NCBI RefSeq assembly: GCF_900141915.1
Contig: NZ_FQZG01000016.1
Span: forward strand, 1-64,000
Direction of reading: 5' to 3'
DNA length: 64,000 nt
DNA from: Tessaracoccus bendigoensis DSM 12906
Lineage (GTDB): Bacteria > Actinomycetota > Actinomycetes > Propionibacteriales > Propionibacteriaceae
In this document: positions 1 through 64,000 of the stretch, piece by piece
Numbering within the stretch: position 1 is the first letter of the stretch
How the letters are laid out: each line of letters starts with the position of its first letter
Made by a program: the position numbers and the translations under genes
The notes under the pieces: generated by a model
What the model was told of the DNA's origin: nothing
What the model saw: only the letters and a program-made list of their open reading frames with translations
The model's database searches: none

Positions 1-40
1 TGCAGCATCCTGACCACAGGTCCTTGGGAAAGTCCCCGGG

Positions 41-180
41 CAAGGTCACGATGGTTTCGTCACGGGCCGCTCGTACCTCACGGCCCGGCTCAACCGACAC
101 GCAACCCGGCTCAACCGACACGCAACCCGTCGTTCCCGCGCGGAGCGACAGACTCAACCGACGCGCACCCCGGCTCAACC
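41..180. repeat. Dispersed 'CGGCTCAACC' repeat block with two 21-bp tandem units
   Basis: Bases 41-98 are nearly identical to 10494-10551 (shared core GATGGTTTCGTCACGGGCCG followed by CTCACGGCCCGGCTCAACCG). They run into two exact 21-bp tandem units at 84-104 and 105-125, then further 'CTCAACCG' half-units to about 180. The family recurs at 10494, 19413, 19681, 52559, 60928 and 62265. I see no gene in 1-174. Confidence 0.85.
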
Positions 181-1053
181 GCCCAGTTCGTCGGTGGAGA
201 AGGTGTCGCAACTGTTCGGATCGCCGCTCTGGAAGCCTGTGGCCGTCCAGTACTGCCTCATCTGGGACGACCCGTGGGTCCAACTCTCCGGCACGACGCG
301 TCCGCTCGACTGCTGCTGGATGTGGTCGTCGCCGACGGCGCGCGCCGCGGCGACGATCCGGTCCAGATCGTCCTGCGTGACCGACTCGATCGGTGAGGTC
401 GGGTCCTTGATCGTGTTCGCGAAGAACACCCCCGCGTAGCAGTCGGCCTGCAGTTCCAGGCGCACCTGGGCCGACTTGGGTCCTGTGTCGTTGCCGCTCT
501 GGCGCGCCTTCGTCATCTGCCCCGTCAGGTTGGAGACGTGATGGCCGTACTCGTGGCCGACGACGTACAACTCGGCCACGTCGCTTCGTTCTGTGCCGAG
601 TTGCGCGAGGAGTCGGGCGGTGAACTCCGAATCCAGATAGATCGTCGTGTCCCCCGGGCAGTAGAACGGCCCCATCTCCGAGGTTCCGGTGCCGCAGGCC
701 GTGTCAACCTGGCCAGTGAAGATCATCATCCCTGCGGGCGGCTCGAAGCCGGATGCGAATTCGCCCTCCCAGAAGGTCGTCAGCGCATTCTCATAGACCG
801 TCCATCGACATTCGGGCCGCTCGCCGAGATCGCTGGTGTTGTCACAATCGGGCTGGCTGGCGACCTGCTGGGCCTGGTTGCCGCCGTCGCCCAGGAGGCT
901 TCCGACGTCTCCGCCCAGGAACACCACCAGCAGCAGGAGCACAAGCCCGCCGACACCGCCACCCACCGCCAGGCGCCCACGACCGCCGCCCCCGCCTCCG
1001 CCTCCGTAGCGGACCCGGGACTGATCGAGTTGCACGTTGTCGCGGTACTCCAT
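175..1053 (-). CDS. Neutral zinc metallopeptidase (YpfJ/Zn_peptidase family)
   Basis: Predicted membrane-anchored zinc protease of 292 aa. A Gly-rich basic N-terminus is followed by one hydrophobic segment (about residues 33-50), then an extracytoplasmic catalytic domain. The zinc motif is VVGHEYGHHVSN (HExxH), preceded by the family hallmark 'ACG...GPFYCPGD..IYLD'. A downstream Glu in 'ELQADCYAGVFF' is the likely third ligand. I chose the ATG at 1053 (MEYRDNVQLDQ) because family members begin this way; an upstream in-frame start at 1095 would add 14 atypical residues. The physiological substrate is unknown. It is a single gene, divergent from the NUDIX gene. Family assignment is strong and role is not established. 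Confidence 0.9.
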   Translation of the reverse strand: MEYRDNVQLDQSRVRYGGGGGGGGRGRLAVGGGVGGLVLLLLVVFLGGDVGSLLGDGGNQAQQVASQPDCDNTSDLGERPECRWTVYENALTTFWEGEFASGFEPPAGMMIFTGQVDTACGTGTSEMGPFYCPGDTTIYLDSEFTARLLAQLGTERSDVAELYVVGHEYGHHVSNLTGQMTKARQSGNDTGPKSAQVRLELQADCYAGVFFANTIKDPTSPIESVTQDDLDRIVAAARAVGDDHIQQQSSGRVVPESWTHGSSQMRQYWTATGFQSGDPNSCDTFSTDELGG

Positions 1054-1179
1054 GACTCCCCCTGACCTCGCCGGTGCCCTTCCGGGCATTTCCACACACT
1101 AGCCGCGCAGGGACGTCGGCGGTCAGATTGCCTTCAAAGCCGTCCGATGCCGCCAAAGCCCACCGGCTAAGCTTGTCCA

Positions 1180-1860
1180 ATGCGCGTCATCGGTGTCACC
1201 CATCCTCTGGGCGCGCCGGTGGCAAGTTTCCCGGTAGCCCACGGACAGCATCCGCGTATCACGTTGTTCGATGAAGGATTCATTCCCGTTCGCCCCCTGG
1301 CGGCAACGATCATCGACGGCGACATCGTTTTCACCTGGCTAGTCCGCGAGGTGGTGGCCGCCGATCACCGTCCACCCGAACGGCACGCCGTCTATGTCGC
1401 CCCCACCTCCGAGCAGCCCCGGACCTTCCAACGCATCGGCGCCTACGCCCTGGTGCTTTCGGAGCGCGGCATCCTCGGCACTGTGAACTCCTCAGCCACC
1501 CTCGCGCCCGGCACGTGGGCCCTGCCCGGCGGCGGGGTCGACCCGGGCGAGGCGCCGTCTGACGCGGTGCTGCGTGAGGTGTTTGAAGAGTCCGGGCAGG
1601 AGGTCGTCCTGGACCGGGTGCTGTCGCTGGAGTCCGAGCATTGGATCGGCCGGTCCCTGGCCGGTCGCCTCGAGGACTTCCATGCGCTGCGGATCATCTA
1701 CGCCGCAACATGTAAGACACCCAGCGACCCTGTCGTCCACGATGTCGGTGGATCGACGCAAGGGGCCGACTGGGTGCCGGTGCGAACCTGGCGCTCGCTG
1801 CACTGGACCAACAGTTCCCGGACCCTGCTCGCGCAGTACGCCCGGAAACTGTCGCGTTAG
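1180..1860 (+). CDS. NUDIX hydrolase
   Basis: A 226-aa cytoplasmic NUDIX-fold hydrolase, presumably cleaving a nucleoside diphosphate linked to another moiety. The NUDIX box is complete: GGVDPGE, seven residues, then REVFEESGQ (about residues 113-135). An N-terminal region of about 85 residues precedes the domain and carries no motif I recognise, so substrate cannot be predicted. The ATG at 1180 has no strong Shine-Dalgarno, so the transcript may be leaderless. It converges with the Bax-inhibitor gene across a 36-bp gap holding the perfect palindrome GCACCTCGAGGTGC (1868-1881). Confidence 0.85.
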   Translation: MRVIGVTHPLGAPVASFPVAHGQHPRITLFDEGFIPVRPLAATIIDGDIVFTWLVREVVAADHRPPERHAVYVAPTSEQPRTFQRIGAYALVLSERGILGTVNSSATLAPGTWALPGGGVDPGEAPSDAVLREVFEESGQEVVLDRVLSLESEHWIGRSLAGRLEDFHALRIIYAATCKTPSDPVVHDVGGSTQGADWVPVRTWRSLHWTNSSRTLLAQYARKLSR

Positions 1861-1896
1861 CCTCGATGCACCTCGAGGTGCGACGGGCCAAGAACG

Positions 1897-2733
1897 CTAG
1901 TTCCTGAAGTAGCTGAGGATGCGCAGGATCTCCGTGTAGAGCCACACCATGGTGATCGTGATGCCGAAGGCGGCGCGCCACGATTCCTGCGCAGGGGCCT
2001 GGGCCGCGATGCCGCGCTCGACCGAGTCGAAGTCGGTGATCAGGTTCAGTACCGCTAGCACGACCGCGACGATCGAGATGCCGATCGCCAGCATGCTCAC
2101 ATTGCCGCCGGCGTCACGGATTCCCGTGTTGACGCCGAACAGGGCGAAAACGAAGTTGACCAGCAGCACGCCTGCGAGCGAGATCGTCGCGATCGCGACG
2201 GTCTTGCGGAACTTGGCGGTGACCCGGATGTTGAAGAACTTGTACGCGGCCAGAGTCACGCCTGCGGTCACGAAGGTCGCGAGCACCGCCGAGACGACGA
2301 TGCCGGGCCACATGTACTCGAAGAACTTCGAGAAGGCACCGACGAAGATGCCCTCGACGGCGGCGTAGAACATCACACCACCCACCGGCAGCTTCGCACG
2401 ACCCGCCACCATGAACACGGTGACCAGTCCGACGATCCCGGAGGCGATGAGGGTCGGGGTCAGCATGCTGAGCGGAACCAGCATGAACGCGGCGACCGCG
2501 AAGAGCGCCACCGTGCCGAGCGTGATGGCCGTCTTGGCGATCACGTCGTCAAGCGTCATCACCGCCCCGGTGGCCACCGGCTGCTGGTAGGGGCTGTAGT
2601 TCTGCTGCTGCGTGGGGAACTGTCGGTATGGGTCGTTGCCCTGCCCCTGCTGGCCGAACCCCTGCGGGCCGGGCTGGGTTGGGGTGCTGTGACGCGTGAA
2701 GGCGTCGGGGCGACCGATGATCGGGTTTGCCAT
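1897..2733 (-). CDS. Bax inhibitor-1/YccA-like integral membrane protein
   Basis: A 278-aa protein of the Bax inhibitor-1 (UPF0005) family: about 65 hydrophilic, Pro/Gln/Gly-rich N-terminal residues (segments such as GFGQQGQGNDPYRQ), then about seven transmembrane helices. The C-terminal helix contains 'ITITMVWLYTEILRILSYF', typical of the family. Bacterial members are proposed pH-sensitive calcium leak channels, but their role here is unknown. I prefer the ATG at 2733 (MANPIIGRPDAF), which has a purine-rich AGAAGAGAG upstream, over a start at 2754. The long low-complexity cytoplasmic tail is common in actinobacterial members. Confidence 0.9.
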   Translation of the reverse strand: MANPIIGRPDAFTRHSTPTQPGPQGFGQQGQGNDPYRQFPTQQQNYSPYQQPVATGAVMTLDDVIAKTAITLGTVALFAVAAFMLVPLSMLTPTLIASGIVGLVTVFMVAGRAKLPVGGVMFYAAVEGIFVGAFSKFFEYMWPGIVVSAVLATFVTAGVTLAAYKFFNIRVTAKFRKTVAIATISLAGVLLVNFVFALFGVNTGIRDAGGNVSMLAIGISIVAVVLAVLNLITDFDSVERGIAAQAPAQESWRAAFGITITMVWLYTEILRILSYFRN

Positions 2734-2874
2734 CTGAGTCTGCTCTCTTCTCAAGTCTCGCCGGGAGGCTTCTGCAATCCATGGTAGCGGCTCCCCCGAA
2801 CGGGCTCTGGCAACCGGATGGGCCTGGATGACCGAACCCCCAGCAGTGGCGTCGACGCCATGCGACGATCAGTT

Positions 2875-4251
2875 ATGGCCGATCCCACTCTCACGTTCCT
2901 CGGCGCCGCAGGTACTGTCACCGGTTCGAAGTTCCTGCTGAGCATCGAAGACAAACTGATCCTCGTCGACGCGGGCCTGTTCCAGGGAGAGAAGAAGCTG
3001 CGCAACCTGAACCGGGACAAGTTCAGAGTCGACCCTGCAAGGATCGATTCGATCCTGCTGACCCATGCCCACGCCGACCACTCGGCCTACCTACCGGCAC
3101 TGGTCAGGCGCGGTTTCCGAGGCCCGATCTGGGCGACTCCACCGACGATCGGCCTCACCGAGATCGTGCTGCGGGATTCGGCCAAGCTGCAGGAACAGGC
3201 GGCCGAGGAGGCCCGAGATGGTGGCTGGTCGAAGCACAAGTCGCCGGAAGCGCTGTACACGATGGCCGACGTGGAGGACACGCTGCCTCTCCTGCGAGCG
3301 GTCGACTGGGACACCAACATCGACATTGACGGCGTCGCCTGGGCCACTTGGACCCACTCGGCCCACATCCTGGGAGCCGCCAGCATCCGGGTTGAGTTCG
3401 GCAACCGCAGCGTGCTGTTCTCCGGCGACGTCGGTCGTCACACCCACCCCATCCTGCGTGACCGCGAGATCCCACAGGGTGCAGACATTGTCTTGTGCGA
3501 GTCGACCTACGGCGATCGGTTGCACCCGGAACCGGCGCAGCCCCATGCAGACCTGGCCGACGCCATCTGCCGGACGGTCAGCCGCGGCGGTCAGGTGCTG
3601 ATCCCCGCGTTCGCGATCGACCGCACGGAACTCGTGCTGCAGGCCCTGGTCCAGCTGAGACGTGATGGCCTGATCCCGGCTGTCCCCGTGGCCGTGGACG
3701 GACCGATGTCGCTCAGGGCCCTGGATATCTACCGCAACACGCCTGAGGAACTCCGCCCCGGGGTCTCGGTCGGCGACTTCACCGACCTCAACCTCCTGGA
3801 GACGAGGGAGCGTGTGGAATCCAAGAAGCTGAACAACCGGACCGACCCGATGATCATCATCTCGTCCTCCGGGATGCTTGAGGGTGGTCGGGTGCTCTAT
3901 CACCTGAGACGATTGCTCCCCGATCCCGTCAACACCTTGATCCTCACGGGCTATCAGGCCGAGGGCACCCGAGGCAGGGCGATCGCCGAGGGCGCCCCTG
4001 CCGTCAAGATCAACGGCCGCTACATCGCCGTCAAAGCCGAGATCGTGCGCGACGACGAGTTCTCCGTCCACGGTGACCGGTCGGATCTCATCGACTGGTT
4101 GAAGGCGCTCACCCCGCCACCCGAGATCGTGTTCACGGTTCACGGCGAGTTGAAGGTGTCGACCGCATTCGCCTCGGACGTCCGACGGGAGGTCGGTTGC
4201 CTCGCCGTCGTTCCGACGCTCGGCGAGGTCATCTCCCTGGCGCCCGCATGA
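2875..4251 (+). CDS. MBL-fold / beta-CASP metallohydrolase (RNase-like, YsgA/CPSF73-type)
   Basis: A 458-aa cytoplasmic metallo-beta-lactamase-fold nuclease with a beta-CASP insert and C-terminal RMMBL domain. Visible motifs are the zinc site HAHADHSAYLP (HxHxDH), a later His in 'THSAHILGAA', 'SGDVGR', 'CESTYGDR', the beta-CASP motif 'SSSGMLEGGRVLYHL', and the final 'SVHGDRSDL'. This architecture marks RNA-processing exo/endonucleases rather than beta-lactamases. Start candidates are the ATGs at 2860 and 2875; MADPTLTFLGAAGTVTG at 2875 is the canonical N-terminus. The 3' end overlaps the convergent MFS gene by 23 bp. Confidence 0.88.
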   Translation: MADPTLTFLGAAGTVTGSKFLLSIEDKLILVDAGLFQGEKKLRNLNRDKFRVDPARIDSILLTHAHADHSAYLPALVRRGFRGPIWATPPTIGLTEIVLRDSAKLQEQAAEEARDGGWSKHKSPEALYTMADVEDTLPLLRAVDWDTNIDIDGVAWATWTHSAHILGAASIRVEFGNRSVLFSGDVGRHTHPILRDREIPQGADIVLCESTYGDRLHPEPAQPHADLADAICRTVSRGGQVLIPAFAIDRTELVLQALVQLRRDGLIPAVPVAVDGPMSLRALDIYRNTPEELRPGVSVGDFTDLNLLETRERVESKKLNNRTDPMIIISSSGMLEGGRVLYHLRRLLPDPVNTLILTGYQAEGTRGRAIAEGAPAVKINGRYIAVKAEIVRDDEFSVHGDRSDLIDWLKALTPPPEIVFTVHGELKVSTAFASDVRREVGCLAVVPTLGEVISLAPA

Positions 4252-5686
4252 ACGCGACGGCGACGACGCCGGGCAGCAGGAGCGCGGCGGGCAGGAACAT
4301 CGATTGGCTCATGGCGGCCGAGAAGCCCTCAACCGCCTGGGGTGGAAGCCCGCCCCCTCCTTGTCCCTGTGCGTCTGCCCCCGGCCCCAGTTCCGCCGAC
4401 AGCCGGGCCGACATCATGGCTGCGATCGCTGCAGACCCCAGCACCGACCCGACCTGGCGTGTGGTGTTGTAGACACCGGAGCCGGCCCCGGCAAGGTTGC
4501 GCGGCAGGTTTCTGGTTGCCACCAACGCTAGCGGTCCCCAGATGAACGAACTGCTGACGCCGACCGCCAGGCTCGGCAGCAACAGCCACCACGGGCTGCG
4601 CGACGGCTCCATCCACAGCCCGTACCACGCCACCGCGCCAGCCATCCCGAAGAGGCCACCCGCGATCCAGGGTCGCGCGTCGCGGTTCTGGAGGAATCGT
4701 CCGGCAATGGGCGAGAGCAGCCCGGCTGCGATCGCCATCGGCATCATCAGGAATGCCGACTGGCTCGGGGTCAATCCCCTCGCCGACTGCACGTAGAGGA
4801 AGAGCGGGATGTTCATGGCGGCTGCGACGAGGCCCATCACCGAGATCGCCGCGTTGGAGAGCACGTAGTTGCGGTCCCTGAACAACTCGAGGGGCACCAG
4901 GGGCTCACTCCTGGTGGCACCCTGCCACCAGACGAACACCCCCATCGCCACAACCCCTGCCGCGATCATCGCCGGGATCGGGACCGGGACTGTCACACCC
5001 GCCACCCCGACCGGCATGCTTCCCCAGTCGTAGGTTTCGCCTTCCTGGATGCCGAACACGATGAGGAACAGAGCGACCGCGCTGAGCAGCACCCCGACGA
5101 TGTCGAACGAATGCGTGTGGGTTTCAAGCCTCGGGACGTTGACGGCGACCAGCACGACCCCGACGATCCCGATCGGCACGTTGATGAAGAAGATCCACTC
5201 CCACCCGACGGCGTCGACGAGAAAGCCGCCGAGCAGTGGGCCTACCAGCATCGCCAACCCTGCGACGCTGCCCCACAACCCCATCGGGGCGCCGCGGCGC
5301 TCCGGAGGGAAGGTGCGCATGATCACGGCCATCGTCTGTGGCGCCATCAGGGCGGCTCCGAGACCTTGCGCCACCCGGGCGAGGATCAACATCCCGATGG
5401 TGCCGGCCAGGCCACACCACAACGACGAGGCGGTGAAGATGATCAGGCCGATCAGGAACACGGGCTTTTGCCCGAACCGGTCCCCCAGCCGACCCGTGAT
5501 GAGCAGCGGCACCGCGTACGCCAGAAGATACGCACTCGTCACCCAGATCACCTGGTTGATGTCTGCGTTGAGCGCCGCCATGATGTGCGGGATCGCGATG
5601 GTCACGATCGTGGAGTCGACGAGGATCATGAAGAACCCGATGATCATCGAAAGGAATCCCGGCCATGGTGAGCGTGACGGATCCAT
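4229..5686 (-). CDS. MFS multidrug exporter, DHA2 (EmrB/QacA) family, 14 TM
   Basis: A 485-aa proton-coupled exporter in the inner membrane. The N-terminus reads 'MIIGFFMILVDSTIVTIAIPHIM', the DHA2 signature with an Asp in TM1, followed by 'WVTSAYLLAYAVPLLITGRLGDRFG' (motif A region) and 'RVAQGLGAALMAPQTMAV' (motif C-like). Length and helix count fit 14-TM drug/H+ antiporters. The ATG at 5686 is preceded by AGGAGC at good spacing. No TetR-type regulator lies beside it, so substrate and control are unknown. Confidence 0.9.
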   Translation of the reverse strand: MDPSRSPWPGFLSMIIGFFMILVDSTIVTIAIPHIMAALNADINQVIWVTSAYLLAYAVPLLITGRLGDRFGQKPVFLIGLIIFTASSLWCGLAGTIGMLILARVAQGLGAALMAPQTMAVIMRTFPPERRGAPMGLWGSVAGLAMLVGPLLGGFLVDAVGWEWIFFINVPIGIVGVVLVAVNVPRLETHTHSFDIVGVLLSAVALFLIVFGIQEGETYDWGSMPVGVAGVTVPVPIPAMIAAGVVAMGVFVWWQGATRSEPLVPLELFRDRNYVLSNAAISVMGLVAAAMNIPLFLYVQSARGLTPSQSAFLMMPMAIAAGLLSPIAGRFLQNRDARPWIAGGLFGMAGAVAWYGLWMEPSRSPWWLLLPSLAVGVSSSFIWGPLALVATRNLPRNLAGAGSGVYNTTRQVGSVLGSAAIAAMMSARLSAELGPGADAQGQGGGGLPPQAVEGFSAAMSQSMFLPAALLLPGVVAVAFMRAPGR

Positions 5687-5778
5687 GCGGTTGCTCCTGT
5701 CGACGGCGGTCTGTGGTACGTCGGAGCGAAGAATACGGCAGCCGGAGGGAAGTGCCTTCTGCGACAGCAGAACCGCCG

Positions 5779-6240
5779 TCAGCGACTGGCTAGCCTGGCC
5801 ACGGAATCGGCTGCGTAGTTGGCGACCTCAGGGTCGCCGGTCTCCCATTCCACGACGCTGCCGTACGCATCGGCGGTGAGGGTGACGGAGTCGACGCTGC
5901 CGGTCAGGACGACATGCCCGTAGCCCTCGACCACCAGGGTTCCGATGTGATCCGCCGTCACGATACTCATGTCTCCTGACACCCGGACGCTGCTGCAGTC
6001 GCCTTCGAGCCTGACCCCGTCGTCCGCGTTCGACACCACGGTCTGCCCCGACCTGCAAGTGCGGGTTTCACCGGCCGCGCCAGAAACTGCCGCCCGGTCG
6101 AAGGAAGATTCGCTACCGCCCTGCCCGGAGACGACCCCGTCCGTGACGGCCGGTTCCAAGGGCGGCTCGAGCCAGGCACATCCGGTCAGCCCGATGAGCG
6201 CCACAGCCGTGACGATCCGCACGATTGCGCGTTGGGACAC
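5779..6240 (-). CDS. DUF3060-domain lipoprotein
   Basis: A 153-aa secreted lipoprotein. The signal peptide MSQRAIVRIVTAVALIGLTGC has lipobox LTGC with the lipidated Cys at residue 21, followed by a Pro/Ser/Gly-rich linker. Residues 60-150 form a repeated beta-strand domain of DUF3060 type ('DCSSVRVSGDMSIVTADH', 'VVLTGSVDSVTLT'), a right-handed parallel-beta arrangement of unknown function common in actinobacterial cell envelopes. It stands alone, downstream in orientation from the tRNA on the same strand. Confidence 0.82.
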   Translation of the reverse strand: MSQRAIVRIVTAVALIGLTGCAWLEPPLEPAVTDGVVSGQGGSESSFDRAAVSGAAGETRTCRSGQTVVSNADDGVRLEGDCSSVRVSGDMSIVTADHIGTLVVEGYGHVVLTGSVDSVTLTADAYGSVVEWETGDPEVANYAADSVARLASR

Positions 6241-6292
6241 GTCCCACCTCTTCCGGTCAGGCCTCTGCTAGCGACGCCTTCAGCGTAACCCG

Positions 6293-6365
6293 TGCCCCCG
6301 ACGGGATTCGAACCCGCACTTTGGCGGGTTTAAGCCGCCTGCCTCTGCCGTTGGGCTACGAGGGC
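6293..6365 (-). tRNA. tRNA-Leu (anticodon UAA), short variable loop
   Basis: The complement folds as a full cloverleaf: a 7-bp acceptor stem (GCCCTCG/CGGGGGC), a D-arm with AACGGCAGAG, a 5-bp anticodon stem GGCGG/CCGCC enclosing CTTAAAC (anticodon UAA, for UUA codons), a 5-nt variable loop AAAGT, and a T-arm GCGGG-TTCGAAT-CCCGT. The discriminator base is A73 and CCA is not encoded. Length is 73 nt. The anticodon predicts leucine, but the long variable arm usual for bacterial tRNA-Leu is absent. Confidence 0.88.
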
Positions 6366-6488
6366 CTGACTCACATACTAACGACGCCCAGGCGGGCCCA
6401 TCCACGGTGGATCGCTCCTCCTCGGGGACCCACCCTGGTCCCGCCCTTCGCTAGTCTGGATGGAAACCGAGGGGAAGGACGAAGGGCA

Positions 6489-7001
6489 GTGACCCTGTTT
6501 CTCATCATCGGAGGCGTCGGCGTCCTACTGGTTCTCATAGCCCTGATCGTCGGCGATCTGCTCGACGGGCTCTTCCACCTCGACGTCCTCGGCGGAGACC
6601 TCTTCTCGTTCTCCAGCATCGCCGCCTTCATCGGAGCATTCGGCTTCGGAGGCGCAATCGGACTCTCGCTGATAGACAACACGGCCTTCGCCGTCGTGGT
6701 CGGGGCGGTCGTAGGAGGGCTGGCGGCCTGGGGCGCCGTCGCCCTGACCAAGTCACTCAAGCAGGGCGAGAGCGCGGCGAGCTTCCGGTCCGATTCGATG
6801 ATCGGCCATTCCGGTTTCGTGATCACCTCGATCCCCGCGGGCGGCTACGGCGAGATCCGCATCTCGGTCGGCGGGCACGTCCGAAAGTTCAGCGCCAGGT
6901 CGGCGCTACCGGTCGACACCGGGCAGGAAGTCTGGGTCTCATCGATCCTGTCCCCCACCGCCGTCGAGGTCACACCCACCACCCCAGAACTCACCCCTTA
7001 A
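6489..7001 (+). CDS. NfeD-like membrane protein (flotillin partner)
   Basis: A 170-aa membrane protein with about three hydrophobic segments (residues 3-22, 40-60, 67-85) and a C-terminal OB-fold-like beta domain ('GHSGFVITSIPAGGYGEIRISVGG'), the NfeD/YuaF architecture. NfeD proteins work with flotillins in membrane microdomain organisation. The flotillin gene begins 22 bp downstream, so they form an operon. I chose the GTG at 6489 because GGGGAAGG lies just upstream and translation begins in the first helix; in-frame codons further upstream would run across the tRNA. Confidence 0.82.
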   Translation: MTLFLIIGGVGVLLVLIALIVGDLLDGLFHLDVLGGDLFSFSSIAAFIGAFGFGGAIGLSLIDNTAFAVVVGAVVGGLAAWGAVALTKSLKQGESAASFRSDSMIGHSGFVITSIPAGGYGEIRISVGGHVRKFSARSALPVDTGQEVWVSSILSPTAVEVTPTTPELTP

Positions 7002-7023
7002 CTCGAAGATTGGAAAGGCAGTC

Positions 7024-8544
7024 ATGCCCGAACTCAACCCGATAGCAACGGCCATCATCGGCCTGTTGGTTCTCCTCCTCCTAGTGGGGCTGCTGATCGC
7101 CAGCCGCTACAAGGTCGCCAAACCCAGCGAGGCGTTCCTGATCACCGGCCGGAAAGGCAAGGAGGTCCGAAATCCGGAGACGGGGCTGGTCTCCACGGAC
7201 CTCAGCGGCCAGAAGGTCGTGATGGGCGGAGGCGTGTTCGTCGTGCCGTTCATCCAACGCCTCCACGTGCTCGACCTGTCGTCGCGCCGGATCATGGTGA
7301 CCATCCGCAACGCCGTCTCCGGCCAAGGCATCAAACTCAACGTTGACGGCGTCGCGATCGTTAAGGTCGGCGGTAACGAGGACTCGATCCGCGCCGCCGC
7401 GCAGCGCTTCCTCTCACAGCAGGACGAGATCGAACCATTCACGCAGGAAACACTCGCCGGGTCGCTGCGTTCGATCGTCGGCTCGCTGACGGTTGAGCAG
7501 ATCATCCGCGACCGCGCGGCGTTCGCGCAGCGCGTCACAGACGAGTCCGAGTCTTCCCTCACCGGGCAGGGGCTCGTTCTCGACACCTTCCAGATCCAGG
7601 ACATCACCGACGACGGCACCTACCTGAACGATCTCGGCCGCCCCGAGTCGGCCAAGCTCGGCCGGATGGCCGCCGTCGCCGAGGCCGAGGCACGTCGTGA
7701 GGCCGAACAGGCCCAGATCGCCGCCGAGCAGGAGATCGCCATCGCCCAGCGGGCGCTGGTCCTCAAGCAGGCGGAGATCCAGGCCGAGACCGACGCCGCC
7801 CGCGCAACCGCCGCCTCCGCAGGCCCGCTGGCACAGGCCGACCGCGACCAGGCGATCCTGCAGGAGCAGGAGAAGGTCGCTGTCGCGCAGGCAGCGCTGA
7901 AGGAGCGCCAGCTCGATACCGAAGTGCGGCGCCCCGCCGACGCCGAGCGCTACCGCGTCGAGACCGGCGCGGAGGCGCAGCGCAACGCTGCCATCTTCGA
8001 AGCCGAGGCCCGCAAGGCTTCCTCCATCGCCAACGCGGAAGCGGAGGCGGAGAAGGCTCGACTGACCGGTGTCGGTGAGAAGTCCCGTCGATCTGCGCTC
8101 GCCGAGGTAGAGGCCATCGAAGGCGCCAGGCGAGGCGAGGCCGAGAAGGCACGCCGAGTCGCCGAGGCCGACGCGGTTCGCGCGGAAGGCGAGGCGAAGG
8201 CCGCAGCGGTGCTCGCGGTCGGCCAGGCCGAGGCCGAGGCGATGGACAAGCGCGCCGAAGCGTTCCAGCACTACAACGACGCTGCCATCCTGCAGATGCT
8301 CATCGAGGTACTACCCGCGGTGGCCGAGAAGGTGGCTGCGCCGATGGGCAACATCGAGAAGCTGACGGTGGTCTCGACCGACGGCGCGGGCGCCCTGCCC
8401 CGCCAGGTCACCGACAACGTCATGCAGACGCTCCAGTTGGTCTCCGACACCACCGGCTTCGACCTGTCGGCCCTGCTTGACCGCTTCGCTAAGAAGGATC
8501 AGAGCGCCGATGAGGAGGTCGTGAAGGGCGACGTGGTCGCGTAA
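7024..8544 (+). CDS. Flotillin-family SPFH protein
   Basis: A 506-aa membrane-associated scaffold. One N-terminal transmembrane helix (residues 5-27) is followed by an SPFH/band-7 domain (about 30-190: 'KPSEAFLITGRKGKE', 'GGGVFVVPFIQRLHVLDLSSRRI') and a long Ala/Glu/Arg-rich coiled coil (about 215-420), the flotillin domain. The C-terminal region 'ILQMLIEVLPAVAEKVAAPMGNIEKLTVV' is characteristic. A purine-rich Shine-Dalgarno (GGAAAGG) precedes the ATG. It follows the NfeD gene in one operon that ends at a strong hairpin terminator (8560-8588). Flotillins assemble membrane microdomains; no client is evident here. Confidence 0.92.
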   Translation: MPELNPIATAIIGLLVLLLLVGLLIASRYKVAKPSEAFLITGRKGKEVRNPETGLVSTDLSGQKVVMGGGVFVVPFIQRLHVLDLSSRRIMVTIRNAVSGQGIKLNVDGVAIVKVGGNEDSIRAAAQRFLSQQDEIEPFTQETLAGSLRSIVGSLTVEQIIRDRAAFAQRVTDESESSLTGQGLVLDTFQIQDITDDGTYLNDLGRPESAKLGRMAAVAEAEARREAEQAQIAAEQEIAIAQRALVLKQAEIQAETDAARATAASAGPLAQADRDQAILQEQEKVAVAQAALKERQLDTEVRRPADAERYRVETGAEAQRNAAIFEAEARKASSIANAEAEAEKARLTGVGEKSRRSALAEVEAIEGARRGEAEKARRVAEADAVRAEGEAKAAAVLAVGQAEAEAMDKRAEAFQHYNDAAILQMLIEVLPAVAEKVAAPMGNIEKLTVVSTDGAGALPRQVTDNVMQTLQLVSDTTGFDLSALLDRFAKKDQSADEEVVKGDVVA

Positions 8545-8559
8545 CCCGACACCCTGTGA

Positions 8560-8592
8560 GAAGCGCGCCGACCCGTTCGGCGCGCTTCTTCA
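8560..8592 (+). terminator. Rho-independent-like terminator of the NfeD-flotillin operon
   Basis: A perfect 12-bp stem (GAAGCGCGCCGA at 8560-8571 with TCGGCGCGCTTC at 8577-8588) encloses a 5-nt loop and is followed by TTCATTTCC. It begins 16 bp after the flotillin stop. Confidence 0.85.
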
Positions 8593-8646
8593 TTTCCTAC
8601 CGCGGGGCCCATCACAGGGAGCCTCGACCACGTCTTAACGATTGGT

Positions 8647-8688
8647 TCGCGATATATCGTTGACAGATCGCGATGCTCTGTTTATCCT
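8647..8688 (+). promoter_or_regulatory. Sigma-70-type promoter with overlapping inverted repeat (probable PadR operator)
   Basis: A consensus -35 TTGACA (8660-8665) and -10 TATCCT (8683-8688) are separated by exactly 17 bp. The inverted repeat TCGCGAT (8647-8653) / ATCGCGA (8667-8673) brackets the -35, and the palindrome CGATATATCG (8650-8659) lies inside it. A repressor bound here would occlude RNA polymerase. The gene controlled is a PadR regulator, so autoregulation is the natural inference. Confidence 0.65.
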
Positions 8689-8734
8689 TGAGGTGTCGGC
8701 TTCAAGTGGAAGCCGCCTGATCGGAGGAAAAACC

Positions 8735-9379
8735 ATGAGGAACTTCAACAGAGACTGCCCACCAGAGGGCCAGCACCACCATCACCTACATCAGAGCGCG
8801 TTCGAGGAGGCGGGCGGCGGACGGGGCGGGCGATCACGGCGTCCCAGGGGCCCAGGGTTCCCACCCGGCCCGGGCTTTGGTCCGGGCTTTGGACCCGGCT
8901 TCGGCCCTGGCTTCGGCCCGGGGCGCGGCGGTGGGCGCCGGGCCCGCCGCGGCGACGTCCGGCTGGCGACGCTACTGCTGATCGCAGAGGAGCCCCGCAA
9001 CGGCTACCAGATCATCCAGGAACTCGACACCCGCACCGGGGGTCGCTGGAAGCCGAGCCCGGGGGCCGTCTACCCGGCCCTCAACCAGCTCGAGGACGAG
9101 GGACTGATCCGGGCGACGGAGGCGCCCAGCGGCAAGACCTTCGAGATCACGGAAGCAGGAAAGGCCGAGGCTGAAGCGGCCGCGGACCGCCCCGCCCCGT
9201 GGGAGCTGCCGACGGATGAAGACGCTGGTGTGGCGCACGATCTGATGCACAGCTTCCACCAGCTTGGCCAGGCCATCGGCGCCGTCGTCCAGTCCGGAAA
9301 TCAGGACGCGGTAACCAAAGCCACGGCGGAGGTTGAGGCGCTCAGGCGCCGGATGTACCAGATCCTGGCCGATTCGTGA
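8735..9379 (+). CDS. PadR-family transcriptional regulator with His-rich and GFGP-repeat N-terminus
   Basis: A 214-aa DNA-binding protein. Residues 1-70 are unusual: a His cluster (QHHHHLHQ) followed by Gly/Arg-rich sequence and repeated GFGPGFGP units. The PadR winged helix begins at about residue 72 ('GDVRLATLLLIAEEPRNGYQIIQELDTRTGGRW', 'GAVYPALNQLEDEGLIR') and is followed by a C-terminal dimerisation helix region. I chose the ATG at 8735 because GGAGG lies 8-9 bp upstream. PadR proteins usually repress neighbouring membrane or efflux genes and themselves; no obvious target lies downstream except the convergent HD gene, which overlaps by 38 bp. The tail could bind metal or nucleic acid, but that is speculation. 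Confidence 0.88.
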   Translation: MRNFNRDCPPEGQHHHHLHQSAFEEAGGGRGGRSRRPRGPGFPPGPGFGPGFGPGFGPGFGPGRGGGRRARRGDVRLATLLLIAEEPRNGYQIIQELDTRTGGRWKPSPGAVYPALNQLEDEGLIRATEAPSGKTFEITEAGKAEAEAAADRPAPWELPTDEDAGVAHDLMHSFHQLGQAIGAVVQSGNQDAVTKATAEVEALRRRMYQILADS

Positions 9380-9935
9380 TGGTGTCGCGCTCGAGCGCCA
9401 GGTTGCGCCGGGCCGCGGCTTCCCAGAGGGCCACCCCCTTGGGCGTGCGGAAGATGGCCGCACGCCCAACGAGACGATCGATGAAGTCCAGCCGGCGGGC
9501 TTGCCAAGCGGCCCCGTCGAGGCCCGGCGACTCGGAGCGCACCCTTTGCGCATTGGCCAGGTAAGCGCCCCAGGGGGAGGCCAGCGCGGCCAGGTCGGCG
9601 TCACTGATCCTCCCGCCGGCCAGATCATCGGGCCCCGGGTCGTGGTCGATTGTCACGAGCACGAGGCGAATCACCTCCTCACGTTCAGAGGCCGGGAAGA
9701 CGCCGTCGAGCAGGGAGCCTGCGAGCAGCGCCGAGGCCTCCTCGTCTGAGGGCGATGAGGATCGGTGAACGGCGTCGTGGAACCAGAACGCCACCCGCTC
9801 CGGTCGCCCGGCTCCCAGGAACGCGAGCACGCCCAGGCCGTGACGGAGGTGGCTCTCGCCGTGATAGCGACGGTGTGGTTCACGCCAGCGGCGCAGGAGC
9901 TCGGCCTCCACTTCAATCGGAAGATCCGCTACCAC
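9342..9935 (-). CDS. HD-superfamily metal-dependent phosphohydrolase (predicted)
   Basis: A 197-aa protein resembling the 'predicted metal-dependent HD superfamily phosphohydrolase' group. It has 'RRYHGESHLRHGL' near the N-terminus, 'AFWFHDAVH' (HD motif, about residue 53) and 'VTIDHDPGPDDL' with a further HD. The substrate is unknown, perhaps a nucleotide. The start is the GTG at 9935: it overlaps the stop of the upstream membrane-protein gene (GTGGTAG), indicating translational coupling, and homologous sequence begins there. Longer versions of this reading frame upstream are non-homologous and lie antisense in the neighbouring gene. Confidence 0.75.
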   Translation of the reverse strand: MVADLPIEVEAELLRRWREPHRRYHGESHLRHGLGVLAFLGAGRPERVAFWFHDAVHRSSSPSDEEASALLAGSLLDGVFPASEREEVIRLVLVTIDHDPGPDDLAGGRISDADLAALASPWGAYLANAQRVRSESPGLDGAAWQARRLDFIDRLVGRAAIFRTPKGVALWEAAARRNLALERDTITNRPGSGTSGA

Positions 9936-10348
9936 GCACGGACCCCCCAGTACGCGGCACCTGCCCACAGCCCAGCCCACAACAGCGAGGCGAAGGTCCC
10001 GATGATGAAGAGTTCGCCCTTGCGTGACGACGGTTCGCTGGTCGCCAGCTCCGCGTAGCGACCCAGCCCCTTGACGGCCAGCACCATCGCAATGCCTGCC
10101 GGGAAGCCGCCGACGATGCAAACATAGACCGCAAGCCGTTCGAAGACACCTACCCAGCGCCCGCCTGGAAGATCGGCCTGAGCCCTGACGAGCCCGAGAT
10201 TCTCCCGGGCAAGCTCGATCTCGTCATGGGGACCCTGGCCTGAGTCGTCGATGCGACGCAGGATGAGTCTGATCGCAGGGTTCCCCCAGACCGCCAAGAC
10301 GGCGCCTGCGGCCAGGATGAGCATCCTGAATAGAAGGTCGAGCACCAC
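9929..10348 (-). CDS. Small integral membrane protein, unrecognised
   Basis: A 139-aa protein with three predicted transmembrane helices (about residues 8-27, 75-95 and 108-135) and a basic/acidic cytoplasmic loop between the first two ('RRIDDSGQGPHDEIELA'). No family is recognised. The most probable start is one of two adjacent GTG codons (10348 or 10345), placing the first helix at the N-terminus; the frame continues upstream through repeat DNA to a TTG at 10546, which looks spurious. Its stop overlaps the HD-hydrolase start, so the two are likely one functional unit. Confidence 0.6.
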   Translation of the reverse strand: MVLDLLFRMLILAAGAVLAVWGNPAIRLILRRIDDSGQGPHDEIELARENLGLVRAQADLPGGRWVGVFERLAVYVCIVGGFPAGIAMVLAVKGLGRYAELATSEPSSRKGELFIIGTFASLLWAGLWAGAAYWGVRAW

Positions 10349-10493
10349 CGAGACGCTACACGTCGAGGCCGACAAGACGGACACCGCCACGCACCGGGCG
10401 CGCCGCCTCGTGAGGAACGAACGGGACATAGGCGTTACCCGCTGGCACACGGCGCAGAATCCCGACCACAACATCGTTGGGGGACTCCCCGCA

Positions 10494-10595
10494 CAAGGTC
10501 GCGATGGTTTCGTCACGGGCCGCTCGTTCCTCACGGCCCGGCTCAACCGGCGCGGCGCGGCTCAACCGACGGGCGGGCGGCTCAATCGACAGCCA
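10494..10595. repeat. Dispersed 'CGGCTCAACC' repeat, second copy
   Basis: Bases 10494-10551 match 41-98 with only two or three differences. They are followed by three degenerate 'CGGCTCAACCG' units about 20 bp apart ('CGGCTCAACCGGCG', 'CGGCTCAACCGACG', 'CGGCTCAATCGACA'). Confidence 0.85.
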
Positions 10596-10620
10596 AACCG
10601 CAAACGCGCTGACTTAAGTT

Positions 10621-10659
10621 ACTAGCTTCATTGAGTCCAAATGAAGCTAGTATCTTCAC
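10621..10659 (+). promoter_or_regulatory. Inverted repeat with three half-sites, probable operator of the SatD-family gene
   Basis: A perfect 12-bp inverted repeat (ACTAGCTTCATT at 10621-10632 and AATGAAGCTAGT at 10640-10651) is separated by 7 bp. A third half-site TATCTTCA (10651-10658) overlaps and forms a second palindrome with TGAAGCTA. The ATG of the following gene begins at 10660, so occupancy would block initiation directly. The DNA is far more AT-rich than its surroundings. The cognate regulator is unknown; the SatD-family product, with its C-terminal helix-turn-helix, is the obvious candidate. Confidence 0.75.
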
Positions 10660-11292
10660 ATGCCCACTTCGTCCCCAATGGTCGCCCTACTCGCCGACCT
10701 CGTGGCTTCGCGGACGGCCGACCGGACACGCCTCCACGATGCAGTCATAGAAGCCGCAGCTACGGTCAACGACCGCGTCTCGAGCGTCGACCAACTCCGC
10801 CCAACCGTCGGCGATGAACTTCAAGGGGTCTACGCGACGCTCGGCGACGCGCTCGCCGCATCCTTTACCCTCAGGTTCTCCCTCGCCCCGGAGTGGGACG
10901 TGCGTTTCGGGATCGGGGGCGGCCAAGTGCGCACCGTCGACCCCGAGCTCCGGATCCAGGACGGTTCGGCCTGGTGGCTCGCCCGTGAGGCGATCGACTG
11001 GGTCCATGCCTTCGCCGATGTGAAAGGGCACGGCAGCGCCCGCACCGCGATCCGCGACGAACGCGCCGAGGCAACGCCACAGGCCGACGCCCTGGTCCGA
11101 CTGATCGACGCCCACTTCGCGCGACTCCGCGACGGCGCCGTCAACACCCTCGGAGGCATGTGGGCAGGCCTGGACAACGCCGCCATCGCCCAACGCGAAG
11201 GGATCAGCGAGTCTGCAAACTCGCAGCGCGTGATCAACAACGACCTGCGTCCACTCCTGGACGCCATGAGCACCCTCATCACTCTCCCCTGA
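10660..11292 (+). CDS. SatD-family protein with C-terminal helix-turn-helix
   Basis: A 210-aa cytoplasmic protein resembling the SatD family. The N-terminal core has 'ALLADLVASRTADR', 'TVGDELQGVYATLGDAL' and 'VRFGIGGGQVRT'; the last 50 residues contain a helix-turn-helix-like segment ('AAIAQREGISESANSQRVINNDLRPLL'). SatD proteins are poorly characterised. This architecture suggests a self-regulating sensor or repressor. Only 1 bp separates the palindromic upstream element from the ATG, consistent with a leaderless transcript. A hairpin at 11300-11324 terminates it. Confidence 0.75.
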   Translation: MPTSSPMVALLADLVASRTADRTRLHDAVIEAAATVNDRVSSVDQLRPTVGDELQGVYATLGDALAASFTLRFSLAPEWDVRFGIGGGQVRTVDPELRIQDGSAWWLAREAIDWVHAFADVKGHGSARTAIRDERAEATPQADALVRLIDAHFARLRDGAVNTLGGMWAGLDNAAIAQREGISESANSQRVINNDLRPLLDAMSTLITLP

Positions 11293-11299
11293 ACGCAGA

Positions 11300-11324
11300 A
11301 GGGGTCGGCATGGCGCCGACCCCT
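11300..11324 (+). terminator. Hairpin terminator after the SatD-family gene
   Basis: A perfect 10-bp stem AGGGGTCGGC/GCCGACCCCT with a 5-nt loop starts 8 bp after the stop. There is no T-run, as is common in high-GC actinobacteria. Confidence 0.75.
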
Positions 11325-11398
11325 CCAGAACTCCCAAGACACCCGCGAGCGACCTACCTCCGCCGCACCAGATGATCCCGTGAGCGCCCAGGCGAACC

Positions 11399-11896
11399 TC
11401 AGCCGATGGCAGCCAGCGCCGCGTCGTAGTCGGGCTCGGTCGTGATCTCCGGCACCTGCTCGGTGTAGACGACCTTGCCGTCGGCGTCGATCACAACGAC
11501 CGAGCGTGAGAGCAGACCGGCTAGCGGGCCGTCGGTCATCGTGACGCCGAAGGTCTCGCCGAAGTTCGTCCGGAAATCAGAGGAGACCACCACGTTCTCG
11601 ATGCCCTCCGCGCCGCAGAAGCGGTTGAGTGCGAACGGGAGATCGCGCGACACGCACAGCACTGACGTGCCCTCGAGACCGGCGGCCTTCTCGTTGAATG
11701 TGCGCACGCTCATCGCGCACACCCCCGTGTCGACCGACGGGAAAATGTTGAGCACCAGTTTCTGGCCAGCGAAGTCGCCCGATGAGATCGGGGCCAGGTC
11801 GGTGCCGACGACCTCGAAGTCGGGGGCTGTGGAGCCGACGGCGGGCAGTTCGCCGACTGAATGGACAGTGTTTCCCTTGAATGCGATTTGAGCCAT
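11399..11896 (-). CDS. tpx: Thiol peroxidase (atypical 2-Cys peroxiredoxin)
   Basis: A 165-aa peroxiredoxin reducing hydrogen peroxide and alkyl hydroperoxides with thioredoxin-type electrons. The peroxidatic Cys lies in '[20 protein letters not shown]' and the resolving Cys in '[19 protein letters not shown]'. The active-site Thr and Arg (xxxT..C, and Arg near the C-terminus) are present. The length is exactly that of the family. The ATG at 11896 ([15 protein letters not shown]) has GGGAAGGA upstream; the longer frame to 11947 is not homologous. Confidence 0.95.
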
Positions 11897-12013
11897 GCCA
11901 CCGATCCTTCCCGATCGGCGACCAGTTTTCCAGGCGGTCCCGATCAATGGACGGCCGGCCCATGGAGGAACGCTCCAGCCGAACCGCCCACCAGCACCGG
12001 GACGGGCCGACGC

Positions 12014-12943
12014 TCAGCCCAGCACGGGCCTGACGTGCAGCCCGACATCCGGGTCGACCAGGGTTTCCTGGGCGGCCGCGATGTCGCCGATAAGCAGTTC
12101 CGCTTCGACCGGAACGCTCCGTTTCACCAGGCCAAGCGCCATTGGGCCGAGTTCGTGATGGCGGCCCGACGACCCGACGAATCCCACCTTGCGCCCGTTC
12201 AACTCGATGGCCGCACCCACCTCGGGCAGCTGCGACATTGAACCGTCCAGGTGCAGCTGCACCAGCCTGCGCGGCGGCCGCCCGAGGGTGTGTACGCGGG
12301 CGACCGTCTCCTGCCCGCGGTAGCAACCCTTGTTCAGGTGCGTGGCGACAAGGCCGATCTCGTTGGGGATCGTCTTGAAGTCGGTGTCGACGAACATGCG
12401 CGGAACCCCGGCCGCGATCCGCATCGCGTCGAACGCCCAGGTCCCGACGGTGCCGACGAGCTGTTCGCCGACGGGGAGGAAGGCCTCGGTACCGCCGAGT
12501 TCGCTGTCGCGCACCCGCCAGCCGTCCGGGACGGCCACCCGATGGCCGACCCAGGCAAGTGCCAGGTCGGTCCTGCGCGCGACCTCGACCCGCATCGCGA
12601 ACCGCATGGATTCGAGGAACCCGACGAGCGCGTCGGCGTGCCCCGGCTCGGTCCAGGCCAGGAAGCTGGTGCCGTCGTCGACGCCGTAGAGCACGTGCTC
12701 GATGTGACCGGTCGGCGACAGGATCAGCGCGGACGTCGCCTCCCCGGGCCGCAGGGATTCGAGGTGCTGCGTCGTCAGAGAATGGAGCCAGGCCAGCCGG
12801 TCGACCCCGGTGATCTCGACGATCTCCCGGTTATGGAGGTCGACGACGCCCTCGCCCGACTCCAGCGCCCGCGCCTCGCTGACGGGGTTGCCGTAGTGCC
12901 AGGCCAGCCCGGCGTCGAGGCCCTCCTCGATGACGACCGGCAT
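12014..12943 (-). CDS. ygfZ: YgfZ/GcvT-type folate-binding protein
   Basis: A 309-aa cytoplasmic tetrahydrofolate-binding protein that supports iron-sulfur enzyme maturation or repair. It carries the family signature KGCYRGQETVAR (about residues 226-237) within a GcvT-like fold ('LHNREIVEITGVDRLAWLHSL' at the N-terminus). The start is the ATG at 12943, whose A is also the last base of the upstream TGA (TGATG), so the gene is translationally coupled to the nitrobindin-like gene. Upstream extension of this frame to 13390 is antisense-like noise. Confidence 0.92.
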   Translation of the reverse strand: MPVVIEEGLDAGLAWHYGNPVSEARALESGEGVVDLHNREIVEITGVDRLAWLHSLTTQHLESLRPGEATSALILSPTGHIEHVLYGVDDGTSFLAWTEPGHADALVGFLESMRFAMRVEVARRTDLALAWVGHRVAVPDGWRVRDSELGGTEAFLPVGEQLVGTVGTWAFDAMRIAAGVPRMFVDTDFKTIPNEIGLVATHLNKGCYRGQETVARVHTLGRPPRRLVQLHLDGSMSQLPEVGAAIELNGRKVGFVGSSGRHHELGPMALGLVKRSVPVEAELLIGDIAAAQETLVDPDVGLHVRPVLG

Positions 12944-13446
12944 CAGGCGCGCTTCAGACGTGCCCACAGATGGGGCCTGAGGTCGTGCTCGGCGGTTGCG
13001 CGGTCGAGCGCGTACATCAGGTCGCCGTCGACCTTCCCGTAGAGCCGTTGCCCGGCCGAGTGGGACACCTGGGCGCCTTCGGCGCGCACGACGGCGTCGG
13101 TGCGGAGATCGATGCGGGTCACCTGGATCTGACCCACCAGCAGTTCGGTCCAGCCGTCCGAGTTCGCCAGCATCACCTCGATCGACGCGTCTGCCTTCGG
13201 GTGCCAGAATCCGGTCTCCATGCCGAACGGCTCGGTCTCGGCACCGTCCTCTCCCAACAGGAACGTCTGGGACGCGTAATAGAGGTACTCGCCGCCGTTG
13301 TGGTTGAACTCGATGCGCTGCTCGAACTCGAACCCGACGCCTTCGTGGTCGGTGCCGTTGCCGGTGCCCTCCCAGCGCCCCACGAGCCACCCCAGGGCGG
13401 TCAGCTTCGGGTTCAGGCCCTCGGGGACCTCAATGTCGATGTTCAA
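12943..13446 (-). CDS. Nitrobindin-like heme-binding beta-barrel protein (FABP/THAP4 family)
   Basis: A 167-aa ten-stranded beta-barrel of the nitrobindin (peroxynitrite isomerase, DUF1794) family. Key features are 'WLVGRWEGTGNG' near the N-terminus, 'FGMETGFWHPKADASIEVMLANSDGW' in the middle, and 'LRPHLWARLKRA' at the C-terminus (the His is the likely heme ligand). A TTG start at 13446 has AGGAGC six bp upstream, and the codon overlaps the stop of a 38-codon upstream gene (TTGA). Pairing with YgfZ links it to redox and iron-sulfur protection; this is inference. Confidence 0.88.
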   Translation of the reverse strand: MNIDIEVPEGLNPKLTALGWLVGRWEGTGNGTDHEGVGFEFEQRIEFNHNGGEYLYYASQTFLLGEDGAETEPFGMETGFWHPKADASIEVMLANSDGWTELLVGQIQVTRIDLRTDAVVRAEGAQVSHSAGQRLYGKVDGDLMYALDRATAEHDLRPHLWARLKRA

Positions 13447-13559
13447 CTTCCGCTCCTCATGTTCTTCAGCAGCGTCCACATCACGGCGGCCAGCGCCATG
13501 ATCGCCAACAAACTGGTCAACGCGGCCGCGATGATCAACACCCAGACAAGGACGCTCAT
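13443..13559 (-). CDS. 38-aa single-pass membrane peptide, coupled to nitrobindin gene
   Basis: A short gene reading [20 protein letters not shown], then further Ala/Met/Leu residues, ending in the basic tail LLKNMRSGS. One transmembrane helix covers almost the whole peptide. It starts with ATG at 13559 and its TGA (13445-13443) overlaps the TTG start of the nitrobindin-like gene, whose Shine-Dalgarno lies inside this frame. The arrangement (peptide, nitrobindin, YgfZ, all overlapping) strongly suggests a real translated unit. Function is unknown; it may be a leader or a small membrane partner. Confidence 0.6.
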
Positions 13560-13594
13560 GGCGGCCAGTATACGAAGGCCGCCACAATGGGGGC

Positions 13595-14032
13595 ATGCGC
13601 GCAGTGGTCACCAGGGTCGAGTCAGCTTCCGTGAAGGTCGACGGCGAGGTGATCGCCGAACTACCCCGGCCCGGGCTACTGATCCTTGCGGGGGTCGGCC
13701 ATGAGGATTCCGCCTCCGAAGCTGGCGCCCTTGCCCGGAAGATCTGGGGGTTGCGCATCCTGGACGGCGAACTCTCGGCCAGCGATGTCGACGCCCCGAT
13801 CCTCGTTGTGAGTCAGTTCACGCTGTACGCCTCCACGAAGAAGGGGCGCCGCCCGTCGTGGAGCCGGGCCGCGCCCGGGGTCGTCAGCGAGCCGTTGGTC
13901 GAGGAGTTGTGCAACCAGCTCGAGGCGCTCGGTGCCAGCGTCGAGAGGGGTCGTTTCGGCGCACACATGTCGGTGGCCTCAGTCAACGACGGGCCGATCA
14001 CCGTCCTGATCGACACATTGAACTGGGAGTAG
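13595..14032 (+). CDS. dtd: D-aminoacyl-tRNA deacylase
   Basis: A 145-aa enzyme that removes D-amino acids (and glycine) mischarged on tRNA. The active-site motif SQFTLYA (residues 71-77) and the cross-subunit motif '[10 protein letters not shown]' (the Gly-cisPro region) are both intact. The length is typical. It starts with ATG at 13595 and is divergent from the 38-aa membrane-peptide gene. Confidence 0.96.
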
Positions 14033-14037
14033 GTTGC

Positions 14038-14781
14038 TCACGCCGGGGCCAGGAACTCGATCGAGCTGATCGAAACCGCGTCGACGGTGTCACTCTCCCC
14101 GCCGGGATCGGTGGCGTCCTCGATCCTCATGTTGACGCTGCGGGTCTGGATCTCCGGGAATCGGACCTCCTGGAAGCCACGGTTGTTCACCGTCAGCCCC
14201 TGCACGAAGTAGGAACCGTCCGAGAACTCCCATCGGATCCTCAGGATCCGACGCTCCTCCGCGAATCGCCCCGTCCAGACGGTGTTCCCGTTGATCAGCC
14301 GCAACCCGACGAGCGTGGTCGGGTCGTCGAACATGAATACGATGGATTCACCTTTCCCGTCGCCGGGGCATCGCCAGAAGGTCGCCGGGTCGTCGTCGAG
14401 GAGGGCGGACGGCACCTCCCGGCCCCCGTTACCCTGGCACTCCCCATGTGCTTCGAGGGCCTCGACCGCCTTGACCGACCCGTCGAACGGCGCAAGATTG
14501 CCCTGGACACCCGAAGTCGCGACAGGGGAAGGGGACATGACCGGCTCGGTATCCGGTACCGCAGGTCTGAACACCAGCTTTCCCAGGATGAAGGCCGCCA
14601 CAAGGACGAGCAGCAGGACGACCACCAGGCGACGCGGCGGGACGCCTCCACGCATCGGCAACGTGAAGGTCGGAGCTGGTGGGCGGGCTTCCACCGGCTC
14701 GTCCGGGGGCTCTGTCTCCCCGACATCACCGGATTCGCCCGCGCGCACCCGGAAGTACTCATCCGGAACGCGTGGCGCCAT
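14038..14781 (-). CDS. Membrane-anchored discoidin-like (F5/8 type C) protein
   Basis: A 247-aa protein with a Pro/Glu-rich cytoplasmic N-terminus (about 55 residues), one transmembrane helix ('RLVVVLLLVLVAAFILGKLVF'-type segment), a Ser/Pro linker, and an extracellular beta-sandwich domain (about 105-245). That domain has 'ALLDDDPATFWRCPGDGKGESIVFMF' and 'VQGLTVNNRGFQEVRFPEI', resembling a discoidin or NADase-associated glycan-binding fold. The ligand is unknown. The start is most likely the ATG at 14781 (MAPRVPDEYFRVR); others lie at 14790 and 14802. It is divergent from the GlnR-like gene. Confidence 0.72.
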   Translation of the reverse strand: MAPRVPDEYFRVRAGESGDVGETEPPDEPVEARPPAPTFTLPMRGGVPPRRLVVVLLLVLVAAFILGKLVFRPAVPDTEPVMSPSPVATSGVQGNLAPFDGSVKAVEALEAHGECQGNGGREVPSALLDDDPATFWRCPGDGKGESIVFMFDDPTTLVGLRLINGNTVWTGRFAEERRILRIRWEFSDGSYFVQGLTVNNRGFQEVRFPEIQTRSVNMRIEDATDPGGESDTVDAVSISSIEFLAPA

Positions 14782-14883
14782 GCACTTCATGCTACAAGCC
14801 ATGTCCGGGGCGGATGGCGACTCCTGCCCCGGATGGCCTGGGCGTTACGATGAGCAGAGCCTGCGGAAGGAGGAATGACACCG

Positions 14884-15537
14884 GTGGGTACCGTCATCTT
14901 CATCTCCGGGGTCGAACCCCCCGATGAACTCGCACTGCTGAGCCACACCGTGGCAAGGGCTTCGTCCGCGGCACAGGCACTCTTGGAGGCGGAGACCGCA
15001 GACGTGCTCATCGTCGACGGCCGCACCGAGTTGGCCGCCGCCAGGTCGGCCTGCCACACGTTGTCCCAATCGGGTGAGACCCCCATCCTGCTGATCGTGG
15101 CCGCGACCGGGCTTGCGGTACTCACCCCCGAGTGGGGATTCTCCGATTTCATCACCGAGGGTTCGGAGCCGGCCGAACTCGACGCCCGCATCCGGATTCT
15201 GTCGCGTTCCAGCACCGACCCAGATGTGCTGACCGCCGGACCGATCCGGGTAGATGGGGCGGCCTATTCGGCCTCGGTCAACGGGGAGCCTCTCGACCTC
15301 ACCTACACCGAGTTCGAGTTGCTGCGCTATCTGATGCAGCATCCTGGGAGGGTGCTTTCCCGGGAAACGCTGGTGAGCCAGGTGTGGGGCTACGACTACT
15401 ACGGCGGCACCCGCACCGTCGATGTACACGTCCGACGGCTGCGGGCCAAGCTCGGCCAGTACGACAGTTACATCGGCACCGTCCGCAACGTCGGTTACCG
15501 TTTCGCAAGCTCAAGGGAGTCAAACCGTGCTGGTTAA
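14884..15537 (+). CDS. glnR: GlnR-type orphan OmpR-family response regulator
   Basis: A 217-aa regulator with an N-terminal atypical receiver ('ADVLIVDGRTELAAARSACHTL') and a C-terminal winged helix (about 115-215: 'LDLTYTEFELLRYLMQHPGRVLSRETL', 'RTVDVHVRRLRAKLG', 'IGTVRNVGYRF'). Its position immediately before mycothiol synthase matches the mycobacterial glnR-mshD order, and GlnR is the central nitrogen regulator of actinobacteria. No partner kinase is adjacent, as expected for the orphan GlnR. I prefer the GTG at 14884, which is ten bp from AGGAGG; the ATG at 14875 is only 2 bp from it. Confidence 0.78.
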   Translation: MGTVIFISGVEPPDELALLSHTVARASSAAQALLEAETADVLIVDGRTELAAARSACHTLSQSGETPILLIVAATGLAVLTPEWGFSDFITEGSEPAELDARIRILSRSSTDPDVLTAGPIRVDGAAYSASVNGEPLDLTYTEFELLRYLMQHPGRVLSRETLVSQVWGYDYYGGTRTVDVHVRRLRAKLGQYDSYIGTVRNVGYRFASSRESNRAG

Positions 15538-16387
15538 CCTGTCCCCGCTGACCCGCACGATGCAGGAGACCCTGCGTCGCCTGGTCGCCGCCATCGAGGA
15601 GCATGACGGCATCTCCCCCATCAACGAATCGGGGTCGTTGGGAATCGATAGCAGCCGCGAGGCCGACTTCTTCTTCCTGGGCCGACGCGACGACCCGTTC
15701 GGCTTTGTGATCTGCGACGAGCGTGACGGCACCTTGCAGGTTGGCGTCCACCCGGAGCACCGGCGAAAGGGATACGCGACGATGCTGCTCAGTGAGGCGC
15801 TCAGCAGCTACCCCGACTTCTCTTTGTGGGCCTTCGGAACGCTGCCCGGCTCCCGCGAGCTCGCGGCCCGGCTGGGCCTCGAACCGGTGCGCGAACTACT
15901 CAGGATGGAGCGGCCGCTACTCGACAGCGCGCCATCCGAACCGACCGTGGACGGCTATCGCATCACCGGCTACTCGCCTGCCGATCGTGAGGCCGTCGTC
16001 GCCCTCAACGCGGCCGCGTTCGCACACCACCCGGAACAGGGTCGACTCACACTGGCCGAATTCGACGAGTTGACGGCGCAGCCGTGGTTCGATCCGGAAG
16101 GGCTGCTGGTCGCCAGACGCGGCGATGAGGTCGCAGGCTTCCACTGGACCAAGCGCCACGGCGGCGGCCTCGGCGAGGTTTACGTCATCGCTGTCGCGAA
16201 GGCTCACGAGGGTCGGGGAATCGGCAGGGTGCTACTGGAGCGCGGGCTGGACCATCTCGTCTACGCTGGGGACGATCGGGTACAACTCTACGTTGAGGCC
16301 GACCAGATCCGAGCCGTGCGGATGTACCTTGCGAGCGGGTTCACGGTCAGCCAAACCGACACCAGTTTCCACGCCACGAAAGGTTGA
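15527..16387 (+). CDS. mshD: Mycothiol synthase (GNAT acetyltransferase)
   Basis: A 286-aa enzyme performing the last step of mycothiol synthesis, acetylation of Cys-GlcN-Ins by acetyl-CoA. It contains two GNAT domains: N-terminal '[21 protein letters not shown]' (about residues 72-92) and C-terminal '[27 protein letters not shown]' (about 220-245), followed by '[19 protein letters not shown]'. The length is near that of known MshD. The start is the GTG at 15527, eight bp after AAGGGAG, overlapping the end of the glnR-like gene by 11 bp. Mycothiol synthesis is confined to Actinobacteria. Confidence 0.9.
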
Positions 16388-16389
16388 AC

Positions 16390-18468
16390 ATGAGCGTGCC
16401 TCCCCTTCCCGCGGATCGATATCTCGACCGCGAGTTGTCCTGGCTCGCGTTCAACGAGAGGGTCCTCGACCAGGCGCGCGACGGTGTCCGCGTGCCCCTC
16501 ATCGAGCGGGCGAAGTTCCTCGCAATCTTCTCGTCCAACCTGGACGAGTTCTTCATGGTCCGGGTGGCAGGGCTCAAGCGCCGCATCGCCGCTGGTGTCG
16601 CGGTGCCCACCCCTGCTGGGAAGATGCCTGGCGAACTCCACACCGAACTCCTCGAGCGTGTCACCGAACTGGTCACGGAACAGTCGCGCGTCTTCCAGGA
16701 CGACGTGCGTCCGGCCCTGGCTGCCGAGGGAATCGAGATCCTGGGTTGGGACGAACTGACCGCCGCCGAGAAGGATCGGATGAGGGCGTTCTTCGCTGAG
16801 CGGATCTTCCCGGTTCTCACGCCCCTTGCCGTCGACCCTTCGCATCCCTTCCCCTACATCTCGGGGCTCTCGCTGTCGCTCGCGGTGATGCTGCGCAACC
16901 CGTCAACAGGAGCCAAGCAGTTCGCACGCGTCAAGGTCCCACCGCTGCTATCCCGCCTCGTGAAACTCGCCGAGGGTCGCTTCCTTCCGCTGGAGGAGAT
17001 CATCTCGCGTCACCTTGGCCAACTGTTCACGGGCATGCAGGTGCAGTCCTACACGACCTTCCGGGTAACCAGGAACGAGGACATCGAAGTCGAGGAGGAC
17101 GACGCCGAGAACCTGCTGTTCGCTCTGGAACGTGAACTGCTGCGCAGCAAGGTCGGCAGGCCGCCGGTTCGCCTCGAGGTACAGGAGAACATCAACGAGG
17201 AACTGCTGCAACTGTTGATGTCGGAGTTGGACGTCGCGGAAAACGAGGTCTTCCGGCTGCCCGCACCCCTCGACCTGACCGGGTTGTTCACCCTCGGCGA
17301 CACCCGCCGCGAGGACCTGAAGTACGCCAACTTCCTGCCCATCACCCACCCTGATCTGGCGCAGGTGGAGAGCGCGCGGCCCGCGGACATGTTCAAGGCG
17401 CTCAAGCAACGCGATGTGCTCGTGCAGCACCCGTACGACTCGTTCGCCACCTCGGTCCAGCGGTTCATCGAGCAGGCCGCCGCCGACCCGGCGGTGCTGG
17501 CGATCAAGCAGACCCTCTACCGCACGTCCGGCGACTCCCCCATCGTCGACGCCCTCATCGAGGCGGCGCAGGCCGGGAAGCAGGTGCTGGCCATCGTCGA
17601 GATCAAGGCCAGGTTCGATGAGCAGAACAACATCGGGTGGGCCCGGAAACTGGAGAAGTCGGGCGTCCACGTCGTCTACGGGATGCTCGGCCTCAAGACT
17701 CACTGCAAGCTTGCCCTCGCCGTCCGAGAAGAGGCCACTGGGCTTCGCCGGTACGCGCATGTCGGCACCGGAAACTACAACCCGAAGACCGCCCGAATGT
17801 ATGAGGACATGGGCCTCCTCACCGCCAATCCCATCATCACCGACGACGTGGCACGCCTGTTCAACCACCTGTCGGGCATGACGCATGAGACGCACTACCG
17901 CCGTCTGCTGGTCGCGCCGCTTGGCATCAGGAAGGGCCTGCTCGAACACATCGACACCGAGATCGCCAACCACGCCGCAGGCAAACCTTCCGGCATCCGG
18001 ATAAAGGTGAACTCCGTGGTCGACGAGGCGATCATCGACGCGTTGTACCGGGCCTCGCAGGCGGGCGTCCCCGTCGACATGTGGGTTCGCGGCATCTGCG
18101 CCATCCGCCCGGGGGTCCCCAGCCTCAGCGAGAACATCCGGGTGCGCTCGATCCTCGGCCGGTTCCTGGAACACTCCCGGGTGTTCTGGTTCGCGGGCGG
18201 CGGCTCACCCATCGTCGGGATCGGTTCCTCCGACATGATGCACCGCAACCTCGACCGCCGGGTCGAGGCGATCGTGTCGCTTTCGAATCCGGCGCACATC
18301 AAGCAGGTCGAAGACCTGTTCGACAAGGCGTTCGCCCCTGGCACGGTCCACTGGGAGTTGCACGACGACACGTGGACGGCGCACACGACTGATGAGGACG
18401 GCGAGCCGCTCACCGATCTGCAGGACGTGCTCATCCAGCAGACCGCGGCCCGGCGTGCACCGCGATGA
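16390..18468 (+). CDS. ppk1: Polyphosphate kinase 1
   Basis: A 692-aa enzyme that reversibly polymerises the gamma-phosphate of ATP into polyphosphate. The N-terminal domain begins '[20 protein letters not shown]' (family hallmark). Catalytic histidines are visible in '[12 protein letters not shown]' (autophosphorylated His), '[20 protein letters not shown]' and '[13 protein letters not shown]'. The family is normally about 700 aa. The ATG at 16390 has AAAGG upstream; a TTG two codons earlier is possible. It lies between mshD (2-bp gap) and the NUDIX-SixA gene (ATGA overlap), upstream of the phosphate transporter, giving a coherent phosphate-storage context. Confidence 0.95.
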
Positions 18469-19340
18469 GTAAGACGATCAGGATCCGGGCTGCTGGCGCC
18501 GTCGTGCTGCGAGGCGAGGACGAGCAGAGCGCAGAGGTGCTGACCATTCACCGGCACAGCTACAACGACTGGACGTTGCCGAAAGGCAAAGGCAAGGTCG
18601 ATGAACTCCCCCCGCACACCGCGATCCGCGAGGTGCTTGAGGAGACGGGTTGCCTCGTCCGGCTGGGGTTGAGGTTGCCCGCCATGCGGTATCAGGTCTC
18701 CAAGGGGCCGAAGAAGGTCGAGTACTGGCGGGCCGAGGTCGTCGAGGCGCATGAGTTCGAGCCCAATGCGGAGGTTGACCGCGTCCGCTGGATGACGATC
18801 GAGAAGGCAATGCGCACCTTGACGTACGCCGACGAGCGTCGGGTGCTATCCGCGGCCCTCCTCAAGCCGCCGACCATCCCCTTGATCCTCGTGCGCCACG
18901 GCAAGGCGATGCTCCGCAAGGACTGGACGGGGCCGGACCAGGAGCGTCGCCTGACGGCCCGCGGTCGCCGTCAGGCCGAGGTGCTCAGCCAGCTGCTGAG
19001 CGCTTACGGCGTCGAGGACCTGATCTCGTCGTCGTCGACCCGCTGCGCCCAGACGCTGACGCCTTACGCCCTCCAGCAAGGCATCGACATCCGCACCGAA
19101 GACGTGCTCACGGAGGAGGAGGGGACGGTTCGCCCGAAGGATGTGCGCCGCTACACCGCCCAACTGCTGTCGTCCATCACGGTCCCTACCGCGATCTGCG
19201 GCCACCGGCCGGTGCTCCCTGCGATGTTCGAAGGTCTCGGGCTCGAGCCACGGGCCATGGTGGTCGGCGAGGCGATCGTTCTCCACCGCGACGCGGACGG
19301 CAACCTGGCCGCCGTCGAGGTCCACAAACCAACCGCCTGA
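18465..19340 (+). CDS. NUDIX hydrolase fused to SixA-like histidine phosphatase (MutT1-type)
   Basis: A 291-aa two-domain protein. Residues 1-135 form a NUDIX domain ('[20 protein letters not shown]' continuing LEETG); residues 140-285 form a histidine-phosphatase domain beginning '[15 protein letters not shown]' (RHG motif), with a second His in '[13 protein letters not shown]'. This is the architecture of mycobacterial MutT1, which sanitises 8-oxo-dGTP and hydrolyses diadenosine polyphosphates. The ATG overlaps the ppk1 stop (ATGA), so the two are translated together. It is the last gene before a long repeat-filled gap. Confidence 0.9.
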
Positions 19341-19412
19341 GGCGTCGCGCCGGAAGCGTGGACAGTCCGGGTTTTGGTCAGGTCGAAGGCGAGGTCGGTC
19401 GCCTGGATACCC

Positions 19413-19460
19413 GCGCTGGTTGAGCCGGACGCCGCGCTGGTTGAGCCGGGCCGTGACCCG
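19413..19460. repeat. Dispersed repeat, third copy: two 21-bp 'GCGCTGGTTGAGCCGG' units
   Basis: Two tandem units, 19413-19433 and 19434 onward, each GCGCTGGTTGAGCCGG plus a short variable tail. They lie in the reverse orientation relative to the copies at 41 and 10494. Confidence 0.85.
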
Positions 19461-19559
19461 GGTCGGTCCCCCGAAAATCGACCATTGGTCGATTCTGGTG
19501 TGTCTGGGGTCGAGTATCGGCCACTGCCCCACCCCAAAGACCCGGCCCAGTCCCAGACC

Positions 19560-19660
19560 GTGCACAAATCTCTGTATGCGTCGAGGCAGACCCACATACC
19601 GACCGCCTCCACACATACAGAGATCTATGCACAGCCCCGACCGCCAGACGGCCAGACCGA
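19560..19660. repeat. Near-palindromic element, copy A
   Basis: Arms 19560-19587 and 19605-19632 (28 nt each) are inverted complements with about four mismatches, around a 17-nt spacer. Core: GTGCACAAATCTCTGTATG against CATACAGAGATCTATGCAC. The following 28 bases (19633-19660) are also shared with copy B, so the repeated unit is about 101 bp. Confidence 0.85.
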
Positions 19661-19680
19661 GCGTCGGCTGACCGGTCCCC

Positions 19681-19790
19681 GCGCTGGTCGAACCGGACCC
19701 CGCGCTGGTTGAGCCGGACCCCGCGCTGGTTGAGCCGGGCCGTGAGCTTGCGAACGCCCGTGACGAAACCACCCCGCAACCGGCAAGCAA
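19681..19790. repeat. Dispersed repeat, fourth copy: three 21-bp units plus tail
   Basis: Units at 19681-19701, 19702-19722 and 19723 onward read GCGCTGGTTGAGCCGGACCCC with slight variation. The tail (GGGCCGTGAG ... GACGAAACC) is the reverse complement of the GGTTTCGTCACGGGC...CTCACGGCCC block found at 41-98 and 10494-10551. Confidence 0.85.
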
Positions 19791-19812
19791 ACCTCGCCCC
19801 CGCCCCAACCCC

Positions 19813-19913
19813 GTGCACAAATCTCTCTATACGTCGAGGCCGCCCCATATACCGACCGCCTCCACACATACAGAGATCTATGCACAGCCCCGACCGCCAG
19901 ACGGCCAGACCGA
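19813..19913. repeat. Near-palindromic element, copy B
   Basis: Arms 19813-19840 and 19858-19885 are inverted complements. This copy is a direct repeat of copy A, 253 bp downstream, with a handful of differences mainly in the left arm and spacer. Shared flank continues through 19913. Confidence 0.85.
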
Positions 19914-19950
19914 CACCCGCGGCCCGGCTGCGAGCCTTTGAACTGCCTTC

Positions 19951-20120
19951 CCCGTCACCAGGGATATCCCTCGTCACCAGCGATCTTCACCCGATACCAG
20001 CGCAATGTCTCGTCACCAGCAGTACTTCGCTGGTGACCAGCGTTATCTCAGGTGACGGCGTCAGGACGCTGGTCGCTGGTGACGAGCGTGATCGCTGGTG
20101 ACGAGCGTGATCGCTGGTGT
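19951..20120. repeat. Cluster of CACCAGCG / CGCTGGTG repeats with a 19-bp tandem
   Basis: At least seven 'GTCACCAGC' or 'GCTGGTGAC' motifs occur in both orientations. TCGCTGGTGACGAGCGTGA is exactly duplicated at 20073-20091 and 20092-20110, with a partial third copy. TCACCAGC (20013-20020) and GCTGGTGA (20029-20036) form a hairpin, and CTCGTCACCAGCGA (19970-19983) is the exact complement of 20073-20086. Confidence 0.8.
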
Positions 20121-20150
20121 CCGGATCTGCTGGGGCAACACTCGTCAGTC

Positions 20151-20168
20151 GTTCACCTTGTGTTAACC
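20151..20168 (+). promoter_or_regulatory. PHO-box-like direct repeat upstream of pstS
   Basis: GTTCACC (20151-20157), four bases, then GTTAACC (20162-20168) form an 11-bp-periodic direct repeat. This matches the GTTCACC-N4 pattern known for actinobacterial PhoP-type regulators of phosphate starvation. It lies 118 bp upstream of the pstS start. Confidence 0.7.
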
Positions 20169-20285
20169 CGACGGGGCCGTTCGCGTTACTTTCCGCGCAT
20201 ACCGTCCGATGTGTTGCCGGTTAGCCCGGCCCGGGTTCCGCCTGAAATCCGGCACACTCCAACCGTTTCGGAAGGTTTCCACCGA

Positions 20286-21380
20286 ATGAAGATTCGTCTT
20301 ACCGCCGCTCTCGGCCTCTCCGCCGTGCTGCTGTTCTCCGCCTGCGCGGCAAACGAGACCCCCGCCGACACCGCCACCGGCAGCTCCGAGGCCAGCGCCC
20401 CGACGTCGACCCTCGAAGGCACGCTGTCCGGCAAGGGCGCCTCGTCCGCCAAGGTCGCCCAGGAGACCTGGGTCGCCGCATTCCAGACCGCCAACCCGGG
20501 CGTGACCGTCAACTACTCCCCCGACGGCTCCGGTGCCGGCCGCGAGGCCTTCATCGCCGGCGGCGCCGACTTCGCCGGCTCGGACCGTGCGCTGAAGATC
20601 GAAGAGAACACCGTCGGTGCGTTCGTCGGATGTGCCGCCGAGTCGGCCGCGATCAACGTTCCGATCTACGTCTCGCCCATCGCGGTCATCTTCAACATCG
20701 AGGGCGTCACCGACCTTAACCTCACCCCCGAGGTCCTCGCCGGGATCTTCCATGGCGACATCACCAACTGGAACGACCCGGCCATCGCCGCGCTCAACCC
20801 CGACGCGACGCTGCCGGATCTCGCGATCACCGCCGTGCACCGCTCGGACGAGTCCGGCACGACCGAGAACTTCACCGATTACCTGCACGTCGCCGCGGCT
20901 GGCGTGTGGACCGACGAGCCTTCGCAGGAATGGCCCGTCGCCGGGGGTGAGGCCGCCAAGGGCACCTCCGGTGTCGTCGCCGCCGTCACCAACGGCACCG
21001 GCACCATCGGCTACGCCGATGCTTCACAGGCCGGCACCGCGAGCATCGCCAAGGTCGGCCCCGAGGGCAAGTTCGAGGCCCCGACCGAAGAGGCCGCGGC
21101 CACGGCCGTCGAGAACTCCCCCGTGGAGGAGGGCCGCGAAGCCAACGACATCGCAATCGCGCTCGACCGCCAGGCCGAGGGCTACCCGATCGTGCTCGTC
21201 TCCTACGGCATCGCGTGCAGCGAGTACAAGGACGCGGCTAAGGGTGAGCTCGTGAGCGCCTACCTCAGCTACGTGGTGTCGGAGGAGGGTCAGCAGGCCG
21301 CCGCCGCATCGGCCGGTTCGGCTCCGCTCTCGGCAACCCTCCGTGACAAGGTCGTCGCCGCGGTCGACTCGATCAAGTGA
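20286..21380 (+). CDS. pstS: Phosphate ABC transporter substrate-binding lipoprotein
   Basis: A 364-aa extracellular lipoprotein that captures phosphate for PstCAB. The signal peptide MKIRLTAALGLSAVLLFSAC ends in lipobox FSAC (Cys20). The mature domain shows 'LSGKGASSAKVAQETWVAAF', 'VNYSPDGSGAGREAFIAGGADFAGSDRAL' and 'HRSDESGTTENFTDYL', typical phosphate-contacting segments. The ATG at 20286 follows GGAAGG; the longer frame upstream runs through repeats. A hairpin lies between pstS and pstC, which may keep PstS in excess over the membrane subunits. Confidence 0.95.
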   Translation: MKIRLTAALGLSAVLLFSACAANETPADTATGSSEASAPTSTLEGTLSGKGASSAKVAQETWVAAFQTANPGVTVNYSPDGSGAGREAFIAGGADFAGSDRALKIEENTVGAFVGCAAESAAINVPIYVSPIAVIFNIEGVTDLNLTPEVLAGIFHGDITNWNDPAIAALNPDATLPDLAITAVHRSDESGTTENFTDYLHVAAAGVWTDEPSQEWPVAGGEAAKGTSGVVAAVTNGTGTIGYADASQAGTASIAKVGPEGKFEAPTEEAAATAVENSPVEEGREANDIAIALDRQAEGYPIVLVSYGIACSEYKDAAKGELVSAYLSYVVSEEGQQAAAASAGSAPLSATLRDKVVAAVDSIK

Positions 21381-21401
21381 CCCACCCTTCCTGACCCACT
21401 G

Positions 21402-21431
21402 CGACGCGCCCCCCACCCGGTGGGCGCGTCG
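21402..21431 (+). promoter_or_regulatory. Intercistronic hairpin between pstS and pstC
   Basis: A perfect 10-bp stem CGACGCGCCC (21402-21411) / GGGCGCGTCG (21422-21431) with a 10-nt loop and no T-tract. It may act as a partial terminator or as a 3'-end stabiliser giving more pstS than pstC message. Confidence 0.65.
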
Positions 21432-21472
21432 TGGCGGGTCGGGAAACGCCGACAGCCCCAGGAGAATTGCCC

Positions 21473-22456
21473 ATGACCACCGACACCAGAGAGCCGAGAG
21501 TAGATGAGCCGTCATCGGCTCCGACCTCGCTCCTTCGTGATCGCCGCCGTTTCGGAGACAGCCTTTTCAAGGGCGTCGCGACCGGATCCGGCACCCTGAT
21601 CCTCATCATCCTCGCCGCGGTGGCCACCTTCCTTGTCGGGCTGTCCATCCCGGCGCTGACGGCACCGGGCGACGAACTGCCCTACGGCCCCTTCTGGAGC
21701 TGGGTGTTTCCCTACGCGGCCGGAACCGTGTGGGCCGCCGCGTTGGCCATGCTGTTCGCGGTACCCGTCGCGATCGGTGTCGCCCTGTTCATCACGCACT
21801 TCGCCCCTCGCCGTCTGGCGCAGGGACTCGGCTACATCATCGATCTGCTCGCCGCCGTCCCTTCGGTCGTCTTCGGCCTCTGGGGTATCAACGTGCTGGC
21901 GCCCATGGTGCAGCCCATCTACGGCTGGTTGAACTCGACGGTCGGCTCCTGGCCCGTGTTCTCCCTGATCTTCGGCGGGCAGGTCTCCGGCACCGGCCGC
22001 ACGATCCTGACGGTCGCTCTGGTGCTGGCGGTCATGTGCCTGCCCATCATCACGGCAGTCACCCGAGAGGTGTTCCTGCAGACGCCGAGGCTCCACGAGG
22101 AGGCGTCACTGGCGCTCGGTGCGACCCGTTGGGAGATGATCCGCCAAGCCGTCCTGCCGTTCGGCACCCCCGGCCTCGTGTCGGCCTGCATGCTCGGCCT
22201 GGGCCGGGCGCTCGGCGAGACGATGGCCGTGGCTATGGTGCTGTCCCCCGGTGCCGGGTTCCATTTTCAGCTGCTCACCTCGTCGAACCCGAACTCGATC
22301 GCCGCGAACATCGCGTTGCAGTTCCCTGAGGCGTTCGGCCTCGGCAGGAACCAGTTGATCGCATCCGGTCTCGTCCTGTTCGTGATCACCCTCATCGTCA
22401 ACATGGCCGCCCGCGCGATCGTCGCACGCCGCGCCGAGTTCTCTGGAGCCAACTGA
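21473..22456 (+). CDS. pstC: Phosphate ABC transporter permease PstC
   Basis: A 327-aa inner-membrane permease with six predicted helices. The coupling EAA loop reads 'EEASLALGATRWEMIRQAVLPFGTPGLV' (about residues 209-236), and 'GLGRALGETMAVAMVLS' follows. The ATG at 21473 has AGGAGA eight bp upstream. It forms the channel with PstA, whose ATG overlaps its stop (TGATG). Confidence 0.94.
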   Translation: MTTDTREPRVDEPSSAPTSLLRDRRRFGDSLFKGVATGSGTLILIILAAVATFLVGLSIPALTAPGDELPYGPFWSWVFPYAAGTVWAAALAMLFAVPVAIGVALFITHFAPRRLAQGLGYIIDLLAAVPSVVFGLWGINVLAPMVQPIYGWLNSTVGSWPVFSLIFGGQVSGTGRTILTVALVLAVMCLPIITAVTREVFLQTPRLHEEASLALGATRWEMIRQAVLPFGTPGLVSACMLGLGRALGETMAVAMVLSPGAGFHFQLLTSSNPNSIAANIALQFPEAFGLGRNQLIASGLVLFVITLIVNMAARAIVARRAEFSGAN

Positions 22457-23535
22457 TGCATGGCACGATCTCGTCTGCGCAGAAACCGCGCAACATCCTG
22501 ACGTCGGCGCAACTGCCCAAGTACACCTCGATCGCGATGCTGGTTGCGTCCATGGCCGTCGCGTTCGGGGTCCTGGCGCTGTTCGAATCCGCGACCGGCC
22601 TGATGGGGGTGCTACTCGGCTCCCTGATCTACCTTGTCAGCAACTATGCGCTGTCGGCCTCCGTCGAAGGGCCGAGGAAGGCCAAGGACCGGCTGGCGCT
22701 CAACATCGTCACCGCCTTCTTCATCCTGGCCCTCTTCCCCCTCGTCTCGGTGATCTGGGGCACGCTGAGCAAAGGCATCGCGAGGTTCGACGGCGAGTTC
22801 TTCGGCTCGTCGATGCGCAACATCGTCGGTGAGGGCGGCGGCGCCGTCCACGCGATCTGGGGCACCCTGATCATCACCGGCCTGGCCACCCTGATCTCGG
22901 TCCCGATCGGCATCCTGACCGCCATCTTCCTCGTTGAGTACGGCGGCAGCGGGAAGGCCGCGACACTGGCCCGCCTGATCCGCTTCCTTGTCGATGTCAT
23001 GACGGGTATCCCCTCGATCGTCGCTGGCCTCTTCGCGTACACGATCTTCTCGATCCTCATGGGCCCTGGCACCAACAACGGTCTCTCAGGCGCTTCCGCT
23101 CTCTCGGTGCTGATGATCCCGACGGTGGTTCGCTCAACCGAGGAGATGCTGCGCCTGGTGCCCAATGAGCTGCGGGAGGCCTCGTACGCGCTCGGCGTCC
23201 CGAAGTACCGCACCATCTGGAAGATCGTCCTGCCCACGTCGATCGCGGGCATCGTCACCGGCGTGGTGCTGGGCATCGCCCGCGTCATCGGTGAGACGGC
23301 CCCGCTGCTAGTCACCGCCGGCATCACCGCTTCGATGAACCTGAACCCGCTGGCCAACCCAATGGCCACGCTGCCGGTGTTCGTCTACTACGAGTACACG
23401 ACGCCGGGTGCCGACCCGACGCCATACATCGACCGCGCCTGGTCCGGCGCGCTGACCCTCATCATCATCGTCATGGGACTGAACCTGATCGGGCGCCTGA
23501 TCGCCTGGAAGTTCGCTCCCAAGGCCGGCCGCTGA
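22456..23535 (+). CDS. pstA: Phosphate ABC transporter permease PstA
   Basis: A 359-aa permease. It has two extra N-terminal helices (about residues 22-75), which make it longer than the usual 290 aa, then a core domain with 'VDVMTGIPSIVAGLFAYTIF' and EAA loop 'REASYALGVPKYRTIWKIVLP' (split by one residue from family consensus), followed by 'GIARVIGETAPLLVTAG'. Its start overlaps the pstC stop, and pstB follows after 18 bp. Confidence 0.94.
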   Translation: MHGTISSAQKPRNILTSAQLPKYTSIAMLVASMAVAFGVLALFESATGLMGVLLGSLIYLVSNYALSASVEGPRKAKDRLALNIVTAFFILALFPLVSVIWGTLSKGIARFDGEFFGSSMRNIVGEGGGAVHAIWGTLIITGLATLISVPIGILTAIFLVEYGGSGKAATLARLIRFLVDVMTGIPSIVAGLFAYTIFSILMGPGTNNGLSGASALSVLMIPTVVRSTEEMLRLVPNELREASYALGVPKYRTIWKIVLPTSIAGIVTGVVLGIARVIGETAPLLVTAGITASMNLNPLANPMATLPVFVYYEYTTPGADPTPYIDRAWSGALTLIIIVMGLNLIGRLIAWKFAPKAGR

Positions 23536-23553
23536 CCGTAGAGAAGGAAACAA

Positions 23554-24333
23554 ATGTCCAAGCGCATCGAGATCAAGGATCTCAACATCTACTACGGCAA
23601 GTTCCATGCCGTCAAGGACGTCAACATGGTGATCGAGCCCCGCTCGGTTACGGCGTTCATCGGCTCCTCCGGCTGCGGCAAGTCGACGGTGCTTCGGTCG
23701 CTGAACCGCATGCACGAGGTCATCCCCGGCGCCTACTGCGAGGGCAGTGTGCTGCTCGACGGCGTCGACCTGTATGACCAGGCCGTCGACCCGGTGCGCG
23801 TCCGCCGACACGTCGGCATGGTGTTCCAGCGCCCCAACCCGTTCCCGACGATGAGCATCAAGGAAAATGTGCTCGCCGGCGTCCGGTTGAACAAGGCGCG
23901 CCTCACGCGCGCCGAGGGCGACGAGATCGTCGAGAAGTCGCTCAAGGGCGCCAACCTGTGGAACGAGGTCAAGGACCGCCTCGACCGCCCCGGGTCGGGC
24001 CTGTCGGGCGGCCAGCAGCAGCGGCTGTGCATCGCGCGGGCGATCGCGGTCGCCCCTGACGTGCTGCTGATGGACGAGCCGTGCTCGGCGCTCGACCCGA
24101 TCTCGACGCTGGCGATCGAGGACCTGATCAAGGAACTCAAGGAGACCTACACGGTCGTGATCGTGACGCACAACATGCAGCAGGCGGCGCGGGTGTCGGA
24201 CCAGACGGCGTTCTTCAACTTGAAGGAGCACGGGAAGCCGGGCGAGTTGATCGAGATCGGCTCGACCGAGAAGATCTTCCACAACCCGGATCAGAAGGCC
24301 ACCGAGGACTACATCACCGGTCGCTTCGGCTGA
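23554..24333 (+). CDS. pstB: Phosphate ABC transporter ATP-binding protein PstB
   Basis: A 259-aa ABC ATPase powering phosphate uptake. Walker A is GSSGCGKST (about residues 36-44), the signature is [14 protein letters not shown], Walker B is [13 protein letters not shown], and the H-loop His lies in '[13 protein letters not shown]'. A Shine-Dalgarno (GAAGGAA) precedes the ATG. It is the last gene of the operon, followed by a terminator at 24353. No phoU lies within the operon. Confidence 0.96.
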
Positions 24334-24352
24334 TCGGGGGCATGCGGGAGGA

Positions 24353-24386
24353 CGGGGCTGTCGGGAGACGGCCCCGAATCCTTTTC
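24353..24386 (+). terminator. Terminator of the pst operon
   Basis: A 10-bp stem with one G-U wobble (CGGGGCTGTC 24353-24362 with GACGGCCCCG 24367-24376) and GGGA tetraloop, followed by AATCCTTTTC. It lies 19 bp after the pstB stop. Confidence 0.85.
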
Positions 24387-24503
24387 AGGAAACGCTCCGA
24401 TCCGTTCATCACCGGTCAACCTGACGCGCGGCTACAGTGAAATCAGGGTCTGCGACGACCGTTCCCGGGCATCGGCAGCCCCGTTCGACAGGAAGGGTCT
24501 CCC

Positions 24504-24896
24504 ATGTCCGGATTCAAGACGCAGTTGAGCCGACTCACACGACTCCCCTGGTGCTGCCGACCGCCTGCCGCCCCGTCCGGGCTGACGGCGACACCGGGAG
24601 GTGGCAGCGCGGAGGTCCAGGTCACCTGGGACCCGCTGGCCGCGTCGGCATCCGTGGCGCACTATCGGGTCTACCGGCGCAAGACCACCGGGCAGTTCGA
24701 CCTGCTGGCAGTTGTCACGGCCGATGCTTTGGGGCTGCTGGAGCCGGGCAGGCTCGGGGTCGTCGACGCCCCCGATTACTGGCCCTGGCCGTCCGGTGGC
24801 GATCCCTCGGCAGAGCGGTGCTACGCGGTGTCGGCGGTGTCGACCCGTGGGTTGGAAGGGCCGATGTCCGGGCTCGCCTGCGCTTTGCCGCTGTGA
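24504..24896 (+). CDS. Small fibronectin type III-domain protein
   Basis: A 130-aa protein with one Fn3-like domain (about residues 20-125: 'APSGLTATPGGGSAEVQVTW', 'VAHYRVYRRKT', 'YAVSAVSTRGLEGPMS'). There is no clear signal peptide; the N-terminus is basic with a Cys-Cys pair (PWCCRPP). The ATG follows GGAAGGG at good spacing. Fn3 modules mediate protein or polysaccharide binding; alone and without a secretion signal, its role cannot be told. Confidence 0.65.
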   Translation: MSGFKTQLSRLTRLPWCCRPPAAPSGLTATPGGGSAEVQVTWDPLAASASVAHYRVYRRKTTGQFDLLAVVTADALGLLEPGRLGVVDAPDYWPWPSGGDPSAERCYAVSAVSTRGLEGPMSGLACALPL

Positions 24897-24996
24897 GCTC
24901 GGGCCCGATTCCACGACCGTCGGCTGATTCACCGATGCCCACACCACCACAGACCTATGATCGAAAAGACCCCGGAATGAATGGTGGTGATCCCCT

Positions 24997-25893
24997 GTGA
25001 AAACGATGACGCGTCTGTCGGAGGCCTACCGGGACGCCCGCGTCGAGCTGATCGACGACACCTCCCGATATGTCATCATGAGCGACTGCCACCGCGGCGA
25101 CGGCTCGAAGTCCGACGAGTTCTTGAAGAACAAGAACTCGTTCACCGCCGCGATGGACTACTACTGGCGAAACGGCTTCACCTACGTGGAGGCCGGCGAC
25201 GGCGACGAACTCTGGGAGCACGAGTACAAGCACATCATCAGGGCCAACCGCGCCGTGTGGGAACAGCTGCTCCACTTCCACCACGCCGGCAGGCACATCC
25301 GGATGTGGGGCAACCACGACATCGTGCTGGGCGACCCCAAGTTCGTCCGCGATCACCTGTGGAGCGCGAAGGACCCGAGCACCGGCGTGGTTGAGCCATT
25401 CTTCGACGGTTTGGAGCCGGTGGAGGCGGTCGTGTTCCGACACAAGGAGACCGGCCAGGACATCCTGCTGGTACACGGGCATCAAGGTGATCTGCCCAAC
25501 GACCAGGCATGGAAGTTCAGCCGCTTCATGATGCGCGCGTTCTGGAGGTACGCCCACGCCTTCGGGTTCCACAGCCCCACCAGCCCCGTGGCCAACTCGG
25601 ACAAGCGGCACAAGGTCGAGCGCAACTACGTCAAATGGATCCGCCAGAACCAGATGGCGCTGATCTGCGGCCACACCCACCGCGAGCGGTTCCCCCGTGA
25701 GAACGCGATGCCCTATTTCAACTCCGGCAGTTGCGTCTATCCGTCACACATCACCGCGCTGGAGATCACCGGAGGCACGATCGCGCTCGTCCGCTGGCGT
25801 GTCGATCCGAACGAGGACGCGCTCCTGCAGGTCACCCGCCGGGTGGTGGCCGGTCCCGAGCCGCTGTCGAAGTTCGACCTCCGACTCCCATGA
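24997..25893 (+). CDS. Calcineurin-like metallophosphoesterase
   Basis: A 298-aa dinuclear-metal phosphoesterase. All five blocks are present: SDCHRGD (about residues 29-35), GDGDE (67-71), GNHD (about 106-109), VHGHQGD and GHTHRE (about 227-232). The spacing and the 'DCHRGDGSKSDEF' start resemble UDP-2,3-diacylglucosamine hydrolase-like or Ser/Thr phosphatase-like members, but substrate is unassigned. Translation may begin at the GTG at 24997 or the ATG three codons later. Confidence 0.85.
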   Translation: MKTMTRLSEAYRDARVELIDDTSRYVIMSDCHRGDGSKSDEFLKNKNSFTAAMDYYWRNGFTYVEAGDGDELWEHEYKHIIRANRAVWEQLLHFHHAGRHIRMWGNHDIVLGDPKFVRDHLWSAKDPSTGVVEPFFDGLEPVEAVVFRHKETGQDILLVHGHQGDLPNDQAWKFSRFMMRAFWRYAHAFGFHSPTSPVANSDKRHKVERNYVKWIRQNQMALICGHTHRERFPRENAMPYFNSGSCVYPSHITALEITGGTIALVRWRVDPNEDALLQVTRRVVAGPEPLSKFDLRLP

Positions 25894-26026
25894 ACCGGTC
25901 GCATGTCAGCTGGAGGCTTCACAGCGACTGCCCGTGGTCTTCGTGGGTGCCCAACTGACCACAGGACCGGTGCCGGCGAAATGAACACCGCCCCAGGCCT
26001 CCCCTCGATCGCGGTAACCTCCCGGC

Positions 26027-26656
26027 GTGGACTTTCGCGATCTGCCTGACGGACGCCTGCGGGTTACGGCCCAGCAGCGTGATCATGCCGCCGCCATCCT
26101 CCGGGAGGCGGTGGTGGACGGTCGGTTGAACGTCGATGAGCTGAACGCTCGGCTCCCCACCGCCCTCAACGCCTTCACCCGCGAGGACCTCTACCGGATC
26201 CTCGACGACCTGGTTCCCTCGGCGGCGCTGCCCGCCGTGGTCGCGGAGCAGGTCCCCCTGGGCGACGGACCGGGGATGCGGTGGGAGAACCCGCTGCTGA
26301 TCCGCTCTGGATGGTCGGGTCACGCCCAGGAGGGCGCATGGGACCTGCCGCCGTTCGTGGAGATCCTCGGCACCGGTTGGGGACGCGTCAAGCTGGACTG
26401 CACCCGCGCCCGGCCGCTCGCGCGGGTCATCGACATCGTGATCACCGGCAACCCGTCGGTGACCGTCATCGTTCCCGACGGCTGGGGGGTTGACGCGCAG
26501 CAGCTGAACGTCAGCGGGCAGTCCGGCACGATCAGCTCCATGGTGCCCACGCGCCCGATGGGCGACCTCCCGCGCCTGATCCTTCGGGGAAGCACGACGA
26601 TGGCGGTGAAGGTGCGCAACCCGAGCCGTCTGGAGCGAGCGATCACGTCCGGCTGA
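26027..26656 (+). CDS. DUF1707 (SHOCT-like) domain protein
   Basis: A 209-aa protein with an N-terminal DUF1707 domain (residues 8-60: 'LRVTAQQRDHAAAILREAVV' continuing 'DGRLNVDELNARLPTAL'), a short helical module abundant in actinobacteria. The C-terminal half (about 110-205) is beta-rich, with 'SVTVIVPDGWGVDAQQLNVSG' and 'PRLILRGSTTMAVKVRNPS', like the cell-wall-active or DUF2154-type beta domain often fused to it. The GTG start has no strong Shine-Dalgarno. Function is unknown. Confidence 0.8.
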   Translation: MDFRDLPDGRLRVTAQQRDHAAAILREAVVDGRLNVDELNARLPTALNAFTREDLYRILDDLVPSAALPAVVAEQVPLGDGPGMRWENPLLIRSGWSGHAQEGAWDLPPFVEILGTGWGRVKLDCTRARPLARVIDIVITGNPSVTVIVPDGWGVDAQQLNVSGQSGTISSMVPTRPMGDLPRLILRGSTTMAVKVRNPSRLERAITSG

Positions 26657-26666
26657 AGCGTCGGAT

Positions 26667-27275
26667 TCAGGCCAGCAGGTTGCCAACTTCGGGGAACAAC
26701 GGAGGAGTCCGGGCATCCACCCACGCCGCCAACGCGTGGAAGGCCTCGATGTCGTCCGCGTCGATGCCGTCGCCCCGGGTCACCTGGTGGGCGCGCCTGC
26801 CGACCGCGATCCAGAGCCGCGACGTGATTCCGTCGGCGACTGGAGACTCGAGCAGGAAGTTGGGGACGTCGAAGAAGTTGGCCTCGGCGATCAGGCGGCG
26901 CAGCTCCTCCTCATCGGCCTCCGGGAGCTGGTAGCTGTCGGTTTCGTAGGACGTGGAGCGTCCGCCGATGCCACCAGAGACCGAGTAACGCACCCTGATT
27001 TCGGTGTCGACAATGACGCGCTTGCGGGCCCGACGTACGTTGCCGTGGTGGTCGGCGCGGTAGGTGAAGCCATCACTGAGCCGGATGAGGTACCCCGGCG
27101 TGACCACTTCGGCGCACGCCTCGTCGTCCTCGGGGAGGCCAAGGCAGGAGTCGGGCCAGTCCCTTGCCTCCATTGCTCCCAGCGCTACGCCCTCGGCGGG
27201 CACCCGTAGCAGGTTGGCGGCGTTCTCGATGGCGGCTGACAGGGCGACGAGGGCGGGGTGATCAACGGCGTTCAT
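26667..27275 (-). CDS. Emfourin-like protein (putative protease-inhibitor fold)
   Basis: A 202-aa cytoplasmic protein with two recognisable segments. Residues 20-80 contain 'WPDSCLGLPEDDEACAEVVT' plus 'PGYLIRLSDG', a module common in small inhibitor-like secreted proteins. Residues 105-200 ('EEELRRLIAEANFFDVPNFL', 'TSRLWIAVGRRAHQVTRGDG') resemble emfourin, the protealysin-protein inhibitor family. No protealysin-like gene is adjacent. The ATG at 27275 is preceded by AGGAGCGC. Assignment is by motif memory only. Confidence 0.55.
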   Translation of the reverse strand: MNAVDHPALVALSAAIENAANLLRVPAEGVALGAMEARDWPDSCLGLPEDDEACAEVVTPGYLIRLSDGFTYRADHHGNVRRARKRVIVDTEIRVRYSVSGGIGGRSTSYETDSYQLPEADEEELRRLIAEANFFDVPNFLLESPVADGITSRLWIAVGRRAHQVTRGDGIDADDIEAFHALAAWVDARTPPLFPEVGNLLA

Positions 27276-27446
27276 GGCGCGCTCCTAGGTAGGGGTGGGA
27301 CGCTTCCCGGTTAGGCCTGACGCTAACTACTTGCCTCCGACAAGGGAAGAGAGGCCCGCAAACGACGGCCGTGCTCCGGCCAAGCCGACGACGACCACCT
27401 GGAGACAGGCTCGCCGGTCGCTTCGAAACAACACAGTGCCAAGCTG

Positions 27447-28574
27447 TCAATCGACCGGGGCGAGATCAACGAGCAGTTCGTCGAGGATCTCCTCCTCGTA
27501 CCGGTCAAAGCCCTCAGGCATCCGCCACGTCCGGGCACCTGAGAGCCGGAGCAGCCGCTCGACGATGCCCCAGCCGACGGTGTCGCCGTCGGCCCTGACC
27601 CTCAGCGTGGCCGCGGGGGCAAGCGCGGAGAGGAGCCGCATAGTAGCCAGGTTGGGTTGGCCGAAGGTGCACACCAGCGGGCGGCTCGCCGTACCGTAGC
27701 GATCGGCGGCTGCTTCGACGATCGCCGGGTTTTCGCACACGAACACGTCCGGCACCTCGTCAGACAGCGTCAACGGTTGCGCAGACAGGGCGCGCAGCGT
27801 CAGCCACACAGGCTCACCCCGGACCGCCGCCAACGAGGCAGCGGGGCCGCTCCCGGTGAGGGGGAGGTTGAGCACCAACACCTGCGAGGACACGCCGTCG
27901 CACACCACGCCACCGGACTCCCAGGCCCGGTGCCAGGCTGCGGCATCGCCGACCGGATCGATCCAGCCACCGGCGTCCGCCGCACGCGCTGCGAGCAACC
28001 GGGCGACCGCCCGTCCAAGACCATGGGTGCGGTCGAGCGCGTGCGCGTCGCGGAACAGGCTGGCAGCCAGCACGGGTAGCCGTACCGCCGGCTCTTCGGC
28101 GCCCGAGCGCGCATCCAGATACCTCACAACCACCGTGATCTGCTCTGCGCGACCGGCCCACGAGTCGGCGCCCACCAGGCAGCGCTCCAGCACTCCCCCG
28201 TCGATGTCGCCGCCCAGGTCGCGGAGCACGTCGAGCCCGCGGCCCCGGTCGTCGCGCCTCGCCTCGAAGGCCTCGCGGCGCTCGGCTCGGAGGTCCCGCA
28301 ACGGACCGCCGAGCAGGACCAGGAGCTCCTCCAGCGTCGTGTGGTGGCGCGCCAGTTCGGCTCGCAGGCCGGAGACCCTGATCGGCTCCCCCGACGCCGC
28401 CCATGCCGCTCCGAGCATCCGGCCCACCTGACGCCGCTCGTCGGCGGTCAGTTCCACCTCCATCCTCGCCCGCGGACCCAGCCGCCCGGACTCGCCGCGG
28501 GCCCGCGCCACCGCCAGCACCTTGGCGGGGCCGGGCTCCTTGGCCCAGGCCACGATATGGTCCGGCACGCTCAC
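27447..28574 (-). CDS. jetD: Wadjet JetD-like protein (DUF2399/TIGR02679), putative TOPRIM nuclease subunit
   Basis: A 375-aa protein, last gene of the four-gene Wadjet operon. In Wadjet the JetD subunit is the TOPRIM-type nuclease that cuts circular plasmid DNA captured by the SMC complex. The C-terminal part has 'DVFVCENPAIVEAAADRYG' (conserved ENP motif of DUF2399) and 'SRPLVCTFGQPNLATMRLL', consistent with a TOPRIM-like core. The start is the GTG at 28574, overlapping the jetC TGA by four bases (GTGA). The longer frame to 28994 is antisense noise inside jetC. Confidence 0.85.
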   Translation of the reverse strand: MSVPDHIVAWAKEPGPAKVLAVARARGESGRLGPRARMEVELTADERRQVGRMLGAAWAASGEPIRVSGLRAELARHHTTLEELLVLLGGPLRDLRAERREAFEARRDDRGRGLDVLRDLGGDIDGGVLERCLVGADSWAGRAEQITVVVRYLDARSGAEEPAVRLPVLAASLFRDAHALDRTHGLGRAVARLLAARAADAGGWIDPVGDAAAWHRAWESGGVVCDGVSSQVLVLNLPLTGSGPAASLAAVRGEPVWLTLRALSAQPLTLSDEVPDVFVCENPAIVEAAADRYGTASRPLVCTFGQPNLATMRLLSALAPAATLRVRADGDTVGWGIVERLLRLSGARTWRMPEGFDRYEEEILDELLVDLAPVD

Positions 28575-31500
28575 AGCAACGACTCCTGTCCGGTGTCGGC
28601 ACTCGACTGGTCGACGTCGAGCCAGGACAGCGGCAGCTCGATGGCCTCCAGGGATCCCCCGGCCCAGAGCTCGAGGGTCAGGTCGGCCCCCGGCAGCGGC
28701 GCCGGGGCCCTCACCACCTGATAAATCGCCGCGGCGGGGACCACGTGGACGTTGACGAGCCGGCCCGGCCCGGCGAGCAGCACGTCGAGGTCGAACTGGC
28801 GCAGCAGATTCATCACCATGGAGCGGTTCGCCGCGTCCAGCCCGTCGAAGGCCTCGTCGAGCCAGATCGGGCGGGGGGCGGTGGGCATGTCCTGATACAG
28901 GGCAGCGAGTGTGGCCACCAACGGCAGCATCAGCATCACGGCCCGGGCGCCGCCGGACATCTCCGCGAAACTGCGGGCTGTCAACGGGCTCCAAGAGCCG
29001 CCGACGCCGATGCGCCGTTCGAGGGTGATGTCGTACCAGCCGCGGTAGTCGAGCTGCTGGGCCAGCGCGTCGTGCCAGTCCGCCTGGCCCTCGTTGACGG
29101 CTTGGCGCTTGGCCTCATCCACCCGGTTGCGCAGGAACTCCCTCACCTGCGCCTGCACCTCCGGGTCCAGCAGCCCGGATCCCGCGACGGCGTCGAGCAC
29201 CGCGCGGTGCTGGCCGGGCTCGAACCGGATCTTCATGGCGGTACCGCTCGTGGTGGTGGAGTGCTCCCCCAGCACCTTGTTGATGTGGCCCACGAGCGTC
29301 CTCGCCGTGCCGATCCGCTCCCGCATGTGCTCGAGGAAGGTGGAGCCGAGGAGTTCGTCCAATGTCTCCTGCACTCGCGCGTCGTAGGCGCTCTCCAACG
29401 TCGCGACAGTGGACGCGAGGTGATCCACCGCCTCGTGCAGCGGCAGCACCGCACCGTTGGAGTTGACGGTGACGTCGATCCGGATCAGGTCGTCGGCGGG
29501 TTCGAGTTTGAGGGCGCGCCCGCCCTGCTCGAGCTCCGCGTTCACCTCTCGCGCGCGGCCCTCCAACGTGGAGCGCAGGCGTTGGAGCTCCTGCGCGTTC
29601 GCGTCGGCCCGCTCCGGGCCATCCTCCCACCGTCGCGGGGTGACGGATCGGCGCACGGCCGCCACCTGGGCGCGCACGTTCTCGATCGCGGACGAGCCCG
29701 GTTCCGGCAACTCGAGCCGCAGATGGGCGGCGACGCCGCGGTCCACCAGCGAACGGAACTCGGCGAACGCGGCGTCTCGTTCCCGCGTCGCGACGTCGCG
29801 CTCCACCTCCAGGTTCTGCAGCCGCTCCCGCGCGGCTCCGAGCCGCACCGACTGCGCGACCCGCTCACCGCCCAGCACCTCCCGATCCCTCGTCGCTGAC
29901 GCGGACTCACGCCGCAGTTCCTCCAGCCGCTCGAGGACCCGCGTGTCGTCAGCCCCGATGGCAGCCCGCAGCTCCTGGGCGGTCCGCCGGGCCGCGCCGA
30001 GCACACGCTCGGACTCGCTGAGCGCGACGGCGAGCGTCGCCTCATCTTGGTCCGCCGCGAGGCGCCTGGCCGCGGACTCCTCCGAGAGCCGTTCCGCTAA
30101 GCTCAGCAGGTCCTGGTCGTGGCGCAGCCGGTCCAGACCGCGCTCGACGGCGTGCAACGTCTCCCGGACCCCGTCGAGCCCGCCGGCGGTGGCCGGGAGC
30201 CTCGCCTCGCCCACATGGCGGAGGTGATCGGCGTGCCGGGCGTCGGCATCGGCCCGCGCCGCCCGGCCCAGCTCGACGGCGCGCTCGGCCTCGTCCCTCG
30301 CCTCCTCGGCGATCCGGTGCCGTTCAGCGGCCCGGTCCAGGGTGCGCCGGAGCTCGGCATCCTTGGGTGCTCGCCCCAACGCGTCGACGAGCACGTGGAG
30401 TGCCGCGGCGGCGGCATCGGCGCTCGCCCGGTGCCTCTCGGCCTCGTGCTCGCGCAGCGTCCGCTCATGCGCGAGGTCCGCCAGCCGACGTCGGCGACTC
30501 GACTCGCGGGCCGCCTCGCCCAACCACTCGGCCTCGACGCTCGTCGGCGCCGCCGCGCCGGTGAGGCCCGAACTGCGCCACCGTCCGTCGACGGCGACGG
30601 CCAACCCCGCCTGCGGCAGCGGCTCACCCGCACCCCGCAGGGCGACGCCATCGAGGACGCGCTGGGCAGCCGCGGACAGGTCCCCCGCATCGTCGGCGAC
30701 GCTCAGCACTGCGCTGAGGCGGCGCCCGTCGCCGGGATCGTCCGGGGCGGTGGCGAACGTGTCGAGTCCGTGGGCGCCGGACGGGTCCACCCACGCATCG
30801 AGCAGCCCGGCGGCAGACAGCGCCGCCTCCACGTGGGCGAGGTCACGCCCGGCGAGCCCGGACGGGTTGACCAGCCGCCAGAACGGCGCGCCGGGCACAG
30901 CGTCGCGTTCGCGGCGTTGCCACAGCGACGGTGCCGACGGTGGGAGCACGCCCGCCGTCTCCAAGGTGGCGATCTCGTGCGCCAGCCGGCTGGCCTCTCG
31001 GCGGGCCAGCTCGGCGGCCTCGTCGGCGGCCCGTCGCTCCTCCTGCCGGGCGGCGTGCCGGGGGTCGTACCAGTCGCCGCGGATGCGCTCCGCGAGCGTC
31101 GGGGCCGCGAGGTCGGCGACCGATCGCGGCAGGCCCGCCCGCCAGGCGGCTGTCTCGGGGCGGGGGTCGAGCCCGGAGGCCCACGACGTGAGCGCCTCGG
31201 CCACCGCGTCGTGCTCGGCCTCGGCCTCCTGCCACGTCCGCTCGGCGGAGGCCTTGTAGTCGGCGGCCTTTGACAGGAGCCCAGCGGCCGCCTCCTCCGC
31301 CCAGGTCGCCTTGACACCGGCCTGGTCGGCGGTGCGCTGCAGCTCGGCCGCGCGCGCCACGTGGCGTCGCCGTTCGACGACCCGCTGGGCCAGCCGGTCG
31401 GCGTCCACGTCGCCAGCAACGGGGAGTCCTGCTCCCTCCGCCGTCTGCCGGACGGCGTCGAGCGAGCGTGCAACGGCGGCCCGCCGGTCCTCGACCTCGC

Positions 31501-32716
31501 TCCGGTGGGCGTCGTCGTCGGCCGCCGCGTCCCGCGCTCGGTTGCGTGCCTGCGTCAGTCCGCTTGCGGCCTCACGCTGGCGCGTCTGCGCGGCGGCGAG
31601 CGCATCGTCAGCCCGGCGGGCGGCATCGATCCGCCCCCGCGCCTCCCCGAAAGCCGCGGAGCGCTGCAGCTCGTCCGCGGCCGCAGCGGACGCCTCGGCC
31701 CTCAGCCTGGCCTCGTCCTCACGCCGTTCCAGGTCTTCGACCGCCGCCTCAGCCTCCCCCAGCGTGGCGCGTGCCGATTCCTCGTCGCGCCGGACCTTGT
31801 CGAACTTCGTCCGGCGATCGGCAGCATCGTCCGCGGTCAGCCTGAGCCGCGCCCCCAGCCAGGAGCTCCACGGCGACGCGGCGAAGCGGGCGACGGTCGC
31901 GGCCGCCTCCTGCGTGCGTTGCAGGTCGTGGCGGATCTGGTCGAGCTGGTCCCAGCCCTGGGCGAGCTGGTGGATCTCGCTGCGGCGCAGCTCCGGCAGC
32001 GAGGAGCGCAAGTGGTCGGTGACGAACCGCACGTCCAGGTGGGCGCCCAGCTTCGGCGTGCGAGTCACCTTAAGGATCTTCCCGACGATGTCCAGCTTGT
32101 CCACAGTGCTGCCCAGCAGCCTCTCGGCCACCTCGGCCTTGTAGGCCAGGCCCGACGGGTGAGCGGTGAAGCCGGGCGCGTCGATGGCCTTGGGCTGCTG
32201 CACCTCACGGCCGGCGGTGAGGCGGAGACCGTCTCGGACCCGGCTGCCGCGGGCGGTGCACCACTCGAGGGTGACCCGCGGGGTCGCGCTGCGGGCCGAC
32301 GCGTACAGCAGCGTGGTGAAGAAGTCCTCCTCGCCCTCGATGACCCGGCCGTACTCCACCCACAGCCAGCCGTGGAAGAACGACGCGCTCGCGTCGCGGC
32401 GATCCCCGTCGGCTCCGGTGGGCTTGACGTAGTACGAGAACTGCTTGCCGGAGCGGCCGAGGGTGTCGATCTTGTCGCTGGAGGTGTCGGCCAGCCAGGG
32501 GATGAGCGTGGTCAGCGCCATCAGCGACGACTTGCCGGTCTCGTTACGGCCCATCAGCTGGGCCCAGCCGTCGGCGTACCAGTACTCAGCCGCCTCGAAC
32601 TCCCACAGATTGACCACCCCGGCGCGGAGCGGCTGCCAGCGCTCGCGGTGCGGTTGCGGGAGACCACCTGTGACGGCCGCGTCGCGCCATGCTCTGAGTT
32701 CGTCGTCGATGCTCAT
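28571..32716 (-). CDS. jetC: Wadjet JetC-like SMC ATPase (TIGR02680)
   Basis: A 1381-aa SMC/MukB-like ATPase, the motor of the system. Walker A is GRNETGKSS (residues 56-64) near the N-terminus; the ABC signature 'FAEMSGGARAVMLMLPL' (about 1252) and Walker B 'IWLDEAFDGLDAANRS' (about 1284) lie near the C-terminus. Between them are very long Ala/Glu/Arg-rich coiled coils (about 270-440, 490-620 and 740-1090) with a central hinge-like region. The Walker A variant 'RNET' replaces the usual 'ENGS'. The ATG overlaps the jetB stop (ATGA). Such complexes extrude DNA loops and recognise small circular plasmids. Confidence 0.92.
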   Translation of the reverse strand: MSIDDELRAWRDAAVTGGLPQPHRERWQPLRAGVVNLWEFEAAEYWYADGWAQLMGRNETGKSSLMALTTLIPWLADTSSDKIDTLGRSGKQFSYYVKPTGADGDRRDASASFFHGWLWVEYGRVIEGEEDFFTTLLYASARSATPRVTLEWCTARGSRVRDGLRLTAGREVQQPKAIDAPGFTAHPSGLAYKAEVAERLLGSTVDKLDIVGKILKVTRTPKLGAHLDVRFVTDHLRSSLPELRRSEIHQLAQGWDQLDQIRHDLQRTQEAAATVARFAASPWSSWLGARLRLTADDAADRRTKFDKVRRDEESARATLGEAEAAVEDLERREDEARLRAEASAAAADELQRSAAFGEARGRIDAARRADDALAAAQTRQREAASGLTQARNRARDAAADDDAHRSEVEDRRAAVARSLDAVRQTAEGAGLPVAGDVDADRLAQRVVERRRHVARAAELQRTADQAGVKATWAEEAAAGLLSKAADYKASAERTWQEAEAEHDAVAEALTSWASGLDPRPETAAWRAGLPRSVADLAAPTLAERIRGDWYDPRHAARQEERRAADEAAELARREASRLAHEIATLETAGVLPPSAPSLWQRRERDAVPGAPFWRLVNPSGLAGRDLAHVEAALSAAGLLDAWVDPSGAHGLDTFATAPDDPGDGRRLSAVLSVADDAGDLSAAAQRVLDGVALRGAGEPLPQAGLAVAVDGRWRSSGLTGAAAPTSVEAEWLGEAARESSRRRRLADLAHERTLREHEAERHRASADAAAAALHVLVDALGRAPKDAELRRTLDRAAERHRIAEEARDEAERAVELGRAARADADARHADHLRHVGEARLPATAGGLDGVRETLHAVERGLDRLRHDQDLLSLAERLSEESAARRLAADQDEATLAVALSESERVLGAARRTAQELRAAIGADDTRVLERLEELRRESASATRDREVLGGERVAQSVRLGAARERLQNLEVERDVATRERDAAFAEFRSLVDRGVAAHLRLELPEPGSSAIENVRAQVAAVRRSVTPRRWEDGPERADANAQELQRLRSTLEGRAREVNAELEQGGRALKLEPADDLIRIDVTVNSNGAVLPLHEAVDHLASTVATLESAYDARVQETLDELLGSTFLEHMRERIGTARTLVGHINKVLGEHSTTTSGTAMKIRFEPGQHRAVLDAVAGSGLLDPEVQAQVREFLRNRVDEAKRQAVNEGQADWHDALAQQLDYRGWYDITLERRIGVGGSWSPLTARSFAEMSGGARAVMLMLPLVATLAALYQDMPTAPRPIWLDEAFDGLDAANRSMVMNLLRQFDLDVLLAGPGRLVNVHVVPAAAIYQVVRAPAPLPGADLTLELWAGGSLEAIELPLSWLDVDQSSADTGQESLL

Positions 32717-33870
32717 CGATCCTCCGGAAAGAGCGGCGTGGGCGCCGCGGCTGGCTGGGCTAGGTCGGCGCCGCGGAAGCGCCCGGCCAACGGGGTCAGC
32801 TGCCAGGCGCCGTCGGGCTGAACCCGCAGGAGCCCGAGATCCCGTAGCCGCGCCTCGGCGGCGCTGAGCACCAGGTCGGGCAAGTCCTGCATCGCCTTCG
32901 TCAGGTACCTACCCTGCGAGGCATGCAGCTCGCGCGCGAGGCCGGCCACCCGATCCTGCGGGCAGGTGGGCGTGCCACCGTCCGTGACTCGGGCCACGTC
33001 GTCGAGGAGGCGGAGCGCCACCCAATCCCTGGCGGTCGCCGACGGGAAGTCGAGGTAGACAGACGCCGGCAGCTCCCGGTCTGCGGGCAGCACCAGGAGG
33101 ATCAGGTCTGAGCGGATCTCCACCGTGCCACCTGTCATCTCCCCCGCCAGGGACGCGAGTCGGGTCCGTTGTCCCCACAGGTACTGCTGCTCGTCCTCGG
33201 GCAGCTCATCGACGAGGATGCCTTGGGTTTCGACGAGCTGACGCAGCAGCCTCGCACCGCGGGAGTCCTCGGCCGAGTGGCCACGCCCGGCCAGCGCCAA
33301 GTCGACGTCGTCGGTGCTGATCAGCAGCGTGAGGGCGTCGCGGTGCAGGACGAGGCCCGCGCCGATCCCCTCCGCGCCACGCTCCCACTCCTCAATGAGA
33401 CGGTCGTCTGTGCGCCGCTCCAGCACGCCATGAGCCACGAGCCGGTCCACGGCACTAACCAGTTCCTGACGGTGTGAGCGCAGGTTGGGGTCGTACGGGG
33501 GTCCCCCGACCGAGGCGGTGCTGAGGTGCACGTCGTCGGAGAGGTCCTGCAGCGTGACGCTGTCCTCGCGGCGGTCGTCCAGGCAGGCGGCGGCGTACAG
33601 GGTGAGCAGCAGCTCGAATCTCGACGGCGGGTCCCCGACCGGGACAGCCACCGTTGCGTCTATCGGGACCCGGCGCAGCCGGTAGCACTGGTCGATGTGG
33701 GCGAGCCGGTAGCCCAGCCGCGCGCACCACGTGGCGAGGGTCTGGGCGTGCCGGTGGACGAGCGCGTAGAGCGGCGCATCCGACCAGGGCGTGACGGTCT
33801 GGTTCGCCAGGAGCCCGACGAAGGCGCGCTGCTGGTCCGCGTCGTAGACCCGCAGCATGGACTCGGTCAC
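32713..33870 (-). CDS. jetB: Wadjet JetB-like kite subunit (DUF2398/TIGR02678)
   Basis: A 385-aa protein of the DUF2398 family, equivalent to MukE/kite subunits that bind the kleisin in SMC complexes. Recognisable segments include 'RAFVGLLANQTVTPWSDAPL', 'CYRLRRVPIDATVAVPVGDPPSRFE' (split here), 'LYAAACLDDR' and 'SDLILLVLPADRELPASVYLDF'. The start is GTG at 33870, in a GTGA overlap with jetA; an ATG lies four codons on. The much longer frame upstream is an artefact of antisense reading in jetA. Confidence 0.88.
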   Translation of the reverse strand: MTESMLRVYDADQQRAFVGLLANQTVTPWSDAPLYALVHRHAQTLATWCARLGYRLAHIDQCYRLRRVPIDATVAVPVGDPPSRFELLLTLYAAACLDDRREDSVTLQDLSDDVHLSTASVGGPPYDPNLRSHRQELVSAVDRLVAHGVLERRTDDRLIEEWERGAEGIGAGLVLHRDALTLLISTDDVDLALAGRGHSAEDSRGARLLRQLVETQGILVDELPEDEQQYLWGQRTRLASLAGEMTGGTVEIRSDLILLVLPADRELPASVYLDFPSATARDWVALRLLDDVARVTDGGTPTCPQDRVAGLARELHASQGRYLTKAMQDLPDLVLSAAEARLRDLGLLRVQPDGAWQLTPLAGRFRGADLAQPAAAPTPLFPEDR

Positions 33871-35363
33871 GGCCCGAACTCCACGAGCGCGTCTGGGAGG
33901 ACGAGGCGGCCGTCGGGGGTGTTGAGCACCGCCGAACCGGGGCGGGGATGGAGCACGAGCCGCCAGCGGCCGTCGGCGCTCACCGCGCTGCTGGGCCCAC
34001 CGGGCGTCCGCTGATCGCGGGCGGCGGAGATGAGAGCGAGGAGGAGCACGGACTCTGTGGCGGTGAGATCGGCCCAGTGGCTGAGGGCCGTGCCCGAGCG
34101 TGCGGTCAGCGACGCCGCGGCGCGTTCCAGGTCCGCCTGCTCGCGCAGCGCCAGCCGTCGGGCCTCCACCCGTGCCGCGGCGTTGTCGACGATCTGCGCG
34201 GGGCGCCCGGCGAGGGAACGGGAGGCCTGCGCCCGCAGCCGTCGGGAGATTACGGCCGGCGGGGCCTCCCAGGCCGAGACCCGCGGACCGTTGGACACCT
34301 CGGGGGTGGTGAGGGTGAAGTGGCGGGCCGGGAACAGACCGGTGGCCGTGCACCACAGGCGCCACGCTTCCACGCCGTCCGGCGCGCGCTCCATCGCCGA
34401 CGCCAGCCTCAGCAGGTCCGCCTTCCGGGACACGGTGCCGCCGACGGCGAGCAGGGTGCGGTGGCTGCGCAGCACGGGGGCGACTGCGTCGCGGATCCGT
34501 CGGCGCAGCCGCTGGGCCTGCGGCTCCGTGCCGGCGAACCAGGTGCCGACCGTCGTGACGGCCCTTCGCATCTCCGTCACCGTCGTCGCAAGGGATGACT
34601 CCGGGGCGTCGGATCCCAGCCGGGCCAGCGCCATCGCCCGCCAGGTGTCGTCGGCGATCTCGCCCAGCCGCGGAAGGGATCCCAAGATCGCGTCGCTCCA
34701 GGCGTCCACGCCGGATCCCCACGCCTCCACGTACGCGAGGATCGTCTCCAGCAGCCGTTGGATCTTCTGCTCCGTCGGGGATCCGCCCAGTGCCGCGGCC
34801 AGCCGGGACTGCCACTCGGAGGCGGCGGCGCCCATGGCGTCGAGCGTCGTCTGGGCCTGGGCCAACTCCTTGCTGGCCGCGGCGGGGTCGCCGGCGTCGA
34901 TCGCGGCCAGCGTCGCGTTCAGACGCTCGGTCAGCGAGGCGGGTGCGAGCAGCACAGCCGTCGACGACGGACCGAGCTCCGCCTCCACCCGACGCACCGC
35001 CGCGTTGAACGCCGAACCGGCCTCGGTGAGCTGGTAGCGGAAGCGGTTGCGGAGGAAGTCCTGCTGGGTCTCGGCGTGATCCTGCCATGACTCGCACGTG
35101 CCCCATTCGACGAGCTGGCGCATTCGCGCTTCAAGGGCGAACTCCGCCATCAGCTCGCCGGTCCGCTCGTCGGGCAACCGACGCCGGATCAGCACGCTGA
35201 GCTCATCGAACCCGACCCCGGTGAGCGAGACGTGGCGTTCGTCGTCGAGGATGTCGACGATGAGGCGGTACTGCTTAGCCAGGGGCCCCGTGAGATAGGC
35301 AGCCGCGGTGGACTGCCCCGGCAGGGGCAGCAGTGCCCAGGCGCTCGGCGACTCCTCCGTCAT
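33867..35363 (-). CDS. jetA: Wadjet JetA-like kleisin subunit (DUF2397/TIGR02677)
   Basis: A 498-aa protein, first gene of the operon, of the DUF2397 family and equivalent to the MukF kleisin linking SMC heads. The N-terminal winged-helix region reads 'YLTGPLAKQYRLIVDILDDE' and 'SVLIRRRLPDERTGEL'; the middle is helical, and the C-terminus 'DGRWRLVLHPRPGSAVLNTP' is characteristic. The ATG at 35363 has GGAGAGGTGA upstream. Only 69 bp separate it from the response-regulator stop on the same strand, so its promoter is either in that gap or the operon is read from the two-component genes. Confidence 0.88.
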   Translation of the reverse strand: MTEESPSAWALLPLPGQSTAAAYLTGPLAKQYRLIVDILDDERHVSLTGVGFDELSVLIRRRLPDERTGELMAEFALEARMRQLVEWGTCESWQDHAETQQDFLRNRFRYQLTEAGSAFNAAVRRVEAELGPSSTAVLLAPASLTERLNATLAAIDAGDPAAASKELAQAQTTLDAMGAAASEWQSRLAAALGGSPTEQKIQRLLETILAYVEAWGSGVDAWSDAILGSLPRLGEIADDTWRAMALARLGSDAPESSLATTVTEMRRAVTTVGTWFAGTEPQAQRLRRRIRDAVAPVLRSHRTLLAVGGTVSRKADLLRLASAMERAPDGVEAWRLWCTATGLFPARHFTLTTPEVSNGPRVSAWEAPPAVISRRLRAQASRSLAGRPAQIVDNAAARVEARRLALREQADLERAAASLTARSGTALSHWADLTATESVLLLALISAARDQRTPGGPSSAVSADGRWRLVLHPRPGSAVLNTPDGRLVLPDALVEFGP

Positions 35364-35432
35364 ACTCACCTCTCCACGACACCCTACGGGTTGACTAGGA
35401 CAGAGGTTATCGTCCCCCCACACGCCGCTCGG

Positions 35433-36074
35433 TTACTGCCGGTGTCCGTGCACCGCGAGGGCCAACTGGACGCGGCTGGTGACTCCGAGCTTGTCGAAGA
35501 TCCGAGCGAGGTGGGTCTTGATGGTCGGCAGCGACAGGAACAGCCGACCGGCGATCTCGACGTTGGTGAGCCCTTCGGCGACCAAGCGGGCGATCTCGGT
35601 TTCGCGCTCGCTCAGCCCCTCCAGAGGGTCGGTCGCCGCCTGCTGCGTGGCGCGCGTGGCGGCGGCGACGAGGCGCTGCAGGACGAGGGGCGAGAAGGAC
35701 ATCGTCCCCGCCGCGGACTGCTGGACCGCCGCGACCAGGTCTGGCGGCGAGGTGTGCTTCAGCAGGAAGCCGGATGCCCCGGCGTCGAGCGCGCGCACCA
35801 GGAAGTCGTCGGTGTCGAAGGAGGTGAGCATGACGACGTGGGGCGGGTTAGGCAGCGCACGGATGCTTCGGGTGGCCTCGACGCCGTCGCACCGCGGCAT
35901 CCTGACGTCCATCAGCACCACGTCGGGGTTCAGTTCGGTGACCCGGGCGACCGCCTCCAGCCCGTCGGTCGCCTCGCCCACGACGGTGATGCCGCCAGAG
36001 CCTTCGAGGATCAGCCGCAGTCCCGCCCGGACCAACGCCTCGTCGTCGACGAGGAGCACCCGGATCTCGTTCAC
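35433..36074 (-). CDS. NarL/LuxR-family response regulator
   Basis: A 213-aa two-component regulator. The receiver domain shows '[18 protein letters not shown]', phospho-acceptor Asp in '[17 protein letters not shown]', and Lys in '[12 protein letters not shown]'. The C-terminal LuxR helix-turn-helix is '[20 protein letters not shown]' followed by [20 protein letters not shown]. The start is the GTG at 36074, overlapping the kinase stop (GTGA); an ATG five codons upstream is possible. It acts with the adjacent kinase; targets are unknown, but the Wadjet operon follows immediately. Confidence 0.9.
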
Positions 36075-37294
36075 GCCCACGGCAACCATGCTTCCACGAG
36101 GAACTCTCCGGACACGACCTGGGCCTGGAACCGGCCCCCGATCAGCGCCATCCGCTCGGTCAGCCCGGCCAGGCCCATCCGCGACCCGGGGGCGTCGATG
36201 GGCGCGAGCGGCACGGGGTTGCGGACGGAAACGGAGATTCCACCGGCCCGCCCGCCCGCGATCGTGGCCGTGATGGGCAACCCGGGGGCGTGCTTGACGG
36301 CGTTGGTGAACGACTCCTGGAGGACGCGGTACAGGTGCCCGGTCGTGGCCGTGCCCGGCTCGCCGGGGCCCACGTCGAGGGTCAGGTCGACGGGGTGTCC
36401 GGTGGCACGGACGGTGTCGGCGAGCGTGCGCACGTCGGCCAAGGTCGGAGCCGGGGCCGTCCCTGCCTCCGGCGGTCGGAGGACCGCCAGCACCTCATGG
36501 AGTTCCTCGACGGCCGTCTCGGCCGCCGCCCGGATCACTCCCGCAGCCTCGCGGGCGACGGCGGGATCCAGATCCGCGCGATATTCGAGGGCGCCCGCGT
36601 GCAGCGAGATCAGCGCGAGCCGGTGCGACAACGAGTCGTGCATCTCGCCGGCGATGCGGGTGCGCTCGGCCTCGCGGGCCTGCATGACGCGGGCGGCCTG
36701 TTCGCGACGGGCCAGGTCGGCCTCCTGCTGCAGGGAGCGCCACAGCTCACGCCGACTGCCGCGGTAGAGGCCGAACAGCACCAGGATGGCGACCAGGACA
36801 GCAACCCCGATCGCCTCCTGGGCCACCGTCGGCGCGGCCGCCCCCAGCGGGACGATCAACCCTCGACCGGCCGCGTACGCGACACCGAAGGCGGCGACGG
36901 TCAAGGCGATGGCCGGCCAACGACGGCGGGCGGCGATGGAGACGAGGGCGACCCCGGCAGCGGTCGCCGCGCCGTCGGAGACTGCCGCCAGCGCGATGAT
37001 GACAAGCGCATAAACGACCGCCCGTTGCTCTCGCTTCTCGTCCGGGGCCCAGATGGGTCCGCCTGGGGCCCGGTACAGCACCCTGGGCAGCAGCACGAGC
37101 GAGCCGACGAGGCCGCCCAGGTTGAGCAGCATCACGGCCGGGCCGAGCCAGCCGGCCAGCGGCGACTCCAGATAGCCAGGAAGAGCGACCAGCGTCACCA
37201 GCACAGACACTGCCGAGACGACGATCATCAACGCCACGCTTCTCGAGCCCTGAGGCGGGCGGCGGGTCCCGACGGGCGAGGGCTGGACGGTCAT
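36071..37294 (-). CDS. Sensor histidine kinase (HisKA_3 family)
   Basis: A 407-aa membrane kinase with about six transmembrane helices in residues 20-185. The H-box is '[20 protein letters not shown]' (about 220-240, phospho-accepting His) and the ATP-binding C-terminus includes '[16 protein letters not shown]' (N-box) and '[16 protein letters not shown]'. No extracellular sensor domain of size is visible, so the signal is likely membrane-borne. The ATG is at 37294, divergent from a CPBP fragment. Confidence 0.92.
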
Positions 37295-37426
37295 CGGACC
37301 ACCCTAGGGCAGCGGAGAGCCCAGCCGGTGTCGTCCGAAGGCATGAACCTGGACCATCCCTTCGGCCCCGGCAGGCACCCGGTCGACCGATGGTGCCTCG
37401 GTGCGGCGGGTCGCGAGGATGACGTC

Positions 37427-37711
37427 ATGAACACATCAACCATCACCCTTGACCCGCCGCACCCCGTGCTCAGCCCCTCGGCTGCGCCGGAGCGTCCCGA
37501 CTACCACCGGATCGCCCGGACCCAGGCCAACTACCGCTGGTGGCGGCCGTTGGTCACCGCCGTCGTGGCGGTCGCCGCGTACCTCGCGATGATGCTGCTG
37601 CTCTTCGCGGCAGCTGCGGTGGCTGTGCTGATCGACCCGCGGCTACGGATGGCGGAGCTGGACCTGCCCGCTGTGCCGTTGCTCGACATCATCGGGTCGA
37701 GGCAACAGTGA
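37427..37711 (+). pseudogene. Truncated CPBP-family membrane protein, N-terminal fragment
   Basis: A 94-aa frame: a Pro-rich cytoplasmic start, 'YHRIARTQANYRWWRPLVTA', one transmembrane helix, then 'PRLRMAELDLPAVPLLDIIG' and a stop. This is how actinobacterial CPBP intramembrane metalloproteases begin, but the later helices with the EExxxR motif are absent and the next gene lies on the other strand 14 bp away. GAGGATGA precedes the ATG. It is probably a deletion remnant; a genuine one-helix peptide cannot be excluded. Confidence 0.55.
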
Positions 37712-37724
37712 CCGGCGCCCCACT

Positions 37725-38846
37725 TCACCTGGTGGGCCACTCCGCAATCGAGAGCGGGTTGTCGATGACCTCCACCTCCACCTGCGCATTCAGGTCCTGC
37801 ATGCTTGCCGGGCCGTCCTGGTAGTCCTGGTTGACCGTCAGCGTCCAGGTGCCGGTGAACCCGTCGGACGGTAACAAGAAGCCCGTGCGCCACTGCTCCT
37901 GGGCACCGCTTCTGACGCAACGCTCGGTGCCGAGGTCCGTCGTCCCGATGCCCGTGGCGGTGTGCAGGAGCTCGAAGTTTTGCCCGTCGCCCCGGTAGTG
38001 GCACTGCTGGTGCTCACTGTCGTTGGCGAATGTGTAGGCGATCTCCAGGAGCACCTGGTCATCGCCCAGCCGTGAATTGCCGTGGTTGTAGCCGATGAAC
38101 GCCTCGTCGATCGTCCAGCTCACGTCCTCCAGTTCGACGGTGACGCCCACCATCTGCTCCTGGAAGTGCGGGAACTTCGACTTGAGCTCTCCCTCGTCGC
38201 CGAGGGGGACCACCGCTGCGTGCTGGCCCTCGTTGCCGAATCGGAGGGCGGCGCTCTCCAGAGAGAACGTGTCGACCTCCATCCCATCAACCTGGTACTC
38301 CAGTGCAAGATTCGCACGACCTCCCCCCGGCACTCCCGCGCCCTGGGGTGGGGAGCCGAATCCTTGGTGGAGGAGTCCGCTTTCGGGATCCACCCAGCTG
38401 AGGGTCGCCATGAGGTTGACCATGGACTGTGAATCGGTGGGATTGAAGGCTTCCACGTCGATGTCCACCTGCAGACCGTGGGTTCGCTGGGGCAGTCTGC
38501 CGGCCTCATCGTCCAGGTCCAGCACCCTGACCTCGCCAATGGTGTACTCCAGGCCACCGACGTACACGGTGGCGTCGATGGTGCGCGCAGGCAGGATGAT
38601 GGCGTTCCCCCCATCGGCGTCGTCCGCCGCCCCGGCCACTCCGTCGTCATCCACGTCGGAGTCGCCGGGGTTGGCGCCATCATCCTGCTGCGGCTGTTCC
38701 TGCTGGACAACAACGTCGTCGTTGGCCTCGGCAGGTTCCCCCAGGGCGTCGCCGGTTCCTGAACACGCGGCCAGGGCTGCGGCGACGAAGCCAATCGCCA
38801 GAGTGGAGGAGATTCTTGTGATTGATGATCTCGGTGAAGAAGGCAT
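37725..38846 (-). CDS. Secreted lipoprotein with two beta domains, unrecognised
   Basis: A 373-aa lipoprotein: signal peptide with lipobox LAAC (Cys at about residue 28), an acidic low-complexity linker rich in Asp, Gln and Gly (about 40-85), then two beta-sandwich-like halves each containing 'VYVGGLEYTIGEVRVLDLDDEAG'-type and 'VTVELEDVSWTIDEAFIGY'-type strands. This looks like a DUF4352/telomere-like extracellular domain pattern but I cannot name it. The start is the ATG at 38846; an in-frame start at 38876 would add 10 residues before the signal. Confidence 0.65.
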   Translation of the reverse strand: MPSSPRSSITRISSTLAIGFVAAALAACSGTGDALGEPAEANDDVVVQQEQPQQDDGANPGDSDVDDDGVAGAADDADGGNAIILPARTIDATVYVGGLEYTIGEVRVLDLDDEAGRLPQRTHGLQVDIDVEAFNPTDSQSMVNLMATLSWVDPESGLLHQGFGSPPQGAGVPGGGRANLALEYQVDGMEVDTFSLESAALRFGNEGQHAAVVPLGDEGELKSKFPHFQEQMVGVTVELEDVSWTIDEAFIGYNHGNSRLGDDQVLLEIAYTFANDSEHQQCHYRGDGQNFELLHTATGIGTTDLGTERCVRSGAQEQWRTGFLLPSDGFTGTWTLTVNQDYQDGPASMQDLNAQVEVEVIDNPLSIAEWPTR

Positions 38847-38952
38847 GCCGGGGACTCTAGGGAAGGGGCCTTTCACAAACCTTTCAGTCCTCCGTCGGCC
38901 GTCTGGTTCGGAGTGGATGTCGGGCTCGGTGGAGTGGATCGTCGTCCGACGC

Positions 38953-43610
<4,658 letters not shown>

Positions 43611-43653
43611 TCAGAGAGTTCCTTGATCTCTTGTCAGACGGAGCTTGGCATGC

Positions 43654-44169
43654 TCACTCCAGCCGGGCATCGGCCACGGGATGAGGTTCGGTGGTGACGG
43701 TGACCACGACGTCGCCTGCCCGCCAGTCCACCTCGTTGCAGCGCCGTTCGAGTTCCTCCAGCCAAGCCACTTCCACCACCAGCCTGTCCACCTGCACGAA
43801 GACCTCCAGGTGCAGCACGTGGCCCTCGTCCCGAGCGCGGGTCTGGACGCCGACCACCCGCGGGTCATCCATGACGGCTGCGTTCACCTTGGCGATCACG
43901 GGGTCCACCTCCGAGTTGTCGAAGGTGGTGGGGCGGGTGTCCATCAGGTCGCGGATGGCGTTGGCGGTGTTGTCCCAGCCGTCTTTCGAGATGCTGATGG
44001 AGACCACGAGAGCGGCGACGGCGTCCGCCCACCAGAATCCCAACCCGATGCCGAGCACGCCAACAGCAGTGGCCAGACCGGTCAGCCAGTCGGCCTTGTT
44101 CATGTCCGCATCGGCGCGCAGGACCTTGTCGCTCAACTGCTCGGCATAGCGCAGCTTGATCCGGCCCAT
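43654..44169 (-). pseudogene. CDF-family cation efflux protein, 5'-truncated
   Basis: The reading frame encodes only the C-terminal part of a cation diffusion facilitator: 'LSDKVLRADADMNKADWLTG' (including the conserved His/Asp-bearing helix region), one or two helices ('VGVLGIGLGFWWADAVAALVVS'), then the cytoplasmic domain 'RDLMDTRPTTFDNSEVDPVI'. The first three or four membrane helices are missing, and the homologous sequence stops where IS21 sequence begins at about 44170. It is almost certainly inactive. Confidence 0.82.
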
Positions 44170-44880
44170 GATGACGGGCGTCACCCACTCCAAGGTCGAC
44201 GGCCTCATCCGCAGGGCGGGGCTTCGCTATCCCACCGCAGATCTGCGCCGAATCGACCTCGTCGAGGAACGAGGCCTCGACCGCGGCGTGATCGCGCAGC
44301 TGGCGACGTGTTCGTTCATCGAACGCTCCCACAACGTCGTGTTCCAAGGCTTCACCGGCTCCGGGAAGTCCTACCTCGGCTGCGCCCTGGCGAAACAGGC
44401 CTGCCTCCACCGGATCCGGGCCCACTACATCCGCATGCCCGACCTCGCCGAAGCTTGGCACCTGGCCCGGGACAAGCCGCAGGGGCAGATGAAGTTCCTC
44501 CGTAAATACGCGGCCTTCACCCTCCTTGTGGTCGATGAGTGGCTCCTTGACCCGCCCGATGAGAGCATGCGCAGCATGCTGCTGGAGCTACTCGAGCGCC
44601 GCTACGACACCACCTCCACGGTCTTCTGCACCCAATACGCGAAGAAGGACTGGCACCAACGCCTCGGCGGCGGAGTCCACGCCGACGCCATCATGGACCG
44701 GATCGTCCACAACACCATCTGGATCGACACCGGCAACCACAACATGAGAGAACACACCGCCACCAAGTAACCGACCGGCGCTGGCGGAGGCTCTGGCCCC
44801 CGCCAGCGCCACTGGTGGCCCCCACCTGCAATATCACCGGCCCCCAGAGGCAGTATCCAGTGGCCCCGTCAGCCTCGAAT
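44170..44880 (+). mobile_element. IS21-family insertion sequence remnant
   Basis: The segment carries most of an istB helper gene and a following non-coding end with repeated 'TGGCCC' and 'CCACCTGCAATATCACCGGC' sequence of the type found at IS21 termini. The transposase gene istA and the left end are missing. The element abuts truncated genes on both sides (CDF at left, AlbA_2 at right), so its arrival was accompanied or followed by deletion. Confidence 0.75.
44189..44770 (+). pseudogene. istB: IstB-like ATP-binding protein, N-terminally truncated
   Basis: About 190 residues of the IS21 transposition helper: 'LIRRAGLRYPTADLRRIDLV', Walker A 'FTGSGKSYLGCALAKQAC', Walker B 'AAFTLLVVDEWLLDPPDESM', and the C-terminal 'DAIMDRIVHNTIWIDTGNHN'. 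The domain core is complete, but the first 40-50 residues of a normal 250-aa IstB are absent and the adjacent istA is gone. Confidence 0.85.
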
Positions 44881-45087
44881 ACTCAGTTCGAGGACACCGC
44901 CATGCATGCCGACGACGCTGACGCCGCCGTCGGCGTTTGCCATGGCGACCAATGGGGCGGCCAGGTCGCGCGGCGCGACCCAAGCGGACTCGCGCTCGAA
45001 CCACTGGTCCTCGGGCACCTTCGCGAGGGCGCCTTCGAGCAGGTTCGCGGTCAGGGCGAGCGCAGCATCGACAACGGCTGAGGTCAT
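44869..45087 (-). pseudogene. AlbA_2 (Schlafen-like) ATP-binding protein, 3'-truncated
   Basis: A 72-aa N-terminal fragment: 'MTSAVVDAALALTANLLEGA', 'WFERESAWVAPRDLAAPLVA' and 'MANADGGVSVVGMHGG', the opening of an AlbA_2/Schlafen-like domain. It then runs into IS21 end sequence and stops. It begins 44 bp after the UvrD-like helicase on the same strand, so the intact gene was the third member of that defence operon. Schlafen-like AlbA_2 proteins are frequent in phage-defence loci. Confidence 0.72.
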
Positions 45088-45130
45088 GGCCCATGCGTCA
45101 GTGAAGGACCAGCGCCACCTCACCCGCGAC

Positions 45131-47347
45131 TCACTCGGACGGCGGCAGCAACTCGCTCGGTTCTCCGCTGTAAGTGACCACCAACTCATCCCTGGCCCTC
45201 GACGCAGCCACATACAACAGCGAGCGCTCCCGCAGCTGCGCCTCGCTGAGTTCTGTCCCGTCATAGTCGTAGGCCTTCAACCCCATGGGGATCGAGTCCT
45301 GGTTGAGCCCGAACAGCAGCACGCGGGTGAACTCGGTCCCCTTCGCGCGGTGCATCGTCAGCGCCACGGGGTAGCCCGGCTTGACGGATCCGGCTTCGAG
45401 CGCCCGGATGGTGACACCCCGCTCACCCAGCCCGGCGACGACGCGGTCGCGGGTCATCCGGTCGCGCACCAGAACCGCCACCGTCTCAGCCTGGACCCCG
45501 TCGGTGTTGCTCCAGGAATCGATGAGTTTGGCTGCATGGTCCAGTTCCGTGGTCAGCGTCGGCAAGGAGCGCACTATGGGTCTCGGTCCGGTGCGGGCGG
45601 AGTGATAGCCGGCCATCGACTCGGCCTCACCGTCGGAGTCGATGACCTCCTGTCCTGTGAGGACCCCAACTGCCCAGGCCAGGTTCTGCGCGGTTGTGCG
45701 GTAGTTCAGGCGCATTGCCCGCGAGCGGCCCTGGGTCCTGATCCCGTAGGCGGAGAGCACCAGCCGTTGGCCATAGATGCGCTGGTGGGCGTCCTCCGCG
45801 ATGAAGATGTCGTTGGGGGCCTCCGGCGCCAGGGCACGGACCAGCTGCCAGTGGGATGGTTTGAAGTCCTGCCCCTCGTCAACGAGGACGTGACGTGCTG
45901 GCCGTTCCCCGGATGTCTCGAGGTGGGCGGCGGCAACGGCGGCGGCCTCGGAGAAGTCGAGGGTGCCGGCTTCGCGGGCGGCACCACGGTAGGCCTCAAT
46001 GACAGCCCACACAGCCTTTCGGCCTGAGCGGGACAGCCGCACCCCCCGCCCGGTGCGGGCCACCTTGAGATAGTCAGGCAACTGCGTGATGCGGTGCGGC
46101 AGGATCACCATCTCGTACTCGGCCTTCAGGAACGCCGACTTGCGGAGCTTCTCATCCAGCCCTTCGCCCGCACGCAGGACGGCTTGGCGCCACGCCGCAT
46201 CGGCGTCCGTGCGTCCGCTGATATCGGTTCGTCCCACACCCAGCACAGCCGCCACCGCCTCGCTGATGTCGGCTCCGGCCGACTGCACCACGGCGCGGGC
46301 GAGCGCATCGATGCCCTTGACGTGGAGGCCGGGCCCGCCGAGCTCGTCGCTGAACTCAAGGCCGGGATCGAGTCGTTCCAGACTGCGGGAGAGTTCGGCG
46401 GCCAGGTTGGTGGTGAAGGTGGTGACGACAACGGAGGCATCGGGGTCATCGGTGGCGAGCCGTCGGGCCCTATGGACCAGCACGACGGTCTTGCCGGTGC
46501 CCGCACCGCCGGCGATCCGGTAGGGACCCCGCCAGTCACCCCGCACCCAACGACGCTGCTGCGGGTGCAGGAACACTCGCCAGGCGGAGAAGTCGCCGCC
46601 GGTGATGACCCGACGCAGTTCCTCAGCCCCGGCGAGCTTGGCGAAGCCCATCTGCGCGCTGGGCTGGTCGAAGCTGTCCAGGAGCTCCTGGTCACTGACC
46701 GGCTCCGGCTCGACGAATTTGCCGGCCGCCTCCTGGGGACTCATCGGCTGGTTCATGAGCTCCAGCTCCTGCTGGATCTGGGTGATGGGCTCCCCGTCGG
46801 CCAGCAGCAGCGCCAGACCCTGCCACTCCGGGAGGGTGCTGGCGAACGTGTTCATCGCGTCCTTGCTGGTTAGCGCGACTGCCTGCTCGGCGGTGGCCGG
46901 TGGAATGCCGAGGGAGACGGTGAGGTCCTCGGCGCTGAAAGCGATCAACGGCTCTGGTGCTGCCGATAGCGCCTCGACGGCCGGCTGCGCCCACGTCAGT
47001 GCTCGTTCCGGGGCGTCGACCTCGTTGTACTCGGGCAGCCCGTTGATCGGGTTGATCGTCAGCTGCACCTTCGCAGCCATCTTGTAGGCATCATCATGGT
47101 TGTAGATCCCGTGGACCACGTAAGCGGTGGAGGTGGCGGTGGTCAGCTTGAACAGCAGGGCCCGGTACTGCTGGTCCACGCGCCCCGACCGCGCCCGCGG
47201 ATCGGCCGCGTTGGCGATCGGCTCGACGTGGAGGCCCGGTGTGCTGTCGTCCTGGGCCAGCTTCTCGAGGAAGCTGTAGGCCTTCTGCTTGACCGATGCG
47301 TCTAGCAGCTTGTCCTGCTTAGGGTAGATGATCACACTTTCAGCCAC
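45131..47347 (-). CDS. UvrD/Rep-like superfamily 1 helicase with RelE-like N-terminus
   Basis: A 738-aa protein. Residues 1-105 resemble a RelE/ParE toxin fold ('QQYRALLFKLTTATSTAYVV' and 'HGIYNHDDAYKMA'). A SF1 helicase follows: Walker A 'IAGGAGTGKTVVLVHRARRL' (about residue 277), motif II 'VLVDEGQDFKPSHW', motif V 'ALTMHRAKGTEFTRVLLFG', and motif VI 'SLLYVAASRARDELVV'. The GTG at 47347 overlaps the stop of the giant helicase by eight bases, so the two are translated together. The N-terminal fold could bind ribosomes or RNA, or act as a dormant toxin; its catalytic residues cannot be judged by eye. Confidence 0.88.
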   Translation of the reverse strand: MAESVIIYPKQDKLLDASVKQKAYSFLEKLAQDDSTPGLHVEPIANAADPRARSGRVDQQYRALLFKLTTATSTAYVVHGIYNHDDAYKMAAKVQLTINPINGLPEYNEVDAPERALTWAQPAVEALSAAPEPLIAFSAEDLTVSLGIPPATAEQAVALTSKDAMNTFASTLPEWQGLALLLADGEPITQIQQELELMNQPMSPQEAAGKFVEPEPVSDQELLDSFDQPSAQMGFAKLAGAEELRRVITGGDFSAWRVFLHPQQRRWVRGDWRGPYRIAGGAGTGKTVVLVHRARRLATDDPDASVVVTTFTTNLAAELSRSLERLDPGLEFSDELGGPGLHVKGIDALARAVVQSAGADISEAVAAVLGVGRTDISGRTDADAAWRQAVLRAGEGLDEKLRKSAFLKAEYEMVILPHRITQLPDYLKVARTGRGVRLSRSGRKAVWAVIEAYRGAAREAGTLDFSEAAAVAAAHLETSGERPARHVLVDEGQDFKPSHWQLVRALAPEAPNDIFIAEDAHQRIYGQRLVLSAYGIRTQGRSRAMRLNYRTTAQNLAWAVGVLTGQEVIDSDGEAESMAGYHSARTGPRPIVRSLPTLTTELDHAAKLIDSWSNTDGVQAETVAVLVRDRMTRDRVVAGLGERGVTIRALEAGSVKPGYPVALTMHRAKGTEFTRVLLFGLNQDSIPMGLKAYDYDGTELSEAQLRERSLLYVAASRARDELVVTYSGEPSELLPPSE

Positions 47348-50300
47348 GGAGCTGCTCCTTCCATGCCACCGCGATGGCGGCCGCGTCGGGTGCGACGATG
47401 CGCCACCCCTGCTGATCGGGCACCGGTTCGGCGTCCAACCGCACCGCGATCCGCTTGTTGGTCCAGACCAGGTCGAAGGGAACGCCGTCGAGCTCGTAGC
47501 CCACCTCGCCGTCGGGCGCGGCCACCCCGGCCTCGCTCAGCGCGGCGATGAGGTCCAACACTTCGGCCGACTCCCCCGCCAGCTCCTCTACGATGGGCTG
47601 CCACTCGGCGCCGACGTCGACGCCCCCGTGCACGATGTCCACCACCGGGGCCGCCGGGACGGCCGCGGCCGAGCGGGCCTCGAACGCGGCGATCGACGCC
47701 GGCAGCAGCGCCAGGACGTTGGCCAGCCGCAGCCACTCGCGCCAGGCCTCCTTGGCCTCGGGGATGGTGAGGTCGACGGTGTCGTCGAGCACCGCGGCCA
47801 GCCGCACGGAGCCGGGGGCCGGGACGCCCACTGCGACCGTGAGGCTGCCGTGGCGCCAGACGCGGGTCTGCGCACCCGCCGCAGACACCAGACCGACGGC
47901 GAGCTCGTCCTTCGGCCCGTCGACAGGAACGCCCCCGGACGCGAACACCGAGAACGCCGCAGCACGGGCGAAACGCCCGAGGTTCTCCGGGTCGGGCTGC
48001 TGCATCCATCCGGCCAGGAACGCGAGCGGCCCACCGAGCAGCGCCTCCCGCGCGGCGGCGGTGTGCTGCATCGTCGGCTCGGCGTTCAGCTTCTGGACCA
48101 GCGGCGCCTTGAACCACGACGGCGCCGTGGGCGCGTCGCCCGCCTCATCGAGCGCCAGGTCGTGCGCGGTGATCGCGAGCACGAGCGTGCCGCCCTGGCG
48201 GAGGATGCGGCGCTTGGCGGCGTCGTCGGCGATGTTGTTGCACTTCGGGGAGGTGTGGAACTGCCAGCCGTCGGTGAAGATCGCGATGTCCGGCAGACCC
48301 TCGCTTGACAGGACGAAGTCCGGCTTGGAGTTGGCGACGTGCACCTGCGGGCGGAGCCGGAACGTACGGGAGCCCAGCGAGACGGTGATGATGTTGCCGC
48401 CGGAGATGCTCGGGGTCTGCTTGACGGTGCCGCCCAGCTTGGCCGCCAGCCGCAGGAACGCGGCGCGGAACCGCTCCTCCAGCCACGACTCCCCCGTCGG
48501 GTCCGGCGCCGGCGGTGCCTCCGTGATCTTCCACGACGGCACCAGCGGCGGCTCCCCGCCGTCGATCCCGAGCAGCGTCCGCAGGTGCCGCTCGGCGGCC
48601 ACCCGGGAGGTGACCTCGCGGTTGTACGGGGCGGCGAAGGGCAGCAGGCAGCGGTGGCAGGACAGGCGCCCCTCGTCGGCGCAGGCGCAGTCCTTGACCC
48701 GCTCCAGCGCGCCGGTCAGCACCTGCCACAGCTCGCGCGAATCGGCGAGCTGGGCCAGGTAGCCGGTGCCGCCGGGGACGAGGTCGTGCAGGAGCAGGGC
48801 GTCGCGGTTGTCGAGCAGCGGGTCCTTGATGAAGGCGACGGCGAGGTGGTCGGGCGCGCCGCCGTACTTCTCGCTCAGCCCGAGCAGGACGGCGGCGGTG
48901 AGGCTGGGCACGGCGAACACGTCGTCGCCGAACGCGATGCCCTGCGGGAGGGTGAGCACGACGCCCTCGGTGGTGAGCTTGCGGGTGAGCAGCACGGAGC
49001 GGGTGTGCTCCTCGTGGCTGTGGCGGTGCTTGCACCAGGGCCGGTGCTCGTCGCGCTTGTTGGCCAGCCCGGTGCGGTCGAGGTGGCCGCAGGCCTCGCA
49101 GATCCGGAACCGGGGCCCGGCGAGCCTGTTGCCGGCGATGGTGATCTCGCCGGCGGTGTGGCGGCGGGGGCCGAGGTTGTACCAGCGCACGTCCATGCCC
49201 TTGAGGTACGCCACGCCCAGCCCGCCGGTCGTGTACCAGCGGTCTTGGACGGTCTGGGGGTCGACGTCGGCCGCGGTCACGATGGTGAACCCGGCGCGGA
49301 CGCGCTCGTCGTTGGAGTCGTCGATGCGGGACTCGTCGCGCCGCACGAACGCGGAGACGCGGGTGAGCTCGACGGTCTCAAACCGCTGCCCGACGTCGTT
49401 GATGCCGGCCTTCCCGCAGCGGGGGCAGGTGGTGGGGGTGTCGTCGCCGTCGTGGCTGTAGCCGCAGTGGGGGCAGAGCCGCACCGAGCGGATGGCGGAG
49501 CCGTCGTGGCCCACCTCGACGGCGTCGATGTCGATCTGGTGGCCGCCGACGTAGAAGGAGGCGCCGGGCGCGAAGTCGCGCAGGGCGTTGGCGCTGGCGC
49601 GGGAATAGTCGGCGGCCTCGGAGTGGTATTCGCCGGTGTCGGAGTCGATCCAGCTCATGGTGACGTCGAGCTGGACGGAGTCGTCGACCAGTGAGTAGTT
49701 GGGCAGCAGCCCGATCCGCTCGAGCGCGGAGATCCAGAAGTCGCCGTACGCGGCGCCGATCTGGGCTTCCAGCATGCGCTGCTCGGCACGGGCCTCCTTG
49801 AGGGCGCGGGCGTCGTCGTCGCTGTCCTGCTCGCGGGCCTCGAGATCGGGCAGTTCGGCGACCAGCTGGTCGAGGCGGTCCTTGAGGTCCTGTTGCTCGG
49901 CGTGCCAGCGCTGGGCGGCGCGGCCGATGGTGGCCACCAGCCCGCTGGACCCGTCGGGCCCGGGGGTGGCCCACTGACGCAGCGCCTCGGCGGCGTCGCG
50001 GCGGAGGGTGGCGGTGAGGTCGCCGTCGACGGCGAACGCGGCGAGGAAGCGGTCGACGGCGCCGGGCTTCCGGGAGGCCTCGACGAGCTGGTCGAGGAAG
50101 GTGTTCTTCCCCCCGGTGGGTTGCGCCAGCGCGGTGCCGGTGGTGCGGGGATGGATGGCGTCGGGGTCGCGGGCGAGGCTGTCGGCGAGGTGGGCGATGT
50201 ACTGGCGGCGGAGGATCTCCTCGGCGCTGAGGTACGTGGCGGGCGGGGTGACGGCGCCGTTGATGAGGGAGAGCGGGTCGCCGAGGCGGGGCAGGAACTC

Positions 50301-53300
50301 GCCGCGGCCCTGGACGAAGGCCAGGTCCAGCGCGTTGCCGGTGAGGCGGCCGGCGCGGCCGACGCGCTGGACGTAGTTGCTGACGGTGCGGGGCAGTGAG
50401 GCGAGCATCACCGAGGAGAGGTCGCCGATGTCGATGCCCATCTCCAGCGTCGGGGTGGCCACCAGCACGTTGGGCGCGGTTGGGTCGTCGGCGCTGGACT
50501 TGAAGGCGTTCTCGTACTCGAGGCGCTTCTTGGTATCCAGGAGGCTGGTGTGTTCGCGGGCGACGACGCGCCGCACCTCGGAGGAGCGGTAGAGGCGGCG
50601 GTAGTAGTTGTCCGCGTCGCCGGGGTGGGGGGCGAGGGTGCCGGCGCAGGTGGCGTGGAGGCAGGGGCCGCCGTCGAGCTCCGCGCCGGCGGCGAGGCTG
50701 ACGGGGAACTCGCCGTGGCAGGTGGTGCAGCGCAGGGTGTGGCGGCCGGCGTCGACGTCCGAATCCTCGGTGGGGGCGACGACGACGCGCTCCGGCTCGA
50801 TGGCGTAGACGGTCGCGCCGCTGCGGGTCTCGACGGCGCGGAGCAGCTGGTCCTTGGCGAGTTGATCCAGGAGCGTGCGGGCGAGCACTCCCCCGGCGGC
50901 GCCGTCGACGCTGAGGCAGCGCCGGGCCCACTGGGCGTACCAGGCCCGCGTGCCGGTGACGGGGTCGAGCAGCGCCTTGGTCGACTCGATCTTCGCCCCG
51001 CCCACCCGCGGGAAGGCAGGCGTGGAGCGGCCGGGCGGGAACGGCGGCATGTACTTGGCGCGGCCCTTGCGGCTCCACAGGTGCCAGCGGTTGCCGTCCT
51101 CGGTGACGTACCGCTCCAGCCACGGGTGCCAGATGCCGCCCTGGGTGCGGATGCGTTCGACGGCGCCGCGGGCCCAGGCGGTGAGCATCCGGTCGTCCAC
51201 GTCGTGGGGAAACAGGCCGGGGTCGAGCGAGTCGAGCGCCTTCCTGGCGGAGCGCAGCAGGTCGGCGCCGTCGATGGCCACGTGGGCGCTCATGGTTCCG
51301 GTGCGCTCCAGGGTGCGGCCGAAGCTGCTGGTGAGGCCGAATTCGAGGGTGGCGGAGAACAGCAGGCGTTCCTGGGCGATGGCGGTGAGCTTGGCGGGCG
51401 GGTTGTCGCGCTCCCAGAACGGCTTGAACTCCTCCTCGCGGGCGGTGAGGTTGGGTGCCAGCAGCCGGTAGCGCTTGAACTTGTCGTCTTTGGCCTGTGC
51501 GACGGCGTGCTCCACCAGAGCCGGCAGCGATCGCCGCGCGTCGCCGGCGGCGCGCAGCACGGAGCGCAGGGTGAGGGTGTGGGAGCGGGAGGAGACGAAG
51601 CCGGCGCGGTGGGCGGCGTCCTGGACGGAGTCGACGAAGACCAGCGACTTCTTCTCGGCCTCGTCGAGGGTGGCCTGGCCGAACATGTTGGACAGCGTCA
51701 CCGACATCAGGGTGGCGATGGCGCTGCCGGTGAAGCGGATGGCGTCGGTCTGGCCGCAGCTGGGGCAGATGTCCTTGGCGGAGTCGTCGTCGGCATCCTC
51801 GCCGATGTGGGTGACGACGCGCAGCACGCGGCCCTCGCGGACGGCGGTGGGGTCGACGTCGCTGGGTGTAGTGGTGATGCGGCGCTCGCGGGGGTCGAAC
51901 CAGGCGAGCCCGGTCTCGGGCGGTGCGTCGGAGTCGACATCCGCCGACGCGTTCAGGAGGGGCCGGAACCGGCCCTCGCGGGTGACGTGGTGGCGTCGGA
52001 TGTTCTCGTCGTTGGCCGCGAGTTGGTCACCGACCGGTCCGAGTTCGATTCCCCAGCCGGAGCGGCCGCAGAAACGGCAGTGGATGGCGGGGAACGCGAT
52101 CCCGCCGCCCTGGGTGGCGTCCTCGCTCGCGACGGGCGGGCCGTCGTCGGCCCAACGGAAGCGGGCGGCGGAATCGGCGTAGCGGTCGATGCGGCTGAGT
52201 TCCCGCACCCACATGTGGGCCTCGGTGGACGGCATGGTCCGGTCCGGCCCGCCGTCCTTGCCGCGTGCCCGCAGGTGCCCGAGCGCCCCGTGGACGGCGA
52301 TGACGAACCGACGGCGGACGTCGAGCGTCTCCGGAGTCCCGCGGACGAGCCGCGCCAGCTCGGTGACGTGGGTGGCCTGGGCGGTGGCCGCGAGGAAGTC
52401 GCGGATGAACGCGCTGGACTTCGCAAGAGTCTTGAGGTCGGTTGTGTCCGGATCCTCGTGGAGGGCCGTCAGCACGATCCGGCACAGCTCGGCGGGCTCG
52501 GTGTCGTCGTCGATCTGCCCGACGACGTCGGCGGCCACCTGCTCGGTGACTTCAGTTTCCGCTGGTTGAGCCGGGCGCGAGCGGAGCGAGCCCCGTGTCG
52601 AAACCTCAGAAACCGGCGGCCGACCGCCTAACCCGGCCCCCACATCCGACCACTCATCCGGAGCCAAGCGCTGCTCTCCCACGACACTGCCCTCATCGAG
52701 CTTCTCGCCGAATACTCGCGTGGCGAATTTCGTGATGTCCCGATCCTCAGAGACGGCATCCTCCCGCGGCCCCAGGGTCGCTGACGTCCCTACCGGAGTG
52801 ATCCGTCCCAGCGACCGACCCCACTCCTCAGCACTGTGAGTGTCGCCAGCGCTCGCCCGCTCCGGCCAGTACGACTTCAGCGCCAGCCCAAGCCGGCGCA
52901 ACAGCATCGCGACGTCCGTCCCCTGCGCTCCGTCATAGGTGTGGAACTCGTCGAGCACAAGGTAGGTCAGCGACTCGGCCGACCTCTCCCACAGCTTCTG
53001 GTCGGCGGAACGCAGGAGGAGTTGGTCGAGCATCTTGTAGTTGGTCAGCAGGATATCCGGAGGGTCGTCCCGGATGATCGCCCGGTCGGTGATGAGCCCG
53101 TTCTCCGTGACCTTGGTGGTGGGACTGGACCTCTTCCCTCCCGCGGAGACGGCTGCCTCTCCGGTGTAGAGCGCGGCCGTGATCGAACCCAGCGGCTGAT
53201 GCCCGTCCGAGTCGCGCTCGGTGATCAGTCGGGCAAGTCGCTGCGCCTGGTCGTTGGCCAGTGCGTTCATCGGGTAGAGGATGAGTGCCTTCATGCCCCC

Positions 53301-53690
53301 TACGCCCTGGCGGCGGGCGCGAAGGCAGTGGTCGAGGATCGGGTACAGGAACCCCTCCGTCTTACCCGAACCGGTGCCGGTGGTGACCAGCGTCGGCTGG
53401 GGACGGCCGTTCAGGCTCGAGAGCCTCCGGAACGCCGCTGCCTGGTGGGCGTAGGGTTCGAACCCGGAGGGAATCCAGTCCAACGGTGACACGGCTCGGC
53501 GCGGCGCTGCACTAAACGGCATCCCGGTGCGCAGGTAAGGGCCCTTGAACATCCCTTCGGACTCATCCTCCAGTAGCCCGCGGAGGGCAGCCTGGGCATC
53601 CGAGTCGACGAGGGCGAGGGTAGTGGTGAGGTAGTCGATCAGCCCGGCGCGCAGACGCAAGGCCTGGCAGCCCGGCAACAACTCACTCAC
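47340..53690 (-). CDS. Giant DEAD/DEAH helicase-DUF1998 protein (DruE or DrmA/DrmB-like)
   Basis: A 2116-aa superfamily 2 helicase of phage-defence type. Walker A 'TTGTGSGKTEG' lies at residues 103-113, motif II DEFH at 247-250, motif III 'GTSATLG' follows, and motifs V-VI include 'ATPTLEMGIDIGDLSSVMLA' and 'QRVGRAGRL' (about 1080-1120). Four zinc-ribbon-like Cys clusters are visible (CRFCG, CPSCG, CPHCG...CPRCG, CEACG). The C-terminal DUF1998/MZB region has 'HDLVPGGTGYLAQLADS' and 'CACADEGRLSCHRC'. A possible nuclease fold ('KPDFVLSSEGLPDIAIFTDG', 'WQFHTS') ends the protein. The start is the GTG at 53690, eight bp from a perfect AGGAGG. A dispersed repeat is inserted in frame near residues 360-375. 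Confidence 0.88.
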   Translation of the reverse strand: MSELLPGCQALRLRAGLIDYLTTTLALVDSDAQAALRGLLEDESEGMFKGPYLRTGMPFSAAPRRAVSPLDWIPSGFEPYAHQAAAFRRLSSLNGRPQPTLVTTGTGSGKTEGFLYPILDHCLRARRQGVGGMKALILYPMNALANDQAQRLARLITERDSDGHQPLGSITAALYTGEAAVSAGGKRSSPTTKVTENGLITDRAIIRDDPPDILLTNYKMLDQLLLRSADQKLWERSAESLTYLVLDEFHTYDGAQGTDVAMLLRRLGLALKSYWPERASAGDTHSAEEWGRSLGRITPVGTSATLGPREDAVSEDRDITKFATRVFGEKLDEGSVVGEQRLAPDEWSDVGAGLGGRPPVSEVSTRGSLRSRPAQPAETEVTEQVAADVVGQIDDDTEPAELCRIVLTALHEDPDTTDLKTLAKSSAFIRDFLAATAQATHVTELARLVRGTPETLDVRRRFVIAVHGALGHLRARGKDGGPDRTMPSTEAHMWVRELSRIDRYADSAARFRWADDGPPVASEDATQGGGIAFPAIHCRFCGRSGWGIELGPVGDQLAANDENIRRHHVTREGRFRPLLNASADVDSDAPPETGLAWFDPRERRITTTPSDVDPTAVREGRVLRVVTHIGEDADDDSAKDICPSCGQTDAIRFTGSAIATLMSVTLSNMFGQATLDEAEKKSLVFVDSVQDAAHRAGFVSSRSHTLTLRSVLRAAGDARRSLPALVEHAVAQAKDDKFKRYRLLAPNLTAREEEFKPFWERDNPPAKLTAIAQERLLFSATLEFGLTSSFGRTLERTGTMSAHVAIDGADLLRSARKALDSLDPGLFPHDVDDRMLTAWARGAVERIRTQGGIWHPWLERYVTEDGNRWHLWSRKGRAKYMPPFPPGRSTPAFPRVGGAKIESTKALLDPVTGTRAWYAQWARRCLSVDGAAGGVLARTLLDQLAKDQLLRAVETRSGATVYAIEPERVVVAPTEDSDVDAGRHTLRCTTCHGEFPVSLAAGAELDGGPCLHATCAGTLAPHPGDADNYYRRLYRSSEVRRVVAREHTSLLDTKKRLEYENAFKSSADDPTAPNVLVATPTLEMGIDIGDLSSVMLASLPRTVSNYVQRVGRAGRLTGNALDLAFVQGRGEFLPRLGDPLSLINGAVTPPATYLSAEEILRRQYIAHLADSLARDPDAIHPRTTGTALAQPTGGKNTFLDQLVEASRKPGAVDRFLAAFAVDGDLTATLRRDAAEALRQWATPGPDGSSGLVATIGRAAQRWHAEQQDLKDRLDQLVAELPDLEAREQDSDDDARALKEARAEQRMLEAQIGAAYGDFWISALERIGLLPNYSLVDDSVQLDVTMSWIDSDTGEYHSEAADYSRASANALRDFAPGASFYVGGHQIDIDAVEVGHDGSAIRSVRLCPHCGYSHDGDDTPTTCPRCGKAGINDVGQRFETVELTRVSAFVRRDESRIDDSNDERVRAGFTIVTAADVDPQTVQDRWYTTGGLGVAYLKGMDVRWYNLGPRRHTAGEITIAGNRLAGPRFRICEACGHLDRTGLANKRDEHRPWCKHRHSHEEHTRSVLLTRKLTTEGVVLTLPQGIAFGDDVFAVPSLTAAVLLGLSEKYGGAPDHLAVAFIKDPLLDNRDALLLHDLVPGGTGYLAQLADSRELWQVLTGALERVKDCACADEGRLSCHRCLLPFAAPYNREVTSRVAAERHLRTLLGIDGGEPPLVPSWKITEAPPAPDPTGESWLEERFRAAFLRLAAKLGGTVKQTPSISGGNIITVSLGSRTFRLRPQVHVANSKPDFVLSSEGLPDIAIFTDGWQFHTSPKCNNIADDAAKRRILRQGGTLVLAITAHDLALDEAGDAPTAPSWFKAPLVQKLNAEPTMQHTAAAREALLGGPLAFLAGWMQQPDPENLGRFARAAAFSVFASGGVPVDGPKDELAVGLVSAAGAQTRVWRHGSLTVAVGVPAPGSVRLAAVLDDTVDLTIPEAKEAWREWLRLANVLALLPASIAAFEARSAAAVPAAPVVDIVHGGVDVGAEWQPIVEELAGESAEVLDLIAALSEAGVAAPDGEVGYELDGVPFDLVWTNKRIAVRLDAEPVPDQQGWRIVAPDAAAIAVAWKEQLRG
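52559..52606. repeat. Dispersed repeat inserted in frame within the giant helicase gene
   Basis: CCGCTGGTTGAGCCGGGCGC ... CCCCGTGTCGAAACC is a copy of the window's repeat family. It encodes roughly STRGSLRSRPAQPAE within the helicase, between otherwise helicase-like sequence, and keeps the frame open. Confidence 0.8.
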
Positions 53691-54058
53691 GGCGTCATCC
53701 TCCTGCGTGTGGAGCGAACCCCGACGCCGCAAACATAGCGAAGATCTCCCCATAGAACACAGCTTGGTTAAGGCTTCAATCAACGCGCCCCGGGAGCATT
53801 CACTCCCGCGACCAGTGGCGTCGGGCACACCCCCGATGGCTCCATCGGACCCGCTGTCAGCCTGCCAACAATCTCTGACCAGAGCCTCCATAGCTGCCAC
53901 CGACTGACGGATGCGTCGCCTCCGGCACCCGAAAGCGCGTCGATCGCGCGGCCGTCCGCCCCAAAATCGCGCGAGATGGGAGATGGGTGACGGTAACCAC
54001 GGTGTGCACCGTCCACGCGCTAGCCTGACCCGAGACGACACCGCGAGGGAGACTACGG
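53691..54058. promoter_or_regulatory. Divergent regulatory region between giant helicase and AriA-like genes
   Basis: A 368-bp gap with no supported gene. It contains inverted repeats CGGGAG (53791-53796) / CTCCCG (53803-53808) and ACGGTG (53999-54004) / CACCGT (54007-54012). The second lies 47 bp upstream of the AriA ATG and could be an operator. GAGGGAGA near 54047 is the AriA Shine-Dalgarno, and AGGAGG at 53699-53704 serves the helicase. Confidence 0.5.
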
Positions 54059-55438
54059 ATGGCAACGCGCTCGAACGATGAGGGTCGATTCGCAGACGGC
54101 AGCGCGGCTCCGCGGATTTCCGCAATTCGGGTTGATCAGCTGTTCGGAAGGCTCTCATACGACTACACGGCGCCTCTTGACCCCGACGAGAGACCCACAC
54201 CGCTCATCGTGCTCTACGGGGACAACGGCTGCGGCAAGACGACCATCCTGAGAATCGTCCACCATCTTCTCTCCCCAGCGGACCGGAGGGGCCACCGAAC
54301 GGCCATCGCGCGCATTCCATTCAGCGCAATCTCTATATCGCTCAGCAACGGCGATTCGATCACCGCCACTCGAAGCGACTCACTGATCGGGTCATTCTTG
54401 GTGGAGGTGCGTGACGCCAGCGGCAAAGTGGTGACTCAGAGACTCTACAAGGCAGATGAATCACTGACCGTGAAATCCGACCCGTGGGACCTAGAGCACT
54501 TGAGCGAACTCGCCGACTCGCCTTCGGCAGATGGCGACCCTCTGGACCGCGGCAACGACGCGTACCTCGGCTATCTGAAACGGCAGCGGTTCGTTCCTCT
54601 ATTCCTCAGGGACGAGCGTCAGATGGAGTCTGATATGTGGGAGGATGACTATGATATGCGTCGCCGCCATATCGAGGATCCCCAGTCTCAGCAGGGCCCG
54701 GGTGAACGCGCGTTGCGGACGGCGCTTATGGGCGCGAGTAATGCCATCCGCGACTTGTCGATCGCGGCTGCCGATGTCGGCGCTTCCGGCACAAACACCG
54801 TCTATTTATCGGTGCTTTCCGGACTTCTCTCGGGAGGGGCACTTTCGGAGGATGCCCAGTCGGCACGAAGCTCCCTGGAAAGCAAGGTAAACGAACTCGG
54901 CGAACGTAACAACAAATACGCGGCCTACGGATTCCTACCTCAGCTTGAGACCCAGGATTTTCAGCGCATAATTGCGCGGATCCCGGACGATAGGATTGCG
55001 ATTGCACAAGACGTTCTGTTGCCTTTCTTGACGGGGCTAGAGAAGCGGCTGGAGACTCTAGCCCCAGTCTTCAAGATCACAGACGCGCTCATTTCCAGCC
55101 TGAATGGGTTCTTGACGGATAAACAGGTCAACTACACCCCACGCACCGGACTGCGGGTCGTCTCAACCGATGGAACTCTGTTCCGACCGGGATCGTTGTC
55201 TTCCGGTGAGCGACACTTGCTCACTCTGCTCTGTAGTGCCATCATCGCGCGCCGCGCATCAACAACTTTCCTGATTGACGAACCAGAGATCAGCCTGAAC
55301 GTCAAGTGGCAGCGAATGCTGCTTCCTGCACTGATGGAGATCACCGCGGGCTCTGACGTTCAGTTTCTGGTCGCCTCGCACTCGATCGAGGTCCTTGCGC
55401 CCTACGCTGACCGCATCTTCCACATGGGCAGAGGATGA
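54059..55438 (+). CDS. ariA: AAA ATPase of a PARIS-like defence pair (AriA-like)
   Basis: A 459-aa ABC/RecF-type ATPase: Walker A 'YGDNGCGKTT' (about residues 53-62), signature 'SLSSGERHLLTLLC' (about 378-391), Walker B 'TFLIDEPEISLNVKWQ' and switch His in 'LVASHSIEVLAPYADRIFHM'. The middle is helical with a basic/acidic linker. It is followed by a DUF4435 gene with an ATGA overlap, the defining layout of PARIS, in which AriA and AriB form a complex that senses phage anti-restriction proteins such as Ocr and releases a tRNA-cleaving AriB. GAGGGAGA precedes the ATG. GC content is visibly lower than in flanking genes. Confidence 0.72.
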   Translation: MATRSNDEGRFADGSAAPRISAIRVDQLFGRLSYDYTAPLDPDERPTPLIVLYGDNGCGKTTILRIVHHLLSPADRRGHRTAIARIPFSAISISLSNGDSITATRSDSLIGSFLVEVRDASGKVVTQRLYKADESLTVKSDPWDLEHLSELADSPSADGDPLDRGNDAYLGYLKRQRFVPLFLRDERQMESDMWEDDYDMRRRHIEDPQSQQGPGERALRTALMGASNAIRDLSIAAADVGASGTNTVYLSVLSGLLSGGALSEDAQSARSSLESKVNELGERNNKYAAYGFLPQLETQDFQRIIARIPDDRIAIAQDVLLPFLTGLEKRLETLAPVFKITDALISSLNGFLTDKQVNYTPRTGLRVVSTDGTLFRPGSLSSGERHLLTLLCSAIIARRASTTFLIDEPEISLNVKWQRMLLPALMEITAGSDVQFLVASHSIEVLAPYADRIFHMGRG

Positions 55439-56307
55439 CGGGCGCCGCTCGCCACTCGCGACGGACAGCTGCCGAGCTCTTTACTCTTTACATGCTCGAG
55501 CCTTCGTTCAGGCATGTCTTCTGCGAAGGTCGTATGGACCGCGCACTCCTTTCCCACTTCATTCGGGAGGCAGGGCTTTCGGCATCGGTCCACCGGATTG
55601 ATGACTACGTCGACATGTCTGAATTACTTGCAGTTCCGCAGGAGTCGACTGGAGTACGGGCGCGCCTCATAGTTCTAGCCGAGGAGTACGACAGGAGATT
55701 TGCGAAGCACGATCCACTCCGCTCCCTCACCTGCGTGATAGACCGAGATTGCAGAGTTCCCCGCCCCACCCCAGCACTATTGGTGACTGATTACTCGGAC
55801 ATCGAGATGTACACATGGAAGCCTGCTCGGCTCACGAAACTACTGGAGTTGGGCTACGGAGTCGACGTGAGCGACGGAGTCGTGGACAGGCTTATGCTCT
55901 TTGTCGAGCCGCGCGCCGTAACACTGTGCATGACCCGACGCTTCGTGCACGAGAAAGGCGAGGGCCGGACGCCTCCGGCGAACGTCACGAGATACGCGTG
56001 TCCGCGCAACGGAAACATGGATTTGATTGGGTTTATCAGGGCTTACGGGGGCAGCCTCACTAAGGAGGCTGACCGAATCGCTTCAGAGATTCATCAACGT
56101 GTGGATAGAGCTTCTAGCGAAGATTGCAGAATGCACATGAATGGTCATGATGTAGTCCTGCTCACAGCGGTTGCTGTTGATCGCATGCTCAAAGTCTCTA
56201 CAGGCGAAAGCGAGATGAAGCGCGCTTGGTTCGCTGGCCTCGATTGGCGAGACCTTGTAGAGTCGGAGCCAATGTTTCAGGCTCTTGCCAAGAGGATCTC
56301 AGCGTGA
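55435..56307 (+). CDS. ariB: DUF4435 TOPRIM-like protein of a PARIS-like pair (AriB-like)
   Basis: A 290-aa effector candidate. TOPRIM-like elements are 'HVFCEGRMDRALLSHFIREA' (acidic Glu, about residue 24), 'LTCVIDRDCRVPRPTPALLV' (Asp-x-Asp, about 100) and 'TDYSDIEMYTW' (Glu). The C-terminal 'HMNGHDVVLLTAVAVDRML' is typical of DUF4435. In PARIS, AriB is the toxic nuclease held by AriA. The ATG sits in an ATGA overlap with ariA. Codon use is less GC-biased than in the surroundings, suggesting recent acquisition. Confidence 0.72.
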   Translation: MTGAARHSRRTAAELFTLYMLEPSFRHVFCEGRMDRALLSHFIREAGLSASVHRIDDYVDMSELLAVPQESTGVRARLIVLAEEYDRRFAKHDPLRSLTCVIDRDCRVPRPTPALLVTDYSDIEMYTWKPARLTKLLELGYGVDVSDGVVDRLMLFVEPRAVTLCMTRRFVHEKGEGRTPPANVTRYACPRNGNMDLIGFIRAYGGSLTKEADRIASEIHQRVDRASSEDCRMHMNGHDVVLLTAVAVDRMLKVSTGESEMKRAWFAGLDWRDLVESEPMFQALAKRISA

Positions 56308-56484
56308 AGAACGGCACTCGTGCGACCCTCGCGTCCCCCAACGACAGATAAGTGATCCGCTCAGATTGATTCTGAAACCGTCACTCAACGGTGGAAGTCC
56401 TAGCGATCGTTGGCGAACCTGGCTGGCGGAGATGCTAGAGCCTGAGTTCCACACCATGGCTACTGTCTCAGTCTAGGTCAACCC

Positions 56485-56534
56485 TGCCACATGACCTTGC
56501 TTCAGTCTATGATACTGCTTTGGAAGTGAAGGAG
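56485..56534 (+). promoter_or_regulatory. Candidate promoter and Shine-Dalgarno for the OLD-family gene
   Basis: TATGAT (56508-56513) is a good -10, with TGCCAC (56485-56490) as a weak -35 at 17 bp. AAGGAG (56529-56534) lies 5 bp before the GTG start. The 232-bp gap after ariB otherwise shows nothing clear. Confidence 0.4.
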
Positions 56535-56539
56535 ATAGG

Positions 56540-58405
56540 GTGTACCTGCGCGAGATCCGAATAGTGAACGACGGACCGAATGAGGATGTCAGCATCTCCT
56601 TGCCTTTGGGTGACCAGGGGACCCCCAAGCCACTCGTGGTCGTGGGTGAGAATGGAAGCGGTAAGAGCAATCTGCTGTCCATCATCGCCGACGCTCTCGT
56701 GGAGGGTGCGGCACAGCATCATTCAGACGTAGTTCCGCGATCAGGGGGAACCGACAGACCTTGGATGCGCATTGTGGGTGGCACAACCTTGAGGCGGGGA
56801 ACCCAAGGGGGCTTCGCCCTGCTTCACTTCACTCATGACAACGGGCCCCTGATCTACGCCGAAAAGGCCGGACACTACCCCACAACCGACCTGCCGATGG
56901 ACCTTACACCCGAACTCAAGGAAGGTGCTACCTGGAGCGATGCCGGGCCCGCTAAGACCTTCAAACTCAGCGAGGAGCAGAGCCGACAGATCTACAGCTC
57001 AGGTTGCTATGCCTTCTTTCCTGCTAGCCGTTCCGAGGTTCCTCATTGGCTCAACGGCGAGAGTCTGCCATCGAAGCCATTTAGCACCGCCGTGAGGTTT
57101 TCTGGAAGGCTTGGTAAGCCTCTCTACGTCGAGCAAGGCATTGAGTCTCTGTCTCAATGGATCCCTGGGCTCATCATGGACAGCCGGCCAACCGTGGCGA
57201 GGGCCCCCGGGCCCCCGAACTCCAATCAGTGGACGCTCACTTCGACAAGCTTCCAGATGCATTTATCTTCTCGAGAACTAGCCGATCGCGTACTGCGCGT
57301 GATCTTGGACGATCCTGAGGCAGGCTTCGTCTGGGTCAACCGATTCACCGGGCTCGAGTACTTCTCTCCGAAGGCTGCAGCCAGGTTACCGCTGGCGGCG
57401 TTGTCTTCGGGCCAGGCAACGCTGCTGAGTATCTTCGGCACGATTCTGCGACAGTGCGATGCGGCAAGCAATGGCGATCCCACAAGCGCGTCCGGTATTT
57501 GTGTCATAGACGAGATCGACGCCCACGTCCACGTGGACCTCACCTACAGAGCCATCCCGGAACTGATGGCCATGTTCACGGGGATTCAATTCATCACATC
57601 CGCCCACTCACCTCTACTCGTCCTTGGCATGCAGTCCAAATTCGGCGATGACCACATGCTTGTCACTGAGATGCCGTTTGGCCGTTCAGTAACGGCCGAA
57701 GGCTATCGCGAGTTCAAGAACGCATTGGACGTTCTCCGGTCCACTCAAGGATTTGACTCATTGGTTATTGAGCGCTTGAACAGCCAATCTAGCCCGCTCA
57801 TTCTCTGTGAAGGTGAGACGGATCCGAAGTACATTGAAACCGCCATGGAGCTACTTGGCGAAGGCGCGATCCTATCGGGGATCACCACTGACTGGATAGG
57901 TATGCGCTCAAAGTCAACGGGCGGTTCAATCGGCGCTGGCAAGGACAACTTGCATCGGGCTTGGCAACTCCTCACTGCTAACCCAGAATTGACGGGAAGG
58001 CCGGTCATGCTGTTGTACGACAATGATGCAAAGAAGCCCGATGTCGACGAAGGCCGCATCTCCGTCCGAACGCTTCCCACCAATCCTGAGAATGTATACG
58101 TGAGGAACGGTATCGAGAATTTGTTGACGCCGAATGTATTCTTGCCTGACATGTTCAGTGAGCATACTCACGACGACGGGAATGGCAAGACCGTCACCAT
58201 CCGAGAACTGAACAAGTCTGCTCTGTGCGCGCGTCTCTGCGACGAAAGGCGCGACGCTTCGAATTTTCTCGGATTCAATGCTGTTGTTGAGATCATTCGA
58301 GAGTGGCGCGAGAGGCTTGGCCTCGATGCCAAGCCTGCTTCCAGCGCAGATTCGGAGCGGCCAACGGGCGACCCTGAGGTCGGAACAGAGCCCGCCGAGC
58401 GCTAG
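56540..58405 (+). CDS. OLD-family ATPase-TOPRIM nuclease
   Basis: A 621-aa fused protein. The ABC ATPase domain has Walker A GENGSGKSN (residues 36-44), signature 'AALSSGQATLLSIFG', Walker B 'GICVIDEIDAHVHVDLTY' and switch 'FITSAHSPLLVLG'. The C-terminal TOPRIM domain has 'PLILCEGETDPKYIETAMEL' (Glu, about 422) and 'VMLLYDNDAKKPDVDEG' (Asp-x-Asp, about 491). OLD proteins restrict phages as single genes or with a helicase (Gabija). No GajB-type partner lies next to it. GTG at 56540 has AAGGAG upstream. It is probably an independent defence gene travelling with the PARIS pair. Confidence 0.8.
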   Translation: MYLREIRIVNDGPNEDVSISLPLGDQGTPKPLVVVGENGSGKSNLLSIIADALVEGAAQHHSDVVPRSGGTDRPWMRIVGGTTLRRGTQGGFALLHFTHDNGPLIYAEKAGHYPTTDLPMDLTPELKEGATWSDAGPAKTFKLSEEQSRQIYSSGCYAFFPASRSEVPHWLNGESLPSKPFSTAVRFSGRLGKPLYVEQGIESLSQWIPGLIMDSRPTVARAPGPPNSNQWTLTSTSFQMHLSSRELADRVLRVILDDPEAGFVWVNRFTGLEYFSPKAAARLPLAALSSGQATLLSIFGTILRQCDAASNGDPTSASGICVIDEIDAHVHVDLTYRAIPELMAMFTGIQFITSAHSPLLVLGMQSKFGDDHMLVTEMPFGRSVTAEGYREFKNALDVLRSTQGFDSLVIERLNSQSSPLILCEGETDPKYIETAMELLGEGAILSGITTDWIGMRSKSTGGSIGAGKDNLHRAWQLLTANPELTGRPVMLLYDNDAKKPDVDEGRISVRTLPTNPENVYVRNGIENLLTPNVFLPDMFSEHTHDDGNGKTVTIRELNKSALCARLCDERRDASNFLGFNAVVEIIREWRERLGLDAKPASSADSERPTGDPEVGTEPAER

Positions 58406-58665
58406 CTTCTTTGACCTGAAACGTCCAAGGGTCGTCAGTCCTGCTCGCACTCCTGCCGCGCGCCCTGGTCACCCAGGATTGTAGGGTCCCCATCATTGGT
58501 CGGGGCGCGACAGTTCAGACCACATCCGGGTGTGCGGGACCTCCGGCCCGCCGCGAGGACCGCCGGGACCCCGAAGCAAGCGCGCCCAGGTCCGGAGGAC
58601 CAGCGAATGGCGCAGCCCACCTGCGCATGGCCCACTGAGGTGCGTCGGCGGTGTTCCTCATCTCG

Positions 58666-61600
58666 CTAGGTCAGCGCGCTCATCGCGGTGTGGAAGTCGG
58701 CCTCGCGGTCGCGGGGAGCGAACGGGAGCTCGTAGGTGTAGACCGTGCCGGCAGGGTGGGTGGCGGTCCGCTCCTCCTCGGTGAGCTTGTCGCCCTTCTT
58801 TCGCCACAACTGGCGGACCTGAGTCGGGACCAGACGACCGTTGGCGTCGTAGATGTAGTCGTTTTGGTCGTAGCCGTGGAGGACGGCGAACTGGGTGCGG
58901 TAGATCGTCGAGAGCTCGTCCGCGGTGACGCCGAGCATCGTGGCCATGAGGGCGTCGATTTCCACTAGCGCGTTGCGGCGATCCACGTCTCGACGCAGCG
59001 GGGTGTCTGCTGTCCAGGCTTGTCCCACGTCCCCTAGATCGGGGGCGTCAGCATAGGCCTTGCCGAGCAGCCACTCGTCTGAGGTGAAGGCAGGGTTCCA
59101 TACGTCAGCCCAGAGGTCCGCGTACGCCTGCGTTAGGCAGTTGAGCCGCAGGGTCCGAAGGAGCAAGCGCGGCAGGAGCGGATGCGTGAGTTCAGGCGCA
59201 GCGGTTCTGCCCACGGCCTCAACGGTGACCGCGCTCTTGGGGGCAGAGCGGATTCCGAAATCAGCCAAAAGAGATGACAGCACACCTTCAATCAAGACAA
59301 GCAGTCTGGGGTCAGGCACTGAGAGGGAGTTCACGCCGTGAATGTGAGCGGCCCCGGGCGGTATCAGAGCGGCGATCAGCGTGCGCTCGCCGGTGTTTGC
59401 TGCCATTGCGCGCCACGCGACGCGGTAGTGGTCGCGGACCGGTACGCCGTCCCAGGCCCCATAGGCCGCGGCGTATAGGGCGCGGTCCCCCGCCTGCTTG
59501 TAGGCCGTAACAGGAAGCGCATCCGGAGCTAGCGCTTCCGTGTTCATCAGGGACCAGTCCTGGTTGTGCTTCATCGTCGGGTTCGGCGACTTGAAGAACG
59601 GGTTGCCAACGTGCAGATGGGGGCCTTGCAGGATGGCGTCCTCCCACGAGGCAACCCCCCAACCTTGGGTGAACCGGCCCTTCTCGCGGTCAATCGTTTC
59701 GTTCCATCCGCTGGAGAAGGAGACACCCAGCTCGGACACGCGACCAGACCTCGACAGCCGAGCCAGGGCGTCCGCCGACGATCGGTTTACCGTGTACAGC
59801 ATTCTCGTACTTGGGCCCGGGAGGCCTGGGGCCTCAAGTACATCACGCCAGACCCTCAAGGTTTCTTCGGTCACACCCTGGATCCGATACTTATGTGGGC
59901 GGAGGTCCCAGTGGCCCCCATGCTTGAACCCCGGCTCCTCACCCAACCCATCGTGACGTATCGAGCGCATCACGGTGTCGGGATGGTAGAGGTTGGAGGC
60001 GTTCAGAAAGCACACAGAGCGCGGGCCGCGGTAGATGTTGACTGCGTATGTCTTGTGATCCTCGATCTCGTTGAAAAGTAGCAACTCGTTGATGAAGTGC
60101 CAGTGCCTGCGGAGTCGGGGATAAGTCTCTGCGCGAAATCCACCCGCTCGCTCGTCGGTGAAGTGCGAGTCGAGGTGGATCAGACCCACAGCGCCCGTCC
60201 TGCACATATGCCGCCATGTCCGGGCCATGAAGCAGCGATAGAGGTCGGGACGGAGGCCCAACAGCTCGGGATAGGTCGCGGCGTTACCCACGTATTCCTT
60301 CAGCGCCACCATCTCGGCTGCGCCAGCCGTCAGGGTGTCACCGGCACCAGGTATCTCGAGAGTCTCCAGGCGTCGCGAGGCCCTGACGGCCTCAGACGGC
60401 TTGAAGGCGAGTTGCCACCACGGGTCACTCTCGGCCAACAGTGCGTCCGTATCCACATCTGGCCGCACCCACGGCGGGTTGCCCACCTGGAGGTCGAAGC
60501 CGCCGCGACCGAACACCGTCGCGAAGTCCAACTGCCAGTGGAAGAAGCCCTGTTCGCTTGCCACGTCATCGCAGACACGCAGCCACGGGTGATCGTCGAG
60601 CACGTCCCTGATTCGTCTTGCGCCGGCGCCGGCGAGTTCGAAGTTCTCCTGGTCGGCCATCGCCTCCCATTGGTCCGCTGGGGAGAGCGTGCCCATGCCC
60701 TGCTTCGATCCGCGGGAGGACAGCTTCTGCGTGCCGAGAATGCCCTGGGCGGCGTCGATCCACTGGTCGAGCGTCGGCGGGGCCACCTCGTCGCCGGTCA
60801 GCGGCCAGAACCAGAGTGCGGTCCAGGCGTCCATCATGCGACGCAATCGACGGTAGGCGCCGTCGTTGTCGGCGAGAGACTGTTCGATCTGTTCACGGGT
60901 GACGGTGCGGGTAGGCGCGTTGCTCACGGGGTTTCGACGCGGTTGCGCGGCTCGTTCCTCACCGGCGACCGGCTCAACCAGCGGGAATGGCGGGTCAGCC
61001 AGTGGGTTTCCCCAAAGCTTGATGTGACGGGCTGACTGTTCCTCGGCGACCTTCAGGCGGCGGTAGGCCATCGCCCACAGCTCCTCGGCCTGGTGGGAGA
61101 TCGCCACCAGCTGGTCGAGCTGCCTCTTCGTCGGCTTGGTCTTGATGCTCTTGCGCCACGCCCTGACGCTGGCTACCCGGTCGGGGACGAGCTCCTTGGC
61201 CTCCTTGGACTCGGACGTCGCGCCCCAACCTGCGGCGGGCAGCAGCCAATGGTGGACGCGGCCACCGGACCCGCTGAGCTCGGGGCGGTCCTGCTCGATG
61301 CGGGCGGCGATGTCGGTGAGCGGCTCGGCGGTGGGCGGGGCGGTGAGCCAGCGCTTGTCGTTGACCTGATCGCGCGTGTAGAAGGAGCGCGACGCCCCCA
61401 CCAAGGAGTTTCCGCGGCGCAGTCGGAGCCCGAACCACGGGGCTTGGAGTCCCTCGGCCATGGTGTCCAGCCACAGCGTGATCTCCGCGAACTCCACGGC
61501 CGTGGCGTTGAGGTCCACGCCGTAGACGTTGTGCAGGGCCAGGTAGGCCTTCACCTTCTGCAGCTCGGCCGGGTAGACGTCGGGGTCGACCCGCTCCCCC

Positions 61601-63525
61601 AGCTCCTCCTGTCGGCGCTTCAGGTACTGCTCGGCCAGTTGCCGGACGGCCTCGATGGCGAACGCGCCGGAGCCGAGGGCGGGCTCGCAGACGCTGAGGC
61701 CGAGGATCTCCTCGGCTGTGGTGGTGTGGCCGTCCTGGTCCAGCAGCTCGGCGAGAGCCTCGGAGACGGTGAACTTCGTCAGCACCTCGGGGGTGTAGTA
61801 GGAGGCGGAGCGCTGCCGTTGACGGCCGGAGAGCCGGAAGACGAACTGACCGCGGGTGTAGCGGCGGCGGCTCTTCTGGCCGGTGACGGGGTCAGTGTCG
61901 AGGACGAAGTCCTTGTCGGCCAGGTGGTCGGCGCGGTCCACGGGGACCACCCAGGAGCCCTTCTCCGGGTTGCCGTCGCGGGCCACCTCGTAGAGGTCGA
62001 CGTCGGCGAAGGAGCCGGTGTAGCTCATCAGGCCTTCGTAGACGGCGCCGAGTTGGTTGATGCCGAGCTCGACGTAGCTGATGAAGCCGCGCTCCTTCCC
62101 GGAGCGCTCCTTGCTCAGCAGGAGTCGGCGGAGGACTTCCTGGAGGGCGTGGTTGCCGAGGCCCACCTCATCGATGAGGGAGGTCGCCTGCGGCGAGAAG
62201 AGGTCCGCGCGGAGGGGTTGGAACTCCAGACCTCGTTCGACTAGGCGGTCATTGGTCGATTCATAGGTTTCGAGACGCTCAGTCGCTTCGCTCCCTCGCT
62301 CCTCAACCAGCGGGGATGGACGCTCAGTCGCTTCGCTCCTTCGCTCCTCAACCAGCGGGGAGGGGTGCGTTTCATAGGTTTCGAGACGCTCTCCGGCTCC
62401 GCCGTCGAGCTCCTCAACCAGCGGGGAGGGGTCCTCAACCAGCGAATGGCCGCGGTCGACGAGGCGGAAGAGAAGTGCCAGCGACTCGTACAGGTGGGTG
62501 CCGGATCGGGCGCGCGGGGAGGCGAGCTCCACCTGCACCAGCTCCCGGAGCCGGTCCAGCGAATAGCCGCGCGCGTAGTCCGGGTCCCCGACGGGGAGAA
62601 TCTTCAGCTCCGGCGACGCCTCGGCGTAGAGGAGGAACAGGATCCGGTAGAGGAACCGCAGCGACTGCAGCGCCAACGGCTGCGCCTGGCTCTGCGGCAG
62701 CGGGTCGAGGCCCTGGGCGCGGCGTCGGTCCACCACCTCGTTGGCGATGAGCTCGATGGATTCCCGCACGCCCTCGCGGAGGTCGGCGGAGACCCCGACG
62801 GTGTGGGCGACGGACGCCTCCAGCGTCGCGTCCCACCAGATGTTGCCGTCGGCGTCGGGGGCCAGCGATTCGGCGTCGACGGCCACCAGCGCCCGGTCGA
62901 TCTCGCCGCCCTGCTTGGTGTCGCCGCGCTCGGCGACGGTGTGGAGGTCGACGGCCAAGTAGCGACCCTCAGGCCAGCGGGAGGCCTCCGCCACCACCAG
63001 CCAGCGGCCGGCCATGATGAGCGCGAACTTCGTCTCCTCGTGGTCGAGGAACAGGGTGGACACCAGCTTGGTGGCCGAGAGGATCGGGTCCTCGTCGTCG
63101 ACGACGTACGGCTCGGCGAGGGTCTCGGCGTGGCGCGCGAAGAGCTCGTCCAGCGTGGCGGCGGGCTTGGCCTCCACCAGCGCGAGGGTCGGTTCGAGGC
63201 CGGGTGAGCGGAGCAGCCTGACGGGGCCGTTGACGGTGGTGTTGTAGGGGCCGGGCTCGTAGCCGAGGATGCGGCGGAGGTCGGCGTGGAGGGCCGCGGC
63301 GGCGTCCGGGTCCGGGCCGTCGTCGGCGTAGAGGGCCGCCATCGCGGTGGCCAGCTTAGAGCGGTCGGCGGTGAACCGCGACTTGGTGGTGAGGTGCTCG
63401 GCGTCGCGCCACTGCTTGACCCGGTCCAGCACGCGGGCCAGGTACGACTCCTTGCGGGCGTCGGTGGTGAAGAAGTGCTCGCTGATCCAGTCCTCGACGA
63501 CGAGGAGGGCGTCGCTGTCAGCCAT
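58666..63525 (-). CDS. PglX/DrmMI-like adenine-specific DNA methyltransferase (Eco57I-type)
   Basis: A 1619-aa modification enzyme. SAM-binding motif I 'CEPALGSGAFAIEAVRQL' lies at about residue 617, Eco57I-like 'VYGVDLNATAVEFAEITLWL' at about 672, and catalytic motif IV NPPW at about residue 1015. 'LRRHWHFINELLLFNEIEDH' lies in the target-recognition half. The family (PglX, DrmMI) methylates adenines to mark self DNA in BREX and DISARM. ATG at 63525 overlaps the stop of the upstream DrmD-like gene by eight bases. Repeat-derived insertions occur at about residues 360-420 (three units) and 847-866, both in frame. A 260-bp GC-rich convergent gap separates it from the OLD gene and shows nothing definite. 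Confidence 0.88.
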   Translation of the reverse strand: MADSDALLVVEDWISEHFFTTDARKESYLARVLDRVKQWRDAEHLTTKSRFTADRSKLATAMAALYADDGPDPDAAAALHADLRRILGYEPGPYNTTVNGPVRLLRSPGLEPTLALVEAKPAATLDELFARHAETLAEPYVVDDEDPILSATKLVSTLFLDHEETKFALIMAGRWLVVAEASRWPEGRYLAVDLHTVAERGDTKQGGEIDRALVAVDAESLAPDADGNIWWDATLEASVAHTVGVSADLREGVRESIELIANEVVDRRRAQGLDPLPQSQAQPLALQSLRFLYRILFLLYAEASPELKILPVGDPDYARGYSLDRLRELVQVELASPRARSGTHLYESLALLFRLVDRGHSLVEDPSPLVEELDGGAGERLETYETHPSPLVEERRSEATERPSPLVEERGSEATERLETYESTNDRLVERGLEFQPLRADLFSPQATSLIDEVGLGNHALQEVLRRLLLSKERSGKERGFISYVELGINQLGAVYEGLMSYTGSFADVDLYEVARDGNPEKGSWVVPVDRADHLADKDFVLDTDPVTGQKSRRRYTRGQFVFRLSGRQRQRSASYYTPEVLTKFTVSEALAELLDQDGHTTTAEEILGLSVCEPALGSGAFAIEAVRQLAEQYLKRRQEELGERVDPDVYPAELQKVKAYLALHNVYGVDLNATAVEFAEITLWLDTMAEGLQAPWFGLRLRRGNSLVGASRSFYTRDQVNDKRWLTAPPTAEPLTDIAARIEQDRPELSGSGGRVHHWLLPAAGWGATSESKEAKELVPDRVASVRAWRKSIKTKPTKRQLDQLVAISHQAEELWAMAYRRLKVAEEQSARHIKLWGNPLADPPFPLVEPVAGEERAAQPRRNPVSNAPTRTVTREQIEQSLADNDGAYRRLRRMMDAWTALWFWPLTGDEVAPPTLDQWIDAAQGILGTQKLSSRGSKQGMGTLSPADQWEAMADQENFELAGAGARRIRDVLDDHPWLRVCDDVASEQGFFHWQLDFATVFGRGGFDLQVGNPPWVRPDVDTDALLAESDPWWQLAFKPSEAVRASRRLETLEIPGAGDTLTAGAAEMVALKEYVGNAATYPELLGLRPDLYRCFMARTWRHMCRTGAVGLIHLDSHFTDERAGGFRAETYPRLRRHWHFINELLLFNEIEDHKTYAVNIYRGPRSVCFLNASNLYHPDTVMRSIRHDGLGEEPGFKHGGHWDLRPHKYRIQGVTEETLRVWRDVLEAPGLPGPSTRMLYTVNRSSADALARLSRSGRVSELGVSFSSGWNETIDREKGRFTQGWGVASWEDAILQGPHLHVGNPFFKSPNPTMKHNQDWSLMNTEALAPDALPVTAYKQAGDRALYAAAYGAWDGVPVRDHYRVAWRAMAANTGERTLIAALIPPGAAHIHGVNSLSVPDPRLLVLIEGVLSSLLADFGIRSAPKSAVTVEAVGRTAAPELTHPLLPRLLLRTLRLNCLTQAYADLWADVWNPAFTSDEWLLGKAYADAPDLGDVGQAWTADTPLRRDVDRRNALVEIDALMATMLGVTADELSTIYRTQFAVLHGYDQNDYIYDANGRLVPTQVRQLWRKKGDKLTEEERTATHPAGTVYTYELPFAPRDREADFHTAMSALT
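60928..60990. repeat. Dispersed repeat inserted in frame within the methyltransferase gene
   Basis: GGGGTTTCGACGCGGTTGCG ... CCGGCTCAACCAGCGGGAATGG matches the repeat family. It encodes a stretch around 'FPLVEPVAGEERAAQPRRNP' that looks unlike the conserved methyltransferase core and lies between conserved segments. Confidence 0.75.
62265..62445. repeat. Tandem dispersed repeats inserted in frame within the methyltransferase gene
   Basis: Units 'AGGTTTCGAGACGCTC', 'TCAGTCGCTTCGCTCC' and 'CTCCTCAACCAGCGGGG' recur at 62265-62316, 62319-62360 and 62377-62427, with a final partial copy to 62445. On the coding strand they give repeated PSPLVEERRSEATERLETYE-like peptide, about 60 residues in all, and keep the frame. 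Confidence 0.85.
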
Positions 63526-64000
63526 GGGTGGCCCCCGGGGTGTCGGCGGGGAGGACCACCAGCAGGGGGCGCACCAGCTGACGGTCGGGGGTCATGTCGC
63601 GGCTCAGCCGCTCCTGCGCGTCGACGAGCGCGCGGCGGCGGCGCACCTGGTCGCGCTGGATGAGCGCCTCGGCCTCGGACTGCCACTCCTCTGCACGGGC
63701 CACCCACTCGTCGACCCGCGCCTTCGCGGCGTCCGCGGCGGCCTGGAACTGGAAGCGCAGCGTGTCCCCGGCGCGCTCGACGGCGGGGCGGACGAGGTCC
63801 ATGTCCGGGAGCTGGACCGGGCCGGGGTTGCTGCGCTCGCCGATGACGCCGGCGTCGGTGAGCATCTCCCCCGCCGTCGCGTGAACCTCGACGAAGGGCG
63901 TCGTGCCGTGGAACTGAGCGGAGAGCCACGACGAGGCGACCACCTGGCCGCGGCGGTTGATGAGGGTGCCGTTGAGCAGGACGGTGGGCACGTCGACGTC
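63518..64000 (-). CDS. C-terminus of a DrmD-like SNF2 helicase (partial, runs off the right edge)
   Basis: The last 160 residues of a larger protein, open through the window boundary. A helical segment 'FQAAADAAKARVDEWVARAE' is followed by 'RDQVRRRRALVDAQERLSRD' and the terminal 'QLVRPLLVVLPADTPGATHG'. This matches my memory of the end of DISARM SNF2-like helicases (DrmD) that precede DrmMI-type methyltransferases. The stop overlaps the methyltransferase ATG by eight bases, so the two are co-translated. The helicase motifs themselves are outside the window, so the call rests on context and tail similarity. Confidence 0.5.
   Translation of the reverse strand, partial: DVDVPTVLLNGTLINRRGQVVASSWLSAQFHGTTPFVEVHATAGEMLTDAGVIGERSNPGPVQLPDMDLVRPAVERAGDTLRFQFQAAADAAKARVDEWVARAEEWQSEAEALIQRDQVRRRRALVDAQERLSRDMTPDRQLVRPLLVVLPADTPGATHG

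What the first reader, a model, noticed from the sequence alone, without database searches (positions are those of the whole stretch)
27447..35363. Complete Wadjet operon with four-base couplings
All four subunits (DUF2397, DUF2398, SMC ATPase, DUF2399) are intact and each junction overlaps by four bases, implying fixed stoichiometry. I recall this DUF2397-2399 set as type III, but numbering should be confirmed. Walker A reads GRNETGKSS rather than the usual GENGSGKS.
Basis: partly seen in the sequence, partly recalled or inferred. Interest (0 to 1): 0.55.

Follow-up and report, generated by a model that had tools for sequence, protein, structure and literature searches.

The report
Divergent type II Wadjet plasmid-defence operon
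This is a complete four-gene bacterial machine that probably finds and cuts small circular plasmids; it is a known kind (Wadjet type II), but its motor's ATP-binding parts and its DNA-cutting subunit are altered in a way so far seen only in one bacterial family.

Summary
In detail: four intact minus-strand genes, 27447-35363, with three 4-bp overlaps. It is a Wadjet operon, but type II, not III: PADLOC gives JetA2, B2, C2, D2, and the PDB relatives of JetC and JetA are Neobacillus vireti 'Wadjet-II'. The overlaps are ordinary (A/B: 30 of 31 scored type II junctions) and do not imply fixed stoichiometry (type II core is JetC2JetB1JetA1, doubled; PMC12647877). The odd Walker A is no lone mutation: NETGKS occurs in 11 of 11 full JetC of one Propionibacteriaceae clade and 0 of 19 outgroups, together with signature SGGE-type to SGGA and a switch loop without Trp. 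JetD of the clade lacks 21-40 residues late in its Toprim domain (12 of 12 against 0 of 20), keeping E and DxD. The clade is one branch of the JetC tree, with dN/dS 0.09-0.16 in three close members. The system is patchy and often broken or lost; a congener keeps only jetA's first 167 codons beside a 7.95-kb deletion. Best reading: a probably working, lineage-specific variant of type II Wadjet.

The parts
33867..35363 (-). jetA (DUF2397, TIGR02677-like): kleisin subunit by homology, 498 aa
   Evidence: PADLOC JetA2 PDLC00534 E 1.9e-167; Pfam PF09660 295 bits; TIGR02677 146.8 bits, below its 165.85 cut-off; PDB 9qe0_E JetA E 1.1e-6
32713..33870 (-). jetB (DUF2398, TIGR02678-like): KITE-type subunit by homology, 385 aa
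   Evidence: PADLOC JetB2 PDLC00544 E 6.5e-110; PF09661 168 bits; TIGR02678 84.3 bits, below its 124.65 cut-off; no PDB sequence match up to E 5
28571..32716 (-). jetC (TIGR02680-like): SMC ATPase, 1381 aa
   Evidence: PADLOC JetC2 PDLC00553 E 6.3e-181; TIGR02680 421.5 bits, below its 462.85 cut-off; PDB 9qe0_A JetC E 1.4e-22; hinge model's best PDB match is 9qe0_A
27447..28574 (-). jetD (DUF3323 + DUF2399): Toprim nuclease, 375 aa, Toprim shortened near its end
   Evidence: PADLOC JetD2 PDLC00557 E 1.2e-60; E281, D329, D331 invariant in 7 of 7 clade sequences; AlphaFold2 model pLDDT 89.4 matches Top6A, Spo11 and JetD 7til and 8b7f
32525..32551 (-). Walker A of JetC, residues 56-64, GRNETGKSS
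   Evidence: NETGKS in 11 of 11 clade JetC, 0 of 19 outgroups
33867..33870 (-). 4-bp overlap jetA/jetB (GTGA)
32713..32716 (-). 4-bp overlap jetB/jetC (ATGA)
28571..28574 (-). 4-bp overlap jetC/jetD (GTGA)
26913..34863 (.). ends of the roughly 7.95-kb stretch missing from the same locus of congener G129 (2-bp CA overlap at the junction); removes jetB, jetC, jetD, most of jetA and the start of the gene 26667-27275

Best explanation
It is a complete, probably working, Wadjet type II (JetABCD) operon from a lineage-specific clade of Propionibacteriaceae. Inferred mechanism, by homology to studied Wadjets: two JetABC SMC motors, joined through the JetA kleisin, load on DNA and extrude it as a loop with ATP. 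On a small circle the motors extrude everything and meet, and this releases the JetD Toprim nuclease dimer to cut the circle; linear or chromosome-sized DNA escapes. Shown here: the four subunits, their order, the ATPase and Toprim residues, a hinge most like that of type II, and the clade-specific remodelling of the ATPase head and JetD. Inferred: ATP hydrolysis, loop extrusion, plasmid cutting, and that the remodelling is functional rather than neutral.
For: All four subunits hit PADLOC type II models and Pfam families. PDB relatives are N. vireti Wadjet-II JetC and JetA, and the predicted hinge ranks 9qe0 JetC first. JetC keeps GxxxxGKS, SGG and WLDEAFDGLD. JetD keeps the Toprim E and DxD and its model matches Top6A, Spo11, and JetD 7til and 8b7f. 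The clade's shared changes sit on one branch (SH-aLRT 100). dN/dS among three close clade members is 0.093-0.159 in 9 comparisons of JetA, JetB and JetC and 0.155 in the one JetD comparison. 7 of 19 clade-bearing genomes, the window's among them, have all four frames open.
Against: All four proteins fall below the NCBIfam equivalog cut-offs. The signature Glu and switch-loop Trp present in 19 of 19 outgroups are gone, so the ATPase cycle could be altered. Of 19 clade-bearing genomes, 4 have a broken frame, 4 hold only remnants, 1 has no jetD and 3 are cut by contig ends. One of the three genomes behind the dN/dS values (L036) has a damaged jetD. No function was tested.
Confidence: 0.82

Rival explanations
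1. A decaying or inactive Wadjet: the odd Walker A, lost signature Glu and shortened JetD mark a system losing ATPase and nuclease activity.
For: Frames are broken in JetA (L025), JetC (L026) or JetD (L034, L036) of 4 clade-bearing genomes, 4 hold remnants only, and G174 lacks jetD.
Against: The altered motifs are shared by 11 of 11 full clade JetC although the other 10 are only 42-59% identical to the window's, dN/dS is 0.09-0.16, the catalytic E and DxD are invariant in 7 of 7, and the window's four frames are open.
Confidence: 0.1
2. JetABC of this clade works as a MksBEF-like chromosome organiser and JetD is dispensable.
For: G174, whose locus lies on a 3.3-Mb contig, has open jetA, jetB and jetC with jetD replaced by unrelated sequence just after jetC; G147 has jetABC with a damaged jetD.
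Against: 7 of 19 clade-bearing genomes keep all four frames open, and 4-bp coupling to jetD is kept in 9 of 13 scored clade operons. Pairwise dN/dS for G174 (0.12-0.19) cannot separate time before from time after jetD loss.
Confidence: 0.07
3. Wadjet type III.
For: None found here.
Against: All four subunits match JetA2/B2/C2/D2 at high score, with only weak JetC1 and mad3 hits besides and no type III model listed (that PADLOC holds type III models is recalled). PDB relatives are named Wadjet-II.
Confidence: 0.01

Closest known systems
Wadjet type II, Neobacillus vireti JetABC(D) (PDB 9qe0, 9qe1)
   Same: Homologous JetC and JetA, closest hinge fold; JetC of similar length (1381 vs 1371 aa).
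   Different: Walker A GRNETGKSS vs GTNGSGKSV and signature SGGAR vs SGGEK. JetB and JetD had no phmmer match to any PDB chain.
Canonical type II operons (e.g. Pseudonocardia L093, Cupriavidus L092)
   Same: Gene order A-B-C-D, mostly 4-bp couplings, TIGR02677/78/80/79 annotation.
   Different: Their JetC score 1274 and 1344 bits on PDLC00553 against 602 and 662 for two clade members; they carry NGxGKS, GE in the signature and a switch-loop Trp, and a full-length Toprim end.
Sister group L086-L089 (same order, family f2)
   Same: Nearest to the clade in the JetC tree; Toprim RADFD motif and a partly shortened JetD end, 31-33 residues against 6-7 in the clade.
   Different: Canonical ATPase motifs GGNGAGKTK, SGGEK, HDEW.
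Wadjet type I / MksBEFG / EptABCD
   Same: Same overall plan of SMC, kleisin, KITE and Toprim nuclease (PMC10586767 passages); JetD fold match to 7til and 8b7f.
   Different: Only weak JetC1 hits, best E 3.7e-10, and no type I JetA/B/D hits.

Membership tests
Wadjet type II | JetA2, JetB2, JetC2, JetD2 profile matches | tested here: met
   E 1.9e-167, 6.5e-110, 6.3e-181, 1.2e-60
Wadjet type II | four-gene operon in order A-B-C-D on one strand | tested here: met
Wadjet type II | SMC ATPase head with Walker A, signature and Walker B | tested here: met
   GxxxxGKS, SGG and WLDEAF kept; signature Glu replaced by Ala and switch loop altered
Wadjet type II | JetD Toprim catalytic E and DxD | tested here: met
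   E281, D329, D331 invariant in 7 of 7; fold matches Top6A and JetD
Wadjet type II | channel-less hinge (described for nvJET in PMC12647877) | tested here: inconclusive
   hinge monomer model (pLDDT 75) matches 9qe0 JetC best, but the dimer and its channel were not modelled
Wadjet type II | restriction of small circular plasmids | not testable with these tools
   needs an experiment
NCBIfam TIGR02677/78/79/80 equivalogs | score over the curated cut-off | tested here: not met
   146.8 of 165.85, 84.3 of 124.65, 131.1 of 196, 421.5 of 462.85 bits
Wadjet type III | match to type III subunit profiles | tested here: not met
   no type III model among hits up to E 1; that the library holds such models is recalled, not checked
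Wadjet type I / MksBEFG | type I JetA, JetB and JetD partners | tested here: not met
   only weak JetC1 hits

The most novel reading that the evidence does not exclude
The clade is a distinct branch of type II Wadjet whose motor has a re-wired ATPase cycle (Walker A Gly to Glu, signature Glu to Ala, new switch loop), matched by a trimmed JetD. Together these would change when cleavage is licensed: the plasmid size cut-off, the trigger at motor collision, or even JetD dependence, since G174 keeps jetABC without jetD. It would be a natural experiment on what the SMC signature and switch loop do.
Probability: 0.25. Interest if true: 0.55.

Novelty: new variant of a known kind. Interest (0 to 1): 0.34.

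Why it matters
The type II structure and biochemistry that I met in the papers concern one system, N. vireti. A clade that keeps the whole machine under selection while replacing residues found in all 19 outgroup motors, and part of the nuclease, gives a direct handle on which parts of the SMC head set loop extrusion and JetD firing. All four proteins also fall under NCBIfam's equivalog cut-offs, so annotation by those models alone would miss such operons. The deletion scars and the jetD-less copy show how such defence is lost between relatives.

Tried and rejected
Type III assignment: rejected. 'Overlap means stoichiometry': rejected (PMC12647877 passages). JetD as a truncated or frameshifted gene (its DUF2399 match covers only positions 3-99 of 152): rejected, since the last helix (YEEE...LL.DL) is present and the missing stretch is internal and clade-wide. 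Sequencing error as the source of the odd Walker A: rejected, 11 of 11 clade members share it. A Wadjet-linked two-component system: the HK/RR pair 35433-37294 lies just upstream of jetA in the window and in G129, but was found in none of the 18 other loci searched (several are cut by contig ends or fetched short, so this is weak). Plasmid origin: no near DNA match in the plasmid collection; 19 plasmid records hold a distant JetC, all under 60% identity, in records of 149 kb or more. Phage records: no JetD match. Flanking repeats: only short imperfect ones; one tRNA, far away at 6292-6365. Not run: promoter, terminator and Rfam scans. Not followed: a 29-residue second JetD match in G119 (L024), the Wadjet of G184.

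Literature: 'Wadjet' with 'Propionibacteriaceae' gave 0 papers, with 'Cutibacterium' 2, judged by titles and abstract starts to be on other subjects, at least two of 'Wadjet', DUF2397, DUF2398 gave 0. One search found 84 papers by three of four terms; the 20 shown had no mention of Wadjet. brought no description of this clade in the titles and abstract starts shown. So I saw none in this open-access library; most subscription journals are not in it. Of PMC12647877, PMC10586767 and PMC12287153 I read passages only. The 2018 paper that named the Wadjet types and the Structure 2025 paper on N. vireti were seen only as references. Recalled, from no call: the Walker A consensus GxxxxGK[ST], the name 'switch loop' (H-loop).

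Full report
What is there. Four genes lie on the minus strand, in transcription order jetA 35363-33867, jetB 33870-32713, jetC 32716-28571 and jetD 28574-27447. Each junction is a 4-bp overlap (GTGA, ATGA, GTGA). All frames are open.

Which Wadjet. PADLOC assigns JetA2, JetB2, JetC2 and JetD2: type II. JetC matches PDB 9qe0_A (E 1.4e-22) and JetA matches 9qe0_E (E 1.1e-6); the entry is titled Neobacillus vireti Wadjet-II JetABC dimer. No type III model is listed and only weak type I JetC hits are. Pfam families are over their gathering scores, but all four NCBIfam equivalogs fall short of their cut-offs. Against PDLC00553 the window's JetC scores 602 bits and a second clade member 662, while two canonical JetC score 1274 and 1344.

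The host. Its nearest named relatives in the JetC search are Propionibacteriaceae (Propionicicella, Arachnia, Pseudopropionibacterium), and the search tool places the clade members in the window's own genus and family (f1). One copy was found in the window's genome.

The overlaps. Scored by a fixed rule on type II operons, the 4-bp overlap is found at A/B in 11 of 11 clade and 19 of 20 outgroup junctions, at B/C in 11 of 12 and 12 of 20, and at C/D in 9 of 13 and 12 of 18. It is the normal state of this operon. It does not fix stoichiometry: PMC12647877 gives the purified type II core as (JetC2JetB1JetA1)2, with JetD added as a dimer (passages).

The ATPase head. In 30 full-length JetC the 11 of the Propionibacteriaceae clade all read G[RSG]NETGKS[ST] in Walker A, SGGAR[AV] in the signature and an AGPxRL or VGPGRI switch loop. 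The 19 others all have NG at the same Walker A place, GE in the signature (SGGE, SSGE or SQGE) and a Trp in the switch loop. Walker B (WLDEAFDGLD) is kept in all 11. The other 10 clade JetC are 42-59% identical to the window's. G174's JetC, fetched later, reads GGNETGKSS and SGGARV too. In a sample of 396 genomes of the phylum 28 matched a query of the Walker A region, the window's own among them; of the other 27, 24 have NG, 2 have NTAGK and 1 is NESGKS in a protein whose flanking sequence does not look like Wadjet. So the motif is so far seen only in this family, by a sample and not a full census. A tree of the 30 JetC puts the clade on one branch (SH-aLRT 100, one change of label), next to L086-L089, which have canonical motifs. 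The motif columns were not taken out of that tree; they are a few of 1393.

JetD. Between the WRM strand and the last helix the 12 clade JetD with a readable Toprim end have 6-7 residues, the 20 outgroups 28-47, that is 21-40 more than the window; L086-L089 have 31-33. The catalytic E281, D329 and D331 are invariant in seven clade sequences. An AlphaFold2 model (pLDDT 89.4) matches Top6A (1d3y_B: Z 12.0, rmsd 2.9, 140 aligned), Spo11 (8urq_A: Z 11.9, rmsd 8.1, 204 aligned) and the JetD structures 8b7f (Z 9.7, rmsd 13.6, 230 aligned) and 7til (Z 8.8, rmsd 11.0, 226 aligned); the high rmsd values mean that the domains sit differently. Foldseek ranks 8b7f first (E 3.8e-4, TM 0.22). So the Toprim core is kept and the shortening is not a broken gene.

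Hinge. A model of the window's JetC hinge (pLDDT 75) matches 9qe0 JetC best (E 5.1e-5, TM 0.42). nvJET lacks a hinge channel and could not bypass obstacles (PMC12647877 passages); whether this holds here was not tested.

Selection. Pairwise dN/dS among L028, L029 and L036 is 0.093-0.159 over 9 comparisons of JetA, JetB and JetC, and 0.155 for JetD in L028 against L029. Window against L025 gives 0.31-0.35 for JetB, JetC and JetD, where synonymous sites are near saturation (dS about 0.9-1.0).

Distribution and loss. JetD matched in 17 of 197 sampled family genomes and JetA in 11 of 39 genomes of the genus, the window's own included in both. Taking together, 19 genomes carry the clade or its remains: 7 with four open frames (G000, G134, G159, G070, G001, G151, G086), 4 with a broken frame (G024 JetA, G186 JetC, G044 JetD, G147 JetD), 1 with jetABC but no jetD (G174), 4 with remnants only (G129, G119, G122, G117) and 3 cut by contig ends (G150, G145, G194). 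For G194 the contig end is read from L045, taken as the same contig by its coordinates. G073 and G184 carry other, more distant Wadjets and are not counted. Frame breaks in draft genomes may be assembly errors.

Deletion scars. In G129 the window's 34863-37644 is present at 99.93% over 2782 bases and 24982-26913 at 94.15%, and the two meet with a 2-bp overlap (CA): about 7.95 kb is missing, and jetA is left with its first 167 codons. The jump in identity across the scar suggests that the jetA side was exchanged recently between the two species; the direction is unknown. In G119 (L037) jetA residues 8-38 run in one open frame into jetD 285-374. In G174 homology to L029 stops at the end of jetC.

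Reading. The simplest account is a working type II Wadjet in a lineage that has replaced several otherwise constant SMC-head residues and trimmed its nuclease. Loop extrusion, the self-collision trigger and plasmid cutting are inferred from studied Wadjets (PMC10586767, PMC12647877 passages). That the changes alter the mechanism is possible, not shown.

Noticed in passing
window 44000-64000: Further defence-like genes: UvrD/GajB-like helicase 45131-47347(-), very long SNF2/DruE-like protein 47340-54200(-), PtuA/AriA-like ATPases 54059-55438(+) and 56540-58405(+), type IIG restriction-methyltransferase 58666-63525(-) with 1413 bits to PDLC03611.
   Followed up: partly
window 35433-37294: Two-component pair (HisKA_3 kinase and LuxR-type regulator) directly upstream of jetA on the same strand, 69 bp gap; shared with G129, not found in 18 other loci.
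   Followed up: partly
window 37644: A CPBP-like membrane protein gene (name from reading its sequence, not from a search) that is longer in G129 breaks off here in the window; this is also where the 99.93% identity to G129 ends.
   Followed up: partly
L029 4231-4680 and 8032-8481: A 450-bp direct repeat (95%) of the jetD 3' end flanks about 3.35 kb with what looks like a transposase fragment and a transporter; the distal copy overlaps by 4 bp a gene 2968-4302 that looks like a restriction enzyme (names from reading the sequences).
   Followed up: partly
L134 9045-15681: jetABC with open frames and no jetD in genome G174; jetC is followed by a convergent PEP-carboxykinase-like gene (name from reading the sequence).
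   Followed up: partly
L078 and L079: Type II operons in the same order where jetD lies upstream of jetA (D-A-B-C order).
   Followed up: no
L092, L093, L094, L095: Type II Wadjets carried on large plasmids (149 kb to 1.08 Mb for these four).
   Followed up: no
L094 9124-13198: On the Alicyclobacillus dauci plasmid the Wadjet lies beside a PemK/MazF toxin gene and two adjacent features both annotated cas12b.
   Followed up: no
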